A stretch of DNA of 64,000 bases from Massilia violaceinigra (GTDB lineage Bacteria > Pseudomonadota > Gammaproteobacteria > Burkholderiales > Burkholderiaceae_D): contig NZ_CP024608.1 in NCBI RefSeq assembly GCF_002752675.1, forward strand, positions 1,240,001 through 1,304,000, in the 5' to 3' direction. Shown one piece after another: positions 1 to 64,000 of this stretch (its first letter is position 1; each line of letters begins with the position of its first letter). The notes under the pieces were generated by a model. That model searched no databases, was not told the origin of the DNA, and saw only the letters and a program-made list of their open reading frames with translations. The translations under genes and the position numbers were made by a program.

Positions 1-324
1 AAGCTGGCGGCCAGTTTGCCGCCCGGGCAGGAACTCAAGGTGGAGGTGCTCGACCTTGACCTGGCTGGCCAGACCAAGCCGAATTTTCGCGGTGGCCAGG
101 ATTTGCGGGTGATGAACGGCGGCGCCGACTGGCCGCATATTCATCTGCGCTACAGCATCAGCGAGGGTGGCAAGGTGCTCAAGTCGGGCGAGGAAAAGCT
201 GAGCAATATGCAGTATCTGCACCGGATGAATTCGTACGGCAACAACGAGCTGCTGCGCTACGAGAAGCAGATGCTCGATGACTGGTTCAAGCAGACCGTG
301 GCGGCGCGCCAGGCGACGCGCTAG
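1..324 (+). CDS. DUF3016 family protein (5' end outside window)
   Basis: The frame is open from base 1 and ends at a TAG at 322-324, so only the C-terminal ~107 residues are present. The segment LEVEVLDLDLAG-like (here ELKVEVLDLDLAGQTKPNF), the following RVMNGGADWPHI and a basic/amphipathic C-terminus are typical of DUF3016 proteins, which are small exported proteins of unknown function in beta- and gammaproteobacteria. The TTG at 16 is not taken as the start, because the reading frame and the family similarity continue upstream. No function is proposed. Confidence 0.75.
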   Translation, partial: KLAASLPPGQELKVEVLDLDLAGQTKPNFRGGQDLRVMNGGADWPHIHLRYSISEGGKVLKSGEEKLSNMQYLHRMNSYGNNELLRYEKQMLDDWFKQTVAARQATR

Positions 325-357
325 GCGACGCGCTAGCCGTCTGGTCCGTCCGGCGCT

Positions 358-1284
358 TCAGCGGTTGCCGGCCGCCGCCTTGGCGCGCTCGGCCATCACA
401 TCCCTGACCGTGTAATCGGTCGGCACGGCAAACAGCGCCGCCGCCGGTTCCTCGCGCTTGATGTTGGTCAGGCGGTAGATCCGCTCGCCGCTACGCGGGT
501 CGGTGTGCTTGCTGTACACGGTCACCTTCAGGTCCGGCGCATACCAGCTTTCGTGCGACACCACGATGGCATTGCGGTTGCCGACTTCGCCGGCGGGAAT
601 CTCGTAGGTGCGCAGCTTGCCGTCCGCCTTGATGCCGTCGATGTCCTTGCTGCCCAGCTCGCGCGTGCTGGCCTTGGAAGCCCAGCGCATGTCGCCGAAG
701 GCCCCCGCCATGGCCGGGCCGAGGCGCGCACCGGCCATGCTGTCGGCGATCTGGATGCGCACCTTTTCCTGGAACTGCTTGCGCGCTTCGCCATCGCCCC
801 GTTCGACGCCTTTGACGATGACGTCCTCGGCGTCCGCGCGGCGCTCGGGCAGCTTGCCGTCGGCGCGCAGTTGCGCCATCCGGGCCTGGGCGGCGGCGCG
901 CGCAGCTGCGCTCGGGTCGGCCACCCGGGTCGCGCTTTTCTGGCGCGGGTTGAGGATGTAGGTGACCCCTTCGGCCGGCTCGTACAGGGTAATGGTGCGC
1001 ACGTCGCCGCTCGCATCGCGGATTTCCTGGCGCGTGCGGCCGGCGCTGTCGCGGTAATTCATGGTGTTGCTGGTGCGGCTGATCTCGTTGCCGTCGGCCA
1101 GGCGCTGCATCTGTTCCGATACCGCTTCGGCGCTGTAGGGCGCGTTCTTGACGGCCTTGCCGTGCATCGGCATCAGCGGACCGGTAAAGCGCAAGGGATC
1201 GGGCGGGGTGCTGACGGCGGCCTGCGCCGCGGGGAGCAGCGCGCTGCCGAGCAGAACGGCGAACAGGAGTGGGGTGGTGTGCAT
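358..1284 (-). CDS. Secreted protein of unknown function in an ECF sigma operon
   Basis: This is a 308-residue protein with a clear Sec signal peptide (hydrophobic core LLFAVLLGSALL, cleavage near AQA-AV at ~22). The rest is a soluble beta-rich domain with no catalytic motif I recognise. It contains a segment TMNYRDSAGRTRQEIRD and a C-terminal part resembling a periplasmic recognition domain. The start is supported by AAAGGA 7 nt before the ATG. It follows the putative anti-sigma gene by 26 nt in the same direction and is the third gene of a sigma / anti-sigma / secreted-protein unit. It may therefore be a periplasmic sensor or a target of that system; this is inference from context only. Confidence 0.75.
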   Translation of the reverse strand: MHTTPLLFAVLLGSALLPAAQAAVSTPPDPLRFTGPLMPMHGKAVKNAPYSAEAVSEQMQRLADGNEISRTSNTMNYRDSAGRTRQEIRDASGDVRTITLYEPAEGVTYILNPRQKSATRVADPSAAARAAAQARMAQLRADGKLPERRADAEDVIVKGVERGDGEARKQFQEKVRIQIADSMAGARLGPAMAGAFGDMRWASKASTRELGSKDIDGIKADGKLRTYEIPAGEVGNRNAIVVSHESWYAPDLKVTVYSKHTDPRSGERIYRLTNIKREEPAAALFAVPTDYTVRDVMAERAKAAAGNR

Positions 1285-1310
1285 GATGGTCCTTTCCGGG
1301 TTGAATGGGA

Positions 1311-1781
1311 TTACTGTGAACTCAGGCGCAGGGCCAGCGGCGCGCCGTCGGCGCCCACCAGCATTTCGGCGCGCACCGAGTCGCCCGCCGTGTCCGGGCT
1401 GACCGGCACGCCGAGCGAGGCCAGTTCGGTGCGTGGCAAGGTCGTTTCGAGCATGCGCGGATGGGGTTCCTGCTCGATCCGCTCTTGCGATGCGAGGGCG
1501 ATGAAGGCGAGGCCGTCGTCAAGCTGCAGCAGCGGCGCGTCGCCGGCGGCGCCGGGCAGGGGCGCGCGCACGATCAGCACGGCGAGCATCGCCGCCGCTG
1601 CGCTGCCCAGGCTGCCCGCCAGGCCCCATTGCGCCGGGGACAGGCGCTGATACCAGCGCTTGCGCGCAAACTGCGTGGCAAAGGCGGCCATCAGCGCCTG
1701 CTCCACGCGCTCAGGCGTGCTGCAATCGGCGGTAGCGCTGCGCAAGGCGGCGAGGGCGGGATCGATGGGGTCGTGGTTCAT
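1311..1781 (-). CDS. Putative membrane anti-sigma factor
   Basis: This is a 156-residue protein with a short cytoplasmic N-terminus (~45 residues), one transmembrane segment around residues 52-72 (WGLAGSLGSAAAAMLAVLIV) and a periplasmic remainder. That is the topology of anti-sigma factors encoded directly downstream of ECF sigma genes. No HxxxCxxC zinc-binding anti-sigma signature is visible, so this is not a ZAS-type protein. The gene lies 16 nt behind the ECF sigma stop codon and 26 nt ahead of a secreted-protein gene. The assignment rests mainly on position and topology. Confidence 0.55.
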   Translation of the reverse strand: MNHDPIDPALAALRSATADCSTPERVEQALMAAFATQFARKRWYQRLSPAQWGLAGSLGSAAAAMLAVLIVRAPLPGAAGDAPLLQLDDGLAFIALASQERIEQEPHPRMLETTLPRTELASLGVPVSPDTAGDSVRAEMLVGADGAPLALRLSSQ

Positions 1782-1797
1782 GGCGCTCTTTCAGCAA

Positions 1798-2391
1798 TCA
1801 GTCGTGCAAGGCGGGACGGTAGGCCGCCAGCCGTTTGGCCAGCGCGGCGCGCCCGCGCGAGAGGCGCGAACGCACGGTGCCGATATCGATCTGGCAGATC
1901 TCGGCAATCTCCAGGTAGGACATGTCGTGCAGCTCGTAGAGGATGACGGCGTCGCGGTAGTGGGGCGCCAGCAGGCTTAGTGCGCGCCGCACCTGCTCGG
2001 CCAGTTCGTTGTCGAGCAGGCGCGCCAGCGGTTCGCCTTCCTCGCTGCCGGGCTCGAATGCGCTGTCGTCATCGTCGCCGGGATCGGGCAGGCTGGCCAA
2101 ACGCAGGCGCGGCTGCTCGTGCTTGAGGATCAGATTGCGCGCCACGCCGAACAAAAAGTGCAGCAGCAGCCCGCGCAGCGGGTCGTAGCGCACGCTCCCG
2201 GTCAGCAAACCCATGAACACTTCCTGGACGATATCGGCCGCCGTGTCGCCCGAGCCGGTGCGCAGCAGGGCGAAGCGGTACAGGGGCGCCTGATGGCGCT
2301 GGTACAGCGTCTGGAATGCCGCGCCCACGCCATCGCGCAGCTGGTGCAGCAGGTCGGTATCAAGCGGTGTGGGTGGGGGCGGCATCGTCAT
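1798..2391 (-). CDS. ECF-type RNA polymerase sigma factor
   Basis: This 197-residue sigma-70 family protein has only regions 2 and 4. Region 2 includes the segment DIVQEVFMGLL, followed by a region 2.4-like part around residues 50-80. A linker with an acidic run (DPGDDDDSAFEPGSEEGE, ~110-127) precedes region 4, whose helix-turn-helix is YLEIAEICQIDIGTVRSRLSR. It should direct RNA polymerase to a small regulon and be held by the membrane protein encoded immediately downstream. The three genes appear co-transcribed. The start ATG at 2391 has only a weak Shine-Dalgarno sequence. Confidence 0.88.
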   Translation of the reverse strand: MTMPPPPTPLDTDLLHQLRDGVGAAFQTLYQRHQAPLYRFALLRTGSGDTAADIVQEVFMGLLTGSVRYDPLRGLLLHFLFGVARNLILKHEQPRLRLASLPDPGDDDDSAFEPGSEEGEPLARLLDNELAEQVRRALSLLAPHYRDAVILYELHDMSYLEIAEICQIDIGTVRSRLSRGRAALAKRLAAYRPALHD

Positions 2392-2455
2392 GGTGGTCTC
2401 GTCCCTGTATTGCCGCCCGGGGACGAATAAGTTCCAACTATTTTTTGGCGATGAC

Positions 2456-2899
2456 TCAGTCGATCCAGTTCACGCGCGGGAATTTGGCGCGGAAATCGTC
2501 CGGCATCGTCACCACTTGCGTGGTTTTGTAGTTGAAGAAGACGAAACCGGACTTGGCCATGGCGATCTGTTTCTTGTCGCGCGGACGGCTCACGCGGAAG
2601 ATCAGGTCGCCGCCATATTTATTGAAATCCATCACGCCGACCTCGAACAGCAGCTGGTCGCGCGCATGCGCTTCGGCGCGGTAGGTGGTGGCCATGTCGG
2701 TGACGATGATGCCGGTGCCGTCGCGCTCGGTTTCGGCGATGCCGAATTCGTACAGGAAGCGCGCACGCGCTTCGGAAATCATCGAAATCATCGAGTCGTT
2801 GCCGAGGTGGTTGGCGCCGTTGATGTCGGTTACGCGCACGGTCAGCGGGGTGGTGTAGCAGTACTGCTCTTCCGGAAATTCAAGGATCAGGCGGGCCAT
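2456..2899 (-). CDS. Hotdog-fold acyl-CoA thioesterase family protein
   Basis: This 147-residue protein has the single hotdog domain of 4-hydroxybenzoyl-CoA-thioesterase-like enzymes. The expected pattern is seen: RVTDINGANHLGND near residues 22-35 (catalytic Asp/Asn-His-hGN region), the long helix with ARARFLYEF, and the strands MATTYRAEAHARDQLLFEV and KSGFVFFNYKT. It probably hydrolyses an acyl-CoA or acyl-ACP thioester in the cytoplasm; the substrate cannot be told. It stands alone between the sigma operon and the sugar dehydrogenase gene. The Shine-Dalgarno sequence at this start is poor. Confidence 0.75.
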   Translation of the reverse strand: MARLILEFPEEQYCYTTPLTVRVTDINGANHLGNDSMISMISEARARFLYEFGIAETERDGTGIIVTDMATTYRAEAHARDQLLFEVGVMDFNKYGGDLIFRVSRPRDKKQIAMAKSGFVFFNYKTTQVVTMPDDFRAKFPRVNWID

Positions 2900-2997
2900 A
2901 AGGGTACCGGTTCGTGAAAGGCGGGGCGAACGCCGATTCTAGCGCGTCACGCTCCGCCCGACCGATTTGTTACCGCACCGGCTACCGTGCGGTCTTG

Positions 2998-4431
2998 TCA
3001 GGACGTACCCGCGCGCACGATCCGGTAGACCTTGCCGGTGGCGGCGATCATGTACAGCTCGCCGTTGCCATCCTGGCCGAACGATTGCACGGCGTCGATG
3101 TCGGGAATGGCCCAGCTGGCCGGTTCGGTGACACCGTTGTCCTTGTACAGGAAGCTCTTGAGGTAGCCGCCGCAATAGTCGGAATAGAAGTAGCGCCCGG
3201 CCAGTTCCGCAATCGCCTTGCCGCGGTAGACGTAACCGCCCGTGATCGAGCAGCCGTTGATCTTGTTGGGGCCGTGCTCGTACTCGAATGCGGGCAGGGT
3301 CAGCCCGGACTTGTCGCAGATGGCCGCGTTGTAGCACAGCGACGCTTCCATGATGTTCCAGCCGTAGTTCAGGCCGCCCTGGGAAATGCCGGCGATGTCG
3401 ACTTCCTCGCGCTTGCCCTGGCCGACGTCGGCGATGTACAGGCGGTCGGCGTCGAAGGCGTAGCGCCATGGATTGCGCAGGCCGGAGGCCCAGATCTCGG
3501 CGCGGCGCCCGGCCTGTCCGGCGAAGGGATTGGTCGGAGGAATGACGTACGGCTGCGCGCCCCGCGAATTGGCCACGTCCAGGCGCAGCATTTTGCCGAG
3601 CAACACGTTGAGGTTTTGGGCATTGCCGTTCGGGTCGCCCGCGCCGCCGCCGTCGCCCGTGGCCAGGTACAGGAAGCCGTCCGGGCCGAAGCTGACCAGG
3701 CCGCCGTAGTGGTTGGTGGCGCCGGGGTGGGGGATGCGGATGATTTCCAGTACCGCGGTCGGTTCGGCCAGGTTGCGGTTGGCGGAGGACACGCTGTGCC
3801 GCTCGACCACGATGTTGTTGCCGGCGTCGGTGTAGTAGATGAAGAACCAGCCGTTGCTGGCGTACTGGGGATGGAAGGCCATCGACAGCAGGCCGCCTTC
3901 GCCAGTGGCGGCGACCCGGTTGCGGATGTCGAGGAAGGGCGTGCCCAGCAGTGCGCCATCCTGCATGACGAGGATGCGGCCGCTGCGTTCCACGATGAAC
4001 TGGCGCGCGTCGCCGCTGGGGGCGGTGAGGAATACGGCGCCGCTCACGCTGGCCACTTCGCGCACGCCGAGCGCCAGGGTGCTGCTGCCGTAGCTGACGT
4101 TGACGATGGCGGTGCCGCCATCGGCCACAGTGGCGCTTTGGACCGGCGCGGCGGCGCTCCAGCTCAGGTTGCCGCTCAGGATGCTGTCGGCGGTGACGGT
4201 ATAGCTGCCGGCCTTCAGTCCGGTCAGGGTTTGCCCCGCGCTGATGGTTTTTGCGTAGGATGCCGGGCCGCTGATGCGCACGGCCGCGGGCAGGCCGGCG
4301 GGCAGGTTGGCCAGGTTGACGGTCAGGGCACCGTTGCCGGCTGGCGGCTTGTCGTCGTCCGAGCCGCCGCAGGCGGACAGCAGAAGCATGGCGAGCGCGG
4401 CCAGGATGGTCCGCAGGTGGCGTGTGAGCAT
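2998..4431 (-). CDS. PQQ-dependent sugar dehydrogenase (sorbosone-type), lipoprotein
   Basis: This 477-residue exported protein begins with a lipoprotein signal (AMLLLSACGG), then a ~90-residue Ig/PEGA-like domain (NLPAGLPAAVRISGPASY), then the six-bladed propeller of the glucose/sorbosone dehydrogenase family. Propeller motifs seen are LLSMAFHPQY with the family's conserved His, FGPDGFLYLATGDGGGAGDP (PQQ/calcium region), GLRNPWRYAFD and YIADVGQGKREEVD. It probably oxidises an aldose or related sugar in the periplasm using PQQ. The ATG at 4431 was chosen because GGAGGA lies 5 nt upstream; the open frame runs further upstream without a signal sequence. A decayed gene from a different PQQ-enzyme branch lies at 60504-61110. 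Confidence 0.85.
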   Translation of the reverse strand: MLTRHLRTILAALAMLLLSACGGSDDDKPPAGNGALTVNLANLPAGLPAAVRISGPASYAKTISAGQTLTGLKAGSYTVTADSILSGNLSWSAAAPVQSATVADGGTAIVNVSYGSSTLALGVREVASVSGAVFLTAPSGDARQFIVERSGRILVMQDGALLGTPFLDIRNRVAATGEGGLLSMAFHPQYASNGWFFIYYTDAGNNIVVERHSVSSANRNLAEPTAVLEIIRIPHPGATNHYGGLVSFGPDGFLYLATGDGGGAGDPNGNAQNLNVLLGKMLRLDVANSRGAQPYVIPPTNPFAGQAGRRAEIWASGLRNPWRYAFDADRLYIADVGQGKREEVDIAGISQGGLNYGWNIMEASLCYNAAICDKSGLTLPAFEYEHGPNKINGCSITGGYVYRGKAIAELAGRYFYSDYCGGYLKSFLYKDNGVTEPASWAIPDIDAVQSFGQDGNGELYMIAATGKVYRIVRAGTS

Positions 4432-4507
4432 GTCATCCTCCGCAGTGTCTTGAGCGATTGACAATACTGGCCGTGCCGGTACCGGTCTGTGCGCCATCGC
4501 ACGCCGT

Positions 4508-5722
4508 TCAGCGGGCAGTGGCGGCGGCCGGGGAGCTGCTGCGCACGGCTAGCAGATAGAACAGGAGCGAGGCCAGCGAACAGCCCAGCAGCAGCGAAAA
4601 CAGCAGCGCCGGCGAGGAGTTGAACTGGAGCAGGGCGGCGATGGCGATGGGGCCGGCGGCGCGCGCGATCAGCGCCGGTCCGGCCAGGGCGCCGGAAATG
4701 GCGCCATAGTTGCGCGCGCCGAACAGGATCTGCGGCAAGGTGCCGCGCACGATGGTCAGAATGCCGATGGACAGGCCGTACAGCACGCAGAACAGTGCCA
4801 CCGCGACCTGGTGCTGGCCCCAGAACAGCACGGCCAGCAAGGCGCCGGGCAAGACCGCGAAGCAGAAGGTGCCGCTCGCCTGCGGGCGCGCGTGGCGGGC
4901 CATGCGCATTTCGCCGAGCCGGCCGGCCACTTGCATCGGCCCGATCAGCGCGGCCATCCACACCACGCTGGACAAGGCGTGGCCATAGGATTGCAGGATG
5001 GGAATCAGGTGCGCCGACAGCGCCGAGAAGATGAAACTGTTGGCCGAAAACGCAAAGGCGAGCTTCCAGAAGGCGGGATGGCGCAGCGCCTGGCGCAGGC
5101 TGAAATCGGCACCGGCCGCGGCTTGCTTGTGCATCTGGGCGGCTTCGGGCGGCGTACTGAGCAACAAGTGCAGCGGCATGCACAGCAGCAGCTGGACCAG
5201 CCCGTAGGCCAGGTAGGTCGTGCGCCAGCCAGCGATGCCGTTCAGGTGCACCGTCAGGGGCCAGAACACGGTGCTGGCGAAGCCGCCGAACAGGGTGAGG
5301 GTGGAGATCGCCCCGCGCGCGCGCATGCCGAACTGGCGGTTGAGGGTGGCGAAGGCGGCGTCGTACAGCACGGCCGGCATGGCGGCGCCGAGCACGGTCC
5401 AGGCCAGGTAGTACGCAGTGGCGCCCCGGGCCTGGCTCAGCATGATGAAGCCGAGGCCGCACAGCAGCGAGCCGCCGGCCATGACCAGGCGCCCGCCATG
5501 GCGGTCGATCAGGATGCCGGACGGGGTGGCGGTGATGCCGGCCACCAGCAGGCACCAGGAAAAAGCGCCGAACACGGCGGCGCGCGGCAAGGCCAGCTCG
5601 CGCGCGATATCGTGGGCCACGACGGCGAAGGCGTAGTACAGCGTGCCCCAGGACAGGATCTGGGTGACGGCGAGAATGGCGATGGTGGCGATGGTGGCGA
5701 CGGGGCGGGGAGGGCGGTCCAT
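4508..5722 (-). CDS. Major facilitator superfamily transporter
   Basis: This protein of about 404 residues has roughly twelve hydrophobic helices. Helix 1 is IATIAILAVTQILSWGTLYY, and a cytoplasmic loop with the MFS signature (GILIDRHGGRLVMAGG) follows helix 2. The N-terminal sequence resembles MFS members related to oxalate/formate and monocarboxylate carriers. The substrate is unknown. The ATG at 5722 is preferred because it begins just before helix 1; an upstream ATG at 5761 would add 13 residues. The gene follows the sugar dehydrogenase by 76 nt in the same strand order (MFS first), but no functional link is evident. Confidence 0.8.
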   Translation of the reverse strand: MDRPPRPVATIATIAILAVTQILSWGTLYYAFAVVAHDIARELALPRAAVFGAFSWCLLVAGITATPSGILIDRHGGRLVMAGGSLLCGLGFIMLSQARGATAYYLAWTVLGAAMPAVLYDAAFATLNRQFGMRARGAISTLTLFGGFASTVFWPLTVHLNGIAGWRTTYLAYGLVQLLLCMPLHLLLSTPPEAAQMHKQAAAGADFSLRQALRHPAFWKLAFAFSANSFIFSALSAHLIPILQSYGHALSSVVWMAALIGPMQVAGRLGEMRMARHARPQASGTFCFAVLPGALLAVLFWGQHQVAVALFCVLYGLSIGILTIVRGTLPQILFGARNYGAISGALAGPALIARAAGPIAIAALLQFNSSPALLFSLLLGCSLASLLFYLLAVRSSSPAAATAR

Positions 5723-5848
5723 GGGGTGGCTTGCTTGCGCGTGGTTGGCGCAAGGGCGCACCCGACGATTGTACGAGTATCCGAAAAATATTGCTGACGG
5801 TCATGTTCCGCCGCGAAGGGGGCGCGGGCCGGCGCGAACGGGGCCGAT

Positions 5849-7834
5849 TCAGGCGCTCAGCATTATCCGCGCGTGCAGCAGCGTCTCGAACTCGTCGGGC
5901 GGCAGCGGTCCGCCGAACAGGAAACCCTGGCCGTAATCGCAGCCGGCCCGGCGCAGGATCTGGTATTGCTGTTCGGTTTCCACGCCTTCGGCAATGACTT
6001 TCAGCCCCAGCTTGTGCGCCATGACGATGATGGCCTCGCACAGCGCCACGTTGGCCGCGTCGTGCTCCAGATTGTAGACGAAGGATTTGTCGATCTTGAG
6101 GTAGTCCAGGTTGAACTTGCGCAGGTAGGACAGCGAGGAATAGCCGGTGCCGAAATCGTCGAGCGAAATCTTGATGCCGGCCTGCTGGAAGGCCAGCAAC
6201 TGCTTCATCACCGCGCTGTTGGACGCCAGCAGCAGCCCCTCGGTGATCTCCAGGCCCACTTCGGGCGGGCCGGCGCTGCCGTTGAGATCGAACGAGTTGT
6301 CGGTCAGCCAGTGGCGGCAGTTTTCGCCGTTGGTGTGATAGAACTGGGCCGGCGACACATTGATGTTGACCGTCAGCTGCTTGTCGAAACTGCGCCAGCG
6401 GCGCGCGTGCGCCAGCGCCTTGCGAAACACCCAGTTGCCGATCGTGACGATCTGGCCGGTGTGCTCGGCGATGGGGATGAAGTCGACCGGACTGACCGCC
6501 CCGCGCGCCGGATGCTGCCAGCGCACCAGCGCCTCGGCCTTGCGGATGCGCCCGTCATTCATGTCGACGATAGGCTGGAAATAGACCTCGAGCTGCTCTT
6601 CGTCTATGGCCCGGCGCAGCTCGTTGCTGATCGCCATGCGCGCCTGCGCCGCCTCCTGCATGCTGGGCGTGAAATAGGTGAAGCGGTTGCGGCCATTGTC
6701 CTTGGACTGGTACATGGCCTGGTCGGCGTTGCGCAGCAGCTCGCCCGCCGACTGCGCGTCGCGCGGGTACATGGTGATGCCGATGCTGGCCGAAATATAC
6801 GCCAGTTCATTTCCGAGCAGGAAAGGCTTGGCCAGGTCGTTGCGGATTTTCTGGGCCACGTTGGTGACCGTGTCGACATTGTGCAGTTCGCTCAGGGTGA
6901 TGGTGAACTCGTCGCCGCCCAGGCGCGCCACGGTATCGCTCTCGCGCACATAGGTTTGCAGGCGCTGGCCGACCTGCTTGAGCAGCATGTCGCCCACCTG
7001 GTGGCCGAGCGTGTCGTTGATTTCCTTGAAGTGGTCGAGGTCGATGAACAGCAGGGCCAGCGGCAGCCCGCTGCGGTGGGCTTTTTTGATGTCCATTTCC
7101 AGCCGGTCCTGGAACACATTGCGGTTGGGCAGTCCGGTCAGGCGGTCGATGTTCACTTCACGCAGCGCCTGTTCGATCAACTGGCGGTCGCGCACCTCGG
7201 TCGAGAGCGAATAGGCTTGCTGCTGCAACGATGCAATCGTGCGCTGGAGCATGTGCACATTGGCCGCCGGATCGTAGCTTTCGGCCGGCAGCACGTGGGT
7301 GTGCAGGGTGCACACTTCGTCGAACATGGGCGCGTCGGCGGCCGACGGAAAGGCGTTGAGCGGATAGGCGCACAGCAGCTCGAAATCGAACTGGCGCTGC
7401 AGGTTGTTGAAAAAGCGCTCGACCCGGATGGCGGCGTCGTGCTTGCCCACGGCATTGAGCGAGCAGTGCGAGGTGGCGCACAGGATCGCCACCATTTCGC
7501 CGAACACGCACACGCGGCCGCGATGCGGCTCGCTGGCCTTGCGGATGACGTTGCCGATGGCGGTGCGGAAGCGCCCCTCGTCGGGCAAGCCATTTTCCAT
7601 GAACATGGGCAGCATGTGATCGGCGTGCAAGGCCAGGTAGCTGCCGTTGGCGCTGCGGCCCTGCGCGTCGACCAGCCCGCGCGCGAGCAGGTTCTCGTGC
7701 AGCATGTCGAGATGGCCGCTGGTGGCAATGGCAATGCCCTTGTCGCCACGCTCGAGGGCGTCGCCGATGTAGTCGGCCAGGCCCTTGATGAGAAAGACGT
7801 CGTCCTCGTAAAACTGGACCAGATGATCGTTCAT
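5849..7834 (-). CDS. MEDS-GGDEF-EAL signalling protein
   Basis: This is a 661-residue cytoplasmic protein. Residues ~1-190 match the MEDS sensor domain (begins HLVQFYEDDVFLIKGLADYI), a degenerate RecA-like module known from DcmR and other methylotroph sensors. Then come a short coiled stretch, a GGDEF domain with an intact GGDEF at residues 306-310, and a C-terminal EAL domain with E-A-L at 434-436 and the DDFGTGYSSLSYL and EGVET motifs. Both cyclic-di-GMP synthesis and hydrolysis motifs are intact, so the net activity cannot be predicted. No transmembrane segment is present. It is monocistronic: a neighbouring lipoprotein gene ends 43 nt upstream. Confidence 0.92.
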   Translation of the reverse strand: MNDHLVQFYEDDVFLIKGLADYIGDALERGDKGIAIATSGHLDMLHENLLARGLVDAQGRSANGSYLALHADHMLPMFMENGLPDEGRFRTAIGNVIRKASEPHRGRVCVFGEMVAILCATSHCSLNAVGKHDAAIRVERFFNNLQRQFDFELLCAYPLNAFPSAADAPMFDEVCTLHTHVLPAESYDPAANVHMLQRTIASLQQQAYSLSTEVRDRQLIEQALREVNIDRLTGLPNRNVFQDRLEMDIKKAHRSGLPLALLFIDLDHFKEINDTLGHQVGDMLLKQVGQRLQTYVRESDTVARLGGDEFTITLSELHNVDTVTNVAQKIRNDLAKPFLLGNELAYISASIGITMYPRDAQSAGELLRNADQAMYQSKDNGRNRFTYFTPSMQEAAQARMAISNELRRAIDEEQLEVYFQPIVDMNDGRIRKAEALVRWQHPARGAVSPVDFIPIAEHTGQIVTIGNWVFRKALAHARRWRSFDKQLTVNINVSPAQFYHTNGENCRHWLTDNSFDLNGSAGPPEVGLEITEGLLLASNSAVMKQLLAFQQAGIKISLDDFGTGYSSLSYLRKFNLDYLKIDKSFVYNLEHDAANVALCEAIIVMAHKLGLKVIAEGVETEQQYQILRRAGCDYGQGFLFGGPLPPDEFETLLHARIMLSA

Positions 7835-7876
7835 GCGATCCCCGCGAAGGGGTGATGGAACCAGTTAGACGACGTC

Positions 7877-8209
7877 TTAGCGGATAGGTTCCCCCGCCGG
7901 GCCAGAAATATGGCTGCGCCGGCGCATTTTTCGTACCACGCCCTGGGCGTCGAGCAGCACGACGATTTCCTCGAAGCCGGCGCCGGGCACGGCCAGCTGG
8001 TACAGCCAGGCTTCATACCCGCTGTCGAAGCGGACCTTGTGCGTGGGGCCCAGGCTGGCCAGCAGGCTGGCGCGGGTCGATTCGCCAGGGCGGATGACGC
8101 TGCCCACCTGCGCCGCGCTCACCTGCGTGCCCGGCGGCGGCGCCGGCGTACTGGCGCAGGCGCCCAGCAGCAGCGCCAGCAAGGGGAAGCAATGCCTCGC
8201 CGGGATCAT
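7877..8209 (-). CDS. Small BamE/SmpA-like lipoprotein
   Basis: This 110-residue protein has a lipoprotein signal (LLALLLGACAS). The mature part has the pattern of the small outer-membrane SmpA/BamE-like fold: a motif Gx(I)RPGESTRASLLASLGPTHKVRFDSGYEAWLY followed by a strand and the turn LLDAQGVVRKM. It is not BamE itself, which is usually encoded elsewhere and has a different core. Its start codon overlaps the stop of the upstream secreted-protein gene (8206-8209), so the two are translationally coupled. Confidence 0.65.
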   Translation of the reverse strand: MIPARHCFPLLALLLGACASTPAPPPGTQVSAAQVGSVIRPGESTRASLLASLGPTHKVRFDSGYEAWLYQLAVPGAGFEEIVVLLDAQGVVRKMRRRSHISGPAGEPIR

Positions 8210-9024
8210 GGTGTGGCCCCCGGCGCATCGTCCATGTAGTCGAATTCGACGATGCTGTCATCGGGCCAGCCGGGGTCGAAAATCGGGGCGTAGTAGCTGC
8301 GCTCGAGCAGCACCTGGCAATCGCAAAAGCGCAAGTCGGAGGCAGCCAACCGGCCGCCGGCGTACAGCATGCTGAAGGGCAGCACCTCGCTACGCGCGCC
8401 GTGGCGCACGGTCACGCCAAACACGGGCCGATCGGTGAAGAACAGGTAGTTGCCGTCGGCGCTGTTGCACACCTGGTCGGCGCTGCTCAGGGCGTCCGAC
8501 AGCCAGCCGAAGATGGGCGAGCTGTTCGACACCAGGCCCGCGTCGATGCCGACCCGGCATTCAAGCCGCAGGTCGCCCAGCCGGCGCGTGCCGGGCGCCA
8601 GGCCCGGGCTGTGGATGGCGGCGCGCCAGGTCAGGCTGTCGCCGCGCCGGTTGGCCACCACGGCGGCGTCTTCGCGCACGGCCTGTTCGTTATGCGGCAA
8701 TACGAAACTGTGGTCCGCATCGAGCGCGAGCGGCACGCTGACGCGCTCGCCCGCGATGCGCAGCGCCACTCCGGCCATGTCGGTGGTGGGCAGGCGCGGC
8801 AGCAGGCGGAAACGCAGGCTGGCGGCGGGCGCGAGCGCATGGTCGCGCTCGAAACGGGCTAGCCCGGCCAGCATCTTGCGGTAGGACTTGTCGACCGGAT
8901 CGCGCACGTAGGGAACGATCACGGTCTGGATCGGCGCGGGCACAGGGACCGGGACCGCGCGCGCGGGCAGGCAGGCCATGGCAAGGATGGCAACAACAAT
9001 GCGGGACAATGATGGCAGGGACAT
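8206..9024 (-). CDS. Secreted protein of unknown function
   Basis: This protein of about 272 residues has a Sec signal peptide (IVVAILAMACLPARA, cleavage before VPVPVP). The mature region has no motif that I recognise. It has several cysteines (LRLECRVG, ADQVCNS, LRFCDCQ) that could form disulphides and an acidic C-terminus (FDYMDDAPGATP). ATG 9024 is preferred over a GTG at 9045, which would add seven residues ahead of the signal peptide. The 4-nt overlap with the downstream lipoprotein gene suggests a two-gene envelope unit. Confidence 0.65.
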   Translation of the reverse strand: MSLPSLSRIVVAILAMACLPARAVPVPVPAPIQTVIVPYVRDPVDKSYRKMLAGLARFERDHALAPAASLRFRLLPRLPTTDMAGVALRIAGERVSVPLALDADHSFVLPHNEQAVREDAAVVANRRGDSLTWRAAIHSPGLAPGTRRLGDLRLECRVGIDAGLVSNSSPIFGWLSDALSSADQVCNSADGNYLFFTDRPVFGVTVRHGARSEVLPFSMLYAGGRLAASDLRFCDCQVLLERSYYAPIFDPGWPDDSIVEFDYMDDAPGATP

Positions 9025-9104
9025 AAGTCCGGCCGGCGGCGCCACTGTGGCGCCGCGTCCGCCGGGGCGGCGCGCGCAGGCTGCGGCGCCGTCCGGCCGG
9101 GAGC

Positions 9105-9641
9105 TTACCAGCGGCGCAGGCGGCCGGTATCGAGGTGGACGAATTGCGAGTCCGGGTAGTAGCCGACGCCGCCGCCGCGCGCGTTGAGCGCCGCCTTGTG
9201 CACATGCGACAGGCTCTTGCCCGGCATGCGGATATCGATGGCCTTGCCTTCGAGGTGCATGCTGTGGCGCGCCACGCCATCGCTGGCCGCGGCCAGTTTC
9301 AGGTTGGTTTCGGGGGAGCGGTAACCGGAAATGACGTGCAGGACCGGATCGCTGCCGAGCTGGGTGCTGACCCGGTTGAGCAGCACCAGCAGTTGCGGGT
9401 CGATTTCGGCCACGGTGTTGCTGCGGTGGTCGCGCAACAGCTTGTTGATGTCGGTGAGCGACTCGGACAGGAACTGGCCCTCGGCCCAGAATACGCTGCG
9501 CAGGCTTTCGCCCGTGTGGGTGTTATACAGGCGCAAAGTGCGTTCGCCTGATGCAGCCTTGGCGCTACGGGCCATGGCGGGAAGACTCAGTGCCGATGCC
9601 AGTACAACCGAACTCTTCAGAAAGGAGCGGCGTGGGTTCAT
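9105..9641 (-). CDS. YcbK/MepK-like murein endopeptidase (DUF882), Tat-exported
   Basis: This 178-residue protein starts with a twin-arginine signal (NPRRSFLKSS, hydrophobic core VVLASALSLPA). The body is a peptidase M15-like/DUF882 domain with the LAS-type zinc ligands SMHLEGKAIDIR (His and Asp) and FVHLD (His), and HVISGYRSP ahead of them. The family cleaves peptide cross-links in peptidoglycan. Its length is normal. A leader of ~340 bp separates it from the divergent PEP-CTERM operon. Confidence 0.88.
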   Translation of the reverse strand: MNPRRSFLKSSVVLASALSLPAMARSAKAASGERTLRLYNTHTGESLRSVFWAEGQFLSESLTDINKLLRDHRSNTVAEIDPQLLVLLNRVSTQLGSDPVLHVISGYRSPETNLKLAAASDGVARHSMHLEGKAIDIRMPGKSLSHVHKAALNARGGGVGYYPDSQFVHLDTGRLRRW

Positions 9642-9979
9642 GATCGATCCTTACGCTTATACACGAAGGTCCATCATACACACCCTCGGCGCCGCGCGCA
9701 CGCAATTACGCTCGAAAACGGAAAAAGAGTCAAGCGGAGCTAACACAAACAATGTTGGCAAATGTGGTGAAATTGTCACGGACCAATTTGATACCTTTTC
9801 ATAGAGGAAACGAAACAAGCTATGGTGAAACCCGTAAAAATATGAACAATTTACGTTGAGAATATTGCTACAACAATTATTTCCTTTGCTATAGTCTTTT
9901 GCACTTTTAAGAAAAGTAGCAAGCAGGCACCTCGACCTGTACGCCCATTGATCGAAATAATTCAAACATAAGGCAAGAG
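9642..9979. other. AT-rich intergenic region between divergent operons
   Basis: This 338-bp region is much richer in A+T than its surroundings, most strongly around 9710-9980. No convincing gene is present. A possible sigma-70 -10 (TATAGT at about 9891) precedes the PEP-CTERM gene, without a good -35 at standard spacing. The start at 9980 has AAGGCAAGAG as ribosome binding site. I looked for a sigma-54 GG-N10-GC site, as some PEP-CTERM genes use one, and did not find a convincing one. Confidence 0.5.
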
Positions 9980-10768
9980 ATGAATCGCACAGTCACCCCG
10001 CTGGGTACCCCACGGCGCGCCACCCGCGCACTCCAAACGATCGCTGCAGCAGCCGCACTGATGTGCGCGCTGCCGGCCATGGCCGGTCCTATCACCTTCG
10101 AATCGGTCCAGCCGAACGCCCTGGTCAACGGCGAATCCGTCAGCGAGGGCGGCTACGAAATGCTGGTTCTCGGCAGCGCGATTGCCGATGAGCTGAGCCT
10201 GACCGGTCCGTTCGCCGCGATCGCCAACAGCAACGATCCGGATACCTGTTTCTCGATCGGCTGCCCGGCGGGCGCCAGCGGAAATTTCCTTGCGGTTATC
10301 AACGATGGCGGCGTGAAATTTACGCGTTCCGGCCACCAGTTCCAGGTCGGCGGCCTGAGCCTGGCATTCCTGCCACCGGTTAGCGTTCCTGACGGCAACT
10401 ATGGCTTGCTGCAATTCTCCGGCATCCGTGCCGACGGCACCGTGGTGTCGAGCACCTCGGAATTCCCTGGCCAGAACGCCGGCGGCAGCTTCACCTTCGG
10501 CTCGGCCCTGATCGACCAGAAATTCCGCAATGAAGTGCTGACCAGCCTGACCGTCAACGCCTGCCTGTTCGACGGCAACGGCGGCTGCTTCAATTCGCTG
10601 GCCAATCCGGCCAACGGCCAGGCCCAGTTCGCGCTGGACGACATCAGCTTCAACGCCGTGCCGGAACCGGGATCGTTCCTGCTGGTGGGCCTGGGTATCG
10701 GCGCCATCACCCTGACGCGCCGCCGCAAGGCTGGCGGCACCACCCCATCGACCCCGGTTACCCTCTAA
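9980..10768 (+). CDS. PEP-CTERM sorting domain protein
   Basis: This 262-residue protein has an N-terminal signal peptide (AAAAALMCALPAMA, cleavage before GPITFE). The C-terminal sorting signal at ~229-255 has the canonical order: VPEPGSFLLVGLGIGAITL followed by RRRK. Proteins of this type are processed by exosortase at the membrane and are often linked to exopolysaccharide; no exosortase gene is in the window. The middle domain is soluble, with two Cys pairs (DTCFSIGC and NACLFDGNGGC). It lies 19 nt ahead of a large subtilase, so the two probably form an operon. Confidence 0.88.
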   Translation: MNRTVTPLGTPRRATRALQTIAAAAALMCALPAMAGPITFESVQPNALVNGESVSEGGYEMLVLGSAIADELSLTGPFAAIANSNDPDTCFSIGCPAGASGNFLAVINDGGVKFTRSGHQFQVGGLSLAFLPPVSVPDGNYGLLQFSGIRADGTVVSSTSEFPGQNAGGSFTFGSALIDQKFRNEVLTSLTVNACLFDGNGGCFNSLANPANGQAQFALDDISFNAVPEPGSFLLVGLGIGAITLTRRRKAGGTTPSTPVTL

Positions 10769-10787
10769 GCGCGCAAGGAATTCCACT

Positions 10788-13700
10788 ATGACACTCCGCC
10801 CCGTTTCCCTTGCCGTCATGCTGATGCTGGCTGGCCTCGCCACCACCACCTCCGCTGACGAAGTACGCCGTTCCTACATCGTGCAACTGGTCGACAAGCC
10901 GGTCGCCACCTACACCGGCCAGGTCGCCGGCTTCGCCGCCACCAAGCCGGCCGAAGGCCAGCGCCTGGACGTCGACGCGACCGATGTGCAGAACTACATC
11001 ACCTATCTCGAAACCAAGAAATCCAAAGTCCTCAGCGGCGTCAACGCTGCCCAGGTCACCCACAAGTTCAACGTCGTCTTCAACGGCTTTTCGGCCCTGC
11101 TGACCGACGCCGAAGTGCGCGCCCTGAAAAAAGATGCGGGCGTGGCCAACATCACGGCCGACTCCATCATGCAGATGGACACCAACTACACCCCGACCTT
11201 CCTCGGCCTGGATAAAACCGGCGGCCTGTGGGAACAGGTTGGCGGCAAGGTGGCCGCGGGCGAGAACATCGTCATCGGCATCGTCGACAGCGGCGTGTGG
11301 CCGGAAAATGCCTCGTTCGCCGACAAGGTCGACGCCAATGGCGTGCCGAGCCACTCGGGCACCACCCTGGCCTACGGCGCGCCGCCGTCGACCTGGAAAG
11401 GCTCGTGCGACACCGGCGAAGGCTTCGCCCTGACCAATTGCAACAACAAGCTGATCGGCGCGCGCTACTTCAAGTCGCCAACCCAGGCCCTGCACTGGAC
11501 CGAATTTAACTCCCCGCGCGACTCGGTCGCCGGCGCCGAAGGCCATGGCGGCCACGGTACCCATACCTCGACCACCGCCGGCGGCAATGCCAACACCCCG
11601 ATCGTCAACGGCGGCCTGACCCTCGGCCTGGCCAGCGGCATCGCGCCGCGCGCCCGCATCGCCTCGTACAAGGTGTGCTGGACCGACGCCACCTCCGGCA
11701 AGAACGGCTGCGCCACGGCCAACAGCGTGGCCGCGATCGAGCAAGCCGTCAAAGACGGCGTGAACGTGATCAACTTCTCGATCGGCCCGAACGCCGGCGG
11801 CGGCGCTTTCAACGAAGCGACCGAAGTGGCCTTCCTCGGCGCAGCCAGCGCTGGCGTGTTCGTGGCAGCCTCGGGCGGCAATTCCGGCCCTGGCGTGGCG
11901 ACGCCTGCCCCGGTATCGCACATCAGCCCATGGCTGACCACGGTCGGCAACTCGACCCACAACCGCCTGTTCGTCGGTACCGCCACCCTGGGTAACGGCA
12001 CCAAGCTGACCGGTTCGTCGAGCAATGCCTCGACCGGCACGGCACCGCTGATCCTGTCGCGCGACGCCGGCCTGGCCGGTGTCGATCCGGCCCTGCCGAA
12101 ACTGCTGCAGTGCTTCGGCGCGGCCGACGGCGAGCAGCCGCTGATCGATCCGGCCAAGGTGGCCGGCAAGATCCTGGTCTGCGACCGCGGCGCCAACGTG
12201 CTGGTCAACAAGAGCCAGAATGCCAAGGATGCGGGCGCTGTCGGCGCGATCATCGCCAACGTCGTCGTGACCAACAACACCATCATCAACCAGTCGCACG
12301 CGCTGTCGACCGTGCACCTGCCGGTCGCTGAAGGCACCACGCTGAAAAGCTACATCGTCGCCAATCCGACCAGTGCCGTTGCTTCGCTGGGCGACCTGAA
12401 AGGCGTGGTCAATCCGAACGTGGCGGCACCGGTGATGAGCGGCAGCTCCTCGCGCGGACCGAACGTGGCCAACGCCAACATCCTGAAACCGGACGTCACC
12501 GCACCGGGCAGCGACGTGCTGGCCGGCGTCACCGCCGACCTGACCCGCGCGCAGCGCGATGCGATTGCCGCCGGCAACCCGTCGACCATGTCCGACTGGG
12601 CCTTCTACTCGGGTACCTCGATGGCCAGCCCGCACGTGGCCGGCCTGGCCGCGCTGCTCAAGCAGCTGCACCCGACCTGGTCGCCAGCGGCGATCAAATC
12701 GGCGCTGATGACCAGCGCCGGCAGCACCCAGCCGGACGGCGTGACCGCGGGCGTGAAGTGGGATACCACCGCCAAAGCCACCGGCACCTTGCCATGGGGC
12801 CAGGGAGCCGGCCACGTGACGCCGAACGGCGCCGCCAATCCGGGCCTGGTGTACGACGCCAGCGAGATCGACTACGCACGCTTCCTGTGCGGCCTGAACG
12901 CCGGCGTGTACAGCGCCGCGACGTGCCAGGCGATCGGCACCATCCAGCCGTACAACCTGAACCTGGCGTCGCTGACCGCCAGTAACGTGCTGGGCAGCCT
13001 GACCCTGAGCCGTACCGTGACCAACGTCGGCACCACCGCCGCGACCTACAACGCCACGGCTAACCTGCCTGGCTACAAGGTCGAAGTGCAACCGCCGACG
13101 CTGACCATCGGCGCCGGCCAGAAAGCCAGCTTCAAGGTCAAGGTCACCCGCATCGATGCCCCGGTCGATACCTGGACCTACGGCAGCCTGGTCTGGTCTG
13201 ACGGCGTGACCAATGTGCGCAGCCCGCTGACGGTGCGTGGTTCGGCCCTGGCGGCAGCAGCTTCCGTGTCGAGCGAATTTGCCACCGGCAGCAAGCTGAT
13301 CACCATCGGCACCGGCTTCACCGGCGCCATGACGTCGGTCAAATCGGGCCTGCTGCCTGCGGTCGTGGAAACGCGCACCATCGGCGAATCGGGCACCGAC
13401 GCCGATATCTACCAGGCAGCTTGCCTGGCCGGCGGTGGTCCTGGCGTGAACGTGCACACGGTCAACGTGCCAGCATCGACCATGGCAGCGCGCTTCTCGC
13501 TGTTCAACGACGACACCAGCGGCGGCGCAGCATCCGACCTGGACCTGATCGTGGTTGGCCCGAACGGCGCCATTACCTCGAGCGGCAACGGCGGCTCGAA
13601 CGAGCGCGTGCAACTGGTTTCGCCAGCAGCGGGCGCCTACAAGGTGTGCGTCATCGGCTACGAGCCAGCCGGCGGCGAAGCCGAGTACAAGCTGTCGTCG

Positions 13701-13946
13701 TGGGTCCTGCCAGCAGGCGCCACCAACGGCAACTTCAAGGCACTGGTACCGGCGTATTCGTACGTCGGCGGCACCGGCACGGTCAGCATGAGCTGGTCGG
13801 GCCTGGCGGCCAACCAGCGTCACCTGGGCGCACTGCGCTATGTGGTGGCAGGTGTTACCCAGGGCATGACGATGGTTGAAGTCAACACCGACGATCCGCT
13901 GCCACAGTTCGACGCTCCGCGTCGCGCCGCGCCAATGGCGAAGTAA
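10788..13946 (+). CDS. Secreted S8 subtilisin-like serine peptidase with PA domain
   Basis: This 1052-residue exported protease has, in order: signal peptide (1-23), an I9 propeptide (~28-135, RRSYIVQLVDKP), and an S8 catalytic domain with Asp167 (IVDSGVW), His256 (GHGTH) and Ser611 (SGTSMASPH). A protease-associated domain is inserted at ~400-530 (DRGANVLVNKSQNAKDAGAVG), followed by C-terminal fibronectin-type and P-like beta domains. The layout resembles plant cucumisin-type subtilases and their bacterial relatives. There is no PEP-CTERM tail, so it is probably released. It follows the PEP-CTERM gene by 19 nt (AAGGA ribosome site) and is closed by the terminator at 13985-14022. Confidence 0.93.
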   Translation: MTLRPVSLAVMLMLAGLATTTSADEVRRSYIVQLVDKPVATYTGQVAGFAATKPAEGQRLDVDATDVQNYITYLETKKSKVLSGVNAAQVTHKFNVVFNGFSALLTDAEVRALKKDAGVANITADSIMQMDTNYTPTFLGLDKTGGLWEQVGGKVAAGENIVIGIVDSGVWPENASFADKVDANGVPSHSGTTLAYGAPPSTWKGSCDTGEGFALTNCNNKLIGARYFKSPTQALHWTEFNSPRDSVAGAEGHGGHGTHTSTTAGGNANTPIVNGGLTLGLASGIAPRARIASYKVCWTDATSGKNGCATANSVAAIEQAVKDGVNVINFSIGPNAGGGAFNEATEVAFLGAASAGVFVAASGGNSGPGVATPAPVSHISPWLTTVGNSTHNRLFVGTATLGNGTKLTGSSSNASTGTAPLILSRDAGLAGVDPALPKLLQCFGAADGEQPLIDPAKVAGKILVCDRGANVLVNKSQNAKDAGAVGAIIANVVVTNNTIINQSHALSTVHLPVAEGTTLKSYIVANPTSAVASLGDLKGVVNPNVAAPVMSGSSSRGPNVANANILKPDVTAPGSDVLAGVTADLTRAQRDAIAAGNPSTMSDWAFYSGTSMASPHVAGLAALLKQLHPTWSPAAIKSALMTSAGSTQPDGVTAGVKWDTTAKATGTLPWGQGAGHVTPNGAANPGLVYDASEIDYARFLCGLNAGVYSAATCQAIGTIQPYNLNLASLTASNVLGSLTLSRTVTNVGTTAATYNATANLPGYKVEVQPPTLTIGAGQKASFKVKVTRIDAPVDTWTYGSLVWSDGVTNVRSPLTVRGSALAAAASVSSEFATGSKLITIGTGFTGAMTSVKSGLLPAVVETRTIGESGTDADIYQAACLAGGGPGVNVHTVNVPASTMAARFSLFNDDTSGGAASDLDLIVVGPNGAITSSGNGGSNERVQLVSPAAGAYKVCVIGYEPAGGEAEYKLSSWVLPAGATNGNFKALVPAYSYVGGTGTVSMSWSGLAANQRHLGALRYVVAGVTQGMTMVEVNTDDPLPQFDAPRRAAPMAK

Positions 13947-13984
13947 GCTTGGCAAGAGCAGGCGCGCCGCCCGGCGCCCCTGTG

Positions 13985-14022
13985 AAAAAAGGCTGCGGCA
14001 TTCTTGCCCGCAGCCTTTTTTT
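13985..14022. terminator. Bidirectional Rho-independent terminator
   Basis: A perfect 8-bp stem GGCTGCGG/CCGCAGCC (13991-13998 with 14008-14015) has a 9-nt loop and is flanked by an A-run (13985-13990) and a T-run (14016-14022). It can end the subtilase transcript on the plus strand and serves the opposite strand equally well, where the convergent lipoprotein gene ends at 14056. Confidence 0.9.
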
Positions 14023-14055
14023 ATGGAGCGGCGCCGCTTGAAGCGGCGCTACCGG

Positions 14056-14538
14056 TCAGCGCGCGTCGACCCCGCCCAGGCTGCGCGGTTGCAGCACGCA
14101 TTTGCCGGCGCTGCAGGTCGCGCCCGGGTCCTGTTCGACCGAGCAGGTCGACATCATGCCGCTGTTCTCGTTCATTTTCTTTTCCGCAGCGGCCTGTTCG
14201 GCCGCCAGCCGCGCCAGCAGCTCACCGTTGCCGCGCTTGGTCGACCATGGGAGGAAACCGGCCGGTCCGCCGCAGGCTTTGCTGCCGACCGGCAGGGTCC
14301 GGCATTGGCTTGCGTTGTCGCAGGCAGCGTCGCCGATCTCGGCCGTGATACGCGCGCCGAGCGAGCTGGCTGCATCGCTGGCGGCGGCCGGCGCCTGCTT
14401 GGCCGGCGCGGCCGATGCCGGTGCCGCCGGGCTTGCCGCGGCGGACGTGTTGGAAGGTCCGCCGCAGGCGGTGCCGGAGGCGATCAGCGCGGCAGCGAAG
14501 CACAGGCGCAGGAAGGAGGAGGGGATATGTTTTTTCAT
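14056..14538 (-). CDS. Lipoprotein of unknown function
   Basis: This 160-residue protein has a lipoprotein signal (LIASGTACGG), an Ala/Pro/Ser-rich linker (~28-58) and a C-terminal domain with six cysteines (AACDNASQCRTLPVG, KACGG, STCSVEQDPGATCSAGKCV). The spacing suggests a small disulphide-stabilised module. No function is recognised. It faces the subtilase gene across the shared terminator. Confidence 0.65.
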   Translation of the reverse strand: MKKHIPSSFLRLCFAAALIASGTACGGPSNTSAAASPAAPASAAPAKQAPAAASDAASSLGARITAEIGDAACDNASQCRTLPVGSKACGGPAGFLPWSTKRGNGELLARLAAEQAAAEKKMNENSGMMSTCSVEQDPGATCSAGKCVLQPRSLGGVDAR

Positions 14539-14600
14539 GCCCCATCATCCCGGATCGATGCGCCCTTGGCAAGCGTGGCGCGCTTCGCTGCTGCTTGCCG

Positions 14601-15374
14601 TCAGTTGCGTCCCGCCATCACCCCGCCATCCACATCCCACACCGCGCCGGTGACCCAGGCCGCCTCGTTCGACAGCAGGAAGGCCACCGTGTGGGCGATA
14701 TCCTGCGCGGTGCCGATGCGTCCGATCGGATGGAAGCCGTTAAAGCCCTGCAGCGCGGCCGCCACCTGGTCCTTGGGAATGAAGCCTTCGTACACCGGCG
14801 TATCGACCACGGCCGGCGAGACGGCGTTGACGCGGATTTGATGCGGTGCCAGTTCCATCGCCAGGTGCTGGGTCAGCGCGTGGATGCCGGCCTTGGCCAT
14901 CGAGTAGGCCGACGACGGCGTGGCGGCGACCGCCTGGCGCGCCCACATCGAGCCGATGTTGACGATGGCGCCCGGCGCGCCGCGCGCCACCATGGACGCC
15001 ACCACCGACTGGGTCAGGAAGAAAATGCCGCGGTTGATCGCCTGGTACTGGTCGTAGTCTGCCGCGCTGTGCTCGAGGAATGGCTTGGGGAAGAAGATGC
15101 CGGCGGCGTTGAGGATCAGGTTGATGTGCGGATGGTCGGCGGCCAGTTGCTGGCGCAGGCGCGCCAGGTCGGCCTCGTTGCCGATGTCGCCGGCCAGGGT
15201 GTGCACGCGGCCGGGGGCGTCGAGCTCGTCGGCGGCGCGCGCGTTCTTGGCGGCGTCGCGTCCGAGCAGCACCACCGCGCCGCCGCCGCGCACCACCAGA
15301 CGGGCCGAGGCCAGGCCCATGCCGCTGTTGCCGCCGATGGCGAGAAGAGTTTGTCCTGCAAATGCGGTGTTCAT
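14601..15374 (-). CDS. SDR family NAD(P)-dependent oxidoreductase
   Basis: This 257-residue classical short-chain dehydrogenase has the nucleotide-binding motif [12 protein letters not shown] (a variant of TGxxxGxG) near residue 13. The catalytic YSMAKAG (Tyr-x-x-x-Lys) lies near residue 155, and a C-terminal segment [14 protein letters not shown] is typical of the family. The substrate is unknown. It lies 83 nt downstream of a TetR gene on the same strand, with a 16-bp palindrome between them that also occurs upstream of the tetR gene. It is therefore probably the target of that regulator. Confidence 0.88.
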
Positions 15375-15388
15375 GAGATACCTTTCTA

Positions 15389-15404
15389 TACCAACTGGTT
15401 GGTA
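15389..15404. promoter_or_regulatory. TetR operator upstream of the SDR gene
   Basis: A perfect palindrome TACCAAC-TG-GTTGGTA lies 15 bp ahead of the SDR start codon. Fourteen of its 16 bases recur at 16061-16076 ahead of the tetR gene. The size and symmetry fit TetR-family operators. Confidence 0.75.
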
Positions 15405-15456
15405 GGTTTATGTTGCCAAAAAAATGCCGGCCAATGCCGGCAACGGTGATGCCGGT

Positions 15457-16044
15457 TCAGGCCAGCATGTTCGATACGTAGGTGGTGCCGGCGAGGGCCG
15501 GGCTGTGGTCGCTGCCGAAGCCGCGCCCGACCATCATCGCCCCTTCCAGCGCGCTGAGCAGCCCGTAGGCTTGCGCCTCGGCACTACCGCGCACGCGCAG
15601 CAAGCCGGCGCGTTCGCCCTCCAGGATGGTCTTGCTCAGCCAGTCCAGGTTCATCTGGAAAAAATCGCGTACTTCAAGCGCGACCTCGGGCGACATGGCC
15701 GCCGCTTCCGCGCCCAGGATGCCGCACACGCACAGGCGCCGGTCCTGCTGGTAAGTGGCCGCGAACAGCTCGCCGTAGCGGGCCAGTCGCGCGGGCGCGT
15801 CCTCGCCGGTCTCGTCGATGGCGCGCAGCAGGGTGGCGAAACGGTCGCCATAGCGCTGCACGATGGTGTGCACCAGATCGGCCTTGGTGCGGAAATGGTG
15901 ATAGATGCTGGGCTTCCTGATGTCGATTTCGCGCGCGATGTCCTCGTACGAAAAGCCGTTATAGCCGTACTGCTGGATCAGCCGCTGGGCCGCGTCGACC
16001 ACTTGCTCGGCCGAGGCCGACAATGTCGAAAATCGTTTTACCAT
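15457..16044 (-). CDS. TetR/AcrR family transcriptional regulator
   Basis: This 195-residue regulator has an N-terminal TetR helix-turn-helix at ~12-58 (IQQYGYNGFSYEDIAREIDIRKPSIYHHF), which is the most conserved part of the family, and a helical ligand-binding domain after it. Two cysteines in RRLCVCGILGAEA near residue 105 are noteworthy: related regulators sense electrophiles through cysteines, but that role here is only a possibility. It is likely to repress the SDR gene and itself through the paired operators. Confidence 0.88.
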   Translation of the reverse strand: MVKRFSTLSASAEQVVDAAQRLIQQYGYNGFSYEDIAREIDIRKPSIYHHFRTKADLVHTIVQRYGDRFATLLRAIDETGEDAPARLARYGELFAATYQQDRRLCVCGILGAEAAAMSPEVALEVRDFFQMNLDWLSKTILEGERAGLLRVRGSAEAQAYGLLSALEGAMMVGRGFGSDHSPALAGTTYVSNMLA

Positions 16045-16060
16045 CTTGCCTCCGCTTGAC

Positions 16061-16076
16061 TACCAACTGGTAGGTT
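16061..16076. promoter_or_regulatory. TetR operator upstream of the tetR gene
   Basis: TACCAACTGGTAGGTT lies 17 bp ahead of the tetR start and matches the operator at 15389-15404 at 14 of 16 positions. It keeps a CTACC-AACT-GGTAG palindrome (16060-16073). This suggests autoregulation. Confidence 0.7.
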
Positions 16077-16104
16077 TGCATCATGCCCAAGCTTGGATGC
16101 GGCG

Positions 16105-17031
16105 TCAAGCGCTTTTGGCGGGGGAGGCCGGCTGCAGCACCGGCAGGGCGGCCAGATGGGTCGCCAGGAAATCGATGCAGGCGCGCAAACGCGGCGCCAT
16201 GTGGCGCGCGCTCGGCACCAGCAGCTGCACCGGCAGTGGCGCCGGTTCGCTCTCTGGCAGCAGGCGCACCAGGGTGCCGGCCGCGAGCTGTTCGGCCACC
16301 TGGTACGACAAGGGACGGCCGATGCCGTGCCCGGCCTGCACCGCCAGCAGCATGGTATCGATTTCGTTGACGATCAGGCGCGGCGCCAGCCGCACCGCGA
16401 AGTCGCGTCCATCGGCGCGCCCGGCCTCCAGGAAACGCCATTCGGTCGCCGCGCGCTGCTCGGAAAAGATGATGTCGTGCGCGTCGAGTTCGCGCGGGCT
16501 GGACGGCGTGCCGCGCCGCGCCAGGTAGGCCGGGCTGGCCACCAGCATGCGCCGTACCTGGCCCACCTGGCGCGCCATCATGCCGGTATCGGGCAGGGGA
16601 CCGATGCGCACCGCCAGGTCGAGCCCGTGTTCGATCATGTCCAGGTTGCGGTCGTTGAACACCAGCTCGACCTGCAGGGCCGGATGCAGGTCGAGAAAAT
16701 CGATCATTGCCGGGGCCACATGGCGGCGCCCGAACACGGCCGGCACGGTGATGCGCAGGCGTCCGCGCAGAGGAGCGTTGTCGTCCTCGCGCACGGCGTC
16801 GTCGTAGTCGGCCAGCACGCGGCGCGCCATCTCGGCCAGTCGCAGGCCAGCTTCGGTGGCGGCCAGGCGGCGCGTGGTGCGCTCGACCAGACGCGCGCCG
16901 ACCCGTTCTTCCAGCGCGGCCAGCGCGCGCGTGACGGCGGGAGCCGAGCGGCGCAGGCGCCGTGCCGCGCCGCTCAGGCTGCCCGCGTCGAGGATCGCCA
17001 CGAAAATCTGCAATTCGTCAAACCGGTCCAT
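16105..17031 (-). CDS. LysR family transcriptional regulator
   Basis: This 308-residue LTTR has an N-terminal winged helix (FVAILDAGSLSGAARRLRRSAPAVTRALAALEERVG) and a substrate-binding domain of the CrgA/YafC-like type (LRGRLRITVPAVFGRRHVAP). ATG 17031 is preferred to the GTG at 17043, because GGAAGAA is correctly placed for it. It is divergent from the GST and oxidase genes, and a perfect inverted repeat lies 12 bp upstream of its start. It probably controls that pair and itself. Confidence 0.9.
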   Translation of the reverse strand: MDRFDELQIFVAILDAGSLSGAARRLRRSAPAVTRALAALEERVGARLVERTTRRLAATEAGLRLAEMARRVLADYDDAVREDDNAPLRGRLRITVPAVFGRRHVAPAMIDFLDLHPALQVELVFNDRNLDMIEHGLDLAVRIGPLPDTGMMARQVGQVRRMLVASPAYLARRGTPSSPRELDAHDIIFSEQRAATEWRFLEAGRADGRDFAVRLAPRLIVNEIDTMLLAVQAGHGIGRPLSYQVAEQLAAGTLVRLLPESEPAPLPVQLLVPSARHMAPRLRACIDFLATHLAALPVLQPASPAKSA

Positions 17032-17043
17032 GCATTCTTCCAC

Positions 17044-17068
17044 AAATTGAAATAATAATTTTCAATTT
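17044..17068. promoter_or_regulatory. Candidate LysR binding site in the divergent promoter region
   Basis: A perfect 9-bp inverted repeat AAATTGAAA / TTTCAATTT is separated by TAATAAT. It sits between the lysR start (17031) and the divergent GST gene (17149), which is where LTTR activator sites usually lie. The region is locally AT-rich. Confidence 0.65.
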
Positions 17069-17148
17069 ATCACTATTCTCGTTAAAGCGTGCAAGGGATA
17101 GCATGTGTTTCCTGTTCCTTTCCTGATCACTTTTTGAAGCGAGACGCC

Positions 17149-17772
17149 ATGCAAACCACTTCCCTGATCCTCCACGGCCTGACGGTGTCGGGCCATGTGC
17201 ACCGTGTCGAGCTGCTGCTGCGCATGCTCGATCTGCCGTTTACGTTCGTGCCGGCGCCGGCCGAAGTGCGCGACAGCACCGCTTTCCGCGCGCTCAATCC
17301 GCTCGGACAGATCCCGGTGCTGCAAGATGGCGAGCTGGTCATCAACGACAGCAATGCGATCCTGGTCTACCTGGCCAAACGTTATGCGCCCGGCAGCGAC
17401 TGGCTGCCCGAGGACGCGGCCGGCGCGGCCGCCGTGCAGCGCTGGCTGTCGATCGCGGCCGGCGAGCTGGCCTTCGGCCCGGCCAAGGCGCGCGCCAACG
17501 CGCTGTGGAATGTTCCGGCCGACCTGGTCCAGACCAGCGCCGTGGCGCAGCGCCTGCTGGCCTTCATGGACCAGCATTTGACAGGGCACAGCTTCCTGGC
17601 GGCCGGGCATGCCACCTTGGCCGACCTGGCCTGCTACAGCTACGTGGCGCACGCGCCGGAAGGCGGCATTTCGCTGGCGCCGTATCCCGCGCTGCGCGCC
17701 TGGCTGGCGCGGATTGAAGCCTTGCCGGGGTTTGTGCCGCTGCCCGACTCGCCTTTGCCGGCCGCCGCATGA
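17149..17772 (+). CDS. Glutathione S-transferase family protein
   Basis: This 207-residue protein has a thioredoxin-like N-terminal domain (LILHGLTVSGHVHRVELLLRML, with Ser as candidate catalytic residue near 11, and NPLGQIPVLQDGELVINDSNAILVYL covering the glutathione-binding cis-Pro and Ser) and an all-helical C-terminal domain (FLAAGHATLADLACYSYVA). It probably conjugates or reduces an electrophile with glutathione. ATG 17149 has GAAGCGAG upstream. Its last codons overlap the start of the next gene (ATGA at 17769), so the two are coupled. Confidence 0.9.
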   Translation: MQTTSLILHGLTVSGHVHRVELLLRMLDLPFTFVPAPAEVRDSTAFRALNPLGQIPVLQDGELVINDSNAILVYLAKRYAPGSDWLPEDAAGAAAVQRWLSIAAGELAFGPAKARANALWNVPADLVQTSAVAQRLLAFMDQHLTGHSFLAAGHATLADLACYSYVAHAPEGGISLAPYPALRAWLARIEALPGFVPLPDSPLPAAA

Positions 17773-18602
17773 ACACGCCGTTCCACGAAGGCGAGCTCAG
17801 GGCGCAGGCGCTCGCTGGCGTGAGCAGTTCCGGCAACGGCATCCGCGCGTTCATGCCGGACCAGCACCGTGATTTTTTTGCGGCGCTGCCGTTCGTGCTG
17901 ATGGGCACAATCGACGCGGATGGCCGTCCGCGCGCCCGCGTGCTAAGTGGCAAGCCGGGGTTTATCGACAGTCCCGATCCGGCCACCCTGCGCATTGCCG
18001 TGGACGACAGCGGCATGCAGGCCGGGCAGGTGCTCGGCCTGCTGGGGCTCGACTTCGCTACGCGCCGGCGCAATCGCGTCAATGGCGTGGTGCGCAGCGC
18101 GGGCGGGGGCGCATTGCTGATCGATGTGCGCGAAAGTTTCGGCAACTGCCCGCAGCACATCGTGCTGCGCGACGTGCATGCGGTAGCGGCTGTGCCGGCG
18201 GTGGTGCGCGAGTTCGACGGGTTGGGCGAATGCGCCATGATCGCGCGCGCCGAGACCTTCTTCATTGCCACCAGCGGCGGCGCGCACGGGGTCGATATCT
18301 CGCACCGTGGCGGGCCGATGGGTTTTGTGCGGATCGAAGGCGACACCTTGATCGTCCCCGATTTCGGCGGCAACCGGTTCTTCAACACCCTGGGCAATTT
18401 GCTGCTCGACCCGCGCGCGGCACTGCTGTTCATCGATGACGCCAGCGGCGCCGTGCTCGAACTCGAAGGCCGGGTGGAGATTGTGTGGGAAGACGGTCCC
18501 GCCGCGCCGGGGCAGGGGGGCGGGCGGCACTGGCGCTTCACGACCGAGCGCGGCCGCATCACGCACGGCGCCCTTGCGCTGCGCTGGACGCGGCGGCAAT
18601 AA
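17769..18602 (+). CDS. Pyridoxamine 5'-phosphate oxidase-like FMN-binding protein
   Basis: This 277-residue protein of the PNPOx-like split-barrel family has FVLMGTIDADGRPRARVLSG near residues 42-61, which is the flavin-binding strand-turn. A second barrel half follows (ETFFIATSGGAHGVDISHRGG and DFGGNRFFNTLGNLLLDPRAALLFID). Proteins of this form are fused or paired with GST or ferredoxin reductase modules in other bacteria. The start overlaps the GST stop by 4 nt. It presumably works with the GST in detoxifying a reactive compound, under the divergent LysR regulator. Confidence 0.85.
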   Translation: MNTPFHEGELRAQALAGVSSSGNGIRAFMPDQHRDFFAALPFVLMGTIDADGRPRARVLSGKPGFIDSPDPATLRIAVDDSGMQAGQVLGLLGLDFATRRRNRVNGVVRSAGGGALLIDVRESFGNCPQHIVLRDVHAVAAVPAVVREFDGLGECAMIARAETFFIATSGGAHGVDISHRGGPMGFVRIEGDTLIVPDFGGNRFFNTLGNLLLDPRAALLFIDDASGAVLELEGRVEIVWEDGPAAPGQGGGRHWRFTTERGRITHGALALRWTRRQ

Positions 18603-18605
18603 TTT

Positions 18606-18759
18606 CCTAACCGGCGTCAGACCCGAATGGCGTTAATTGAACCCTTATCTAACCACAAACCTCAAAACCGTCATTTTCGCCTGCACGAGAAGTCATTTCT
18701 GCCAATGGCAGGAATGACGGAGCTTAAGTTAGCGGCATTAGAGTCAGACTTCGGTTAGG
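18606..18759. repeat. Dispersed palindromic repeat, copy A
   Basis: This 154-bp element lies between the oxidase gene and a small unknown gene. Its ends form an imperfect inverted repeat (CCTAACCGGCGTCAGAC at 18606-18622 against GTCAGACTTCGGTTAGG at 18743-18759). Inside is a core with CTAACCACAAACCTCAAAACCGTCATT on the left, a hairpin around TCTGCCAATGGCAGGA, and GGAATGACGGAGCTTAAGTTAGCGGCATTAG on the right. The same flanks recur at 22338-22452 and, inverted, at 34647-34778. It codes for nothing I can see; it resembles a MITE- or REP-type element. Confidence 0.75.
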
Positions 18760-18841
18760 AAAGATACCCGCAAACGTTTCTTAATCGGGGTCAGCGCAGC
18801 GATCGCGGCCACGGCAGCCCGATCCACCTATACTGTCGAGC

Positions 18842-19243
18842 ATGGAAAACAATCACCTCGTACTGCGCGAAATCATCGATCTTTTCGTCGAACCGTCGCG
18901 CAAGGCGCGCTATGTCTATTTATGGGAAAAACCGAAGCGCCGCTCCCAGCTGCTCGATGAATTGCTGCATGATGCCGGCTACTTGCGGCACGACCGCAGG
19001 CGGGAGCTCGATCCGCCCCTGTCCGATCCCGACCAGTTGCTGGCGCTGATGCGCAAGAAGGGCGCCGGCAAGACCTGCCACGCCTTCGGTCGCTCGGAGT
19101 TCGATGGACAGGAAACCGACTTGTGCGCAGCGCTGGCCGAGGTGGCCGGGCGCATGTGCGAAGTGGTCCTGTATTCACGCGAGGCGAAAGTCGCGTTCGT
19201 GGAAGAGCACGACGGGCATCAATTCATCCTCTCGGTGAAGTGA
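18842..19243 (+). CDS. Small cytoplasmic protein of unknown function
   Basis: This 133-residue soluble protein is charged throughout (SRKARYVYLWEKPKRRSQLLDELLHDAGYL at the N-terminal end) and has no signal, membrane segment or recognised motif. It is convergent with the TonB receptor gene. Codon use and a continuous reading frame make it a plausible real gene. No homologous family is recalled. Confidence 0.6.
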   Translation: MENNHLVLREIIDLFVEPSRKARYVYLWEKPKRRSQLLDELLHDAGYLRHDRRRELDPPLSDPDQLLALMRKKGAGKTCHAFGRSEFDGQETDLCAALAEVAGRMCEVVLYSREAKVAFVEEHDGHQFILSVK

Positions 19244-19262
19244 CGCCCGCCGCCATGCCGGA

Positions 19263-22214
19263 TCAGAACTTGTAACGCAGCCCGGCCAGCACTTCGCGTC
19301 CGGTCACGTTGTTGACCACCACGCTGTTGCGGGCGCGGCTGGCGAACTGGTCGTTCTCCTCGTTGGTCAGGTTCACGCCTTCCAGGGTCAGCTCCAGCTT
19401 GTCGTTGACCTTGTACGATACCGACACGTCGACGTTGAAGGTCTTGTTCTTGCCCTCGACATCGTTGTTGTTCTGGCCCGGCACGCGCGTGACGAAACCG
19501 GCACGCTGCGAGGTCGATACGCGTGCGCTCAACTTGCCGTCATCGTAGTACAGGGTGGCATTCCACGATTTGGGCGACAGGTTGAGCAAGTCGTCGGTGA
19601 CGGTCTGGTTGCTGTTCGGCGAGACTACATACTCCATCTTCGACTTGACGTAGGTGTAGTTCAGCAAGCTGCCGAAATTGCGGCCCCAGCCCGGCAGGAA
19701 GGTGAACGGTTGCTGGTAGTTCAGTTCCAGCCCGCGCAGCTTGCCGCCTTCGGTATTGATCGGCGCGGTGAACTGGAAGATTTCATCGCCCGTCATGTTA
19801 GTTGGCAACAGCGACAGCGGCAAGCCCGTATCCTTGAACTTCACATCGTTGCGGATGCTCTGGATGTAGGTGGCGATGTTCTTCTGGAACAGGCCCAGGC
19901 CGATAAAGGCGTTCTTGTCGAAGTACCACTCGAAGCTGGTGTCGAAGGCCTTGGCGCGGAAGGGTTTCAGCATCGGGTTGCCGCTGGTGATCGACAGAGT
20001 GCCGGTGGTGGCAACGCTGCCGCCTGGCGTCAAATTGGCCAGCTGCGGCCGCGACATCACCTTGGCGGCCGCGCCGCGCACGATGAAATTCTTGGTGATA
20101 TTGGCGGCGATGTTGAACGATGGCAGCACGTCGTGGTAGTCGTTGTCGACCGTGACGGCGGTGCCGTTGCCGACGGCCTGATAGCCGGTCGAACTCTGCT
20201 GCGTCTCGACATAGCGCACGCCCAGGTTGCCGCGCAGCGGAATGCCGCCCAGCTCGCTGGTGAATTCGCCCATCAGGAACAGGCCGTTGTCTTCCTCGCT
20301 GACAGAGCGGTTGTTGCCGCGCGCATTGGCGTTGCTGATCGACGACAGGGTGAAGTCGCCAGGGCCGCCGGCCGGACCGCTCTTGATGCAGTTGCAGTAG
20401 ATGTCGTAGGCCTGGGCGATGGCATTCAGGTTGGGCAGGACCCAGGCGGTGGGTGTGCCGGCCGGCATGCCGAGACCCTTGCCGAAACCGTTGATCTGGG
20501 TCGTCAGGCTGGCCGCCGACGCGCCCGCCGGCGGGGCGAAGATGGTGTCGCCCTGGTTCACGCGGCGGAATTCGTAGGAATCGAATTCGAACTTTTTATA
20601 GTCGGCGCCGGCTTTCAGGGTGAACTTGTCGGGCACCACGTCCCAGGTGAGGTCGATGTGGCCGACGTCGTTGCGGTTGTTGGCGCCTTGCGGACGCATG
20701 CGGATTTCGCTCGGGCTGGTATTGGCGATGCTCGATGGCTGGGCGCCACTGGCCACCTGCGGCACGCCGACGATCCCGAGCGCGCCGCCCGGCTGGCTGA
20801 CGTTGAACGGGTAATTGATGCTCGGCAGGCGGTCGTTGCCGCGGAAGTCGATGCTGTAGCCATTGACGTTGAGTGCGTCGAGCGTGGTGGTGGTCTGGAT
20901 CGGATTGCGGAACTTGGAGGTCGCGCGGCCGACCCGGGCGTTCAGGCGCATGGTCTGGTTCAGGTCGTGCTCGAACGTCAGGGTCGGCTGGGTGAACGTG
21001 GTGTTGAGCTCGTCGTAGCGCGATTCGGCGCGGATGTCGACCCCGTTGTAGGTGCCGTGCAGCAGCGCGCCGTTGGGCGCGTAGGCGGCGTCGATGACGC
21101 TGGTCTGGGGCTTGCCGCCCTGGGTGCCGCCGCGGCTGAACGAGGTCGCTTGCAGATAGTCTTCCTGGCGCGTGGCATCGAGCTTGGAGTACAGCATGTC
21201 GAGCGTCAGGCGCGTACCGGCGACCGGACGCCACTGGACCGAGGCGGTCAGGCCGAGGCGGTCCTGGTCGTGCGTCAGGCGGCCGTAGCGTGGAATGCGC
21301 GGGGCGAAGTTGCCGGCGCTGCTGGCGGCATTGTAGGCGGCCACGGCGCCCGGGCTGTTCGGCAGGCGCGCCACGCCCTGGGCTGCCGGGCCGCAGGTGG
21401 TGGCGGTCGAGTTGGCCGGGTTGGCGGCCATGCCCATCGGCGCGCACCAGCCGCCCGAGGAGGGGCCGTTATCCCAGCGCACGGTGCTGAATCCTTCTTC
21501 ATACACCTGGCGCTTGGAGTAGGCGCCCGAGACCAGCACGCCGAGCTTGCGGTCGGCGAAGGTATTCGAGACCAGGAAGGCGACGCGCGGATCGGTTTTT
21601 TCGGACAGGTCGTTGTAGCGGCCCTTGAGCATGACCGTGGCGTTGAAACCCTTCAGGTCGAACGGGCGCATGGTTTGCAGGTCGACCGTGGCGCCGAGCG
21701 AGCCTTCGTCGACGTCGGCCGAGGAGCTCTTGCGCACCGTGAGGGAGCTGAACAGCTCGGCGGCGAAGACGTTGAAATCGAAGCCGCGCGAGCGGTTGGC
21801 GCCGCCCGAGCTGTCGGTGCCGCCGGTGGTGGCCAGTCCCTCTACGCCGTTGATGCGCACGCGCGTGAAATCCTGGCCCAGGCCGCGCACGGTGATGTTG
21901 CGGCCTTCGCCGGCGTCGCGGTCGATGACCACGCCGGGGACGCGCTGCAGGGACTCGGCCAGGTTAGTGTCCGGAAACTTGCCCATGTCTTCGGACTTGA
22001 TGACATCGACGATGCCGAAGTCTTCTTTTTTCTTGTTGAGGGCGCTCTCGAGCGAGGCGCGCAAGCCCGTCACGACGACGGTCTGGGCTTGCTCGGCGGG
22101 AACGGCGCTGGTCTGGGCGTAGGCCCCGCTGATCGCCATGGCTGTGACGGATGTGCTGCCCACGAGGCGCACGGCGAATTTGCCGAGCGCGCGGGTCTGG
22201 TCGGTGATGCGCAT
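19263..22214 (-). CDS. TonB-dependent receptor, oligosaccharide type (pectin locus)
   Basis: This 983-residue outer-membrane receptor has a signal peptide ending GAYAQ, a TonB box-like segment (AQTVVVTG), a plug domain (SEDMGKFPDTNLAESLQRVPG, GRNITVRGLGQDFTRVRINGV) and a 22-strand barrel ending in a terminal Phe (REVLAGLRYKF). The plug style is that of Caulobacter-type receptors that import plant-derived oligosaccharides. ATG 22214 is preferred because AGGAGA lies 9 nt upstream. Its promoter (22509-22537) is about 300 bp upstream and matches those of the other pectin genes; a palindromic repeat lies in the leader between. Confidence 0.92.
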   Translation of the reverse strand: MRITDQTRALGKFAVRLVGSTSVTAMAISGAYAQTSAVPAEQAQTVVVTGLRASLESALNKKKEDFGIVDVIKSEDMGKFPDTNLAESLQRVPGVVIDRDAGEGRNITVRGLGQDFTRVRINGVEGLATTGGTDSSGGANRSRGFDFNVFAAELFSSLTVRKSSSADVDEGSLGATVDLQTMRPFDLKGFNATVMLKGRYNDLSEKTDPRVAFLVSNTFADRKLGVLVSGAYSKRQVYEEGFSTVRWDNGPSSGGWCAPMGMAANPANSTATTCGPAAQGVARLPNSPGAVAAYNAASSAGNFAPRIPRYGRLTHDQDRLGLTASVQWRPVAGTRLTLDMLYSKLDATRQEDYLQATSFSRGGTQGGKPQTSVIDAAYAPNGALLHGTYNGVDIRAESRYDELNTTFTQPTLTFEHDLNQTMRLNARVGRATSKFRNPIQTTTTLDALNVNGYSIDFRGNDRLPSINYPFNVSQPGGALGIVGVPQVASGAQPSSIANTSPSEIRMRPQGANNRNDVGHIDLTWDVVPDKFTLKAGADYKKFEFDSYEFRRVNQGDTIFAPPAGASAASLTTQINGFGKGLGMPAGTPTAWVLPNLNAIAQAYDIYCNCIKSGPAGGPGDFTLSSISNANARGNNRSVSEEDNGLFLMGEFTSELGGIPLRGNLGVRYVETQQSSTGYQAVGNGTAVTVDNDYHDVLPSFNIAANITKNFIVRGAAAKVMSRPQLANLTPGGSVATTGTLSITSGNPMLKPFRAKAFDTSFEWYFDKNAFIGLGLFQKNIATYIQSIRNDVKFKDTGLPLSLLPTNMTGDEIFQFTAPINTEGGKLRGLELNYQQPFTFLPGWGRNFGSLLNYTYVKSKMEYVVSPNSNQTVTDDLLNLSPKSWNATLYYDDGKLSARVSTSQRAGFVTRVPGQNNNDVEGKNKTFNVDVSVSYKVNDKLELTLEGVNLTNEENDQFASRARNSVVVNNVTGREVLAGLRYKF

Positions 22215-22337
22215 GCTGCTGTCTCCTATCATTATTAGAATACAGCCGGATGCCGCGCGGTCTTAATGCCGCTGATCCAACAACCGGCCGGGTTACCGCC
22301 GCGCCGCTTGGTCGATATCGTTGACGTGTGCCGTATG

Positions 22338-22452
22338 CCACAACACTCAAAACCGTCTTTCCCGCGCAGGCGGGAATCCAAGTTCTCGTTGCTAAGCGAA
22401 GATGCCTTGGATTCCCGCCTGCGCGGGAATGACGGAGGTAACGTCAACGCAT
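22338..22452. repeat. Dispersed palindromic repeat, copy C, in the receptor 5' leader
   Basis: A near-perfect ~30-bp inverted repeat (22353-22382 with 22406-22435) encloses a 23-nt loop. Each arm has its own CCCGC-GCAG-GCGGG hairpin. The flanks (CACTCAAAACCGTC on the left, GGAATGACGGAGGTAACGTC on the right) match those of copies A and B. It lies between the operator-carrying promoter and the receptor start, so the transcript should carry a very stable hairpin. Confidence 0.8.
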
Positions 22453-22497
22453 CTCCCAACCCCCGTGGCGCCTGGCTTTGTACTGCCAGTTAATTAA

Positions 22498-22550
22498 GCG
22501 GTTGACCAATTCTAGGCTGGTTTATAAATTTGCACAATTGGTCAGACCAG
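22498..22550 (-). promoter_or_regulatory. Promoter and operators of TonB receptor gene 19263-22214
   Basis: Reading the minus strand: -35 TTGTGC (22537-22532), a 17-bp spacer, -10 TAGAAT (22514-22509). Operator half-sites flank it: a perfect TGGTCAGACCA palindrome at 22539-22549 just upstream of the -35, and a degenerate TTGGTCAACC overlapping the -10 at 22500-22510. The -10 hexamer and downstream operator position match the promoters at 25257-25298 and 34498-34538. Confidence 0.7.
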
Positions 22551-22581
22551 AATCTTGTTATGGTCCGACCGCTTTGTGGTT

Positions 22582-23805
22582 TTATGGCGTGGCGGCCACG
22601 TTCACAGTGACCGGATTGCCGGCGCGCGCCGCTGCCGCGACCAGGTACCGTTCCCAGTCCTGGCCCGTGAGGATCTCGCCGGAACGGCTCCACGCCGCGC
22701 CCGCGTAATAGCGCAAGGGCTGGCCCGAGGCGACAGGCGCCACCACCAGGTGATTGAGCGGGTCTTCGGTAAACCGGGTGGCCGACGGCAGGACAATGGC
22801 GGTGCCCATGGCGCCATTGCTGGCCTGCTCGACCCACTGCATCAGAATGCCGGGCGCCTTGTTGCCGACCTTGATGGTCGGATTCTGGCCCTTGTCGGTC
22901 GGGGTCTTGTTCAGGCCCACGGCGATGTCGATGCCCGGCTTGCCGGCGAAGGTGAAGGTGCTGTCGATGCGGTCCAGATAGTGCCCGGCGTCGACCGTGA
23001 AGCGCTTGACCTCGGACACGGCGGTGCCGCCCGCGTCCCAGCTGTCGTAGCTTAGCTCGAAGATGGCGCGCACCGGACCGTTGGCCAGCACTTTCCAGCC
23101 GCTGAAGTTCCTGCTGGTGAACAGCACGGTGCCATCCCACACCCCGGTGCCGCCCGCGCCGCGCGTCTTGCCGACGTTGTACATGTCCATGCCTTCGCCC
23201 TCATCCTTGTGATAATGGTCGTGGCCCTTGTTGTACCAGCGGTCGACGACCGGATACGGCACGCGCTTGAACCAGATATCGAGCCCGCTGGTGACCAGCA
23301 CCTCCTTGGCGCCGGGGCTGGACGCCGGCGCGCCCAGGGCCGGACCGTAGGTGCGGTGCGCCAGCTTGTCGTTTTCCCAGGCGAAGTCGTCCAGCCGCTC
23401 CGGCACGAAGCGGGCGAAGGCTTTCACCGGAAACGGCGGCGCCACCGTGTCGATTTTCTCGACCGTGAAGATGGCGCGCTTTTCGCCGGCCGCGAAGCTG
23501 TGCTGGAAAATCAGCTCGCCGTAAGCGATGCCGACGTTTTTCGGGTCCTTGGCCAGCGGCGCGATATTGGTCACCTGGTAGGGCAAGACGCGGCCGGCCG
23601 CATCCTTGACGGCAATGCGCTGGATCAGCGCGCCGGGCAGGGCGCGGTTGATCTCGCTCCACGGCAGGACGATGGTTTCCGACGGCCGTTCGATGTCGAG
23701 CTCATGGCTGACGGTGATGGTCGCCGCCGGCCCGGCCTGCGCCAGCGGGGACGTCGCCGCGGCGGCCAGGGCAAGGAAAGTAAGCGAGGCAAGTGATCTG
23801 GTCAT
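22582..23805 (-). CDS. DUF4861 family secreted protein (pectin locus)
   Basis: This 407-residue protein has a signal peptide (LTFLALAAAATSPLAQA) and a DUF4861 body, a family found beside GH105/GH88 enzymes in polysaccharide loci and of unproven function. Seen are DIWFKRVPYPVVDRWYNKG, HDHYHKDEGEGMDMYNVGKT and GAAWSRSGEILTGQDWERYL near the C-terminus. Its start lies 7 nt behind the GH105 stop codon, so it is co-transcribed with GH105. A lyase, hydrolase or binding role in the breakdown of uronate-rich oligosaccharides is possible. Confidence 0.75.
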   Translation of the reverse strand: MTRSLASLTFLALAAAATSPLAQAGPAATITVSHELDIERPSETIVLPWSEINRALPGALIQRIAVKDAAGRVLPYQVTNIAPLAKDPKNVGIAYGELIFQHSFAAGEKRAIFTVEKIDTVAPPFPVKAFARFVPERLDDFAWENDKLAHRTYGPALGAPASSPGAKEVLVTSGLDIWFKRVPYPVVDRWYNKGHDHYHKDEGEGMDMYNVGKTRGAGGTGVWDGTVLFTSRNFSGWKVLANGPVRAIFELSYDSWDAGGTAVSEVKRFTVDAGHYLDRIDSTFTFAGKPGIDIAVGLNKTPTDKGQNPTIKVGNKAPGILMQWVEQASNGAMGTAIVLPSATRFTEDPLNHLVVAPVASGQPLRYYAGAAWSRSGEILTGQDWERYLVAAAARAGNPVTVNVAATP

Positions 23806-23812
23806 GGCGCTC

Positions 23813-25219
23813 TCAGTGATGTTCGCGGTAGTTGGTCTGGCCGGCACCCTTGGGCATGTAGTGATAGGTGCGCACCTTGTGCTGGACTTCGACGTTCGGG
23901 TTGTTGATCAGCTTGATCATCTCGGCGCCGGCCAGCAGGGTCGGACCGTAGCCGTGCAGCGCGAACGGGCTGGTTGGGCGGTTGTAGTAATACACCTGGT
24001 CGCTGGCGAAGGTGGTGCCGACGCAAGTGCCGTCCACCTGGCCCTTGTCGTTGATGCGGGTCGACAAGCCGGCCCAGCCGGCCTGGGCGATGGAGCCGTA
24101 GGTCGTCGGGCTGATCCAGCCCTGGTTGATGGCGTGCGCGAACACGTAGACGAACATCGCGCTGGCCGAGGTTTCGAGGTAGGAATCGTTACGGTCGAGC
24201 ATCTGGTGCCACAGGCCGCTGCCGGACTGGCGCTCGCCGATGCTTTTCAGGGTCGTGCGCAACTGCGCCAGCACCTGCGGATAACCGGGATGGTCCTTCG
24301 GCAGCACGTCGAGCAGGTCGGACATGCTCATCACCGCCCAGCCGTTGGCGCGCGCCCAGTAGAAATTCGGCGCATCCGGGTTGTTGGCGTTCCAGCCGTG
24401 GGTGTACAGGTTCTGCTGCTTGTTGAACAGGTAGCCGCTCATCTGCAGCACGTTCTTGACGGCGTCGTCGAAATGGGCGCGCTTGCCGGTCATGCGCCCC
24501 AGTTCGGCCAGGGCCGGCACCGACATGTACAGATCGTCGGCCCACAGCGAGACCGCTTGCGGGCGCTCGCGCGCCATGGTGCCGTCCGGCAGGCGAAACT
24601 GCTTGTTGACCACCCAGTCGCTGCAGGTGGCGATGATGTGCGACAGGTCCGGGCCGATTTTCAGGGCGCGGGCGCGCATCATGGCGGCGCACATGGAGCC
24701 GGCGTCGTCGAGCGCGCGCGGGTCGAGGAAGCGCGAAAAGCTGTTGCCGCGTTCGAGCTTGAATTCTTTTTCCTGGGCGCGGAAGTAGGGCAGTTTGTCG
24801 GCGAAGAAGTTGAAGTGGCGCGCGGTCAGGTCGGTGAAGCGCTTGTCGCCGGTCACTTCCTGGGCCTTGACCATGCCGGCGTGGACCACGCCCATTTCGT
24901 AGACCATGATGCCCATGTCCGAATGGCTCGCTTCGGTGATGGCGGTGGCGACCGGTTTCTTGAAGTCGAGGATGGGCGCGCCGGTTTTTTTGTCGACCAC
25001 GCGGGTCGGCGTGGCCGTTTCCATGAAGCCGCGGATACGGTGCAGGGACGCAGTGATCTCGGCCACGGTGGGCTTCTTGTACGGGACCGGGTAGGTGCCT
25101 TCGCCCGGGTCGCTCAGGTTCTTGTTGTCCGGATTGCGGTACGGGCCTTCGGCTTGCGCCTGGCTTCCCATGACCGCGACCGCGGCGATGGCGGCAAACA
25201 GTTTAAGTGCTGTATTCAC
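23813..25219 (-). CDS. GH105 unsaturated rhamnogalacturonyl hydrolase
   Basis: This 468-residue exported protein begins with a signal peptide (ALKLFAAIAAVAVMGSQAQA). The body is an (alpha/alpha)6 barrel of the GH88/GH105 type: WADDLYMSVPALAELGRMTG (Asp as the likely catalytic acid), WARANGWAVMSMSDLLDVLP and SASAMFVYVFAHAI. Enzymes of this family remove the unsaturated uronate left by pectate or rhamnogalacturonan lyases. The GTG at 25219 is chosen as start: AGGGGA lies upstream, the signal begins there, and the promoter lies at 25257-25298, inside the longer open frame. It is followed by DUF4861 at 7 nt. Confidence 0.88.
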   Translation of the reverse strand: MNTALKLFAAIAAVAVMGSQAQAEGPYRNPDNKNLSDPGEGTYPVPYKKPTVAEITASLHRIRGFMETATPTRVVDKKTGAPILDFKKPVATAITEASHSDMGIMVYEMGVVHAGMVKAQEVTGDKRFTDLTARHFNFFADKLPYFRAQEKEFKLERGNSFSRFLDPRALDDAGSMCAAMMRARALKIGPDLSHIIATCSDWVVNKQFRLPDGTMARERPQAVSLWADDLYMSVPALAELGRMTGKRAHFDDAVKNVLQMSGYLFNKQQNLYTHGWNANNPDAPNFYWARANGWAVMSMSDLLDVLPKDHPGYPQVLAQLRTTLKSIGERQSGSGLWHQMLDRNDSYLETSASAMFVYVFAHAINQGWISPTTYGSIAQAGWAGLSTRINDKGQVDGTCVGTTFASDQVYYYNRPTSPFALHGYGPTLLAGAEMIKLINNPNVEVQHKVRTYHYMPKGAGQTNYREHH

Positions 25220-25256
25220 ATTGTCCCCTGTTATCAGTGATGATTTTTTAAGCGCT

Positions 25257-25298
25257 ATTTGGTCAGGCCATTCTAGTTTGGTCAGGCCAAATGTGCAA
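25257..25298 (-). promoter_or_regulatory. Promoter and twin operators for the GH105-DUF4861 operon
   Basis: Minus-strand -35 TTGCAC (25298-25293), 17-bp spacer, -10 TAGAAT (25275-25270). One operator TTGGTCAGGCCAA (plus-strand reading, 25278-25290) fills the spacer and a second TTGGTCAGGCCA (25259-25270) covers the -10 downstream edge. This site also lies 71-112 bp ahead of the divergent esterase gene, so it may control both directions. Confidence 0.78.
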
Positions 25299-25368
25299 GG
25301 CGGACTAGCCACTTCCGCCGCCCCATGGCATACTTTATCGACACGTGGATGAACTGGGAAGGTCGGCG

Positions 25369-26388
25369 ATGCGCAATGCTGTTCGATGCTGGGCAATCGT
25401 ATTTACCGGGGTGCTGCTCTCAGGTTGCGCGGGAATGACGGATCATAAGATACCGGCTGCAGTTCCCTACAACGCTGCGACAACCTACGCCAAGCTGGTC
25501 AAGGCTTATCCCTTCATTCAGATCGCCGACACCCGTACAAACGCGGAGATCGTCACCATCAGCGGCATGGGCTATGTCCGCCGTGGCGCGCATCTGCTGC
25601 AGCTGGACCTGTTCCTGCCGCCGCAAGCGACGCGCGATAAAGCACCGGTGGCGGCGGTCGTGCTGGTGCACGGCGGCGGCTGGCGTTCCGGCGAGCGCAG
25701 CAACATGGCGCCGCTGGCAGCTCGTCTGGCCGCGCGCGGCATCGCCGCCGCCGTGATCGACTACCGCCTGGCCGACGAGGCGCGCTACCCGGCCGCCATC
25801 CACGACGTCAAGGCCGCCCTGCGCTGGATGCGCGCCAACAGCGCGGCCCACGGCATCGACCCACGGCGCATCGCGGTGGCCGGCGGCTCGGCCGGCGGGC
25901 AGATCGCCAGCCTTGTGGGCGTCACCAACGGCATGAGCAAGTTCGATCCCGATGGCGCCGGCAGCGCCGTTTCGAGCGCCGCGCAGGCGGTCATCAACAT
26001 CGACGGCCTGTCCGATTTCACTTCGTCGGCCGCGCGCGCAAATGAAGACGATCCGAAGAAAAAACCATCGGCGGCCGGCTTCTGGTTCGGCGGCAGCTAT
26101 GCCGACGCCGCCGCCCTGTGGCACGAAGCCTCGCCAACCTTCTACGTCGAGCGCCGCACGCCGCCGATGCTGTTCATCGGCAGCGGCCAGGCGCGCTTTT
26201 CGGTCGGGCGCGACGAGATGGCCGGCAAGATGCACGCCGCCGGCGTCGCCGCCAAGGTGGTGATGCTGCCCGACTCGCCGCACTCCTTCTGGCTGTTCGA
26301 CCCGTGGATTACGCCCACGGCCGAAGCCATGGCCGACTTCCTGACGACCCAGCTTCCCATTCCAACAACAACGAGACACCAACCATGA
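25369..26388 (+). CDS. Alpha/beta-hydrolase esterase lipoprotein (pectin locus)
   Basis: This 339-residue protein has a lipoprotein signal (FTGVLLSGCAGM). The fold is that of BD-FAE / hormone-sensitive-lipase-like esterases: the oxyanion motif VLVHGGGWRSGE near residue 100, nucleophile elbow GGSAGGQ, and C-terminal His in DSPHSFWLF. It is likely to be an acetyl- or feruloyl-esterase acting on pectin or side-chain decorations; the substrate is inferred from context. ATG 25369 starts directly before the signal peptide; ATG 26385 of GH43 overlaps its stop by 4 nt. Confidence 0.82.
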   Translation: MRNAVRCWAIVFTGVLLSGCAGMTDHKIPAAVPYNAATTYAKLVKAYPFIQIADTRTNAEIVTISGMGYVRRGAHLLQLDLFLPPQATRDKAPVAAVVLVHGGGWRSGERSNMAPLAARLAARGIAAAVIDYRLADEARYPAAIHDVKAALRWMRANSAAHGIDPRRIAVAGGSAGGQIASLVGVTNGMSKFDPDGAGSAVSSAAQAVINIDGLSDFTSSAARANEDDPKKKPSAAGFWFGGSYADAAALWHEASPTFYVERRTPPMLFIGSGQARFSVGRDEMAGKMHAAGVAAKVVMLPDSPHSFWLFDPWITPTAEAMADFLTTQLPIPTTTRHQP

Positions 26389-28004
26389 CGACAACTTCCC
26401 TCCTGCACCGCGCCGCGCTGCGGGTTTTGCCACTGGCGTTGCCGCTGGCGCTGGGCGCCTGCCAGAGCACGCCGACCGCCCCGCAACAGCCGTGGACGGC
26501 GGACCTGGGCAACGGCCAGTACCAGAACCCGATCCTGCACGCCGACTATTCCGATCCGGATGCGATCCGCGTCGGCGACACCTACTACATGACCTCATCG
26601 AGCTTCAGCAACACCCCGGGCCTGCCGCTGCTGCAATCGACAGACATGGTCAACTGGGAACTGGTCGGCCACGCGCTGCCCAAGCTGGTGCCGGAGAACG
26701 TGTTCGCCACGCCGCAGCCGGGCAAGGGCGTGTGGGCGCCGTGCCTGCGTTTTCATGACGGCAAATTCTGGATTTTCTATCCCGATCCCGACTTCGGCAT
26801 CTACGTTATCACCGCCACCAACTTCACCGGACCGTGGAGCGCGCCGCACCTGCTGGCCGGCGGCAAGGGCCTGATCGATCCGACCCCGCTGTGGGACAAC
26901 GACGGCAAAGCGTACCTGCTGCACGGCTGGGCCAAGAGCCGGGCCGGCTTTAACAACGTGCTGACTCTGCGCAGCATGGCGCCGGACGGGCGCACCTTGC
27001 TCGACACCAGCGGCCAGATCGTCATCGACGGCAACAAGCTGCCGAACTACAAGACGCTGGAAGGGCCCAAGTTCTACAAGAAGGATGGCTATTATTATGT
27101 GTTCGCACCGGCCGGCGGCGTCGAGGAGGGCTGGCAGTCGGTGTTCCGTTCGCGCAGCATCACAGGGCCGTACGAGGACAAGATCGTTATGGCGCAGGGC
27201 AAGTCCAGCACCAACGGTCCGCATCAGGGCGCGTGGGTGACGGCGCAGGATGGCAGCGACTGGTTCTTCCACTTCCAGGACAAGCGCGCCTACGGCCGCG
27301 TGGTGCACCTGCAGCCGATGCGCTGGAAGGATGGCTGGCCGCTGATCGGCGAGGAAGTCGAGGCCAGCGGCGTGGGCCAGCCGTTCCTGCGCCATGCCAA
27401 GCCGATGGCATCGGGTGCGCTGCGGGTGCCGCCGACGGGCGACGAGTTTTCAGGCGCGGCGCTGGGATTGCAGTGGCAGTGGAGCGCGAATGGCAAGCCG
27501 GAGTGGTATTCGCTGGCGGCCCGGCCGGGCCAGTTGCGCCTGCAGGCGCAGCCGGGCACCAATCTGCGCGAGATGGCGTCGGTGCTGACGCAGAAGCTGC
27601 CGGCGCCGGCGTTCACGGTCGACACCCGCATCGAACTGTCGGCCACGCGCGAGGGCGATCGTGCCGGGCTGGTGCTGCTGGGGATGAAGTATGCGTGGCT
27701 GGGGCTGCGCCGCGCCGGAACCGGCTCGCAACTGGTGCTGGGCGTGTGCGAAGGCAACGAGCACGCATGTACCGAGAAAGACCAGCTGGTGCTGCCGATC
27801 GACGCCAACGCCGCCTGGCTGCGCATGACGATGGCGGACGGCGTGGCATCGTTCTCGTACAGCCTCGATAACAGCAAGTTTATCGAGGCCGGCCAGCCGT
27901 TCAAGGCCAGCATGGGGCGCTGGGTTGGCGCGCAGATGGGCTTGTTTAGCACCGGCGGCACGCAGGCGCACGCCGATGTGGATTACTTCCGGGTCAGCAA
28001 ATAG
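26385..28004 (+). CDS. GH43 family glycoside hydrolase lipoprotein
   Basis: This 539-residue protein has a lipoprotein signal (LPLALGACQS). The five-bladed propeller shows the GH43 triad: Asp in HADYSDPDAI, Asp in GLIDPTPLWDNDG, Glu in TLEGPKFYKK. A C-terminal ~190-residue concanavalin-like beta-sandwich (GDEFSGAALGLQWQW) follows, as in many GH43 beta-xylosidases and arabinofuranosidases. It likely removes arabinose or xylose from side chains of pectin. Start ATG overlaps the esterase stop (26386-26388), so the two are translated in a coupled way. Confidence 0.88.
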   Translation: MTTTSLLHRAALRVLPLALPLALGACQSTPTAPQQPWTADLGNGQYQNPILHADYSDPDAIRVGDTYYMTSSSFSNTPGLPLLQSTDMVNWELVGHALPKLVPENVFATPQPGKGVWAPCLRFHDGKFWIFYPDPDFGIYVITATNFTGPWSAPHLLAGGKGLIDPTPLWDNDGKAYLLHGWAKSRAGFNNVLTLRSMAPDGRTLLDTSGQIVIDGNKLPNYKTLEGPKFYKKDGYYYVFAPAGGVEEGWQSVFRSRSITGPYEDKIVMAQGKSSTNGPHQGAWVTAQDGSDWFFHFQDKRAYGRVVHLQPMRWKDGWPLIGEEVEASGVGQPFLRHAKPMASGALRVPPTGDEFSGAALGLQWQWSANGKPEWYSLAARPGQLRLQAQPGTNLREMASVLTQKLPAPAFTVDTRIELSATREGDRAGLVLLGMKYAWLGLRRAGTGSQLVLGVCEGNEHACTEKDQLVLPIDANAAWLRMTMADGVASFSYSLDNSKFIEAGQPFKASMGRWVGAQMGLFSTGGTQAHADVDYFRVSK

Positions 28005-28012
28005 CCTGCCCC

Positions 28013-28039
28013 GTCGTTTCTGCCAATGGCAGAAACGAC
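28013..28039. repeat. Perfect palindrome downstream of the GH43 gene
   Basis: GTCGTTTCTGCCA-A-TGGCAGAAACGAC forms a perfect 13-bp stem, starting 9 bp after the GH43 stop. Its core TTCTGCCAATGGCAG is shared with the core of the repeat at 18690-18720. It has no T-run, so it may act as a 3'-end stabiliser rather than a terminator. Confidence 0.7.
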
Positions 28040-28056
28040 AAGCGGGGGAAACGCGC

Positions 28057-28263
28057 TTAAAACGCCGGGTCGTTGGCCGCCATGCGCGAACGGCGCCAGC
28101 GCCAGACGTTGAAGGCGGTCAGCGCGGCGGGCACGGCGGTCACGACCAGCCACGCGCTGGCATCCATCTCGCGCGTGATGACCACGCCGGCGCCGAGGGC
28201 GAAGGCGATCAGGCCGCGCAGCAGGATCCAGTTGAGCTGGGCTTTTGAGTTCATTTTTTGCAT
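28057..28263 (-). CDS. Small two-helix membrane protein of unknown function
   Basis: This 68-residue protein has two hydrophobic segments (ILLRGLIAFALGAGVV and AWLVVTAVPAALTAFNVW), and the end is basic (RWRRSRMAANDPAF). ATG 28263 is chosen; longer open frames upstream carry no clear start, and the Shine-Dalgarno sequence is poor. It sits 86 bp downstream of the pectin methylesterase stop on the same strand. No function is suggested. Confidence 0.45.
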   Translation of the reverse strand: MQKMNSKAQLNWILLRGLIAFALGAGVVITREMDASAWLVVTAVPAALTAFNVWRWRRSRMAANDPAF

Positions 28264-28349
28264 GGTCGATTTCTGGTCAATATTGGCCCCGCAGGCACGG
28301 GCAAAGACGCCGCGGCGGAAACAGGCCGCTAGCGTATCACGAACGCCGT

Positions 28350-30719
28350 TCAGGGCGCCGCCTGGCCAGCTTCCGGGTTCCATCCGCGGCCGCCGTCGAA
28401 GCCGGAAAACACCGCCGCGCGGGTCGACAGGGGCGCCGCCTCCTGGGCGCTGAGCACATAACCGCCGGCGCGGCGCGACAGGTCGAGTGGCTTGCCGTCC
28501 AGGTCGGTGCTGCCGAACTCGCGCCAGCCGCTGTTCGCGGTCGCGCTGGCAGGGTTGGGCGCCGGCTCGCGCGTCGCATCGCGCTGCACGCCGTTGCCGG
28601 CCCAGCCGACCGGGGCGATATGCTCGCCCATTTTACAGTTGATGTAAGCCACGTTATCCCAGGTGGCCGCCGTGCCCGGGCTGCGCGCGAGATAGGTGGC
28701 GCCGGGCGGGATCTTGTTGGCCAGCGGGCCGGGACCGGGACCGTGGGTCAGCGCGCTGTTGAGGAACACGAAGCCGCGATCGGATGCGTTCACCGTGCGG
28801 GCCTGCACCACGTAGCCGCCGCTGGACGGGTTGGCGCTGTCGCCGACCGAGCGCAGTTCGCTTTCCTCGAACAGCGCCGCGCGGTTCGCGCCCCAGATGA
28901 AGTCGACGTTGCCTTCAATCAGGGTGCGGTAGAACCAGGAATAGCCTTTTACCTGAATCGTATCCTGCTCGCTGAAAAAACTGGCGTTGCGCGCGATCAG
29001 GCGGCCGCTATCGTTGTTGAAGAAGACGGTTTCCGCCTGCCCCGCGATCTTGTCGGAGCGCAGGGTGGTGTTTTTGAGGGTGAGCGTGTCGAGCGTGAGC
29101 ACGTCCGACTTTTCGGCCATCAATAGCGCCCGCCCGCCTGTGAAGGAGGGCGACTGCGGACCCTGGCTGAGGCCGGAGCCGGGGTTGTAGCCATCGTTGT
29201 TGCCGTTGTGGATGACGACGCCGTCGCGGCTTTCGCCCTTGATCGTCAGATTGTCCTTGCCGCGGATGAACAGCATCTCGTCGTAGCGGCCATTCCTGAC
29301 GGCGACCGTGACCGGCGTGGCCTGGCCGGCGTGCTGCATGGCGTGGTCGAGGGCGCCCTGCACGGTGCGGAAATCGGCCGGGCCGTCATCGTCCACGCTC
29401 AGGATGGGGCCGGAAGGGGCGGCGGCGCGGGTGCGGAAGGTCCAGCCGGCGGCCTTGCCGATGCCGGCGAAGGGTGCGCCGTTGATGGTGGCGTTGTCGA
29501 ACACGCCCGGCTCGACGACCACGTAGTAGGCGCTGCCGTAAGCGAGGCGGTGGGCATGGGGGCGGATGATGGCGCTGTTGCCGTCGATGGTGATCGGGGT
29601 GCGGCGGGTGTAGCGCCGCTGGTCCTGGCCCGGGTAGCCGATGGCGGCGACTTCATCGCCGGGGCGGATGATATCGACCAGCTTGTGGTCGGCCTGGCGG
29701 TAGATGCGTACCGAGCCGGCGCTGCCGAGGCGGGGTGGCTGGTCGAAGCGCAGGCGCAGCGGGGTGTCGGGCTGGACCGCATCGGCGCGCGCGGGCGGGA
29801 TGATGGCGCCGACGAGGTCGGCCTTGTGGACGGGCGGCGCGAAGGCGGGCGCGATGCTGGCGTCGATGATGCTCTGCACGCTCGGGTCGGCGACGCTGGC
29901 GAGCACGAGGCTGGCGCTGCCGGGTCTTTTTGGCGTCACCACGATGCTGCTACCGCGCACGGTGGCGCTGGCCACGGCCGGGTTGCTGGAGCGTACCGTG
30001 AAGCGTGCCGGTGTGAGGCCGTCGCTCGCAAAGGCGCTGATGGGCAGCGTCGATGGCGGATCGCCCGCTTGCGCCTTGAAGCTGTTGGCGGCGACGGCCG
30101 GTGCGATGCGCATCGGTTTGTTGGCCGGGTCGCCCACGCGGATGTTTTCGAGCTCGAAGCCTTTGCCGCCGCTGTAGATGCCGAGCGCGCCCGGGATGGC
30201 CGATGCGGGCACGGTGGCGGTGCTCAGTTTTTCGCCGTTGAGGTAGACGCTGAGCGCTTCGCCGGCCATCTCGAAGCGGACGGTGAGGAAGCGGCCCTCG
30301 CTGGCGATGGCGCGCCTGACCTGTTTCAACCGGCTCAACTTGCCATGCTGCTGGCGCACGATATCGGCCTGGACGGTCGGGCTGGCGTCGCTGATGTGCA
30401 GGCCGGCGCCGAACCAGTTGCCCGCATCGATATGCCGGCCCAGCAAGTACAACTGGCCGGGCGGGCCGGGCAGGGCGCGGATGCGGGCCTCGACAAAATA
30501 GTCGGCGGCGGGCGGCACATGGGTGAACAGCGTGCGCACTGCGGCGGGGCCTTCGTCGAGATGAAGGGCCTTGGGTGAACCGGGGTCAGAGCTCTGACTC
30601 GAAACATTGCTAGTCAGAGCTCTGACCCCGGTTGTAGGTGGTTTTACCTGTGTTTCAGCCAAAGCGCCAGCGGGTAGCAGCAGGGCGAGGAGCAGAGGGG
30701 AGGTCAGATGCTTGGACAT
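28350..30719 (-). CDS. Pectin methylesterase (CE8) with N-terminal lectin-like domains
   Basis: This 789-residue exported enzyme begins with a signal peptide (LLLALLLPAGALA), then an 18-residue segment coded by a 54-bp palindromic insert (residues ~30-47). A LamG-like domain follows (~55-190), then two Ig-like domains (to ~450) and the C-terminal right-handed beta-helix esterase. The catalytic Asp pair is visible: QDT (Asp586) and NVDFIWG (Asp606), 20 residues apart as usual, with WFYRTLIEG between. It demethylates homogalacturonan so that lyases can act. The Shine-Dalgarno sequence at 30719 is weak. It follows the CE12 gene by 122 bp, with another hairpin in the gap. Confidence 0.87.
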   Translation of the reverse strand: MSKHLTSPLLLALLLPAGALAETQVKPPTTGVRALTSNVSSQSSDPGSPKALHLDEGPAAVRTLFTHVPPAADYFVEARIRALPGPPGQLYLLGRHIDAGNWFGAGLHISDASPTVQADIVRQQHGKLSRLKQVRRAIASEGRFLTVRFEMAGEALSVYLNGEKLSTATVPASAIPGALGIYSGGKGFELENIRVGDPANKPMRIAPAVAANSFKAQAGDPPSTLPISAFASDGLTPARFTVRSSNPAVASATVRGSSIVVTPKRPGSASLVLASVADPSVQSIIDASIAPAFAPPVHKADLVGAIIPPARADAVQPDTPLRLRFDQPPRLGSAGSVRIYRQADHKLVDIIRPGDEVAAIGYPGQDQRRYTRRTPITIDGNSAIIRPHAHRLAYGSAYYVVVEPGVFDNATINGAPFAGIGKAAGWTFRTRAAAPSGPILSVDDDGPADFRTVQGALDHAMQHAGQATPVTVAVRNGRYDEMLFIRGKDNLTIKGESRDGVVIHNGNNDGYNPGSGLSQGPQSPSFTGGRALLMAEKSDVLTLDTLTLKNTTLRSDKIAGQAETVFFNNDSGRLIARNASFFSEQDTIQVKGYSWFYRTLIEGNVDFIWGANRAALFEESELRSVGDSANPSSGGYVVQARTVNASDRGFVFLNSALTHGPGPGPLANKIPPGATYLARSPGTAATWDNVAYINCKMGEHIAPVGWAGNGVQRDATREPAPNPASATANSGWREFGSTDLDGKPLDLSRRAGGYVLSAQEAAPLSTRAAVFSGFDGGRGWNPEAGQAAP
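30579..30632. repeat. 54-bp palindromic element inside the methylesterase gene
   Basis: 21-bp arms, ACCGGGGTCAGAGCTCTGACT at 30579-30599 and its exact reverse complement at 30612-30632, enclose 12 nt. It is 54 bp long, so it keeps the reading frame and adds 18 codons right after the signal peptide region. The same outer motif GGGGTCAGAGCTC recurs at 30777-30826. The GGGGTCAG...CTGACCCC style is that of REP/REPIN elements moved by RAYT-type transposases; no such gene is in the window. Confidence 0.85.
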
Positions 30720-30776
30720 GGAGAAGGACTCAGGGCGAAGGACGATGCGGAATGTTTGCAGCACACCAAAGCACAC

Positions 30777-30826
30777 CGGGGTCAGAGCTCTAAATTGAAA
30801 TATTTCTAATTGGAGCTCTGACCCCG
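30777..30826. repeat. Second copy of the GGGGTCAGAGCTC palindromic element
   Basis: A 50-bp hairpin (arms CGGGGTCAGAGCTC at 30777-30790 and the reverse complement at 30813-30826) has an AT-rich, partly palindromic middle. It lies in the 122-bp gap between the CE12 stop (30842) and the methylesterase start (30719). The arms match the element at 30579-30632, while the middle differs. Confidence 0.82.
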
Positions 30827-30841
30827 ATTGTAGGACGTGGC

Positions 30842-31648
30842 TTAGGGCTCGGGGGCGAAGGCGGGACGCAACGCGGGGATTTGGCGGCGCAGCTCGCTCG
30901 CAACCATGCCGGAAAACAGCGCCGCGCCCTTGGCGCCAACGTGGGTGCGGTCGAAGCTGATTTTTGGGGCGCCTTGCGGTTCGATGGCTGCACCAGGCAG
31001 CGCGGCCACCGCCATCACCGGCGCCGCATTCGGGTCCGGCGGCGCTTGCGCCAGGGTGTCGGCTTCGGCCGATCCCATCGCCTGCACCGCGTCGGCGCTG
31101 ATCTTGTTCAGGTCGATCAGGGTGGCGCCGCTTTCGCGCGCCACGCGCCGCACTTGCGCTGCCCACGGGCCGAGATCGTCGCGCAAATACTGGCCCTTGA
31201 AGCTGCGCCGCGTCAGCGGCGTGACCAGGACCGGCACGCCGCCCAGCGCGCGCGCCTCGCTGACGTAGCGTGCGATGTTTTGCGGGAACTGGGTGACGAA
31301 GTCGGTCGAGCGGCCCGGTTTGCCCGGCTGGTCGTTGTGGCCGAACTGGATCAGCACGTAGCTGGCGCTGTAGGCCGCACCGTCGCGCAGCAGCGCCTGC
31401 ACGTCGTCCCAGCGCCCCTCGGCGCGAAAGCTGCCGGAACTGCGTCCGCCGCGCGCGAGGTTGATGCAGGCCACTTGCGCGCGCAGGCGCTGGCACAGGG
31501 CGTCGCCATATCCGGAACGGGTCGCCATGGTGGAGTCGCCGACGAGGATGATGCGCGCCGACCGCGCCGCATCGTCCTCCGCCTGCACCGGCACGCTGGC
31601 AGCCATCGCCAGGCATGCCAGCGCAATGAGGGTGTGGACCGGCTTCAT
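30842..31648 (-). CDS. Rhamnogalacturonan acetylesterase (CE12, SGNH hydrolase)
   Basis: This 268-residue protein has a signal peptide (LACLAMAASVPVQA). All SGNH blocks are present: GDSTMA (Ser), LARGGRSSGSF (Gly), LIQFGHND (Asn) and FDRTHVG (Asp-x-x-His). The long loop between blocks is typical of CE12. It deacetylates rhamnogalacturonan. Its start lies 2 nt behind the TonB receptor stop, so it depends on the same transcript and probably on translational coupling; no clear Shine-Dalgarno sequence is seen. Confidence 0.9.
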   Translation of the reverse strand: MKPVHTLIALACLAMAASVPVQAEDDAARSARIILVGDSTMATRSGYGDALCQRLRAQVACINLARGGRSSGSFRAEGRWDDVQALLRDGAAYSASYVLIQFGHNDQPGKPGRSTDFVTQFPQNIARYVSEARALGGVPVLVTPLTRRSFKGQYLRDDLGPWAAQVRRVARESGATLIDLNKISADAVQAMGSAEADTLAQAPPDPNAAPVMAVAALPGAAIEPQGAPKISFDRTHVGAKGAALFSGMVASELRRQIPALRPAFAPEP

Positions 31649-31650
31649 CG

Positions 31651-34470
31651 TCAGAAGGTGTAGTTCACGCGCACGTTGTAGGCGCGGCCGATCGGCTTGG
31701 CGATGTTTTGCGCGTACACCACGCGCGAACTGAGGCGCTGGTTAGACAGCGGCGGGTCGACATCAAACAGGTTGTTTACGCCCACGGTGAATTTGAGCTG
31801 CTTGTTCCACGCGTAGTTGGCCGTCAGGTTGTAGAGGATGTACGGCTCGATCTCGTTATAGAACGGCTGGCCCGGCTTCTGGCTCGGCAGGGCGTTGGTG
31901 TCGATGTAGCTCGACGTGTAGGACTGGGTCAGCTGGGTGCCGAAGCCGCCTTTGCTCCACGACAGGCGCAGGTTGTGCTTCCACTTGAAGACGTAGGTGT
32001 TGGCCGAGGTGGCGCCGGTCGAGAGCGCGCCGGGTTTGCCGACACTGTCGAACCAGTCGCCGCCTTCTTCGTTCTGGCCTTCGTATTTGTTGACGTAGGT
32101 GCCGTCGAAGGAGAGGCCGAAACGCCCCATGGTGGAGGTCGGCAGGGTGTAGTTCAGGCTGGCGTCGATGCCCTGGGTGCGCAGGCCGCCCATGTTCAGG
32201 CGCGTCTTGGTGATGTAGGCCAGGGTGCCGTCGGCGTTGCGCACGAACAGCTTGTTGTATTTGTTGACGTCGCCAAAGATCGTGTCTTCGGAAATCTGCG
32301 CGATCGTCCCTTTCATCTCGACGTTCCAGAAGTCGAGCGAGGCAACCAGGTTCTTGACCGGTTCGATCACGATGCCGGCGGTGAAGGTCTTGGACGTCTC
32401 CGGCTCCAGATTGGGATTGGCGCCGGTCAGGACCGTCAGGGTGCTGCCGCAGACCTTGGCCGCGTCCAGGTTCAGGCCCGCGTACTTGGGATCGGTGGTG
32501 AGGGTGCCGGTGCCGCTGATGCCGGGCGTGGCGCTCGGGCACAGCACGGGATCATCCCATTTCGAGGTCGAGGGCACGCGCGTTTGCGGGGTGCCGTACA
32601 GCTCGGGCAGGGTCGGGGCGCGAAAACCCGTGCTGGCGGTGGCGCGCAGCATCAACGCTTTCGATGGTTCGTAGCGTACGCTGGCCTTGGGGTTGAAGGT
32701 GGTGCCGAAGTCGCTGAAGCGGTCGGCGCGCACGGCCAGGTTGACGTTGAGCTGCTTGGTGAAAGGCGCGTCGAGCTCCAGGTAGGTGCCGAGCACGGTG
32801 CGCTCGCCGTGCGGGTAGCGGTTGGGCGTGCCGGAGACTTTGTAGACCACCGAGTCGCCGATGTCGCCGGAGGCGTCGCGGTAGGTTTCGCGGTGCAGGT
32901 CGGCGCCGACCGCCAGCGCCAGCGCGCCGCCGCCCAGGGGCATCAGCTCGCGGTTGAGGGTCAGGTCGGGGCCGTAGTAGTGCACTTCGGCGCGGCGGTT
33001 GACCAGGCCGTCGGCGGAGATGCTGTCGAGGTAGGCTTTGCCGGCGTCGTCCTGCGGGCCGAAAGGATTGAGCACGCCGTCGGCCACGCCCTTGTACAGC
33101 TCGGGCGTGCGCAGGAAGCCGTTCAGGAACTTGACCGTGCGCTTGCTGTAGGCGTAGTTAAAGCCCGCCTTGTAGTCCCAGCCCTTGACCTGGCCTTCTT
33201 CGGTGACCACCAGGCGGTGGCTGTTCTGGCGGTCGTCGGTAATGGCCGGGCCGAGTTCGTCCAGGCTCCAGGTCAGGGCGAGATCGGCGCCGTTCAGGCC
33301 GGCCACGGCGGGCACGCCGCCGGCGCCGCCCGGATACCATTTGCTGGCCTTGGTGATCATTAATGGCTTGCGCAGGCCGGGATTGACTTTGTCGTAGTCG
33401 GTCTGGGCGCCGAACGGCTGGGGCGGATTGAGGGCGTCGATGTACGACTCGGAACTGAGCAGCTCGACCGTCAGCAGATTGCCGTCGCCGTGGCGCAGGC
33501 TGCCCTTGGTAAGAAACGTGGTTTGCTTGTTCTCGGCCAGCAGTTGCGGATACAGGGTCGGGTCGAGCACGCAGGTCTTGCTGCCGGCGCCGCTCGGCTT
33601 GGTCGAGGGCAGGCTGTACTGGCCGGGGTAGGGGGCAACGCAGCCGGCGGCGAAATACGGGTTGCCGGTGACGCTGGTCGGCTTGCCGTTGGCGTAGACG
33701 GTGTAGTTGGCCGGCGAGGACGAGGAGCCGGAGGTGTTGCTGGTGAAGGCGGTGCCGCCCAGGCGGGCGATGTCGTCCGGGTCGCTGATGTTGGGGCGGT
33801 CGCGCTGCATCAGCGAGGTGCGCTTCTGGGTGTCGAAGGCGGCGTAGACGTTCCAGCCATCCTTGGCCAGGTCGCCGGTGCCGGTGGTGATGCTCAAGCG
33901 GCGCTGGTCGCCGCCGCCGCTGCGCTCGGGCGCCATGACGCTGGCGCTGACGGTGGTGTCGGAAATCGAACGCTTGGTGATGAAGTTGACCACGCCGGCG
34001 ATGGCGTCGGTGCCGTAGATGGCCGAGGCGCCGTCGCGCAGCACTTCGACTCTTTCGATGGCGCTCATGGGGATGACGTCGACGTTGATCGAGCTGTCGC
34101 CGATGGCTTCGTTGGCCAGGCGGCGGCCGTTGAGCAGGACCAGGGTGCGGTTGGTGTTCAGGCCGCGCATATTGATCATGGTGCCGCCGCCACCGCCGCC
34201 GACCGGTTCGTTGGTGGCGCCGACGGTCAGCGAGGTGGCCACTTCGGACATCGTGGTCAGGCCGCGGCTGACCAGTTCTTCGGATTTGATGGTGGTCAGC
34301 GGCAGGGCGTTTTCGCTCGCCAGGCGCTTGATGGAGGAGCCGGTGACTTCGACGCGGGCCATGGCGGCGTCGGCCTGCTGGGCGGCAGCCTGGTTCATCA
34401 GGGTCAGGACCGCGATGGCGATGGAGGAAAGCAGCAGCTTGGGTTGCGGGAACCGGGATGATGTTGGCAC
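31651..34470 (-). CDS. TonB-dependent receptor, second of the pectin locus
   Basis: This 939-residue outer-membrane receptor has a signal peptide (SIAIAVLTLMNQAAAQ), a plug with MINMRGLNTNRTLVLLNGRR and AIYGTDAIAGVVNFITKR, and a barrel ending in RVNYTF. It belongs to the iron-complex/vitamin-type receptor branch often recruited for sugar uptake, and differs strongly from the first receptor. The GTG at 34470 is chosen because AGGAGA lies 6 nt upstream. Its promoter at 34498-34538 carries two operators. CE12 and methylesterase genes follow as an operon. Confidence 0.92.
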   Translation of the reverse strand: MPTSSRFPQPKLLLSSIAIAVLTLMNQAAAQQADAAMARVEVTGSSIKRLASENALPLTTIKSEELVSRGLTTMSEVATSLTVGATNEPVGGGGGGTMINMRGLNTNRTLVLLNGRRLANEAIGDSSINVDVIPMSAIERVEVLRDGASAIYGTDAIAGVVNFITKRSISDTTVSASVMAPERSGGGDQRRLSITTGTGDLAKDGWNVYAAFDTQKRTSLMQRDRPNISDPDDIARLGGTAFTSNTSGSSSSPANYTVYANGKPTSVTGNPYFAAGCVAPYPGQYSLPSTKPSGAGSKTCVLDPTLYPQLLAENKQTTFLTKGSLRHGDGNLLTVELLSSESYIDALNPPQPFGAQTDYDKVNPGLRKPLMITKASKWYPGGAGGVPAVAGLNGADLALTWSLDELGPAITDDRQNSHRLVVTEEGQVKGWDYKAGFNYAYSKRTVKFLNGFLRTPELYKGVADGVLNPFGPQDDAGKAYLDSISADGLVNRRAEVHYYGPDLTLNRELMPLGGGALALAVGADLHRETYRDASGDIGDSVVYKVSGTPNRYPHGERTVLGTYLELDAPFTKQLNVNLAVRADRFSDFGTTFNPKASVRYEPSKALMLRATASTGFRAPTLPELYGTPQTRVPSTSKWDDPVLCPSATPGISGTGTLTTDPKYAGLNLDAAKVCGSTLTVLTGANPNLEPETSKTFTAGIVIEPVKNLVASLDFWNVEMKGTIAQISEDTIFGDVNKYNKLFVRNADGTLAYITKTRLNMGGLRTQGIDASLNYTLPTSTMGRFGLSFDGTYVNKYEGQNEEGGDWFDSVGKPGALSTGATSANTYVFKWKHNLRLSWSKGGFGTQLTQSYTSSYIDTNALPSQKPGQPFYNEIEPYILYNLTANYAWNKQLKFTVGVNNLFDVDPPLSNQRLSSRVVYAQNIAKPIGRAYNVRVNYTF

Positions 34471-34497
34471 GGCGAGTCTCCTGATTGGATTGTTTTT

Positions 34498-34538
34498 ATG
34501 GTTAGACCAATTCTAGTTTGGCCTGACCAATTAATCAA
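34498..34538 (-). promoter_or_regulatory. Promoter and twin operators of the receptor-CE12-methylesterase operon
   Basis: Minus-strand -35 TTGATT (34538-34533), 17-bp spacer, -10 TAGAAT (34515-34510). Operator 1, TTGGCCTGACCAA, lies in the spacer at 34518-34530 (plus reading). Operator 2, ATGGTTAGACCAAT, lies at 34498-34511 over the start region. The arrangement is that of the GH105 promoter at 25257-25298. Confidence 0.78.
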
Positions 34539-34576
34539 GGTGGACTTGCCAATAACCCGTCCTTCCGGCCACTATC

Positions 34577-34917
34577 CCGTCGTTCCCGCGCAGCCTCCAG
34601 TTTCTAAGAAACTTCTCCAATCCCTTGGAACGAGGCAAGTCCAAAGACTAATGCCGCTAACGTAAGCTTCGTCATTCCCGCGCAGGCGGGAATCCAAGTC
34701 CGGCGCTGAGCCGACGGCTACGGAACAAAATTGGATTCCCGCCTGCGCGGGAATGACGGTTCTGAAGTTTGTGGTCAGAAAAACGCTGAACCTAAACGCC
34801 ATCGAGTCCAGAGACCAGTTCCTGGAGAGGCGGGAACGCATGCGTTCCCCCCAAGTTCCTACCGAAGCTACCGACGGCTCGACGAACTTGGGTTCCCACC
34901 TGCGCGGGAACGACGAG
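34577..34917. repeat. Cluster of palindromic repeats, including copy B
   Basis: This gap region between the receptor promoter and the GntR gene is filled by repeats. A full element (34647-34778) runs in the opposite direction to copies A and C, with 28-bp arms at 34670-34697 and 34731-34758 and the same flanks (CTAATGCCGCTAACGTAAGCTTC and CTGAAGTTTGTGGTCAG). Partial copies lie at 34577-34593 and 34885-34917. No gene is seen in this 340 bp. Confidence 0.78.
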
Positions 34918-34982
34918 GTGGGGGCGGAAAGAAAAGGTGGTGGTACCCTCGGAGTACGAGTGGAAAACAACGCCCAGGCGGT

Positions 34983-35681
34983 TTACCCGCGCGAGAACGT
35001 GCGCGTCACCCGTTCCAGGTGCGCGCGCATGGCTTGGCGGGCGCCAGCCACATCATGCGAAGCGATCGCTTCCAGAATCTTGCGGTGATCGGTCAAGGTG
35101 GTCACGCGCAAATCCTCGGTCTGGAAATGCTCCTTGAGCTTGTGCCACAAACTGCCGCGCTGGTTCCACAAGTAATCGACCACGCCCACCAGCGCCGTGT
35201 TTCCCGTGGCGCGCGCAATCGCCAAATGGAAATTGCGGTCGGCCTGCTCGTTGCTGGCCCGGTCTTCATGGTGGTGCTCCATCTCCAGCACCGCCGTCAG
35301 GATCGCGTCGATGGCCGAATCGGTGGCCATCTTGGCCGCCAGCGCCGCCACTTCGGACTCGATCATGCGGCGCGCGGCCAGCACCTCGAACGGACCCGGC
35401 CCCACTTCGGGCACGTCGGCCTGCGCGGTGGCCTGCTCGCTCACGTACACGCCGGAGCCGCCGCGCACTTCCACGATGCCGCTCAGTTCGAGCACGATCA
35501 GCGCTTCGCGCAGCGACGCCCGGCTCACGCTCAGCTTGGCGGCCAGGTCGCGCTCGGCCGGCAGGCGCTCGCCGGCCTTGATACTCTCGTCGCGAATGAG
35601 TTCTTGAATCCGGGTGGCCACCACACGGTACAGGCGCGGCTCAGCCGAGTTCGATTCTTGCGGCGCAGAGGGTTTCTTCAT
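34983..35681 (-). CDS. GntR/FadR family regulator of the pectin locus
   Basis: This 232-residue regulator has an N-terminal winged helix (YRVVATRIQELIRDESIKAGERLPAERDLAAKLSVSRASLREAL) and a C-terminal FCD domain. The metal-ligand pattern is DRNFHLAIARATGN followed later by DHRKILEAIASHD. FadR-type regulators bind palindromes of the TTGGTNNNACCAA kind, which is what the three pectin promoters carry. This makes it the probable repressor, released by a uronate or aldonate. Its own promoter (35735-35763) has the same architecture with a weaker operator. Confidence 0.88.
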   Translation of the reverse strand: MKKPSAPQESNSAEPRLYRVVATRIQELIRDESIKAGERLPAERDLAAKLSVSRASLREALIVLELSGIVEVRGGSGVYVSEQATAQADVPEVGPGPFEVLAARRMIESEVAALAAKMATDSAIDAILTAVLEMEHHHEDRASNEQADRNFHLAIARATGNTALVGVVDYLWNQRGSLWHKLKEHFQTEDLRVTTLTDHRKILEAIASHDVAGARQAMRAHLERVTRTFSRG

Positions 35682-35734
35682 TGATTGCTGGGTCCGGGGT
35701 AAGGCGTGAGGGAGGGTGTTCGCATGCTCGCCTG

Positions 35735-35763
35735 ATTTTAGTTTGCTATGGCTAATGTTGCAA
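35735..35763 (-). promoter_or_regulatory. Promoter of the gntR gene with degenerate operator
   Basis: Minus-strand -35 TTGCAA (35763-35758), 17-bp spacer, -10 TAAAAT (35740-35735). The spacer TTAGCCATAGCAAA-like sequence resembles the operators (consensus TTGGCCTGACCAAA) but is mutated in both halves. It suggests weaker autoregulation. Confidence 0.62.
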
Positions 35764-35783
35764 GGCTCTCCCCCACGTGCGCG

Positions 35784-36986
35784 CTACCAGCTCGATTCGC
35801 GCTCCGGGGTCGATGAGATGTGGTGGATCGACAAATCGGCGCCCTGGAATTCCTGCTCGGGGTCGAGGCGCAAGCCCATGGCTTTTTTCAGCACGCCATA
35901 CACCAGGTAGCCGCCGGCCAGCGCGATGGCCACGCCCAGCACGGTGCCCACCAGTTGCGACGCGAATGACACGCCGCCGATGCCGCCCAGGCTCGTGAGC
36001 CCGAAGATGCCGGCGGCGATGCCGCCCCAGGTGCCGCACAGGCCGTGCAGCGGCCACACGCCGAGCACGTCGTCGATCTTCCAGCGGTTCTGGGTGAGGG
36101 TGAACATGGCCACGAAAATCGCCCCGGCGATGGCGCCGGTGGCCAGCGCGCCGAGCGGATGCATCAGGTCCGAGCCGGCGCAGACAGCCACCAGTCCGGC
36201 CAGCGGGCCGTTGTAGGTGAAGCCGGGATCGTTTTTGCCGAGCACCAGCGCGGCCAGGGTGCCGCCGACCATGGCCATGAGCGAGTTGACGGCGACCAGA
36301 CCGTTCATCTTGTCGAGCGTTTGCGCGCTCATGACGTTAAAGCCGAACCAGCCCACCGCCAGAATCCAGGCGCCGAGCGCCAGGAAGGGAATCGAGGAAG
36401 GCGGGTGGGCGGAAATGGCGCCGTTGCGTCCGTAACGTCCGCGCCGGGCACCGAGCAGCAGCACGGCGGGCAGGGCGATCCAGCCGCCCACGGCGTGCAC
36501 CACGACCGAACCGGCGAAGTCGTGGAACTCGGCGCCGAAGGCCATCTTGAGCCAGGCCTGGATGCCGAAGCGCTGGTTCCAGGCTATGCCTTCGAACAGG
36601 GGGTAGATGAAGCCGACCAGCAAGGCGGTGGCGATCAGCTGGGGATAAAACTTGGCGCGTTCGGCGATGCCGCCCGAAATGATGGCGGGAATGGCGGCGG
36701 CGAAGGTCAGCAGAAAGAAGAATTTGACCAGCTCGTAGCCGTTGCGCGCTGCGAGCACGTCGGCGCTGGCGAAGAAGTCGACGCCGTAGGAAATGCCGTA
36801 GCCGATGAAGAAATAGGCAATCGTGGAGACGGCGAAGTCGGCCAGGATCTTGACCAGGGCGTTGACCTGGTTCTTTTTCCTGACCGTCCCCAGTTCCAGG
36901 AAGGCAAAGCCGGCGTGCATCGCCAGGATCATGATGGCGCCGAGCAAGATGAAAAGTGCGTCGGCGGCGTGGTTGGTTCCGTTCAT
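35784..36986 (-). CDS. amt: Ammonium transporter (Amt family)
   Basis: This 400-residue inner-membrane channel has about 11 transmembrane helices. The twin-His pore is recognisable: FAGSVVVHAVGGWIALPA for the first His and WPLHGLCGTWGGIAAG for the second, with the conserved KKNQVNALVKILADF and LMHPLGALATG. ATG 36986 is chosen (the longer open frame has no membrane character). No P-II (glnK) gene is adjacent, which is usual for such isolated amt copies. It imports ammonium. Confidence 0.92.
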   Translation of the reverse strand: MNGTNHAADALFILLGAIMILAMHAGFAFLELGTVRKKNQVNALVKILADFAVSTIAYFFIGYGISYGVDFFASADVLAARNGYELVKFFFLLTFAAAIPAIISGGIAERAKFYPQLIATALLVGFIYPLFEGIAWNQRFGIQAWLKMAFGAEFHDFAGSVVVHAVGGWIALPAVLLLGARRGRYGRNGAISAHPPSSIPFLALGAWILAVGWFGFNVMSAQTLDKMNGLVAVNSLMAMVGGTLAALVLGKNDPGFTYNGPLAGLVAVCAGSDLMHPLGALATGAIAGAIFVAMFTLTQNRWKIDDVLGVWPLHGLCGTWGGIAAGIFGLTSLGGIGGVSFASQLVGTVLGVAIALAGGYLVYGVLKKAMGLRLDPEQEFQGADLSIHHISSTPERESSW

Positions 36987-37158
36987 TGGACGATTCCCGA
37001 TAAAGGTGCATGAAAGTGCTGCTGCCCTTAAAGAAAGCAATAATCGTTCCATTTTGGTGCGGTAACGCAAGCGCTTGATTTGATGGGGAAATGCGCGCTT
37101 CCGGCGACTGGCGCCGGTGCGCGCGCACCACGGCGGCGCATCCGTTTTGGTGCAACGT

Positions 37159-39630
37159 TCAGGCGCAGTAATTGTGGCCGCGCAGCAAAAGATCGAACTG
37201 GGGCGCGGTCAGCGGCCGCGAAAACAGATAGCCCTGGCCGAAATCGCAGCCGGCGGCGGTCAGCAGGTCGCGTTGTTCCTGCGTTTCGACGCCTTCGGCA
37301 ATGACCTTGATGCCGAGCTTGTGGCCCATGACGACGATGGCTTCGCACAAGGCCAGGTCGTCCGAGCCGGCCACCATCTTGAGGACGAAGGACTGGTCGA
37401 TCTTGAGGTAATCGATGTGGAATTTCTTCAGGTAGGACAGCGAGGAATAGCCGGTGCCGAAGTCGTCGATCGACATCTGGATGCCGCTTTCGCGAAACGA
37501 GAGCAGCTGTTCGCGAATGTTGTGGGTCGATTCCATGAGCATGCCTTCGGTGATTTCGACCACGATTTCGGTGCCGACGTAGCGCCCCAGCACCGGATGG
37601 GCGCGCACGTGCGGCGGATGGCAGGCGTGGCCGGCACCGGGCGAGTGGCGCCGGAACTGGGCCGGCGACATGTTCACGCTGATCTGGAAGTCGGGGTCGA
37701 TGCTGCCGCGCCAGCGCATGGCCTGGTGGAACGCTTGCTGGAACACCCAGTCGCCGATGCTGATGATCAAGCCCGATTCCTCGGCCAGCGGGATGAATTC
37801 GGCCGGGCTGACCGGGCCGCGCTGCGGATGCTCCCAGCGCAGCAGGGCTTCGGCCTTGCGGATGCGCCCGCTGGCCAGCTCGACGATGGGCTGGTACAGC
37901 ACGCGCAGCTGGTCGAGCGCGAGCGCGACGCGCAGGTCGTTGAGGGTGCGCATCTTTTTCTGCGCGGCGCGCTGCATCGATTGCATGAAATAGCCGAACT
38001 GGTTGCGTCCGCGGTTCTTGGCGGCATACATGGCCTGGTCGGCGTTCTTGAGCAGGGTGTCGACGTCGGTGGCGTCGTGCGGGAACAGGGTGATGCCGAT
38101 GCTGCCGGACAGGTACAGCGTTTCGGCCTTGATGGCGAACGGTTCGGCCAGCGCGGCCAGCATCGCGTGGGCGATCCGCTCGACGCTGTCGAGATCGTCG
38201 AGCTCGCCGAGGATGACGGTGAATTCGTCGCCACCCAGGCGCGCCACGGTGTCGGCCTGGCGGATGCAGGCCGACAGGCGCGCGGCCACTTCGCGCAGCA
38301 GCTTGTCGCCGGTATCGTGGCCGAGGGTATCGTTGACTTCCTTGAAGTGGTCGATATCGATGAACATCAGCGCCAGCGGCAGGCCGGAGCGGCGCGATTT
38401 GCGCAGCTCGTGTTCGAGTCGGTCATGGAACATGCTGCGGTTGGGCAAGCCGGTGAGGAAGTCGAAATTGGCTTGGCGCCAGATGGTGTCTTCCGCCAGT
38501 TTCTGGTCGGTGATGCCGGAAAACATATTCACGCGGAACTTGACCTGGCCGCGCTCGTCGTAAATGGTATCGACGCGCAGCCATTCGGCGCACTCGTCGC
38601 CGTTCTTGTGGCGCGCCCACACCTTGCCCTGCGCATGGCCCGCCTTTTCCAGGCGCCGCAGCAGTTCGCAATTGTGGGCCTGGCCCAGCACGCCGGCCAG
38701 CAGCATGGCGGCCGGCTGGCCGATCAATTCCTGTTCGGTGTAGCCGCTCAGGCGGATAAAAGCGGGATTGACGGCGACGATGCGGCCGTTGGGCTCGGTG
38801 ATCATGATCGCTTCGCCGATCGCCTCGTACACCATGGCCGACAGGTTCAGGGCGCGCTCGGTCTTTTTCCATTCGCTGATGTCGGTGGAAATGCCGATCA
38901 CGCCGATCAGGCGGCCCTGCTCGTCGCGGATCGGCGAATCGGTTACGTGCATGGGGAAGGTCCTGCCGTTGCGGTGGCGTACCAGGAATTCGCCCGACCA
39001 GCTGCAGCCGGCCTGCAGCCGCGCCATGATCTGGGCGGCCCGTTCGGTAGAGTTGTTGGCCGGGACCAGCTCGATGATGTTGCGTCCCAGCGCTTCGGCG
39101 GCCGACCAGCCGTAGAGTTTTTCGGCAAAGGGGTTCCAGTACAGGATGGTGCCGCCCACATCGGTGGCGATGACGGCTTGCTCGACCGAGGCCAGCAGGC
39201 TGGCCTGGAACTGGATCTGGCGCTCGCAGTTTTTGAGCTCGGTGATGTTGCCATGCACCAGCACCACGGCCGGCGTGCCGGCATGGTCGAGCGCGGTAAT
39301 CTTGAGCGAGAACCAGCGCTGCTGGTCGGGCGCGTCGCAGGGATAGTCGAAGGTGGCGCTGCGGCGCCGCCCGGACAGGACGTCGCGTACCAGGATGCCG
39401 ACCTGGGTGCCGTCGCTGCAGCCGGACGAGGCCGCTCGGTCGCACACGTCGAGGTAGTTAATGCCCTCGCACACCCGGGACGGGTCGCCGCCGTTGGCGG
39501 CGGCAAATTCGCGCCACGCCTTGTTGGTCGACAGAATCGTGCCGCGCTGGTCGATCAGGACGATATGCTCAAGCAAAGCATCGATCGTGACCTCGGGGAT
39601 GGAGTCGGGTAAGGCGGCTAGCATTGTCAC
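37159..39630 (-). CDS. PAS-PAS-PAS-GGDEF-EAL signalling protein
   Basis: This 823-residue cytoplasmic protein has three PAS units (~10-120, ~130-245 with ILYWNPFAEKLYGWSAAEALG, ~255-370 with GRIVAVNPAFIRLSGYTEQEL), then GGDEF (motif at residues 466-470) and EAL (E at residue 594). Both catalytic motifs are intact. GTG at 39630 is favoured because AAGGAG lies 5 nt upstream of it; ATG 39624 is the alternative. It senses a cytoplasmic ligand or redox signal and changes cyclic-di-GMP. Confidence 0.92.
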   Translation of the reverse strand: MTMLAALPDSIPEVTIDALLEHIVLIDQRGTILSTNKAWREFAAANGGDPSRVCEGINYLDVCDRAASSGCSDGTQVGILVRDVLSGRRRSATFDYPCDAPDQQRWFSLKITALDHAGTPAVVLVHGNITELKNCERQIQFQASLLASVEQAVIATDVGGTILYWNPFAEKLYGWSAAEALGRNIIELVPANNSTERAAQIMARLQAGCSWSGEFLVRHRNGRTFPMHVTDSPIRDEQGRLIGVIGISTDISEWKKTERALNLSAMVYEAIGEAIMITEPNGRIVAVNPAFIRLSGYTEQELIGQPAAMLLAGVLGQAHNCELLRRLEKAGHAQGKVWARHKNGDECAEWLRVDTIYDERGQVKFRVNMFSGITDQKLAEDTIWRQANFDFLTGLPNRSMFHDRLEHELRKSRRSGLPLALMFIDIDHFKEVNDTLGHDTGDKLLREVAARLSACIRQADTVARLGGDEFTVILGELDDLDSVERIAHAMLAALAEPFAIKAETLYLSGSIGITLFPHDATDVDTLLKNADQAMYAAKNRGRNQFGYFMQSMQRAAQKKMRTLNDLRVALALDQLRVLYQPIVELASGRIRKAEALLRWEHPQRGPVSPAEFIPLAEESGLIISIGDWVFQQAFHQAMRWRGSIDPDFQISVNMSPAQFRRHSPGAGHACHPPHVRAHPVLGRYVGTEIVVEITEGMLMESTHNIREQLLSFRESGIQMSIDDFGTGYSSLSYLKKFHIDYLKIDQSFVLKMVAGSDDLALCEAIVVMGHKLGIKVIAEGVETQEQRDLLTAAGCDFGQGYLFSRPLTAPQFDLLLRGHNYCA

Positions 39631-39798
39631 ACGGGCTCCTTGCAGCAGAGGAGGCGGAGTTCGTCCCGCGTCCGCCAGTCGTGTAAGACAGTCGTGCTGC
39701 AAGAAAGTGCGGTCTTGTGCCAAATTATTTTGCGCCGGCGGCGCCGGCGGCGTGCCGCCCATCGCGCCGCCCGGTGCCGGGCACCGGGTGGGGTGGCG

Positions 39799-40107
39799 TT
39801 ATTTCGGGGCGCTGAGGCAGGATTTCATGAAGGCTTTGCGCTCGTCGCCTTTTTTACCGGTGGCGTCGGCGTTGCAGGTCTTCATCTTGTTTTGCTGGGG
39901 CGTGGCGCTCGGGGCCGCTGGTTTGGCGCTCAGGCACTCTTTCATGAAGGCTTTGCGTTCGTCGCCTTTCTTGCCGCTGGCGTCGGCGTTGCAGGTTACC
40001 ATCTTGTTCCGCTGGGCCGACTTGGCCGCCGGCGCCGCAGCCTCGGGCGCGGCGAAGGCGGCACTGGTGAACGCCAGCAGGGCGCAGGTCATCAACATGT
40101 TTTTCAT
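39799..40107 (-). CDS. PsiF-repeat periplasmic protein
   Basis: This 102-residue protein has a signal peptide (ALLAFTSAAFA). Two PsiF repeats follow: KMVTCNADASGKKGDERKAF and KMKTCNADATGKKGDERKAF, each ending in a Cys-containing MKxCLSA. In E. coli PsiF is a phosphate-starvation-induced protein of unknown function. ATG 40107 has GAGGACC upstream. Regulation by phosphate is not evident from its upstream region here. Confidence 0.87.
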   Translation of the reverse strand: MKNMLMTCALLAFTSAAFAAPEAAAPAAKSAQRNKMVTCNADASGKKGDERKAFMKECLSAKPAAPSATPQQNKMKTCNADATGKKGDERKAFMKSCLSAPK

Positions 40108-40290
40108 CGGTTGGTCCTCATAGTTGGATTGTTCTGGCGTGCAACAGAACAAATATACGTCAGATGATGCCGCTGCCACCACTTTTTCTTGGCGACCGGG
40201 CTTTTTGGAGCACTTCCAACTGTCCATGATTTGAAGCGGTATAATGGATTTTTCACGGTTCATAAGCGGTTCAATACGAAGGATGACGCC

Positions 40291-41289
40291 ATGAATGAAC
40301 TTTCTGCCGACCACGATACGGTGCGCTCCGACGATACTGGCGCCTACCGCAGCGGCGTGGCCGCGCGTCTGGCGGGCTTGCCCGTCGAAACCTTGCGGGT
40401 GTGGGAGCGCCGTTATGGCGTGTCCGAACCGCAACGCTCGGCGCGCGGACAGCGTTTGTATTCGAGCGCCCAGGTGCGGCGCCTGAGTCTGATCAAGCAG
40501 CTGGTCGACCAGGGTCATCCCATCGGCGCCATGGCCCGCTTGCCGCTCGACCAGCTCCAGCATCTGGCCGAGCCGTTGGCACCCGACACCGGCGCCAGCG
40601 GCCCGATCAGGGTGGCGGTGGTGGGCGCCGGGCTGGCGCGCCAGCTGACGGCCGGCGGACGCGAGCGGCTCGCGCTCGACGTGCGCCAGTCCTGCGCCCG
40701 CCTCGACGAGGCGGCCACGGCCTTGCGCGGGGTGGATGCCGATGTGCTGCTGATCGAATTATCCGAACTGGACGATTCGGCCCTGCCGCAGGTGGCCGCC
40801 GCGCGCCTGGCGTGCGGCACCCCGGCGGTGGTGGTGCTGTACCGTTTTTGCGCCAGCGCCACGATCCGCCATCTGCGCGCCCTCGGCTGCCTGGTGGCGC
40901 GCGCGCCATCCGACATGGCCGAGGTGGCATTGCTGTGCCAGGTGGCGTTTCCGGCGCGGCGCGCGCAGGTGGCCGCACCGGCCCGTGCGCCGGCGCCGCG
41001 TCCCGCCGGCACGGTGGCGCCGCGCCGGCTGGACGACCAGGCCCTCGCGGCCCTGGCGGCGGCCAGCAATAGCGTGATGTGCGAGTGCCCGCGCCATCTT
41101 GCCGATATCCTGATGATGATCGGCAGTTTCGAGCGCTACAGCGTGCAGTGCGGATCGCGCAATCCGGGCGACGCCGCCTTGCACCAGGAGTTGGGCCAGG
41201 CGGCGGCGCAGGCGCGCACCCTGCTGGAAAACGCACTGGAACGGCTGGCGCGGGCCGAAGGCTTGCCGCTGCCGGATGGCCTGGCCTGA
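40291..41289 (+). CDS. MerR-like regulator with B12-domain fold lacking cobalamin motif
   Basis: This 332-residue regulator has an N-terminal MerR winged helix (SGVAARLAGLPVETLRVWERRYGV, with RLYSSAQVRRLSLIKQL) at ~18-90 and a C-terminal Rossmann-like part (~110-240). That part resembles the helical/B12-binding module of LitR/CarH, but I see no ExxHxxG/DxHxxG cobalamin motif. This is the form found in BluR of E. coli. ATG 40291 follows GGATGACGCC. It is followed by folE and a BLUF gene in one direction, so it may be a light-dependent regulator of that unit. Confidence 0.8.
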   Translation: MNELSADHDTVRSDDTGAYRSGVAARLAGLPVETLRVWERRYGVSEPQRSARGQRLYSSAQVRRLSLIKQLVDQGHPIGAMARLPLDQLQHLAEPLAPDTGASGPIRVAVVGAGLARQLTAGGRERLALDVRQSCARLDEAATALRGVDADVLLIELSELDDSALPQVAAARLACGTPAVVVLYRFCASATIRHLRALGCLVARAPSDMAEVALLCQVAFPARRAQVAAPARAPAPRPAGTVAPRRLDDQALAALAAASNSVMCECPRHLADILMMIGSFERYSVQCGSRNPGDAALHQELGQAAAQARTLLENALERLARAEGLPLPDGLA

Positions 41290-41329
41290 GCCGGACCGCC
41301 ATTTTTATCATCTTTCACAGGAACTGAGC

Positions 41330-42037
41330 ATGTCGAACGGATTGACTACCGAATACCAACCGAGCACCGTGACGGTGTCGGAGCGCATCCGCGAGCGCCT
41401 GGTCGCCAGCAAGACGCGCTTCCACGCCAACGACAATATCGCGCGTTTCATCGAGCCGGGCGAACTCGACGAGCTGCTCGACGAAGTCAGCGCCAAGCTG
41501 CAAGGCGTGCTCGAAAGCCTGGTGATCGATACCGTGAGCGACCACAATACCCAGGATACCGGGCGCCGCGTGGCCAAGATGTTCATCAACGAGGTTTTCG
41601 GCGGCCGTTATGTGCCGATGCCGCCGGTCACCGAATTTCCCAACGCATCGCACTTGAACGAACTGATGATCATCGGCCCGATCACGGTGCGCAGCGCCTG
41701 TTCGCACCATCTGTGCCCGGTGATCGGCAAGGTCTGGATCGGCGTGATGCCGAACGAGCATTCGGCGCTGATCGGCTTGTCGAAGTACGCGCGCATTGCC
41801 AACTGGATCATGAGCCGTCCGCAAATCCAGGAAGAAGCGGTGGTGCAGCTGGCCGACCTGTTGCAGGAAAAGATGCAGCCGGACGGTTTGGCCGTGGTCA
41901 TGGAAGCGGACCATTTTTGCATGCAGTGGCGCGGCGTGAAGGATATGGATGCGAAAATGATCAACAGCGTCATGCACGGGTCGTTTTTGAAAGATCCGGC
42001 GCTGCGGCGCGAGTTTTTGTCCCTGATTAAACGCTGA
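41330..42037 (+). CDS. folE: GTP cyclohydrolase I
   Basis: This 235-residue enzyme converts GTP into 7,8-dihydroneopterin triphosphate, the entry to folate and pterins. The zinc and active-site motifs are intact: SACSHHLCPVIGKVWIGVMP (Cys and His ligands) and EADHFCMQWRGVKD (third Cys ligand, substrate binding), plus TGRRVAKMFINEVFGGRY. It lies 40 nt behind the MerR gene and 19 nt ahead of the BLUF gene, so it seems to be part of one operon. This is probably not the housekeeping copy but one tied to light response; that is inference. Confidence 0.92.
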   Translation: MSNGLTTEYQPSTVTVSERIRERLVASKTRFHANDNIARFIEPGELDELLDEVSAKLQGVLESLVIDTVSDHNTQDTGRRVAKMFINEVFGGRYVPMPPVTEFPNASHLNELMIIGPITVRSACSHHLCPVIGKVWIGVMPNEHSALIGLSKYARIANWIMSRPQIQEEAVVQLADLLQEKMQPDGLAVVMEADHFCMQWRGVKDMDAKMINSVMHGSFLKDPALRREFLSLIKR

Positions 42038-42056
42038 TCTTTCGGAGAATCACACC

Positions 42057-42482
42057 ATGCTCGTCCGCCTCCTGTACGCCAGCCGCGCGATTGCAGCGCC
42101 GCAGCCCGATACGATCCACGACATCATGTGCCAGTCGCACGCGCACAATCCCGCCCAGGGCATCACGGGCATCCTGTGCCACAGCGAGCACGTCTACATG
42201 CAAGTGCTCGAAGGCGGGCGCGAAGCGATCAACGCGCTGTACGCGAAAATCGTGCGCGATACGCGCCACACCGATGTGGTGCTGCTGCACTATGAGGAAA
42301 TCAACGAGCGCCGGTATGCCGGCTGGACCATGGGCAAGGCGAACCTGGCGCGCATCAATCCGTCGACCTTGCTGCGTTTTTCCGACTTGCCGGGACTGAA
42401 CCCGCATGCCATGTCGGGAAAAAATTCGCTGGCGCTGATCGACGAGCTGATGGCCAGCGCGTCGGTGGTCGGCCACCCGTAG
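42057..42482 (+). CDS. Short BLUF-domain photoreceptor
   Basis: This 141-residue protein is a BLUF domain with a short helical tail and no output domain. The flavin-site residues are present: Tyr7 (LLYAS), Asn31 (HNPAQGITG), Gln49 (YMQVLEG) and Trp90 (YAGWTMG). It senses blue light through FAD. Short BLUF proteins signal by protein contact; the MerR-like protein of the same operon is the natural partner, as in the BluF-BluR pair. Confidence 0.92.
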   Translation: MLVRLLYASRAIAAPQPDTIHDIMCQSHAHNPAQGITGILCHSEHVYMQVLEGGREAINALYAKIVRDTRHTDVVLLHYEEINERRYAGWTMGKANLARINPSTLLRFSDLPGLNPHAMSGKNSLALIDELMASASVVGHP

Positions 42483-42937
42483 GGCAAGGCCGTCACAGCG
42501 GCCGGCTGGCCGCGCCCGCGGCAGTGGCAGTGGCGCGCAACGGTGCCGCTGGCGCGGCTCGAGAAAAGCAAGGCTTATTCTTCGTCCGCGGACACGTCGC
42601 CGGTCTTGCGGTTGTATTTGAGCGCCGACAGATGGGGGCTGGCCTGTGCCGGGCGTCGATCTGCAGTGAAATATATCATGCTCAAGAGAATCAAATTGCG
42701 GCATGTGAAATTCCTTGTGAATGACGATGCAAGCGCGCAACAAACAAGTTTGTTCGTTATTTTTCGCACACGGAACGGAACGGGACGGGCAGGCGCTGTT
42801 CTGATCTGATCCGAGTCGTCCTCCCACGAGTCCTCATGCACTTTATTTTCCACGCGGCTCCCGCCCGTGGCACCGGCGCGACGAAGGGCCAGCGCACACC
42901 GCAGGCTTCGTAGCGCCGGTGCTGTCGCCTGCGTACG
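42483..42937. other. Intergenic region downstream of the BLUF operon
   Basis: This 455-bp region lies between convergent genes. A 16-bp palindrome AACAAACAAGTTTGTT (42739-42754) followed by a T-rich stretch (42757-42764) may end the BLUF transcript on the plus strand, but the stem is short and AT-rich. Open frames here are short, of mixed composition and not convincing. An AT-rich part at ~42665-42780 contrasts with the flanks. Confidence 0.4.
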
Positions 42938-43705
42938 TTACGAGACGTTGATCTGCACCCTGCGCGGCTGGGCGTGCGCCGTTTTGGGAATGCGGATTTT
43001 GAGTACCCCGTGCGTCAGTTCCGCGCTCGCCTGCTCGCCATCGAGTTCCCTGGACAGGGCGAAGGTGCGCTGGTATTGCTGGTGCTTGACCTCGGCGTAG
43101 CGCGATTCCATCCCTTGCGGAACATCGAGCGATACCGCGCCGTTGATGGTGAGGCTGTTCGTCTCGAGGCGCAGATCGAGCTTGTCCCTGGAGACGCCGG
43201 GCAGGTCGGCCAGCAGGGTGATGCCGTTGGCGTCTTCGATCACGTCCACTGGCGGTATCAGAATACCGGTGCGGGCGACGGAGGCGCCGCCGGCCTGGTC
43301 GGTGGAGGAGGCTTGGGTCATCGCGCCGGTGCGAGCGTCCGCTGCCGCACTGCCTTGGCCGCCGCCGGCGCTGGAGCGCATGTCAGCACTTCCTGGGCCG
43401 CCGTCCGCATCGCCGCCCAGGGAAGCACTGCCCTGGGCGCTGTCAGCGGCGGCGGAACCACCGGTTCCGCTGCTGCCTGCGGATGCGGTCATGTCGCCAC
43501 CTGCCTCGCTGCCCGCCCCGCTGGTGCCGCCTTCAGCAGCTTGGCCCGGGCTCCCGCTACCGCCAGCGCCGCCAGCGCCGACATCGCCGATGTTGCCCGC
43601 ACTGCCGGCGATCGCCGCGTCGGCCGGATCACCCGTGGCTGGCGGATGGCCTGCCTGGCCGGCAGTACCTGCCGCGCCGCTGTGTTCTTTCTCGTTGGTC
43701 GTCAT
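42938..43705 (-). CDS. Small heat-shock protein with long Gly/Ala/Ser-rich extension
   Basis: This 255-residue Hsp20-family chaperone has its alpha-crystallin domain confined to the last ~110 residues (PPVDVIEDANGITLLADLPG through LTHGVLKIRIPK). The first ~145 residues are low-complexity, rich in Gly, Ala, Ser and Asp, almost free of bulky hydrophobics, and have no repeat unit I could define; they are probably disordered. Normal family members have 30-50 residues there. CAGGAGAGCG precedes ATG 43705. It lies 15 nt behind the next Hsp20 gene and is probably in the same operon. Confidence 0.85.
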   Translation of the reverse strand: MTTNEKEHSGAAGTAGQAGHPPATGDPADAAIAGSAGNIGDVGAGGAGGSGSPGQAAEGGTSGAGSEAGGDMTASAGSSGTGGSAAADSAQGSASLGGDADGGPGSADMRSSAGGGQGSAAADARTGAMTQASSTDQAGGASVARTGILIPPVDVIEDANGITLLADLPGVSRDKLDLRLETNSLTINGAVSLDVPQGMESRYAEVKHQQYQRTFALSRELDGEQASAELTHGVLKIRIPKTAHAQPRRVQINVS

Positions 43706-43720
43706 GGTGCGCTCTCCTGG

Positions 43721-44164
43721 TCAATGAACTGAAATGCGGCGTGGCTGGGTTGCCTCGCGCCGTGCCACGGTGACGTGCAGGACGCCGTCGCGATAGTGCG
43801 CCGATACCGATTCGGGGTCGATGTCGTCAGGCAGGCTGACAACACGCTTGAAACGGCCCGCGAAGCGCTCGTTGATCTGTACCGTCGCTTGTTGCTGCGC
43901 ACTCGACAAATCGTCGGCCCGCTCGCCGGCGATGGTCAGCACTCCGTGTTCGAGCTGTACTTCGATCGATGACGGGTCGAGCCCCGGCACGAAGGCGTAC
44001 ATTTCGACGCTGTGCGGCGTGCTGCCGACGTTCAGCGCAGGGAAACCGCCACGGCCCAGGCCGCGAATGCTGGGCCCCAGGTCGAAGGCTTGCTGGATTT
44101 CCCGCTGAAGGCGGTCCATCTCGGCGAATACATCGCCAGGAAACATGGATCGATACATCATCAT
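43721..44164 (-). CDS. Hsp20/alpha-crystallin small heat-shock protein
   Basis: This 147-residue chaperone has a short N-terminal helix (VFAEMDRLQREIQQAFD), an alpha-crystallin domain (HSVEMYAFVPGLDPSSIEVQLEHGVLTIAGER) and the conserved HYRDGVLHVTV (VxL/GVL core). It holds unfolding proteins under heat or oxidative stress. It is the first gene of a two-chaperone operon. The upstream region (44165-44334) is shared with the divergent DksA-type gene; no clear sigma-32 promoter is seen. Confidence 0.9.
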   Translation of the reverse strand: MMMYRSMFPGDVFAEMDRLQREIQQAFDLGPSIRGLGRGGFPALNVGSTPHSVEMYAFVPGLDPSSIEVQLEHGVLTIAGERADDLSSAQQQATVQINERFAGRFKRVVSLPDDIDPESVSAHYRDGVLHVTVARREATQPRRISVH

Positions 44165-44334
44165 GTTGCTCTCCCATTTAAGTAATGCGAGTTTGACCTT
44201 GCGCCACGGGCGAGGTTCGCGCGCATGGCGTCGGCGCGCGGTCCGGCTGCGCGCGTTTGCGCTCGATCAAACATGCGTGCGAACCGTCGGCCACACTGCC
44301 TGCATTGCGTCGCTGCCAGATAAGGGATCAGGGA

Positions 44335-44730
44335 ATGAGGCCGCTTGCCGACGAACAAAAGAAGGAACTACGCCAGCGCCTCGACCAGGCGCGCGCCGCG
44401 CTGACCGCGCAGGTACGCGTGCGCATGTCCGGCGGGGAAGAGCCGGGAATGGCGTCGCATCTTGCCCATCTGGGCCAGCCTGACGATATGGCGCAGGCCA
44501 GCGAGATTGGCGATACCGAACTGGCACTGCTGGAACACGAACAGGCCCGGCTGCGCGAGATCGATGCCGCGATGGTCCGTGTGGAAGAGGGTGTGGCGAA
44601 TGTGTGCGGCGTGTGCGGCGACGACATCGCGCTAGCCCGGCTGCTGGCCAACCCGACCGCGCAGACCTGCATCGCTTGCCAGGACCAGCTGGAACGGCAG
44701 GCCCCGCCTGTGCGCGGCCCGACGCTGTAG
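44335..44730 (+). CDS. DksA/TraR-type zinc finger protein
   Basis: This 131-residue protein has an N-terminal coiled coil (~5-75) and a C4 zinc finger (CGVCGDDIALARLLANPTAQ with TCIAC). Family members act on RNA polymerase with ppGpp or on stress. It is shorter than DksA itself and belongs to the branch often near stress genes. The ATG at 44335 has GGGATCAGGGA upstream; the open frame reaches further upstream without helical coil character. Confidence 0.82.
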   Translation: MRPLADEQKKELRQRLDQARAALTAQVRVRMSGGEEPGMASHLAHLGQPDDMAQASEIGDTELALLEHEQARLREIDAAMVRVEEGVANVCGVCGDDIALARLLANPTAQTCIACQDQLERQAPPVRGPTL

Positions 44731-44793
44731 TTGCGGTGAGTTGCGGTGAAGGGCGGCGGATTGCCGCCCGGGTGATGTCTCCGGCTCGGTACC

Positions 44794-45087
44794 TCAGCCT
44801 TTGTCGCGACGGTCCTGCAGGTCGTCGGCGCGGGTATCCTGGTCACGCTGGCCGGCCGGCGTGTGCGCGCCGGACGTCGCGCCAGGGGCTGTGCCCAGGC
44901 CAGCGCCGCCGGCATTGTCGATCGCCGGACCGGAGCCCAGGCCAGTGCCGCCGGGTGCCGCCGGCCCCGAGCGCACAGCGCCGGCCGGGCCGGCGACTTT
45001 ATCGGCGTCGCCGGCGGCAGCCGGGTCGGGCGGATGGGTGGGAATAGGGGGTTGCATGTCGCGGCGCTTCGGGTCCTGTTCGTCCAT
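44794..45087 (-). CDS. Disordered Gly/Ala/Pro-rich small protein
   Basis: This is a 97-residue protein of low complexity (Gly, Ala, Pro, Asp), highly charged at the C-terminus (RDQDTRADDLQDRRDKG). It starts at 45087 with AGGAGAGCACC upstream, which is nearly the leader of the Hsp20 gene at 43705. No domain is recognised. It may be a stress-induced disordered protein; the leader match and the neighbourhood are the only support. Confidence 0.55.
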   Translation of the reverse strand: MDEQDPKRRDMQPPIPTHPPDPAAAGDADKVAGPAGAVRSGPAAPGGTGLGSGPAIDNAGGAGLGTAPGATSGAHTPAGQRDQDTRADDLQDRRDKG

Positions 45088-45164
45088 GGTGCTCTCCTGT
45101 GTTGTCGGTCATGCCGGACCGCGTGGCGTGAAACCGGTTCGCGCCGCGCGGAGGGGCGATGACT

Positions 45165-45839
45165 TTATAGCAGTTTGAGCAGAGCCTCGGCGCCCGCTTC
45201 CGACGACGCCGGATTCTGGCCCGTGATCAGCAAGCCATCGGTGAGCACGTACGACGCCCAGTCCGGCCCTTTGGAGTACATGCCGCCGTGTTCCTTGAGC
45301 ATGTCTTCGACCAGGAACGGCACCACCTTGGTCAGGCCCACCGCTTCTTCCTCGGTGTTGGTGAAGCCGGTGACGCGCTTGCCGGCAACCAGCGGCTTGC
45401 CGTCCGGACCCTTGACATGGCGCAGCACGCCCGGTGCGTGGCAGACAGCGGCTACCGGCTTGCCGGCGGCGATCATGGTTTCGATCAGGCTGATCGAATG
45501 CTTGTCTTCGGCCAGGTCCCACAGGGGGCCGTGGCCGCCCGGATAGAACACGGCGTCGAACTCGGCGGCCTTCATGTCCGCCAGCTTGTGCGTGGCGGCC
45601 AGGGCTGCCTGTGCGGCCGGGTCTTGCTTGAAGCGGCGCGTGGCGTCGGTCTGCGCATCGGGTGCGTCGCTCTTGGGGTCGAGCGGCGGCTGGCCGCCGG
45701 CCGGCGAGGCCAGCACCACGTTGGCGCCTTTGGCTTTGAGCACGTAATACGGTGCCGCGAATTCCTCGAGCCAGAAGCCGGTTTTGTGACCGGTGTCGCC
45801 CAGCTGGTCGTGCGAGGTCAATACCATTAATACATTCAT
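45165..45839 (-). CDS. DJ-1/PfpI superfamily protein, Hsp31-like
   Basis: This 224-residue protein has the type 1 glutamine-amidotransferase-like fold. The nucleophile elbow is AAVCHAPGVL (Cys with His following), with a preceding FYPGGHGPLWDL and a Glu in WLEEFAAPYY. This composition is that of the glyoxalase III / Hsp31 chaperone group, which acts on methylglyoxal or damaged proteins. ATG 45839 is chosen (CTGGAG upstream). It sits with the chaperone, Dps and other stress genes. Confidence 0.87.
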   Translation of the reverse strand: MNVLMVLTSHDQLGDTGHKTGFWLEEFAAPYYVLKAKGANVVLASPAGGQPPLDPKSDAPDAQTDATRRFKQDPAAQAALAATHKLADMKAAEFDAVFYPGGHGPLWDLAEDKHSISLIETMIAAGKPVAAVCHAPGVLRHVKGPDGKPLVAGKRVTGFTNTEEEAVGLTKVVPFLVEDMLKEHGGMYSKGPDWASYVLTDGLLITGQNPASSEAGAEALLKLL

Positions 45840-45914
45840 GCGGACTCCAGGGTTGGGAAAGAAACAATCCTGGCAGTGTGGCACAGATGCCGTTACGGCG
45901 TCGTCAAGCAGGCC

Positions 45915-46685
45915 TTATGCGGCTTGCAGTTCGTGATACAGCGCCAGCATTTCCTGGCTCAGCTTGTGGCGCGGGTCGAGATGGATCATGGGCAGGTTGC
46001 GGTCGTGCGATTCGCGGATGCGGATCGAACTCGACAGCTTGTTGCCGAGCACCGGCAAGCCTTCCGCGCCCAGTTCGTCCACCAGGCGCTGCGGCAGCCG
46101 GGCGCGGGCCTGGAACTGGTTGACGACGATGCCTTCGATCTCCAGCGCGGGATTGTGGTCGGCCTTGATCTCGGCCACGTTGGCCACCAGAGTGTACAGC
46201 GCCTGGCGCGAAAAATCGTCGCAGTCGAAAGGAATCAGGCAGCGGTCCGCCGCAATCAGCGCTGACTGGGTAAAGAAGTTGTAGGCGGGCGGGGTGTCGA
46301 CGAAAATCTCGTCGAAGTCTTTCGCCAGTTCGCTCAGGGTGTCGCGCAGCTTGTAGATCTTGTGGCGCGATTCGAGCTTGGCCTGCAGGTCGCCCAGTTC
46401 CGGGTGCGACACCATGATCGACAGATTCTCGAATGGCGTAGGGTGCACGAACTCGCTGGCCGGCTTGGGAAAGACGATGAAGTTGAGCATCTGCTCGAAG
46501 TAGGCGCCCATGGTCGGCGCCACCTCGCTCATGGCCGCGCCGAGCAGGTAGCGGCTGGCGTTGCACTGCGGATCGATGTCGATCAGCAGGGTTTTCTTGC
46601 CCTGATGGGCCGCGATGGCCGCCAGGTTGACCGCGATCGTCGACTTTCCGACGCCACCCTTCTGGTTGAAAATCACACGTTTCAT
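45915..46685 (-). CDS. ParA family ATPase, orphan
   Basis: This 256-residue protein has a deviant Walker A motif KGGVGKST (residues ~9-16), a switch I/II region (LLIDIDPQCNASRYLL) and a Walker B-like FVDTPP. ParA proteins bind DNA non-specifically and position cargo. There is no parB gene next to it, and it is not at an origin as far as I can see. It may position a chemoreceptor or another complex; neighbouring genes do not decide this. Confidence 0.85.
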   Translation of the reverse strand: MKRVIFNQKGGVGKSTIAVNLAAIAAHQGKKTLLIDIDPQCNASRYLLGAAMSEVAPTMGAYFEQMLNFIVFPKPASEFVHPTPFENLSIMVSHPELGDLQAKLESRHKIYKLRDTLSELAKDFDEIFVDTPPAYNFFTQSALIAADRCLIPFDCDDFSRQALYTLVANVAEIKADHNPALEIEGIVVNQFQARARLPQRLVDELGAEGLPVLGNKLSSSIRIRESHDRNLPMIHLDPRHKLSQEMLALYHELQAA

Positions 46686-46835
46686 CTGCCGGCCCGGGAA
46701 AAGTGATTAATTTACAATACTAGCATGCTGCGATGCAGCATCGGGGGCGACGGGCGGAGAAGTGTGAGCTTGATGCGACGTTTGGTCGCAGGCGGGCGCC
46801 GGCCGGGCACAAGAGGCGCGGCCGGCGCCGGCGAA

Positions 46836-47330
46836 TTAGTCTTCGAGCAGGCTGCGCAGCATCCAGGCGTACTTTTCGTGCGTCTGCATGCGCTGGGTCA
46901 GCAGGTCGCAGGTAGGCTGGTCGTTGGCGTTCTCGGCCACGGTGAACAGGGCGCGCGCGGTGCGCACCACGGTGGCCTGGCCTTCCATCAGGTCGCGGAT
47001 CATTTCCTTGGCGTTGGGCGTGCCGCTGGTCGGCGTGATCGAGGTCAGCGACGCGAACTGCTGGTAGGAACCGGGCGCCAGTTCACCCAGCGCGCGGATG
47101 CGCTCGGCGATCAGGTCGACCGCCAGCCACTGCTCGTTGTACAGGGTCATGAACATGGTGTGCAGGGTCTGGAACATGGGACCGGTGACGTTCCAGTGGT
47201 ACTGGTGGGTTTTCAGGTACAGCGTGTAGCTGTCGGCGAGCAGGCGCGACAGGCCTTCGACGATCTGTTTGCGGTCATCGTCGGCAATGCCGAGGTCGAC
47301 CATGGGGGCGGGCGAGGTTTTGCTGTTCAT
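46836..47330 (-). CDS. dps: Dps-family ferritin
   Basis: This 164-residue protein has the Dps ferroxidase pattern (YHWNVTGPMF with His, FMTLYNEQWLAVDLIAERIRALG with Asp and Glu). It forms a dodecamer that stores iron and protects DNA from peroxide. Start ATG 47330 with AGGAGCATGTACTTATG-like leader. It belongs with the stress cluster. Confidence 0.92.
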   Translation of the reverse strand: MNSKTSPAPMVDLGIADDDRKQIVEGLSRLLADSYTLYLKTHQYHWNVTGPMFQTLHTMFMTLYNEQWLAVDLIAERIRALGELAPGSYQQFASLTSITPTSGTPNAKEMIRDLMEGQATVVRTARALFTVAENANDQPTCDLLTQRMQTHEKYAWMLRSLLED

Positions 47331-47387
47331 AAGTACATGCTCCTGTATGAGGCGTTGATTGGAAAGCGGTTGAGAATATAGGCGATT

Positions 47388-48392
47388 TCAGGCCATCGCG
47401 TGCGCGCCGGCGGCATGCACCTGGCCGACGATGTCGTAGGAATGCAGGCGCGCCTGGTGATCGAATACTTGCGAGGTGATCATCAGCTCGTCGGCGCCGG
47501 TGCGCTCGATGAACTGCTGCAACTGGCGCGCGACCGTTTGCGGCGATCCGATGGCCGAGCACGACAGCACCTGGTCGAGCATGGCGCGTTCCTGCGGACC
47601 GAGGGCGTCGAGGTAGCCGGACACGGGCGGCTGCAGGCGTCCCGGACGGCCGCTGCGCAGGTTCACGAACGCTTGCTGCATCGAGGTGGCCAGCAGCGCG
47701 GCCTGGTCGTCGGTATCGGCGGCGAACACGTTAAAGCCGAGCATCACATACGGTTTGTCGAGCTGGGCCGACGGACGGAAACGGGCGCGGTACAAGTCCA
47801 CGGCCTGCATCATCTGGGCTGGCGCGAAATGCGAGGCGAAGGCATACGGCAAGCCCAGCTGGGCGGCCAGCTGGGCCCCGAACAGGCTCGAACCGAGGAT
47901 CCAGAGCGGCACCTTCAGGCCCGCGCCGGGCACGGCCATGACCGGGCGGCGCGAGGCATCGGAAAAGTAATCCATCAGCTCGACTACATCTTGCGGAAAT
48001 TCGTCGGCGTCCGATTGCAGGTTGCGGCGCATGGCGCGCGCGGTGGCCTGGTCCGAGCCGGGAGCGCGCCCCAGGCCCAGGTCGATGCGGCCGGGATAGA
48101 GCGATTCGAGCGTGCCGAACTGCTCGGCGATGACCAGCGGCGCGTGGTTCGGCAGCATCACGCCGCCGGCGCCGACCCGGATGCTTGAGGTGCCGCCGGC
48201 GACATAGCCCAGCAGCACGGCGGTGGCGGCGCTGGCGATGCCCGGCATGCCGTGGTGCTCGGCCAGCCAGTAGCGGTTGAAGCCCCAGCGTTCGGCATGC
48301 TGCGCCAGGTCGAGCGTGTTCTGGAACGACACGCGCGCGCTGCTGCCTTGGGTGATCGGGGACAGGTCGAGTACGGAAAAGGGAATCATCAT
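47388..48392 (-). CDS. LLM class flavin-dependent oxidoreductase
   Basis: This 334-residue luciferase-like enzyme has an (alpha/beta)8 barrel start ([47 protein letters not shown] and [13 protein letters not shown]), which is characteristic of the MsnO8-type family. It uses FMNH2 and the substrate is unknown. ATG 48392 follows AAGG. A palindromic repeat lies upstream at 48454-48498. Confidence 0.85.
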
Positions 48393-48453
48393 CAGTGCCT
48401 TGGGACGGTAAGGGGGCTGGCGCGGCCTCTGATTGTGCAGCGCAGTCTTACCC

Positions 48454-48498
48454 ACATGGGGACGGGTGCGCCGTTTAAAAGGCGTTTTGTCCCCATGT
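48454..48498. repeat. 45-bp palindromic repeat of the GGGGAC type
   Basis: ACATGGGGAC (48454-48463) and its reverse complement GTCCCCATGT (48489-48498) enclose a second, smaller CGCC...GGCG palindrome. The form is that of intergenic palindromic repeats of burkholderialean genomes. It lies between the LLM and chemoreceptor genes. Confidence 0.75.
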
Positions 48499-48552
48499 CG
48501 TCAGGCAATTCACAGCGCGGGCGCGCTGTGTTTACAAGGTGTGCGCGGCCGC

Positions 48553-50175
48553 TTACGCCAGCCGTTCCCGCCTCGGCGCGCGTCCCGCCAGGGCGCCGCG
48601 CCGGCCCTCCATGCCGTCCAGGCGGAACACGCCCACCACCTGCGACAGGCGCGCGGCCTGGTCCTGCATGCTCTCGGCCGCGGCGGCGGCTTCCTCGACC
48701 AGCGCGGCGTTCTGCTGGGTCGCCGCATCCATCTGGGCGATGGCCTGGTTGACCTGGGCGATGCCGGCGCTCTGCTCATGGCTGGCGGCCGAAATCTCGG
48801 CCATGATGTCGGTCACGCGGCGCACGCTGGCCACCACATTGTCCATGGTGCCGCCGGCGTCGGCCACCAGCTTGTTGCCGACCGATACCTTCTCGACCGA
48901 GTCGCCGATCAGGGCCTTGATTTCCTTGGCGGCCGCGGCGCTGCGCTGGGCCAGGTTGCGCACTTCCGAAGCGACCACGGCGAAGCCGCGTCCCTGTTCG
49001 CCGGCGCGCGCCGCTTCCACCGCCGCGTTCAGCGCCAGGATATTGGTCTGGAAGGCGATGCCGTCGATGACGCTGATGATGTCGACGATCTTCTTGGACG
49101 AGTCGTTGATCGAGGCCATGGTGTCGACCACCTGGGCCACGACGGCGCCGCCCTGCATGGCCACGTCGGATGCGGTGGCGGCCAGCTGGTTGGCCTGGCG
49201 CGCGTTGTCCGAGTTTTGCTTGACGGTGCCGGTCAGCTCTTCCATCGACGCCGCTGTTTCTTCCAGCGAACTGGCTTGCTGCTCGGTGCGCGAGGACAGG
49301 TCGAGGTTGCCGGACGCGATCTGGCTCGATGCGGTGGCGATGGTATCGGTGCCCATGCGCACCTGCATCACGATCTTGGCCAGGTCGTCGCGCATGGTGC
49401 GGATGCCGTGCAGCAGGCTGGTGGTGTCATTGTGCTTGAGGTCGATGTTGATGCTCAGGTCGCCTTCGGCAATGCTGCGCGCGATGCCGGCCGCATAGTC
49501 GGGCTCGCCGCCGAGCTGGCGCAGCAGGCCGCGCCCGATCACCAGTCCGATACCCATCAGCACCCCGGCCAGCGCCAGCGCGCCCAGCGAGAAGGAAATC
49601 AGGCGCGCGCGGATGGTGGCGTCGACCGTATCGATGTAGACGCCCGAGCCGACGATCCAGCCCCACGGCGCGAAACCCTGGACGTACGACACTTTCTGCA
49701 CCGGATGTTCGCTGCCCGGCTTGGGCCACATGTAGAACACGAAGCCGGCGCCGCTGGCCTTGACCGTGTCGACGAACGCGACGAAGAGGTGCTTGCCGGT
49801 CGGGTCCTTGGTGGCGCTGACATTGGTATTGTCGAGCGCTGGCTTAATCGGATGCATCAATACCACCGGCGTCTGGTCTTGCACCCAGAAGTATTCGGTC
49901 TTGCTGTAGCGCAGCACCTTGATGGCGGCCAGCGCGTGCTTCTGCGCCTCGGCCTTGGTCATGCCGCCCTTGTCGGACAGGCCGTGATAGTAGGCGATGA
50001 TGCCGTGCGCGGTTTCGACGGCCTGGCGCACATTGTTCTCGCGCTCCTCCAGGATGAGGCGCTTTTCGGACACCAGGAACAGGGCGGTCAGCACCACGAT
50101 GCCGACCACGCTGCTGAGGATCAGGGTGGCGAGCTTCTTGGCGATGCTCATCGATTCGAGAAAGGGAATACTCAT
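48553..50175 (-). CDS. Methyl-accepting chemotaxis protein
   Basis: This 540-residue transducer has two transmembrane segments (~13-32 and ~190-210). Between them is a single Cache-type periplasmic sensor ([20 protein letters not shown] and [20 protein letters not shown]). Then come HAMP and the coiled-coil signalling domain with the conserved hairpin tip ([23 protein letters not shown]). There is no C-terminal CheR-binding pentapeptide; the end is Arg-rich. Start ATG 50175 has AAGGAAGTCGCC upstream. The ligand is unknown but probably a small organic acid. Confidence 0.92.
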
Positions 50176-50654
50176 GGCGACTTCCTTTGCGTGCAGTCTG
50201 CGAGCCCGTCTGTCTATTGAAAGATAGCACACGCGCCGCGCTTTGTTGATGTTGATCAGTGCTTTTTGGAACGCCACCGAGGCCGGTGGGCGACAGACTG
50301 CGCTTGCTTGCCCGCTATCGCTACAGGGCCGCCGACCGGACCTGCGCCGGGAAGCGCGGCACCGGATGACGGGCTCGACCTGGAAGCGCAATGGTCGCCG
50401 CCGACAGGAGTGTGAATTCTTACAGGAAAGGTTACGTTATGGAAACTGCCGAGTCAAACACTGACTGCCGCAGGCCGGACAAAACCGGCCTGGCCTGCCC
50501 GAAAAGCAACAAGCCGCATGCTGGCAGAATGGTTATCTGGAAATAATGTGTAATTGCAAGGTCATCCGGAGGTCACTCTGGCGTAACATTACGGCAATAT
50601 TATCTTTCTTGCTCGCCCGATAGATTGTGACCCAGATGATTTTCCAGGAAAGAC
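50176..50654. other. Intergenic region upstream of the phospholipase C unit
   Basis: This 479-bp gap lies between divergent genes. It contains no convincing gene. Its plus-strand end holds the candidate Pho box at 50559-50576, with TAACAT 8 bp behind it as a possible -10. The middle (50290-50460) has no structure I could recognise. Confidence 0.45.
50559..50576 (+). promoter_or_regulatory. Candidate Pho box upstream of the phospholipase C genes
   Basis: Two direct repeats AGGTCAT and AGGTCAC are spaced 11 bp apart (AGGTCAT-CCGG-AGGTCAC). PhoB sites have CTGTCAT repeated every 11 bp; each half here keeps GTCA and matches at 4-5 of 7 positions. The site lies 79 bp upstream of the small lipoprotein gene that precedes the phospholipase. 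This fits phosphate-starvation control. Confidence 0.5.
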
Positions 50655-50870
50655 ATGCTCATGTTGTACTTCACGCCAAGATCCCGTTCGATGCCGCTGG
50701 CTGCGCGCGTCCTGTTTGCCGCGCTGATGGGCGCCAGCCTTGCCGCCTGCGGCAACGACGACCCGTCCCCGTCCGTGCCGGTGGCGCAGCAACCGGTGCC
50801 CGCGCTTGGCGCCGCCGACCCCTCGCGCGCCTGCAGCGCCAAGTCCGCCAGCATGCGCTGCGCCCCATGA
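50655..50870 (+). CDS. Small lipoprotein upstream of phospholipase C
   Basis: This 71-residue protein has a lipobox (LMGASLAACGN) after an N-terminal stretch; the mature part is Pro/Ala/Ser-rich and short. Start ATG 50655 follows AGGAAAGAC. It lies 41 nt ahead of the phospholipase gene and is probably co-transcribed. A role as accessory or anchor of the phospholipase is possible but not shown. Confidence 0.65.
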   Translation: MLMLYFTPRSRSMPLAARVLFAALMGASLAACGNDDPSPSVPVAQQPVPALGAADPSRACSAKSASMRCAP

Positions 50871-50911
50871 GCGCGGCGTCCCCCCGCACCACCCGACAGG
50901 CTTGACCGACC

Positions 50912-53077
50912 ATGACGATGACACCCAACAGCAGACGCGCGTTTTTGCGCAAGGCCGCCAGTATCGGCGGCAGCGCCGCGGCGCTCTCCATGTTTCCGCC
51001 CGCGATCAGCAGGGCCCTCGCGGTGGCGGCCAACAACCGCACCGGCACCATCAGGGATGTCGAGCATATCGTCATCCTGATGCAGGAAAACCGTTCCTTC
51101 GACCATTACTTCGGCACCCTGAAAGGGGTGCGCGGTTTCGGCGACCGCTTCCCGATCCCGCTGCCGGCCTCGAACGCGATGGGCAAGCACCGGGTCTGGT
51201 ACCAGCTCAACGACAGCGTGGCGGCGGCGCCGCGCGTGGTCGCGCCCTTCCATCTGAATACCCAGCAAAGCTTCGATACGATGCGGGTGGCCGGCACGCC
51301 GCACAGCTGGCCGAACGCGCAGTACGCGTGGAACCACGGCATCCTCGCCAACTGGCCGACGCACAAGCAAAACCATTCGATGGGCTATTACAAGGAAGCC
51401 GACATTCCTTTCCAGTTCGCGCTGGCCAACGCGTTTACGGTGTGCGACGCCTATCACAGCGCGTTCCAGGGCGGCACCAACCCGAACCGGGTGTTCGCCT
51501 GGACCGGCGCCAACGACCCGCTCAAGCAGGGCAACGGCCCCGTGATCGGCAACAGCTACGACAGCGTCGAGCACGATCCGACCGGCGGCTACGCCTGGCT
51601 CACCTACCCGGAACGGCTGCAGGCGGCCGGTATCCGCTGGCAGGTGTACCAGAACATGGCCGACAACTTCACCGACAACCCGCTGGCCGGCTTCAAGCGC
51701 TTTCGCGATGCGTTCGCCAATGTGCCCGGGGCCGATCCGCAACTGCGCGAACGGGGCATGAGCACGCGCGACCTCGACCAGCTCAAACTGGACGTGCAGG
51801 CTAACCGGCTGCCGCAAGTATCGTTCATCGTCGCTACCGCCGAAGGCTCGGAGCATCCCGGGCCATCGAGCCCGGCGCAGGGCGCCGAGTACACGGCGGC
51901 CGTGCTGGACGCGCTGACCTCGAACACCGAGGTCTGGAGCAAAACCGTGCTGTTCCTGATGTTCGACGAAAACGATGGCTTTTTCGACCACGTGCCGCCA
52001 CCGGCCGCGCCATCGTACGTGCAATGGAACAGCGATGCGAAGCAAGCTGTGCTGGCCGGCGCATCGACCGTCAGCACCGTGGGCGAATATCACGAGTTCG
52101 TCACTACCGAAACGATGGAAGCGCCCGCGCTCATGCACCGCCCGTACGGCTTGGGCCCGCGCGTGCCGATGTATGTGATTTCGCCGTGGAGCAAGGGCGG
52201 CTGGGTCAACTCACAGGTGTTTGACCACACCTCGGTCATCCGGTTCATCGAAGCGCGTTTCGGCGTGATGGAACCGTCCATCACCCCGTGGCGCCGGGCT
52301 GTGTGCGGCGACCTGACGAGTGCATTCAACTTCAAGGACCCGGATGGGGCGGCCTTCGCCAGCGCCTTGCCGGACACCAAGGCACTGGCCGCCCGCGCCC
52401 GCGCGCTGCCCGGCACCAAGACGCCGGACTTGCCGGTGCTGCCGGAACTGCCGACCCAGGCGACGGGCACCCGGCCATCGCGCGCCTTGCCGTACGAGCT
52501 GCACGTGAGTGCGCGCGTTCATCCCGACAAGGTCGAGGTCGAGCTGCTGTTTTCCAATACGGGCGCGGCGGCGGCAGTGTTCCACGTGTACGACCAGAAC
52601 CGCCTGACCCAGCCGCCGCGGCGTTACACGGTCGAAGCGAACAAGGACTTGAACGGGGTGTGGGCGCTGGGCGACCAGCACGGCATGTACGACCTGTGGG
52701 TGCTGGGGCCGAATGGCTTTCACCGCCACTTCAGCGGCACGGCGTCGCGCCAGGGGCCGCAGCCGGAAATCCAGGTGTGCTACGACATTGCCAACGGCAG
52801 CGTGTCGGCCAAGTTGCGCAACAACGGCAACGTGGCGGCCACCTTCGTGCTCAAGGCGAACGCCTACCTCGATGCACCGGCGTGGAACGTGACGGTGGCG
52901 GCCGGCGCGCTGTCGGAGCAGGCCTGGCCGCTGTGCGACTGCGGAAACTGGTACGACTTCAGCGTGCGCGTGACGGAACTGCCCGGTTACGTGCGGCGCT
53001 TTGCCGGCCGCGTGGAAACGGGCAAGGATTCGATCAGCGACCCGGCCATGGGCGGGCTGGCGCTGGCCGGCGATTGA
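50912..53077 (+). CDS. Phosphocholine-specific phospholipase C, Tat-exported
   Basis: This 721-residue enzyme has a twin-arginine signal (NSRRAFLRKAASIGGSAAAL) and a phosphoesterase domain (HIVILMQENRSFDHYFGTLK). Active-site blocks further on include VLFLMFDENDGFFDHVPPP and GLGPRVPMYVISPWSKGGW. Two C-terminal DUF756 domains follow (YELHVSARVHPDKVEVELLF). This is the layout of PlcH/PlcN of Pseudomonas. It releases phosphocholine from phosphatidylcholine, giving phosphate. A candidate Pho box upstream fits this use. Confidence 0.9.
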   Translation: MTMTPNSRRAFLRKAASIGGSAAALSMFPPAISRALAVAANNRTGTIRDVEHIVILMQENRSFDHYFGTLKGVRGFGDRFPIPLPASNAMGKHRVWYQLNDSVAAAPRVVAPFHLNTQQSFDTMRVAGTPHSWPNAQYAWNHGILANWPTHKQNHSMGYYKEADIPFQFALANAFTVCDAYHSAFQGGTNPNRVFAWTGANDPLKQGNGPVIGNSYDSVEHDPTGGYAWLTYPERLQAAGIRWQVYQNMADNFTDNPLAGFKRFRDAFANVPGADPQLRERGMSTRDLDQLKLDVQANRLPQVSFIVATAEGSEHPGPSSPAQGAEYTAAVLDALTSNTEVWSKTVLFLMFDENDGFFDHVPPPAAPSYVQWNSDAKQAVLAGASTVSTVGEYHEFVTTETMEAPALMHRPYGLGPRVPMYVISPWSKGGWVNSQVFDHTSVIRFIEARFGVMEPSITPWRRAVCGDLTSAFNFKDPDGAAFASALPDTKALAARARALPGTKTPDLPVLPELPTQATGTRPSRALPYELHVSARVHPDKVEVELLFSNTGAAAAVFHVYDQNRLTQPPRRYTVEANKDLNGVWALGDQHGMYDLWVLGPNGFHRHFSGTASRQGPQPEIQVCYDIANGSVSAKLRNNGNVAATFVLKANAYLDAPAWNVTVAAGALSEQAWPLCDCGNWYDFSVRVTELPGYVRRFAGRVETGKDSISDPAMGGLALAGD

Positions 53078-53174
53078 TCGACGACGAATCGGCAACTCGC
53101 CGGCGAGTAAGCGTCAGGTAAGTGGGGAGTAAGCGGTGATTAGCCGGCGCATACAGTGCCTGCCCCCGTGGGCG

Positions 53175-53651
53175 CTACGGCGCCTGCTCGCGCGTCTGCA
53201 ATTGCTCGCGCAGTTGCCGCGGGTTCAAATGGGTATAGTCCTTGTTGATGTCGAACTTGAGCAGCGGCGTCAGTTGCGGGTCGAGCGGCTTGCGCAGCAC
53301 GCCCAGGAACTGCGGCGAGGCAACCAGCACCAGCTGGCCGAAGCGGTTTTCGTGCAAGCCCTGCAGCAGGAAGCTGTTAATGCTGCGGGCGAACAGTTCG
53401 GTCTCGTGCTCGGTCGGCGTTTGCGGCGGCTTGTAGCTTTTGTTGGGCGCGGCGCCGCCGGTGTTATGGATGCTCTTGGTCGCGGAAGTCGGGCCGATTC
53501 TGTCCGTTTCGGTCTCCGTGGTGCGCAGGCGCACCGCCGTATTGACCATATCGTTGATTTCTTCCAGCTCGCCATTGTCGCCAATGTCGCCGGACCCGGC
53601 AAAAAAGCGCGCCCGTCCGGCATTGGCCACCACGATCCAGGTCGCCTCCAT
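53175..53651 (-). CDS. Host attachment family protein
   Basis: This 158-residue soluble protein starts WIVVANAGRARFF and continues with ELEEINDMVNTAVRLR, SINSFLLQGLHENRFGQLVLVASPQFLGVLR and the end NPRQLREQL, matching the family called host attachment protein (originally linked to plant attachment in rhizobia). The biochemical role is unknown. ATG 53651 has AAAGGAGATGTC upstream, which decides the start; an in-frame ATG five codons upstream is not used. Confidence 0.85.
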   Translation of the reverse strand: MEATWIVVANAGRARFFAGSGDIGDNGELEEINDMVNTAVRLRTTETETDRIGPTSATKSIHNTGGAAPNKSYKPPQTPTEHETELFARSINSFLLQGLHENRFGQLVLVASPQFLGVLRKPLDPQLTPLLKFDINKDYTHLNPRQLREQLQTREQAP

Positions 53652-53717
53652 GACATCTCCTTTCAACCCACGATAAAGGATGTTGGAGTGTCGGGGCGCG
53701 CAATGGTTCCGAGCGCC

Positions 53718-53815
53718 GCCTACGGCGCTGCCGAGAAAGAACTGTGAGAAGGGAACTTGGCTTTCATCGACTCGCGGTTCAATTGCAGGGGCCGTGATGA
53801 TGTTTTGCGGCAGCG
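53718..53815 (-). pseudogene. Remnant of the 3' end of the HDOD gene
   Basis: This ~98-bp stretch matches the last ~95 bp of the HDOD gene at 54374-55174 (minus-strand reading). Shared are LPQ(D/N)I(V/I)TA, the end VDESQVP-like reading, and CTACGGCGCTGCCGAGAA. A single-base insertion puts the last part out of frame. It is a broken copy left by duplication; the intact gene lies 560 bp to the right, with one gene between. Confidence 0.72.
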
Positions 53816-53889
53816 TAAAATGGCAGGCGGAGTAAGGTGCTCATGGTCAGCGGGACCAGTGCAGCACATGCGCGGGCAAAGGAGAAGGG

Positions 53890-54369
53890 ATGCGGTCAGG
53901 TTTTATGCGGTTCGGCGCATTCGCCGTTGTCGGGTTGACGATGTTGGCGGCCGGTGTTTTCATCGGCCGTGAATTCGACGTCGATGCCGAACCCGATGGC
54001 GTCCTCGTCCCGGAGTGGTACGGAAACAAACGTCCTGATGCGCAATTGTTTCGCGACGTGCGCGAGGGACTGCAGACCTACCGCATGCGCGACGTGCCGC
54101 TCGGCCCCGGTGACCTGCGGCTAGTGGAAGACCCTCAAACCGGTCTGATCCAGACTGCGTGGTTTCTCGTTCACAAAGGCGAGTCGTCGCAGAAAGTGCA
54201 GATCGCGGTCTGGGGATCGTTGTATCGCATCGATGTCTGGACACGCAGCACGCTGACTGGAAAAATAGAAAAAACGTTCTTCAGCCGCGTTGCGGAGCGC
54301 GAGATTCAGCAAGCCATTGAAAAGGTCCGTCACAGCCGCGGCGCGGCCGTGACCAGTCCGGCGAGCTGA
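53890..54369 (+). CDS. Membrane-anchored protein of unknown function
   Basis: This 159-residue protein has a single N-terminal membrane segment (FGAFAVVGLTMLAAGVFIG) and a periplasmic domain of ~135 residues with ELF/DVREGLQTYRMRDVPLG and WGSLYRIDVWTRSTLTG. No family is recognised. AAAGGAGAAGGG precedes ATG 53890. It lies between the duplicated HDOD 3'-end sequences, so it may have come in with that rearrangement. Confidence 0.6.
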   Translation: MRSGFMRFGAFAVVGLTMLAAGVFIGREFDVDAEPDGVLVPEWYGNKRPDAQLFRDVREGLQTYRMRDVPLGPGDLRLVEDPQTGLIQTAWFLVHKGESSQKVQIAVWGSLYRIDVWTRSTLTGKIEKTFFSRVAEREIQQAIEKVRHSRGAAVTSPAS

Positions 54370-54373
54370 ACGC

Positions 54374-55174
54374 CTACGGCGCTGCCGAGAACGAACTGTG
54401 TGAAGGGAACTTGGCTTTCATCCACTCGTGGTTCAGTTGCAAGGCTGTGACGATGTCCTGCGGCAGCGAATCGAGGATTTCCGGGTCGTCGCTCGGGGTA
54501 TCGGCCAGCAGGCTGGCCAGATGAATAATGCCGCCGAGCTTGCTGAACGGATGGGCCGCCATCGGGTCCGACGAGCATTCCAGCGCGCGCACGATCGTCT
54601 CCGGGAAGTTCCAGCGCCGGCCCAGCTCGGCCGTGATTTCGCCTTCGCAAAAACCCAGCAGACGCTGTTCGCGCTCCCAGCGCCCGCCCGGCAGGTGCGG
54701 CTGCTGTTCGATTTCCGCAAAGGCGGTCGGTTCGGCCTGGTAAATCAGCAATTCGCCCAGGCGCACCATCATCCCGGCCAGCCAGGCATCCTGGCCGTCG
54801 CTGCCCAGGCTCGACGAGAGCCACTTGGCATAGCCGGCGCAAGCCATGCTGCTTTTCCAGAATTCATCGCTGTCGAGGCCCGGCAGGTCGGGAAAAGTTT
54901 CTGCGAAGCAGGCCGCCAGCGCCAGGGTGCGCACGTGCGACATGCCGGTCATGGCGATGGCGTCGTCGAGCGAATTGACGCCGCGCGAGACGCCGAAGCG
55001 GGCGCTGTTGGCCAGGCGCATCAGCTTGGCGGTGAGCGCCGGATCGCGCGCGATGATGGAACTGATCAACTTGGCCGAGGCATCTTCATCATCGAGCGTC
55101 TTGATGAGGGAGTGGGCCACTTCGGAGATCACCGGGAGTTTGACGTTCTGAAAAAATGCGGAGAGATCGGACAT
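54374..55174 (-). CDS. HDOD domain protein
   Basis: This 266-residue cytoplasmic protein has an HDOD domain (LPVISEVAHSLIKTLDDEDASAKLISSIIARDPALTAKLMRLANS, then DDAIAMTGMSHVRTLALA). HDOD modules are degenerate HD domains used as signalling outputs without enzymatic activity. Its 3' end has a partial duplicate at 53718-53815. Confidence 0.85.
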   Translation of the reverse strand: MSDLSAFFQNVKLPVISEVAHSLIKTLDDEDASAKLISSIIARDPALTAKLMRLANSARFGVSRGVNSLDDAIAMTGMSHVRTLALAACFAETFPDLPGLDSDEFWKSSMACAGYAKWLSSSLGSDGQDAWLAGMMVRLGELLIYQAEPTAFAEIEQQPHLPGGRWEREQRLLGFCEGEITAELGRRWNFPETIVRALECSSDPMAAHPFSKLGGIIHLASLLADTPSDDPEILDSLPQDIVTALQLNHEWMKAKFPSHSSFSAAP

Positions 55175-55651
55175 AGTGCTTCCTTTGAAGGTCAGTCGCG
55201 GCGTGGTGAACGGGGAGGCAAACGGAACAGCTTGGACAGGACAAGGGCACCGCCGCCGGGGTGGGCCGGGCGCGTCGATGGGTCAATGGCATTGCGGCAT
55301 TGGGCAGGCATGCTTCGGTTTTCCCCGGCTTGCGTTGATGATCCAGTCTACTATGAGTAATGCCTCATGCAAACAAAATCCGCAGCGTCCAGGACAGCGC
55401 GCCAGGCCCGCGCCGGCGCCGGTCCGGCCACGCGCGCAGACGCTTTCCCGTTTCCTCTACGGGCGACTGGCGCGCCATGCGGGATGCGTAAAAATGCGGC
55501 GCGCGCGAGGTGGGCCAAGGGTGTTGTTTTTAGCGTGCGCAAGGGGGAGGGTGGCGGCCGCGCGGACTGACTGTCCTCAATGCCGGGGGCGAATGGCAGA
55601 GCAAGATTGACAACGCTTGGGTGTTGGACAATCGAGCGGAGGACTATTGCA
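55175..55651. other. Intergenic region without recognised genes
   Basis: The 477-bp gap is mostly non-coding. Short open frames are of unlikely composition (Arg-rich). The right end shares GGCAGAGCAAGATTGA and a GCGGAGG ribosome site with the region upstream of the DUF6351 gene at 58157, showing that the tandem copies include leader sequence. Confidence 0.5.
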
Positions 55652-57920
55652 ATGAATCATAGTAAACCTTGGAGCGTGGGCGCGCTTGCCGCCGTCGCGA
55701 TAGCCGGATGCGGCAGCGCCATTCCCATCCAGGAGCCGGGTATTGCGCTGCGGGTGCTCTCCAGCGAGCCGGCCTGGGTGTCCGGCGGCGATGCCCGCAT
55801 CGAGGTCAGCGCTCCGGTGGCACTGCAGGGCAAGCTGGTATTCCGGCTCAATGGCCGCCGCATCGAGCCGCCCATGGCGGGCTCGGGAAACCGCGCCGAA
55901 GGCATCATCACCGGTTTGGCCGACGGTGACAACCTGCTGGAAGTGACGTATGTCGATGCGCGCGGCAGGGCCATGTCGGATACGCTGGTGCTGACCAACC
56001 ATCCCCTGACCGGGCCGATGTTCAGCGGCCCGCAGCAGATGCCCTTCGTTTGCCCGTTCCGAGGAGTCCGGCCTCGGCCAGCCGCTGGTCGACAACCAGG
56101 AAGGCATCGGCCATCCGGTATTCGAAGCGGGCAGCAAGCGCTTGCTCGGCTACAGCAGGTACTGCGGCATCAAGCCGCAGGTTCAGTACTTTTACTATAC
56201 CGGCGACGCGTTCAAGCCATTCGATCCGGCCAGCGCTTACGCCACGCCGCCGCCGGACCTCAAAACCATCACGGTCGATGGCGCCAGCGTGCCGTTCGTG
56301 GTGCGGGTCGAAGGCGGCAGCATCAACCGCTTCCTGTACACCATCGCGATGCTGGCGCCCTTTGCGCAGGCGCCAGGCGCGGTGCAGGCGCCGGACGGCT
56401 TGCTGTGGAACCGCAGGCTGGTGTACTGGATGCGCGGCGGCGCCGGCATCGGGCATCAGCAGGGCACCGCCATGTGGTTCAACGATGGCCTGTGGAGCGC
56501 CGAGCGCCAGCTGATGCCCATGCTGCTGGGCCGTGGGTATGCCGTCATTACCACGTCCGGCAACGAAAGCGGGGTCCAGCTCAATATGCGCCTGTCCGAA
56601 GAAACGGCCATGATGACGAAGGAGCATTTCATCGAGGCGTACGGCGTGCCGCGCCATACGATCGGGATCGGCGCTTCCGGCGGCGCGCTGCAGCAGTACC
56701 TGCCGGCGCAAAACCGGCCCGGATTGCTGGACGCCGGCATTCCGATCCAGTCCTATCCGGACATGATCACCCAGTCGATTCCGATTTCCGATTGCCCCCT
56801 GCTGGAGTAGTATTTCGCCGGCGAGGTGGCTCTCAATCCCGCCTCGCCATGGACCGTGTGAAGCCGGCGCTCCCTGGTCGAAGGCATGAACGCGAGCGAT
56901 ACCGTTATCAATCCCATCACGAAGACGCCCGGATCGACCGAATGCATCACCGGCTGGCAGGAGATCGTGCCGACCGTGATCAATCCCGCCTACAAGGATC
57001 CCGAATACGACGAAGCGGCCCGGCGCTACGGCTACCCGGCCGAAGTCTTTGCCGATGTCAAATGGACGCACTGGAACGACCTGGCCAATATCTACGGCAC
57101 CGACGAACGCAGTTTCGCGCCGACCACGGTCGATAACGTCGGCGTGCAATATGGCCTGGGCGCGCTGGCGCGTGGCCAGATCGGCAAGGACGAATTCTTG
57201 CGCGTCAACGCATGCGTGGGCGGATGGAAAAATCAACCGGAATTCGTTTCGTGGGACCGCGCCAGCGATCCTTTCGATGCGCGCAACATGCGGCGCAGCG
57301 CGACCTGCCGCGATCCGCACGGCACGCCGGCGCCGCGGCACGAAGGAGATATACAGGCCATGCGCGCCGCCTATATCTCGGGACACGTGTTTACCGGGCG
57401 CCGCCTGGCCTTTCCGGCGATCGACCTGCGCCCTTACCTTGAACCGGTGCTCGACATGCACAATGCGCACCAGTCGTTCTCGATCCGGGCGCGCCTGCTG
57501 GACGCCAATCCGGCGGCGGCGCGCAACCAGGTGATCTGGTTCAACGCGCCGCAAGTGCCGATGACCACCCTGGTGGGCGACGCCCTGGCGGTGCCGGAGC
57601 GCTACCTGGGTACCGGCGTGGCGCCGGCGGAGTTTACCGACCGCTGTATCGACGACAGCGGCGCCGTCATCGCCGCCGGTCCGCACGTCTGGGACGGGAT
57701 ATTGAACCGCAAGCCGCCAGGCGCGTGCACCCGGGCGTTTCCGGTTTACTCAAGCCCGCGCATGGAGGCCGGGGAATCGATCAAGGGCTTGATCTTCAAG
57801 TGCACGACCAAGCCGCTGGCGGCGGCGTTCAGGGATGGCACGTATCCGCCCCATGTGGTGTTTACCGCCGAGGAAAAGGCATGGCTGCAGCGGATCTTCC
57901 CGCAAGGCGTATGCGACTAA
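55652..57920 (+). pseudogene. Broken DUF6351 lipoprotein gene (tandem copy)
   Basis: The gene starts at ATG 55652 with a lipoprotein signal (VAIAGCGSA) and follows the intact copy at 58157 closely. It is broken by (1) a +1 frameshift between 56054 and 56063 (10 bases where the intact gene has 9), (2) a TAG at 56808-56810 in place of Gln CAG, and (3) a TGA at 56859-56861 in place of Trp TGG. After each break the frame resumes matching the paralogue to the natural end. Three independent lesions make an error of sequencing unlikely. The rest of the sequence is well preserved, so decay is recent. Confidence 0.88.
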
Positions 57921-58156
57921 CGCCTACCCGACCAGGGCCGGCCAGCCAACTTGTGACCATCACGGCGGGCCCGCTCGTGCCGCGCGAGAGTTGTTGACAC
58001 GGGCCCATCCGTCATCTAATTTCAATGGTGTTGGCTCAGCGTTCCGAACGCGTCGGTTGATGCTTCAGGAAGTTGACTATGGTCAAGGCTGTTCAGGCAT
58101 CGCAGAGCAAGATTGAAGACTGGTCGGTCCCGTTCAATCACTCGGAGGCAATCGCC

Positions 58157-60475
58157 ATGACAGCTTGGAACCCAACAGCCGCTTGCGCGCTCGCGGCAAT
58201 CGTACTGGCCGGATGCGGCGGCACGGTGCATCTGCCGGACCGGAAGATCTCGCTCACCGTGTTGTCGAGCAAGCCGGATGAAGTGTCCGGCGGCGATGCC
58301 CGCATTGCCGTCAGCGCGGCCGCCGACATGCCCGGCCAGATGAGATTCCGGCTCAATGGCCAGCGCATCGATCCGCCGATGGCCGCCGCCGGCGCGCGCA
58401 TGGAAGGCGTGGTGTCGGGCCTGGCCGACGGCCGCAATACGCTGGAAGTGAGTTATACCGATCATGGCGGCAGGGAGGTGTCGGCCGCGCTGGCGCTGAC
58501 CAACCACCCGGTGACCGGTCCCATGTTCAGCGGTCCGCAGCAGCAGCCTTTTGTGTGCCGCACCCAGGAGTCGGGCCTGGGCCAGCCGCTGGTGGATAAC
58601 CAGGACGGCATCGGCCATCCGGTGTTCGAGACGTCGGACGGCGCCACGCCGGGCGGGCGCCTGCTCGGGCACAGCCGGTACTGCGCCATCAAAACGCAGA
58701 TTCACTACTTTTACCACACCGGCGAGGGGTTCAAGCCGTTCGACGCCGTCCAGGGCTACGCCACGCCGCCGGCCGACCTGAAAACCATCACCCTCCATGG
58801 CGCCAGCGTGCCGTTCGTGGTGCGGGTCGAAGCCGGCACCATCAACCGCTTTGCGTACACCATCGCCATGCTGGCGCCGTTTCCCGGAGCGGCGGATGCG
58901 ACGCCGCGCTTCGATACCACGGCCTGGAACCGCAAGCTGGTGTACTGGCTGCGCGGCGGCGTCGGCATCGGCCATCAGCAGGGCACCGCGATCTGGTTCA
59001 GCAGCGGCATGCGCGGCATCGAGCGCCAGATCATTTCCCGGGTGCTGGCGCAGGGGTATGCGGTGGTCAATTCGTCCGGCAACGAAGCGGGCGTGCATTA
59101 CAACATGCGCCTGGCGGAAGAAACGGCCACGATGACCAAGGAACGCTTCATCAAGGCGGTCGGCCAGCCGGCCTTCACGATCGGCATCGGCGGCTCGGGC
59201 GGGGCGGTGCAGCAGTATCTGTTCGCGCAAAACCGGCCCGGATTGCTGGATGCCGGCATTCCGGTGCAATCGTATCCGGACATGGTCACGCAAACGATTC
59301 CCGTGGCCGACTGCCCGCTGCTGGAGCAGTACTTCAGCGACGAGGTGGCGCTCGATCCCGCCTCGCCGTGGAAGACGTGGACCCGGCGCGCCCTGATCGA
59401 GGGCAGCAATGCCAGCGATACGGTGGTCAATCCCCTGACCGACAAGCCGGGATCGACCGAGTGCATCAACGGCTGGCAGGGCGCGGTGCCGACCGTGGTC
59501 AATCCCGTCTACAAAGACCCGCGCTATGACCTGGTGGCGCAGAATTACGGCTATCCGGCGGACGTCTTCGCCAAGGTCAAATGGACGCACTGGAACGACC
59601 TGGCCAATATCTACGGCACCGACAGCGCCGGCTTTGCGCCATCCCCGATCGACAACGTCGGCGTGCAGTACGGACTTGGCGCGCTGGCGGCGGGGCAGAT
59701 CGGCACGGATGAATTCTTGCGCATCAATGCCTGCGTCGGCAGCTGGAAAGAGGCGTCGCAGTTCGTCATGTGGGATGCGGCCGCCGACCCGTTCGACGCG
59801 CGCAACATGCAGCGCAGCGCCACCTGCCGCGACCCGGCCGGCCAGCCCGCGCCACGGCGCGCGGCAGACCTGTCGGCCGTGCGCGCGGCCTATACGTCCG
59901 GCCACGTGTTCACCGGGCAGCGGCTGGACATTCCGATGATCGATGTGCGGCCGTACCTGGAGCCGGTGCTCAACATGCACAACATGCGCCAGGCCTTTTC
60001 GGTGCGCGCGCGCCTGCTCGACGCCAATCGCGCGGCGGCGAAGAACCAGGTGATCTGGCTGACGACGGCCGCAGCGGACCAGCCGGCGCACGTCATCGAT
60101 GCGCTGGGGGTGCTGGACAGCTACCTGAGCACGCGGACCGCGCCCGCGCAATTTACCGACAGCTGTTTTGACGCCGGCGGCGCCGCGATCGCGGCCGGCG
60201 CAGCGGTCTGGGACGGCGTGTTGAATCAACAGCCGAAAGGCGCCTGCAGCGCAGCCTTTGCGGTGCATGCAAGTTCGCGCATGGTGGCCGGCGAGTCGGT
60301 CAAGGGCGATATCTTCAAGTGCAAGCTGAAACCGGTGGCGGCGGCGCTCGCGGACGGCACCTATCCGCAGGCCGCCCGCTTCAGCACGCGCGACAAGGAA
60401 TGGCTGGAGCGGATTTTTCCGCAAGGCGTATGCGACTATCGCTTCGGCGACCAGGGCCGGCCGGCGCGCTGGTGA
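58157..60475 (+). CDS. DUF6351 lipoprotein, putative alpha/beta-hydrolase
   Basis: This 772-residue exported protein has a lipoprotein signal (IVLAGCGGT), an Ig-like N-terminal domain (~25-120) and a large domain of the DUF6351 family. A candidate nucleophile elbow FTIGIGGSGGAVQQYL (Gly-Ser-Gly) and a late conserved stretch HVFTGQRLDIPMIDVRPYLEP are seen. The family is distantly tannase/feruloyl-esterase-like, but no function is established. ATG 58157 has TCGGAGG 9 nt upstream. It is the second of two tandem copies; the first is a pseudogene. Confidence 0.78.
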   Translation: MTAWNPTAACALAAIVLAGCGGTVHLPDRKISLTVLSSKPDEVSGGDARIAVSAAADMPGQMRFRLNGQRIDPPMAAAGARMEGVVSGLADGRNTLEVSYTDHGGREVSAALALTNHPVTGPMFSGPQQQPFVCRTQESGLGQPLVDNQDGIGHPVFETSDGATPGGRLLGHSRYCAIKTQIHYFYHTGEGFKPFDAVQGYATPPADLKTITLHGASVPFVVRVEAGTINRFAYTIAMLAPFPGAADATPRFDTTAWNRKLVYWLRGGVGIGHQQGTAIWFSSGMRGIERQIISRVLAQGYAVVNSSGNEAGVHYNMRLAEETATMTKERFIKAVGQPAFTIGIGGSGGAVQQYLFAQNRPGLLDAGIPVQSYPDMVTQTIPVADCPLLEQYFSDEVALDPASPWKTWTRRALIEGSNASDTVVNPLTDKPGSTECINGWQGAVPTVVNPVYKDPRYDLVAQNYGYPADVFAKVKWTHWNDLANIYGTDSAGFAPSPIDNVGVQYGLGALAAGQIGTDEFLRINACVGSWKEASQFVMWDAAADPFDARNMQRSATCRDPAGQPAPRRAADLSAVRAAYTSGHVFTGQRLDIPMIDVRPYLEPVLNMHNMRQAFSVRARLLDANRAAAKNQVIWLTTAAADQPAHVIDALGVLDSYLSTRTAPAQFTDSCFDAGGAAIAAGAAVWDGVLNQQPKGACSAAFAVHASSRMVAGESVKGDIFKCKLKPVAAALADGTYPQAARFSTRDKEWLERIFPQGVCDYRFGDQGRPARW

Positions 60476-60503
60476 CAGCGGCCGGTGGGGGAGCAGCGGC
60501 GGC

Positions 60504-61110
60504 CTATTTGGCGCCGCTGAATTTGAACGCCAGGATCGCGCCCGGATTTCCAGATTTTTGGTGGGCGCGCCGCTGTCGCTGGTGCCGAGCGAGCCTTCGA
60601 TATCGGTCGCCACGTAGATGGTGGCGCCATCGGCGCTGACCACTATATCGCGAGAGCGGTTCACGGAGCGAAACAGCGGCTCGGCGTCGCCGAGCGGCAG
60701 GTGACCGTTCGGATCGAGCCGCACGCGGTAGACGATGCCGCGTTTCAGGCTGCCGATCAGCAGCGAATGCTCCCATCCGGGAACGCCAGCCTTGCCGCCA
60801 CCCTTGTAATACGTGACCGAGGAAGGCGCCACCGTGGGCCAGCAGATGTAATACAGGCTGTTTTCGGCGCACACCGGGTCCTTGAAACTGAAGCTGCTGT
60901 CGACCGTGTAGAAGGTCTTGAGCGGTTCGACGAAGTCCGGATCGGTCCATGCCGATTCGCGCTGCACCGGCACGCCGGGCGGCACGCTGGTGCCGTTCCG
61001 GGCCGGGTCCTTGACGCCTTCGCAGCCGCCTTCGGCCGCCGAATAATTGGCGTAGGCGTAGCCGGCGTTATCCTTGTAGGCGGCCACATTCGGCCAGCCG
61101 TCATTGCGGC
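60504..61110 (-). pseudogene. C-terminal remnant of soluble PQQ glucose dehydrogenase
   Basis: On the minus strand this reads like the C-terminal third of the Acinetobacter-type soluble PQQ glucose dehydrogenase: WPNVAAYKDNAGYAYANYSA, LKTFYTVDSSFSFKDPVC, ICWPTVAPSSVTYYKGG, LLIGSLKRGIVYRVRLDP and NRSRDIVVSADG. The part upstream of ~61110 (N-terminal propeller with the catalytic His) is absent, with a different gene in its place. A one-base deletion in the T-run at 60547-60549 shifts the last 17 codons, which otherwise read NPGAILAFKFSGAK and a TAG at 60504-60506. Confidence 0.82.
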
Positions 61111-61187
61111 CGGCCAGGCGCCAGTTGATGTATGTATGAGCAACCATGCAATATACGCTACCTGGCGTCAGGCGGACCGGGCCGTGC

Positions 61188-62099
61188 TTACGGGACCGTG
61201 TCGCCCGGCGCCGCCAGCACCTGGGTCCAGTAGACGCGTGCGCTCTCGCCCGCCTGGTTGATGGCGTAGCCCGCGCCCATGTCGGCAAATTGCGCATCCA
61301 TCACATTGGCGCAGTGGCCCGGGCTGTCGAGCCAGCCAGCGACCACCTCGTCGGCCGAGTCCTGCCCGACCGCGATGTTTTCGCCGATGCGGCGCCAGCG
61401 ATAGCCGGTGTCGAGCGCGCGCTCGCCCACCATGCGGCCATCCTTGCCGGCGTGGCTGAAATAGCGCTGTTTGGCCATGTCGCTGCTGTGGCCCAGCGCC
61501 GTGCTTGCCAGCTCCTCGTTCCAGGCCAGGGGCGGGGCGGCTTCGAACGCTTGCGCGCCGCAGTCGCGGGCGCTGGCGCGGGCGCGGTTGACCGCTTCCA
61601 GGATGCGCTGCCCGGCGTCGCGCGGCGGCGGCAGGCGCGAGGCGGCCGAGGGCGGGGCCGGCTGGGCAAACACGATCATCCAGCTGTCGCCGGTGCGTCT
61701 TGCGCCCACGTCGGAAAATTGCGTGCTCAGCAGTGTCCTGCAATAGCTGCGTTCGAGGCTGGCCATGACGCGCACGGGATCGGATACCCCTTCCACGAAA
61801 ATTGCATCGGCGTGCGCCACCGCATAGCCGGCGCGCGCAATCGCCTGGTCCAGCAAGGTGCCGGGAGGAGCCTGGACCCTGGACAGTGCCGCATGCGGCG
61901 CCAGCGGTGCGACCGGCCCCATGGCGCGGCCCTGGCAGGTGTGCGGCGCGGCGCGGTAGGCGTTGATCAGCTCGATGAGCGAGGTGCGCTGCTGGGCGCC
62001 CGCCGGCAGTGCGGCCAGGAGCAGGCTGGCGGCCAGCCATCGCAGCCGGGTGCGGGTGGACCGGTGTGGCGGGGCAGTGTGTGGAGCGAGGGTCGTCAT
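61188..62099 (-). CDS. Secreted protein with two CAP-type domains
   Basis: This 303-residue exported protein has a signal peptide (LAASLLLAALPAGAQ) and a C-terminal CAP/SCP domain (~175-300) with the usual His and Glu sites (LGHSSDMAKQRYFSHAGKDG, RIGENIAVGQ and WLDSPGHCANVM). The N-terminal half (LIELINAYRAAPHTC to MIVFAQP) has the same order of elements but lacks the metal-site motifs, so it looks like a degenerate CAP copy. ATG 62099 is preferred to one 15 codons upstream. Confidence 0.8.
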   Translation of the reverse strand: MTTLAPHTAPPHRSTRTRLRWLAASLLLAALPAGAQQRTSLIELINAYRAAPHTCQGRAMGPVAPLAPHAALSRVQAPPGTLLDQAIARAGYAVAHADAIFVEGVSDPVRVMASLERSYCRTLLSTQFSDVGARRTGDSWMIVFAQPAPPSAASRLPPPRDAGQRILEAVNRARASARDCGAQAFEAAPPLAWNEELASTALGHSSDMAKQRYFSHAGKDGRMVGERALDTGYRWRRIGENIAVGQDSADEVVAGWLDSPGHCANVMDAQFADMGAGYAINQAGESARVYWTQVLAAPGDTVP

Positions 62100-62243
62100 G
62101 GCGGCGATTCTAACAGCGGCCGCCGGACCGGTCGATTCAGCCAATTCCCGGGCAGTAGGGGCGACATTTTTGCTATGCTATCGTTTTTCCACCGGCCGGC
62201 GCGTGTGCCCGGGCTGGCGAACCTCATTTACGGAGTAGTGCAT

Positions 62244-62780
62244 ATGGCCTCGTTGCAAGAGCAGTTTTTGAAAGCCGGCCTGGTCGACAAAAACAAGGTC
62301 AAACAGGCCAATCAGGACAAGAGCAAGCAGAAGAAGGTCGAGCGCCGCACCGGCACCGAGACCGTCGACGAAGCACGCCTGGCCGCCCTCGAAACGCAGC
62401 GCAAGAACGCCGAGCGGGCGCGCGAACTCAATGCCCAGCGCGACGCGGCCGCGAACGAAAAGGCGATCGGCGCGCAGATCACCCAGATGGTGCAGAAAAA
62501 TCGCCAGAGCAAGGGCAATGGCGACATCGCCTACAACTTCACGCACAATAACAAGATCGAGCGTTTCTACGTGTCGGCCGCGGTCCAGGCGCACCTGGTG
62601 GCCGGGCGCCTGGTGATCATTCGCCAGGGCGATTCCACCGAGCTGGTGCCGCGCGTGATTGCCGATAAAATCGCCGAGCGCGATGCCTCGATCGTGGTGC
62701 GCGTGAATAAAAACAGTACCGAAGTCGATGCGGACGATCCGTACGCAGCGTTCCAGATTCCCGATGACCTGATGTGGTAA
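62244..62780 (+). CDS. DUF2058 family protein
   Basis: This 178-residue protein matches the YaiL/DUF2058 family: MASLQEQFLKAGLVDKNKVK, a Lys/Glu/Arg-rich coiled region, and a C-terminal domain with IAYNFTHNNKIERFYVSA and LVIIRQGDSTELVPRVIADKI. Its function is unknown but it is frequently linked to RNA or nucleoprotein. GGAG upstream supports ATG 62244. Confidence 0.9.
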   Translation: MASLQEQFLKAGLVDKNKVKQANQDKSKQKKVERRTGTETVDEARLAALETQRKNAERARELNAQRDAAANEKAIGAQITQMVQKNRQSKGNGDIAYNFTHNNKIERFYVSAAVQAHLVAGRLVIIRQGDSTELVPRVIADKIAERDASIVVRVNKNSTEVDADDPYAAFQIPDDLMW

Positions 62781-62794
62781 CGCAGGTCCGCCAG

Positions 62795-63799
62795 TCAGGT
62801 CGCGCGCGCAGGTCCCGGGCGTTCCGAAAAACGGGCGCGGTACTGCAGCGGATTGACGCCGAAATTGCGGAGAAAAACCCGGCGCAGCGTTTGTTCTTCG
62901 GCGTAGCCAATCTTCGTGCAAATGGCTTTCAGGGGCAGGGTGCTCGATTCCAGCGCCCGGCAGGCCGCTTCCATGCGCATCGCCTCGACGGTCTTGGCCG
63001 GCGTGCGGCCCACCGTGGCGGTGTAGACGCGCACGAAGGTGCGCAGCGACATGTTCGCCATCGTCGCAAGGCGCGCCACGCCGAGGTCTTCGTCGATGTG
63101 GCTGGCGATCCATGAATGCAGGCTGGCGAAATTGCCGTCATCGCGCGCCTGCGTGGCCAGGGGAACGCTGAACTGGGATTGTCCGCCGGCGCGCTTGATG
63201 AACATCACCAGCTGGCGCGCGGTCTGGATGGCGATCTGGTGGCCATGGTCCGCTTCGATCAGCGCCAGGCTCATGTCGATGCCGGCGGTGACCCCGGCCG
63301 AGGTCCAGAGGGCGCCATCCTGGATGAACAGGGCATCGGCATCGACCCGCACTTCCGGGTGGCGCTGCCGGAGGCGATCGACCCAGGCCCAGTGCGTGGC
63401 CACGCGGCGAGCGTTCAACTGGCCGGCGGCGGCCAGCACGAACGCCCCGGTGCACACCGAGCACAGTCGCCGCGCGCTGGCCGCGTGCCGGCCGATCCAG
63501 GCCACCAGTTCCGGACACACGGTAAATTCCTCGCCCTTGCAGCCGCCCGCGACGATCAGCGTATCGATATCTGCTCCGTCAAGCGTGGCCACGGCGCGCG
63601 TGTCGACCGCCAGGCCGGCGCTGGACATGACGCTGCCGCCGCTGACGGAGGCAATGACGGTTTCATACAGCAGCGGCGCACCCTCGACCTGGCCCAGCCG
63701 GTTGGCTGTGGCGAAGGCCTGCAGCGGACCGGCCAGGTCGAGCAGGTTCATGTCCTCGTACGCGAGAAAGACAATGCGGCGCGTGGTCGAAGCAGGCAT
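62795..63799 (-). CDS. GlxA-type AraC family regulator with DJ-1/PfpI domain
   Basis: This 334-residue regulator has an N-terminal DJ-1/PfpI-like domain (IVFLAYEDMNLLDLAGPLQAF, CSVCTGAFVLAAAG) and a C-terminal AraC HTH (NMSLRTFVRVYTATVGRTPAKTVEAMRMEAACRAL and KIGYAEEQTLRRVFLRNFGVNPLQYR). Such regulators often control amine or amino-acid breakdown. The stop is 15 bp from that of the convergent DUF2058 gene. Confidence 0.9.
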   Translation of the reverse strand: MPASTTRRIVFLAYEDMNLLDLAGPLQAFATANRLGQVEGAPLLYETVIASVSGGSVMSSAGLAVDTRAVATLDGADIDTLIVAGGCKGEEFTVCPELVAWIGRHAASARRLCSVCTGAFVLAAAGQLNARRVATHWAWVDRLRQRHPEVRVDADALFIQDGALWTSAGVTAGIDMSLALIEADHGHQIAIQTARQLVMFIKRAGGQSQFSVPLATQARDDGNFASLHSWIASHIDEDLGVARLATMANMSLRTFVRVYTATVGRTPAKTVEAMRMEAACRALESSTLPLKAICTKIGYAEEQTLRRVFLRNFGVNPLQYRARFSERPGPARAT

Positions 63800-63834
63800 G
63801 CGTGTTCCTTATGTAAGCCAATACCGAAAGCGCA

Positions 63835-64000
63835 TTATCGCCCCTGCCACGGATACTCCGCTTCCAGCACGACGAAACGGGCGGCCGCCGTGCCGTAGCG
63901 GGTGGTGATGTCGTCGAGCGCTTTGTCGAGTACCCGGGCTGAAGGCGTGGCGTCGAACTCGGGCAGCACCCAGTCGAGCGGCTTGCCCTGGCCTGCGACC
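63835..64000 (-). CDS. C-terminal part of an unidentified protein (5' end outside window)
   Basis: On the minus strand an open frame runs from the window edge to a TAA at 63835-63837, ending ...FVVLEAEYPWQGR. About 54 codons are visible, containing DWVLPEFDATPSARVLDKAL. No family is recognised. It ends 35 bp upstream of the GlxA-type regulator start, on the same strand, so the two may be co-transcribed. Confidence 0.55.
   Translation of the reverse strand, partial: VAGQGKPLDWVLPEFDATPSARVLDKALDDITTRYGTAAARFVVLEAEYPWQGR

Follow-up and report, generated by a model that had tools for sequence, protein, structure and literature searches.

Operator palindromes at fixed places within the promoters of a Massilia pectin locus, probably read by three sister GntR-type repressors

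The window analyzed here, a stretch of 64,000 nucleotides from Massilia violaceinigra, contains a group of pectin-related genes together with a gene for a GntR-type regulator. Searches with Pfam and NCBIfam models bore out the gene content of the initial annotation, namely two unlike TonB receptors, GH88/105, DUF4861, GH43, a BD-FAE esterase, a CE8-type enzyme, and a GntR protein with an FCD domain, with the CE12 member recovered as a GDSL esterase. In line with the noted lack of a pectate or rhamnogalacturonan lyase, no PL family was found among the 29 window proteins scanned. The genes are as follows.

34983-35681, minus strand: GntR1, GntR winged helix plus FCD domain, FadR subfamily, UxuR/ExuR-like (Pfam PF00392, PF07729)
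31651-34470, minus strand: TonB-dependent receptor A (TBDT-A), 939 aa, GTG start (Pfam Plug and barrel)
30842-31648, minus strand: GDSL esterase, putative CE12-type (PF13472)
28350-30719, minus strand: CE8-type pectinesterase with Big_5 domain (PF01095, PF13205); likely ATG start, the open frame extending further upstream
26385-28004, plus strand: GH43 with GH43_C2 (PF04616, PF17851); divergent operon, its ATG overlapping the esterase stop
25369-26388, plus strand: BD-FAE-type esterase, likely ATG start (PF20434)
23813-25219, minus strand: GH88/GH105 unsaturated glycuronyl hydrolase, GTG start (PF07470)
22582-23805, minus strand: DUF4861, BT3233-like (316.3 bits, cut-off 320)
19263-22232, minus strand: TonB-dependent receptor B (TBDT-B), TonB-Xanth-Caul type, 989 aa (TIGR01782, 685.5 bits, cut-off 310)

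Four minus-strand promoters with a -35 box, a 17-bp spacer and a -10 box had been described, and all four were present when the sequence was read directly and re-checked. Their palindromic operators fall into slots termed O0 (abutting the -35 box), O1 (filling the spacer) and O2 (on the -10 edge and predicted start point). Unless another basis is given, the following features come from direct reading.

35735-35763, minus strand: gntR1 promoter, TTGCAA-17-TAAAAT (re-checked)
35758-35763, minus strand: -35 box TTGCAA, gntR1 promoter
35743-35755, minus strand: decayed operator O1 of gntR1, TTAGCCATAGCAA (intact in homologues G007, G010 and G001)
35735-35740, minus strand: -10 box TAAAAT, gntR1 promoter
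34540-34552, minus strand: operator O0, TBDT-A promoter, TTGGCAAGTCCAC (slot -22, recurrent in relatives)
34510-34538, minus strand: TBDT-A promoter, TTGATT-17-TAGAAT (re-checked)
34533-34538, minus strand: -35 box TTGATT, TBDT-A promoter
34518-34530, minus strand: operator O1 in the TBDT-A promoter spacer, TTGGTCAGGCCAA
34510-34515, minus strand: -10 box TAGAAT, TBDT-A promoter
34498-34510, minus strand: operator O2, TBDT-A promoter, TTGGTCTAACCAT
25300-25312, minus strand: operator O0, GH105 promoter, GTGGCTAGTCCGC (slot -22, recurrent in relatives)
25270-25298, minus strand: GH105 promoter, TTGCAC-17-TAGAAT (re-checked)
25293-25298, minus strand: -35 box TTGCAC, GH105 promoter
25278-25290, minus strand: operator O1, GH105 promoter, TTGGCCTGACCAA
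25270-25275, minus strand: -10 box TAGAAT, GH105 promoter
25259-25271, minus strand: operator O2, GH105 promoter, ATGGCCTGACCAA
22560-22572, minus strand: further operator near TBDT-B, GCGGTCGGACCAT (22 bp upstream of the operator at 22538-22550; kept in 4 relatives)
22538-22550, minus strand: TBDT-B promoter operator, in or adjoining slot O0, CTGGTCTGACCAA (35 bp before the -10 box, against 36 in the standard grid)
22509-22537, minus strand: TBDT-B promoter, TTGTGC-17-TAGAAT (re-checked)
22532-22537, minus strand: -35 box TTGTGC, TBDT-B promoter
22509-22514, minus strand: -10 box TAGAAT, TBDT-B promoter
22500-22509, minus strand: half operator TTGGTCAACC, TBDT-B promoter, slot O2

The spacer-filling palindromes (25278-25290 and 34518-34530), those over the -10 edge (25259-25271 and 34498-34510), and the decayed operator in the gntR1 spacer were all found where they had been reported. 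The palindrome before receptor B does lie upstream of the -35 box, but it had been called perfect, and CTGGTCTGACCAA carries one mismatch to the 13-bp consensus, so that the core TGGTCTGACCA alone fits fully. Nor is it much of an exception to the other promoters, being one base off the common slot O0. The O0 sites at 34540-34552 and 25300-25312, and with them the third slot of the grid, had been overlooked, as had the extra operator at 22560-22572. A role for the operators as terminators or RNA hairpins was ruled out, given that they overlie -35 and -10 boxes.

The consensus of the operator core is TGGYCNGRCCA. Its skeleton, TGGN5CCA, is not enriched in the window as a whole (19 sites versus 18.7 by chance); 6 of the 19 fall within the TBDT-A, GH105 and TBDT-B promoters. 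Loose operator matches, with 3 mismatches, number 89 in the window versus 36 expected.

We examined the placement of these sites in relatives, of which 176 were found; the 80 named loci referred to below are the best 80 of these, ranked by GntR likeness. The promoter architecture gave 106 matches versus 0 for reversed-pattern controls and was present in 71 of the 80. Among 186 distinct plus-strand cores (223 before repeats with the same surroundings were dropped), the -10 box stood at +14 in 69, at -5 in 33 and at -6 in 4, and the next best offset had 6. In a set of 60 promoters, reduced from 99 by removing those that differed from a retained promoter at 20 or fewer of 101 bases, an exact TGGN5CCA lay 22 bp upstream of O1 (slot O0) in 23 and 19-20 bp downstream (slot O2) in 20 (+19 in 17, +20 in 3). 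At 147 other offsets there was one match in total, at +41, with zero at the remaining 146. Operator sites thus placed seem to sit at fixed positions within promoters, in a layout that occurs across the bacterial family. A homologue of a pectin gene from the window or the paralogous loci lay within 8 kb in 78 of these best 80 loci, and garD or udh lay near gntR in 31, divergent from it in 24 of the 31. At three loci (L101-L103) a receptor-B homologue follows close behind DUF4861, and no operator was seen in the stretch examined.

In the 7.5-Mb genome to which the window belongs, WTGGYCWGRCCAW occurs 22 times versus once for the reversed control. Of these sites, six fall between genes and next to pectin or galacturonate genes, 15 are within genes called by a codon-composition script, and one is unclear. 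The pattern TAGAATTGGYCWGRCCAA with 3 mismatches did little better than its control (14 versus 10), and TTGGCCAGGCCAA-type genome matches were set aside as lying inside predicted genes (L004-L006). A perfect site precedes garD (922 bits, cut-off 731) and udh; an operator promoter precedes gntR2-TBDT-GH28-PL1/CE8, a polygalacturonase/lyase operon; and a PL1 (pectate lyase) gene is preceded by an operator array that is kept in 5 relatives with diverged flanks, its first operator being degenerate at the PL1 locus L139. On this reading of the sequence, the predicted regulon extends past the window to GH28, PL1, PL1-CE8 and the galacturonate oxidation genes garD-udh, all of which have the operator.

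The initial annotation assigned the protein at 34983-35681 to the FadR type, which its GntR and FCD domains (PF00392, 65.1 bits; PF07729, 91.7 bits; both above cut-offs) and the site spacing support. Operators of the TGGTCNGACCA type have 3 nt between GT and AC, within the TKGT...ACMA pattern with 2-3 nt of the FadR subfamily, most of whose members, ExuR included, are described as having GT-NNN-AC spacing in their sites (PMC4494728). The closest NCBIfam models are UxuR (150.9 bits, cut-off 442) and ExuR (148.8, cut-off 396), both equivalog cut-offs lying above the score; NanR (107.4 bits, cut-off 260) and LldR likewise stayed below theirs. Of the 91 homologue rows, 88 show the FCD pattern D-x3-H, H, H, which we take to be the metal site; the window protein was counted among them by eye.

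That this is the one regulator of the locus, as had been proposed, is doubtful. The genome encodes three paralogous GntR-FCD regulators (100, 79 and 70% identity). GntR1, GntR2 and GntR3 are each encoded beside pectin genes and have an identical recognition helix, SRASLRE; R[AT]SLRE is present in all 91 of 91 homologue rows. More than one of the paralogues may therefore act on a given site. It had further been suggested that GntR represses the locus and, weakly, itself. Domains, spacing and co-occurrence argue for a FadR-subfamily GntR protein acting on these sites, whereas the supposed weak self-control looks like recent, local operator decay. Of the best 80 of 176 loci, 44 have an intact operator core before gntR; the core has 0-1 mismatches in 51 and at least 2 in 29. 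Within the clade the decay is uneven: the core is intact in M. rubra, has 1 mismatch in M. aquatica, M. mucilaginosa and M. atriviolacea, and 2 in the window and M. frigida. The gntR2 paralogue retains an operator in its own promoter; for GntR3, none was found in the 200 bases upstream.

Taken together, we consider it likely that three paralogous GntR-FCD repressors act through promoter-slot palindromes on a galacturonate-responsive pectin regulon that includes garD-udh. The model builds on genes, sites, slot geometry, conservation and co-occurrence, and for it we infer binding, repression, cooperativity, the inducer and site sharing among paralogues. The window locus would be the pectin arm of this regulon, and the three paralogues, one of them in the window, would repress pectin receptors, enzymes and garD-udh. 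Dimers would occupy palindromes in at most three slots per promoter, probably binding together and excluding RNA polymerase; given a slot spacing of 19-22 bp, or roughly two turns of the helix, they would probably be aligned on one face. A pectin breakdown product, either galacturonate or a derivative of the Udh-GarD path, may bind the FCD domain and free the dimers from DNA. Several observations count against this model. An exact pattern match is missing from 11 of the 80 genomes that have the regulator, the operator core carries at least 2 mismatches in 29 of 80 gntR promoters, and similar sites are bound by other FadR-subfamily proteins. Exact O0 and O2 occur in just 23 and 20 of the 60 promoters, respectively, and the close relative Massilia antarctica is listed as Biolog-negative for pectin, galacturonic acid and mucic acid, in a list that is also negative for glucose, from which it nevertheless makes acid (PMC9028926).

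Alternatively, GntR1 alone could control the window operons, with each paralogue confined to its own locus by small differences in site or partner. Every paralogue does adjoin its own pectin genes, and the GntR2 clade joins Duganella and Undibacterium regulators, many of them garD-linked (support 94 in a quick tree with SH-aLRT support only), which hints at a separate role. Nevertheless, we regard such private control as rather unlikely: all three share the SRASLRE helix, the window GH105 promoter and gntR2 have an O2 of identical 13-base sequence, and the decayed operator of GntR1 together with the lack of one within 200 bases upstream of GntR3 would fit a shared circuit. It is also improbable that the slot geometry is functionless, its register inherited as promoter cassettes were copied from each other. 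The gntR, receptor and GH105 promoters look alike and several genomes have paralogues, yet the slots recur among 60 promoters whose pairwise differences all exceed 20 over the 101 positions, and in the PL1 array the operators have not diverged as their flanks have.

Another FadR-subfamily regulator (PdhR-, LldR- or NanR-like) might bind the sites, with gntR nearby by coincidence. Other proteins of the subfamily are described as recognizing similar TKGT/ACMA sites (PMC4494728), and GntR1 does score, below cut-off, with the LldR and NanR models. Co-occurrence makes this reading very improbable. With at most nine candidates scored per genome, 69 of 80 genomes with the regulator had the exact pattern (11 of 80 lacked it) versus 2 of 214 without, among 294 family genomes (Fisher 1.2e-52, uncorrected for shared ancestry). 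The two regulator-free genomes with the pattern, G133 and G150, have TATGAT as the -10 box. Within the genus, 6 of 17 genomes lack this GntR, and none of the six gave an exact architecture match, although two of them are only 48 and 81% complete; one genome without it (G009) had a single 1-mismatch match, and the reversed control matched 3 times. The near-intact core in gntR's own promoter at 51 of the best 80 loci weighs the same way. Activation in MerR fashion, without repression, is hardly credible even though O1 sits in the spacer, since MerR-type promoters have 19-20 bp spacers and those here are 17 bp, already optimal for sigma-70, with near-consensus -10 boxes and a predicted start point covered by O2.

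Sugar-acid control of this kind is familiar, and the layout here is unusually clean. Bacteroidota polysaccharide utilization loci, which are controlled by SusR/HTCS, likewise combine TonB receptors with pectin enzymes, and the DUF4861 protein is BT3233-like; here control is putatively by GntR, and no SusD-like protein (Pfam), hence no SusC/SusD pair, was found among the 29 window proteins scanned. The best candidate reader of the operators is a UxuR/ExuR/GguR-like repressor. With the hexuronate repressors UxuR and ExuR of E. coli, GntR1 shares its closest models, a hexuronate context and the 3-nt half-site spacing described for ExuR (PMC4494728), but it scores below their cut-offs, and here the operator precedes oxidative garD-udh and several operators are locked to promoters. 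GguR of Halomonas, also of the GntR family, has a predicted regulon uniting udh with the galactarate path and is tied to galactarate/glucarate and galacturonate (PMC5507952). The resemblance, seen here in operator sites before garD-udh, is one of regulon content, and outer-membrane pectin receptors, pectinases, paralogues and a promoter grid set the present system apart. E. coli NanR, a GntR repressor, is described as placing three dimers cooperatively on a (GGTATA)3 operator (PMC8012715). Several operator units side by side are the common feature, a likeness of geometry alone; NanR reads short direct repeats, whereas the palindromes here are separate and 22 and 19-20 bp apart. In open-licence PMC, no paper on this regulon was found, by titles and abstract beginnings, among the matches listed for GntR pectin regulons, Oxalobacteraceae/Massilia pectin loci, and GntR with uronate dehydrogenase/galactarate dehydratase; nor was literature on FadR-subfamily tandem operators found.

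The operator layout is probably read by the three sister repressors. A further, tentative possibility is that paralogues with the same DNA-reading helix and diverged ligand domains converge on one three-slot grid. If so, products derived from, for example, rhamnogalacturonan, homogalacturonan and galactarate would be read jointly, and slot occupancy would set how tightly each promoter is shut off. For the use of pectin and galacturonate by Massilia, Duganella, Undibacterium and related bacteria, our analysis offers an operator that can be tested. The rigid grid forms a natural series in which to study how repressor slots within a promoter combine, and the paralogues do the same for the question of how repressors that arose by duplication divide an operator or use it jointly.

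Starting from the four window promoters, whose 17-bp spacers and palindromes on re-reading match the initial annotation, our results reveal an operator-promoter architecture that is real and widespread. Among the best 80 of 176 relatives of the window's GntR regulator (hereafter the named loci), the pattern of a -35, an operator in the 17-bp spacer and a -10 was matched 106 times with at most one mismatch, at 71 of the 80, and its reversed control gave no matches across the same loci. Across 17 genomes of the genus, the pattern was found 41 times versus 3 for the controls. In addition, a register test that started from operator cores alone, with no promoter assumed, was run on 186 distinct plus-strand cores: 69 had a -10-like hexamer precisely at +14, and 37 had one at -5 or -6. 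Every remaining plus-strand offset held six or fewer such hexamers, and none of the offsets on the minus strand (230 cores) held more than two.

The genome comprises two contigs, and the window occupies 1,240,001-1,304,000 of the 7.44-Mb one. One regulator had been proposed for the sites; the genome encodes three paralogues, and operators also stand at loci outside the window.

Regulators and operator-associated loci in the genome
Window 34983-35681, minus strand: GntR1, GntR and FCD domains
C1:6394910-6395590: GntR2, 70% identity to GntR1
C1:6541167-6541847: GntR3, 79% identity to GntR1
gntR2-TonB receptor-GH28-PEP-CTERM-PL1/CE8: upstream, TTGCGC, spacer operator, TAGAAT and second operator
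garD (galactarate dehydratase), then udh (uronate dehydrogenase): operator upstream
PL1 pectate lyase gene near gntR3: operator some 570 bp upstream of the gene start

The UxuR/ExuR models come nearest to GntR1, with scores far under their cut-offs. All three paralogues share the helix SRASLRE, and the motif R[AT]SLRE recurs in every one of the 91 homologue rows. A quick tree puts GntR3 in a separate clade (support 100) nested in a 22-row group (85) that also contains GntR1. GntR2 belongs to a 33-row group (94) that includes regulators from Duganella and Undibacterium, many of which are garD-linked. The regulator is 98 to 100% identical at named loci of Massilia frigida, aquatica, rubra, mucilaginosa and atriviolacea, which places the genome among these species' close kin. 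Homologues with just 41 to 48% identity from other members of the order, one of the same family, carry TGGYCWGACCA-like sites directly upstream of their genes (L049, L050 and L051); recognition of this operator may extend to the wider group.

The garD product scored 922 bits against a model cut-off of 731, and udh was located by a tblastn search whose query, a Duganella protein, matches uronate dehydrogenases of solved structure. Among the 29 window proteins scanned, lyases are absent, as had been noted, and so are polygalacturonases; yet the operators before the gntR2 operon and the PL1 gene place both gene types near the same sites elsewhere. By our own gene calls, based on codon composition, 6 of the 22 strict sites in the genome are intergenic at pectin or galacturonate genes and 15 fall within predicted genes, with 1 unclear.

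Operators follow a grid of slots: O0 (frequently TTGGCTAGTCCA) abuts the -35, O1 fills the spacer and O2 lies at the -10 edge. In 60 promoters with more than 20 pairwise differences over 101 positions, the exact core TGGN5CCA lay, relative to O1, at -22 in 23, +19 in 17, +20 in 3 and +41 in 1; all other offsets from -75 to +75 were empty. Exact-form O0 is missing from most promoters, as is exact-form O2, which counts against the proposed explanation; a weight matrix found 28 at -22 and 25 at +19/+20. The palindrome of receptor B, the second TonB-dependent receptor (22538-22550), does lie upstream of the -35 as described, 35 bp before the -10, but it is hardly an exception: it is one base off O0, so the existence of that slot makes sense of the layout. 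A further operator 22 bp upstream and a half operator at O2 complete this promoter, and the layout is conserved in four relatives. In the PL1 array, operators follow in steps of 51-54, 21-22 and 22 bp and are conserved in five relatives despite diverged flanks, the first being degenerate in one. Such steps, each near two helical turns, suggest that dimers may lie next to one another along the same face of the DNA. NanR, with three dimers on one operator (PMC8012715), is a precedent within the GntR family.

Regulator and sites co-occur. At E<=1e-60, the regulator was called in 80 of 294 family genomes, the exact pattern in 71 and both in 69, leaving 11 with the regulator alone; 2 of the 214 genomes lacking the regulator had the pattern. 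This comparison is uncorrected for shared ancestry. One control match appeared (G272).

Upstream of gntR, the operator core is intact at 44 of the best 80 of 176 loci, has one mismatch at 7 and more at 29. Within the window's clade it is intact in M. rubra, has one mismatch in M. aquatica, M. mucilaginosa and M. atriviolacea, and has two in the window and M. frigida; it is intact in the single-copy relatives G007 and G010. The gntR1 operator has decayed, gntR2 retains its double operator, and the 200 bases preceding gntR3 showed no operator; autorepression may therefore now fall to GntR2. The uneven decay inside the clade slightly reduces our confidence in the regulon explanation.

Gene names in the window were assigned by Pfam and NCBIfam. 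The gene labeled CE12-type does encode a GDSL domain, which is the sole basis for that label. The esterase gene ends within the start of the GH43 gene (shared ATGA, 26385-26388), so the two are probably translationally coupled. The DUF4861 protein (22582-23805) scored 316.3 bits against a cut-off of 320 for the BT3233 family. Immediately upstream of gntR1, in the same orientation, is an Amt ammonium transporter gene (35784-36986). Such a gene is also present at 6 of the best 80 of 176 loci, five of them from close Massilia and the sixth from an Oxalobacteraceae MAG. A tannase-like DUF6351 protein (58061-60472; 537 bits) is possibly another plant-polymer gene product. REP-like palindromic intergenic repeats (GTCATTCCCGCGCAGGCGGGAATCC...) occur at 22353-22435 and 34660-34774. 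The receptor-B upstream region, as a DNA query, had at least 81 matches in its own genome and at least 66 to 105 in several relatives; most of the matches listed fall on the REP-like repeat.

A further argument against the explanation can be made from phenotype. In Biolog tests M. antarctica, a close relative, was negative for pectin and for galacturonic and mucic acids; glucose was negative as well, although the species produces acid from it (PMC9028926). In that paper's strain table, one of nine columns is pectin-positive. A FadR-subfamily sugar-acid repressor is a kind already known, the nearest published systems being GguR and UxuR/ExuR. A search of open-licence PMC titles and abstract beginnings listed no account of a pectin regulon in Oxalobacteraceae, of its three paralogous regulators or of a grid locked to the promoter, and these features are apparently new.

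Homologues of pectin genes lie within 8 kb at 78 of the best 80 of 176 loci; at 31, garD or udh is also within 8 kb, divergent from gntR in 24. A DUF4861 homologue occurs at 17 of these 80, every time with GH105, a constant pairing that may help toward a putative role for DUF4861. The garD and udh genes beside gntR point to oxidation of galacturonate by Udh and GarD, and hence to a putative inducer on that path. In relatives (L105, L145 and other named loci), gntR is divergent from garD-udh, or is followed by GH105-DUF4861 or receptor-CE12-GH28. From these varied neighborhoods, pectin and galacturonate modules appear to shuffle around a constant regulator.
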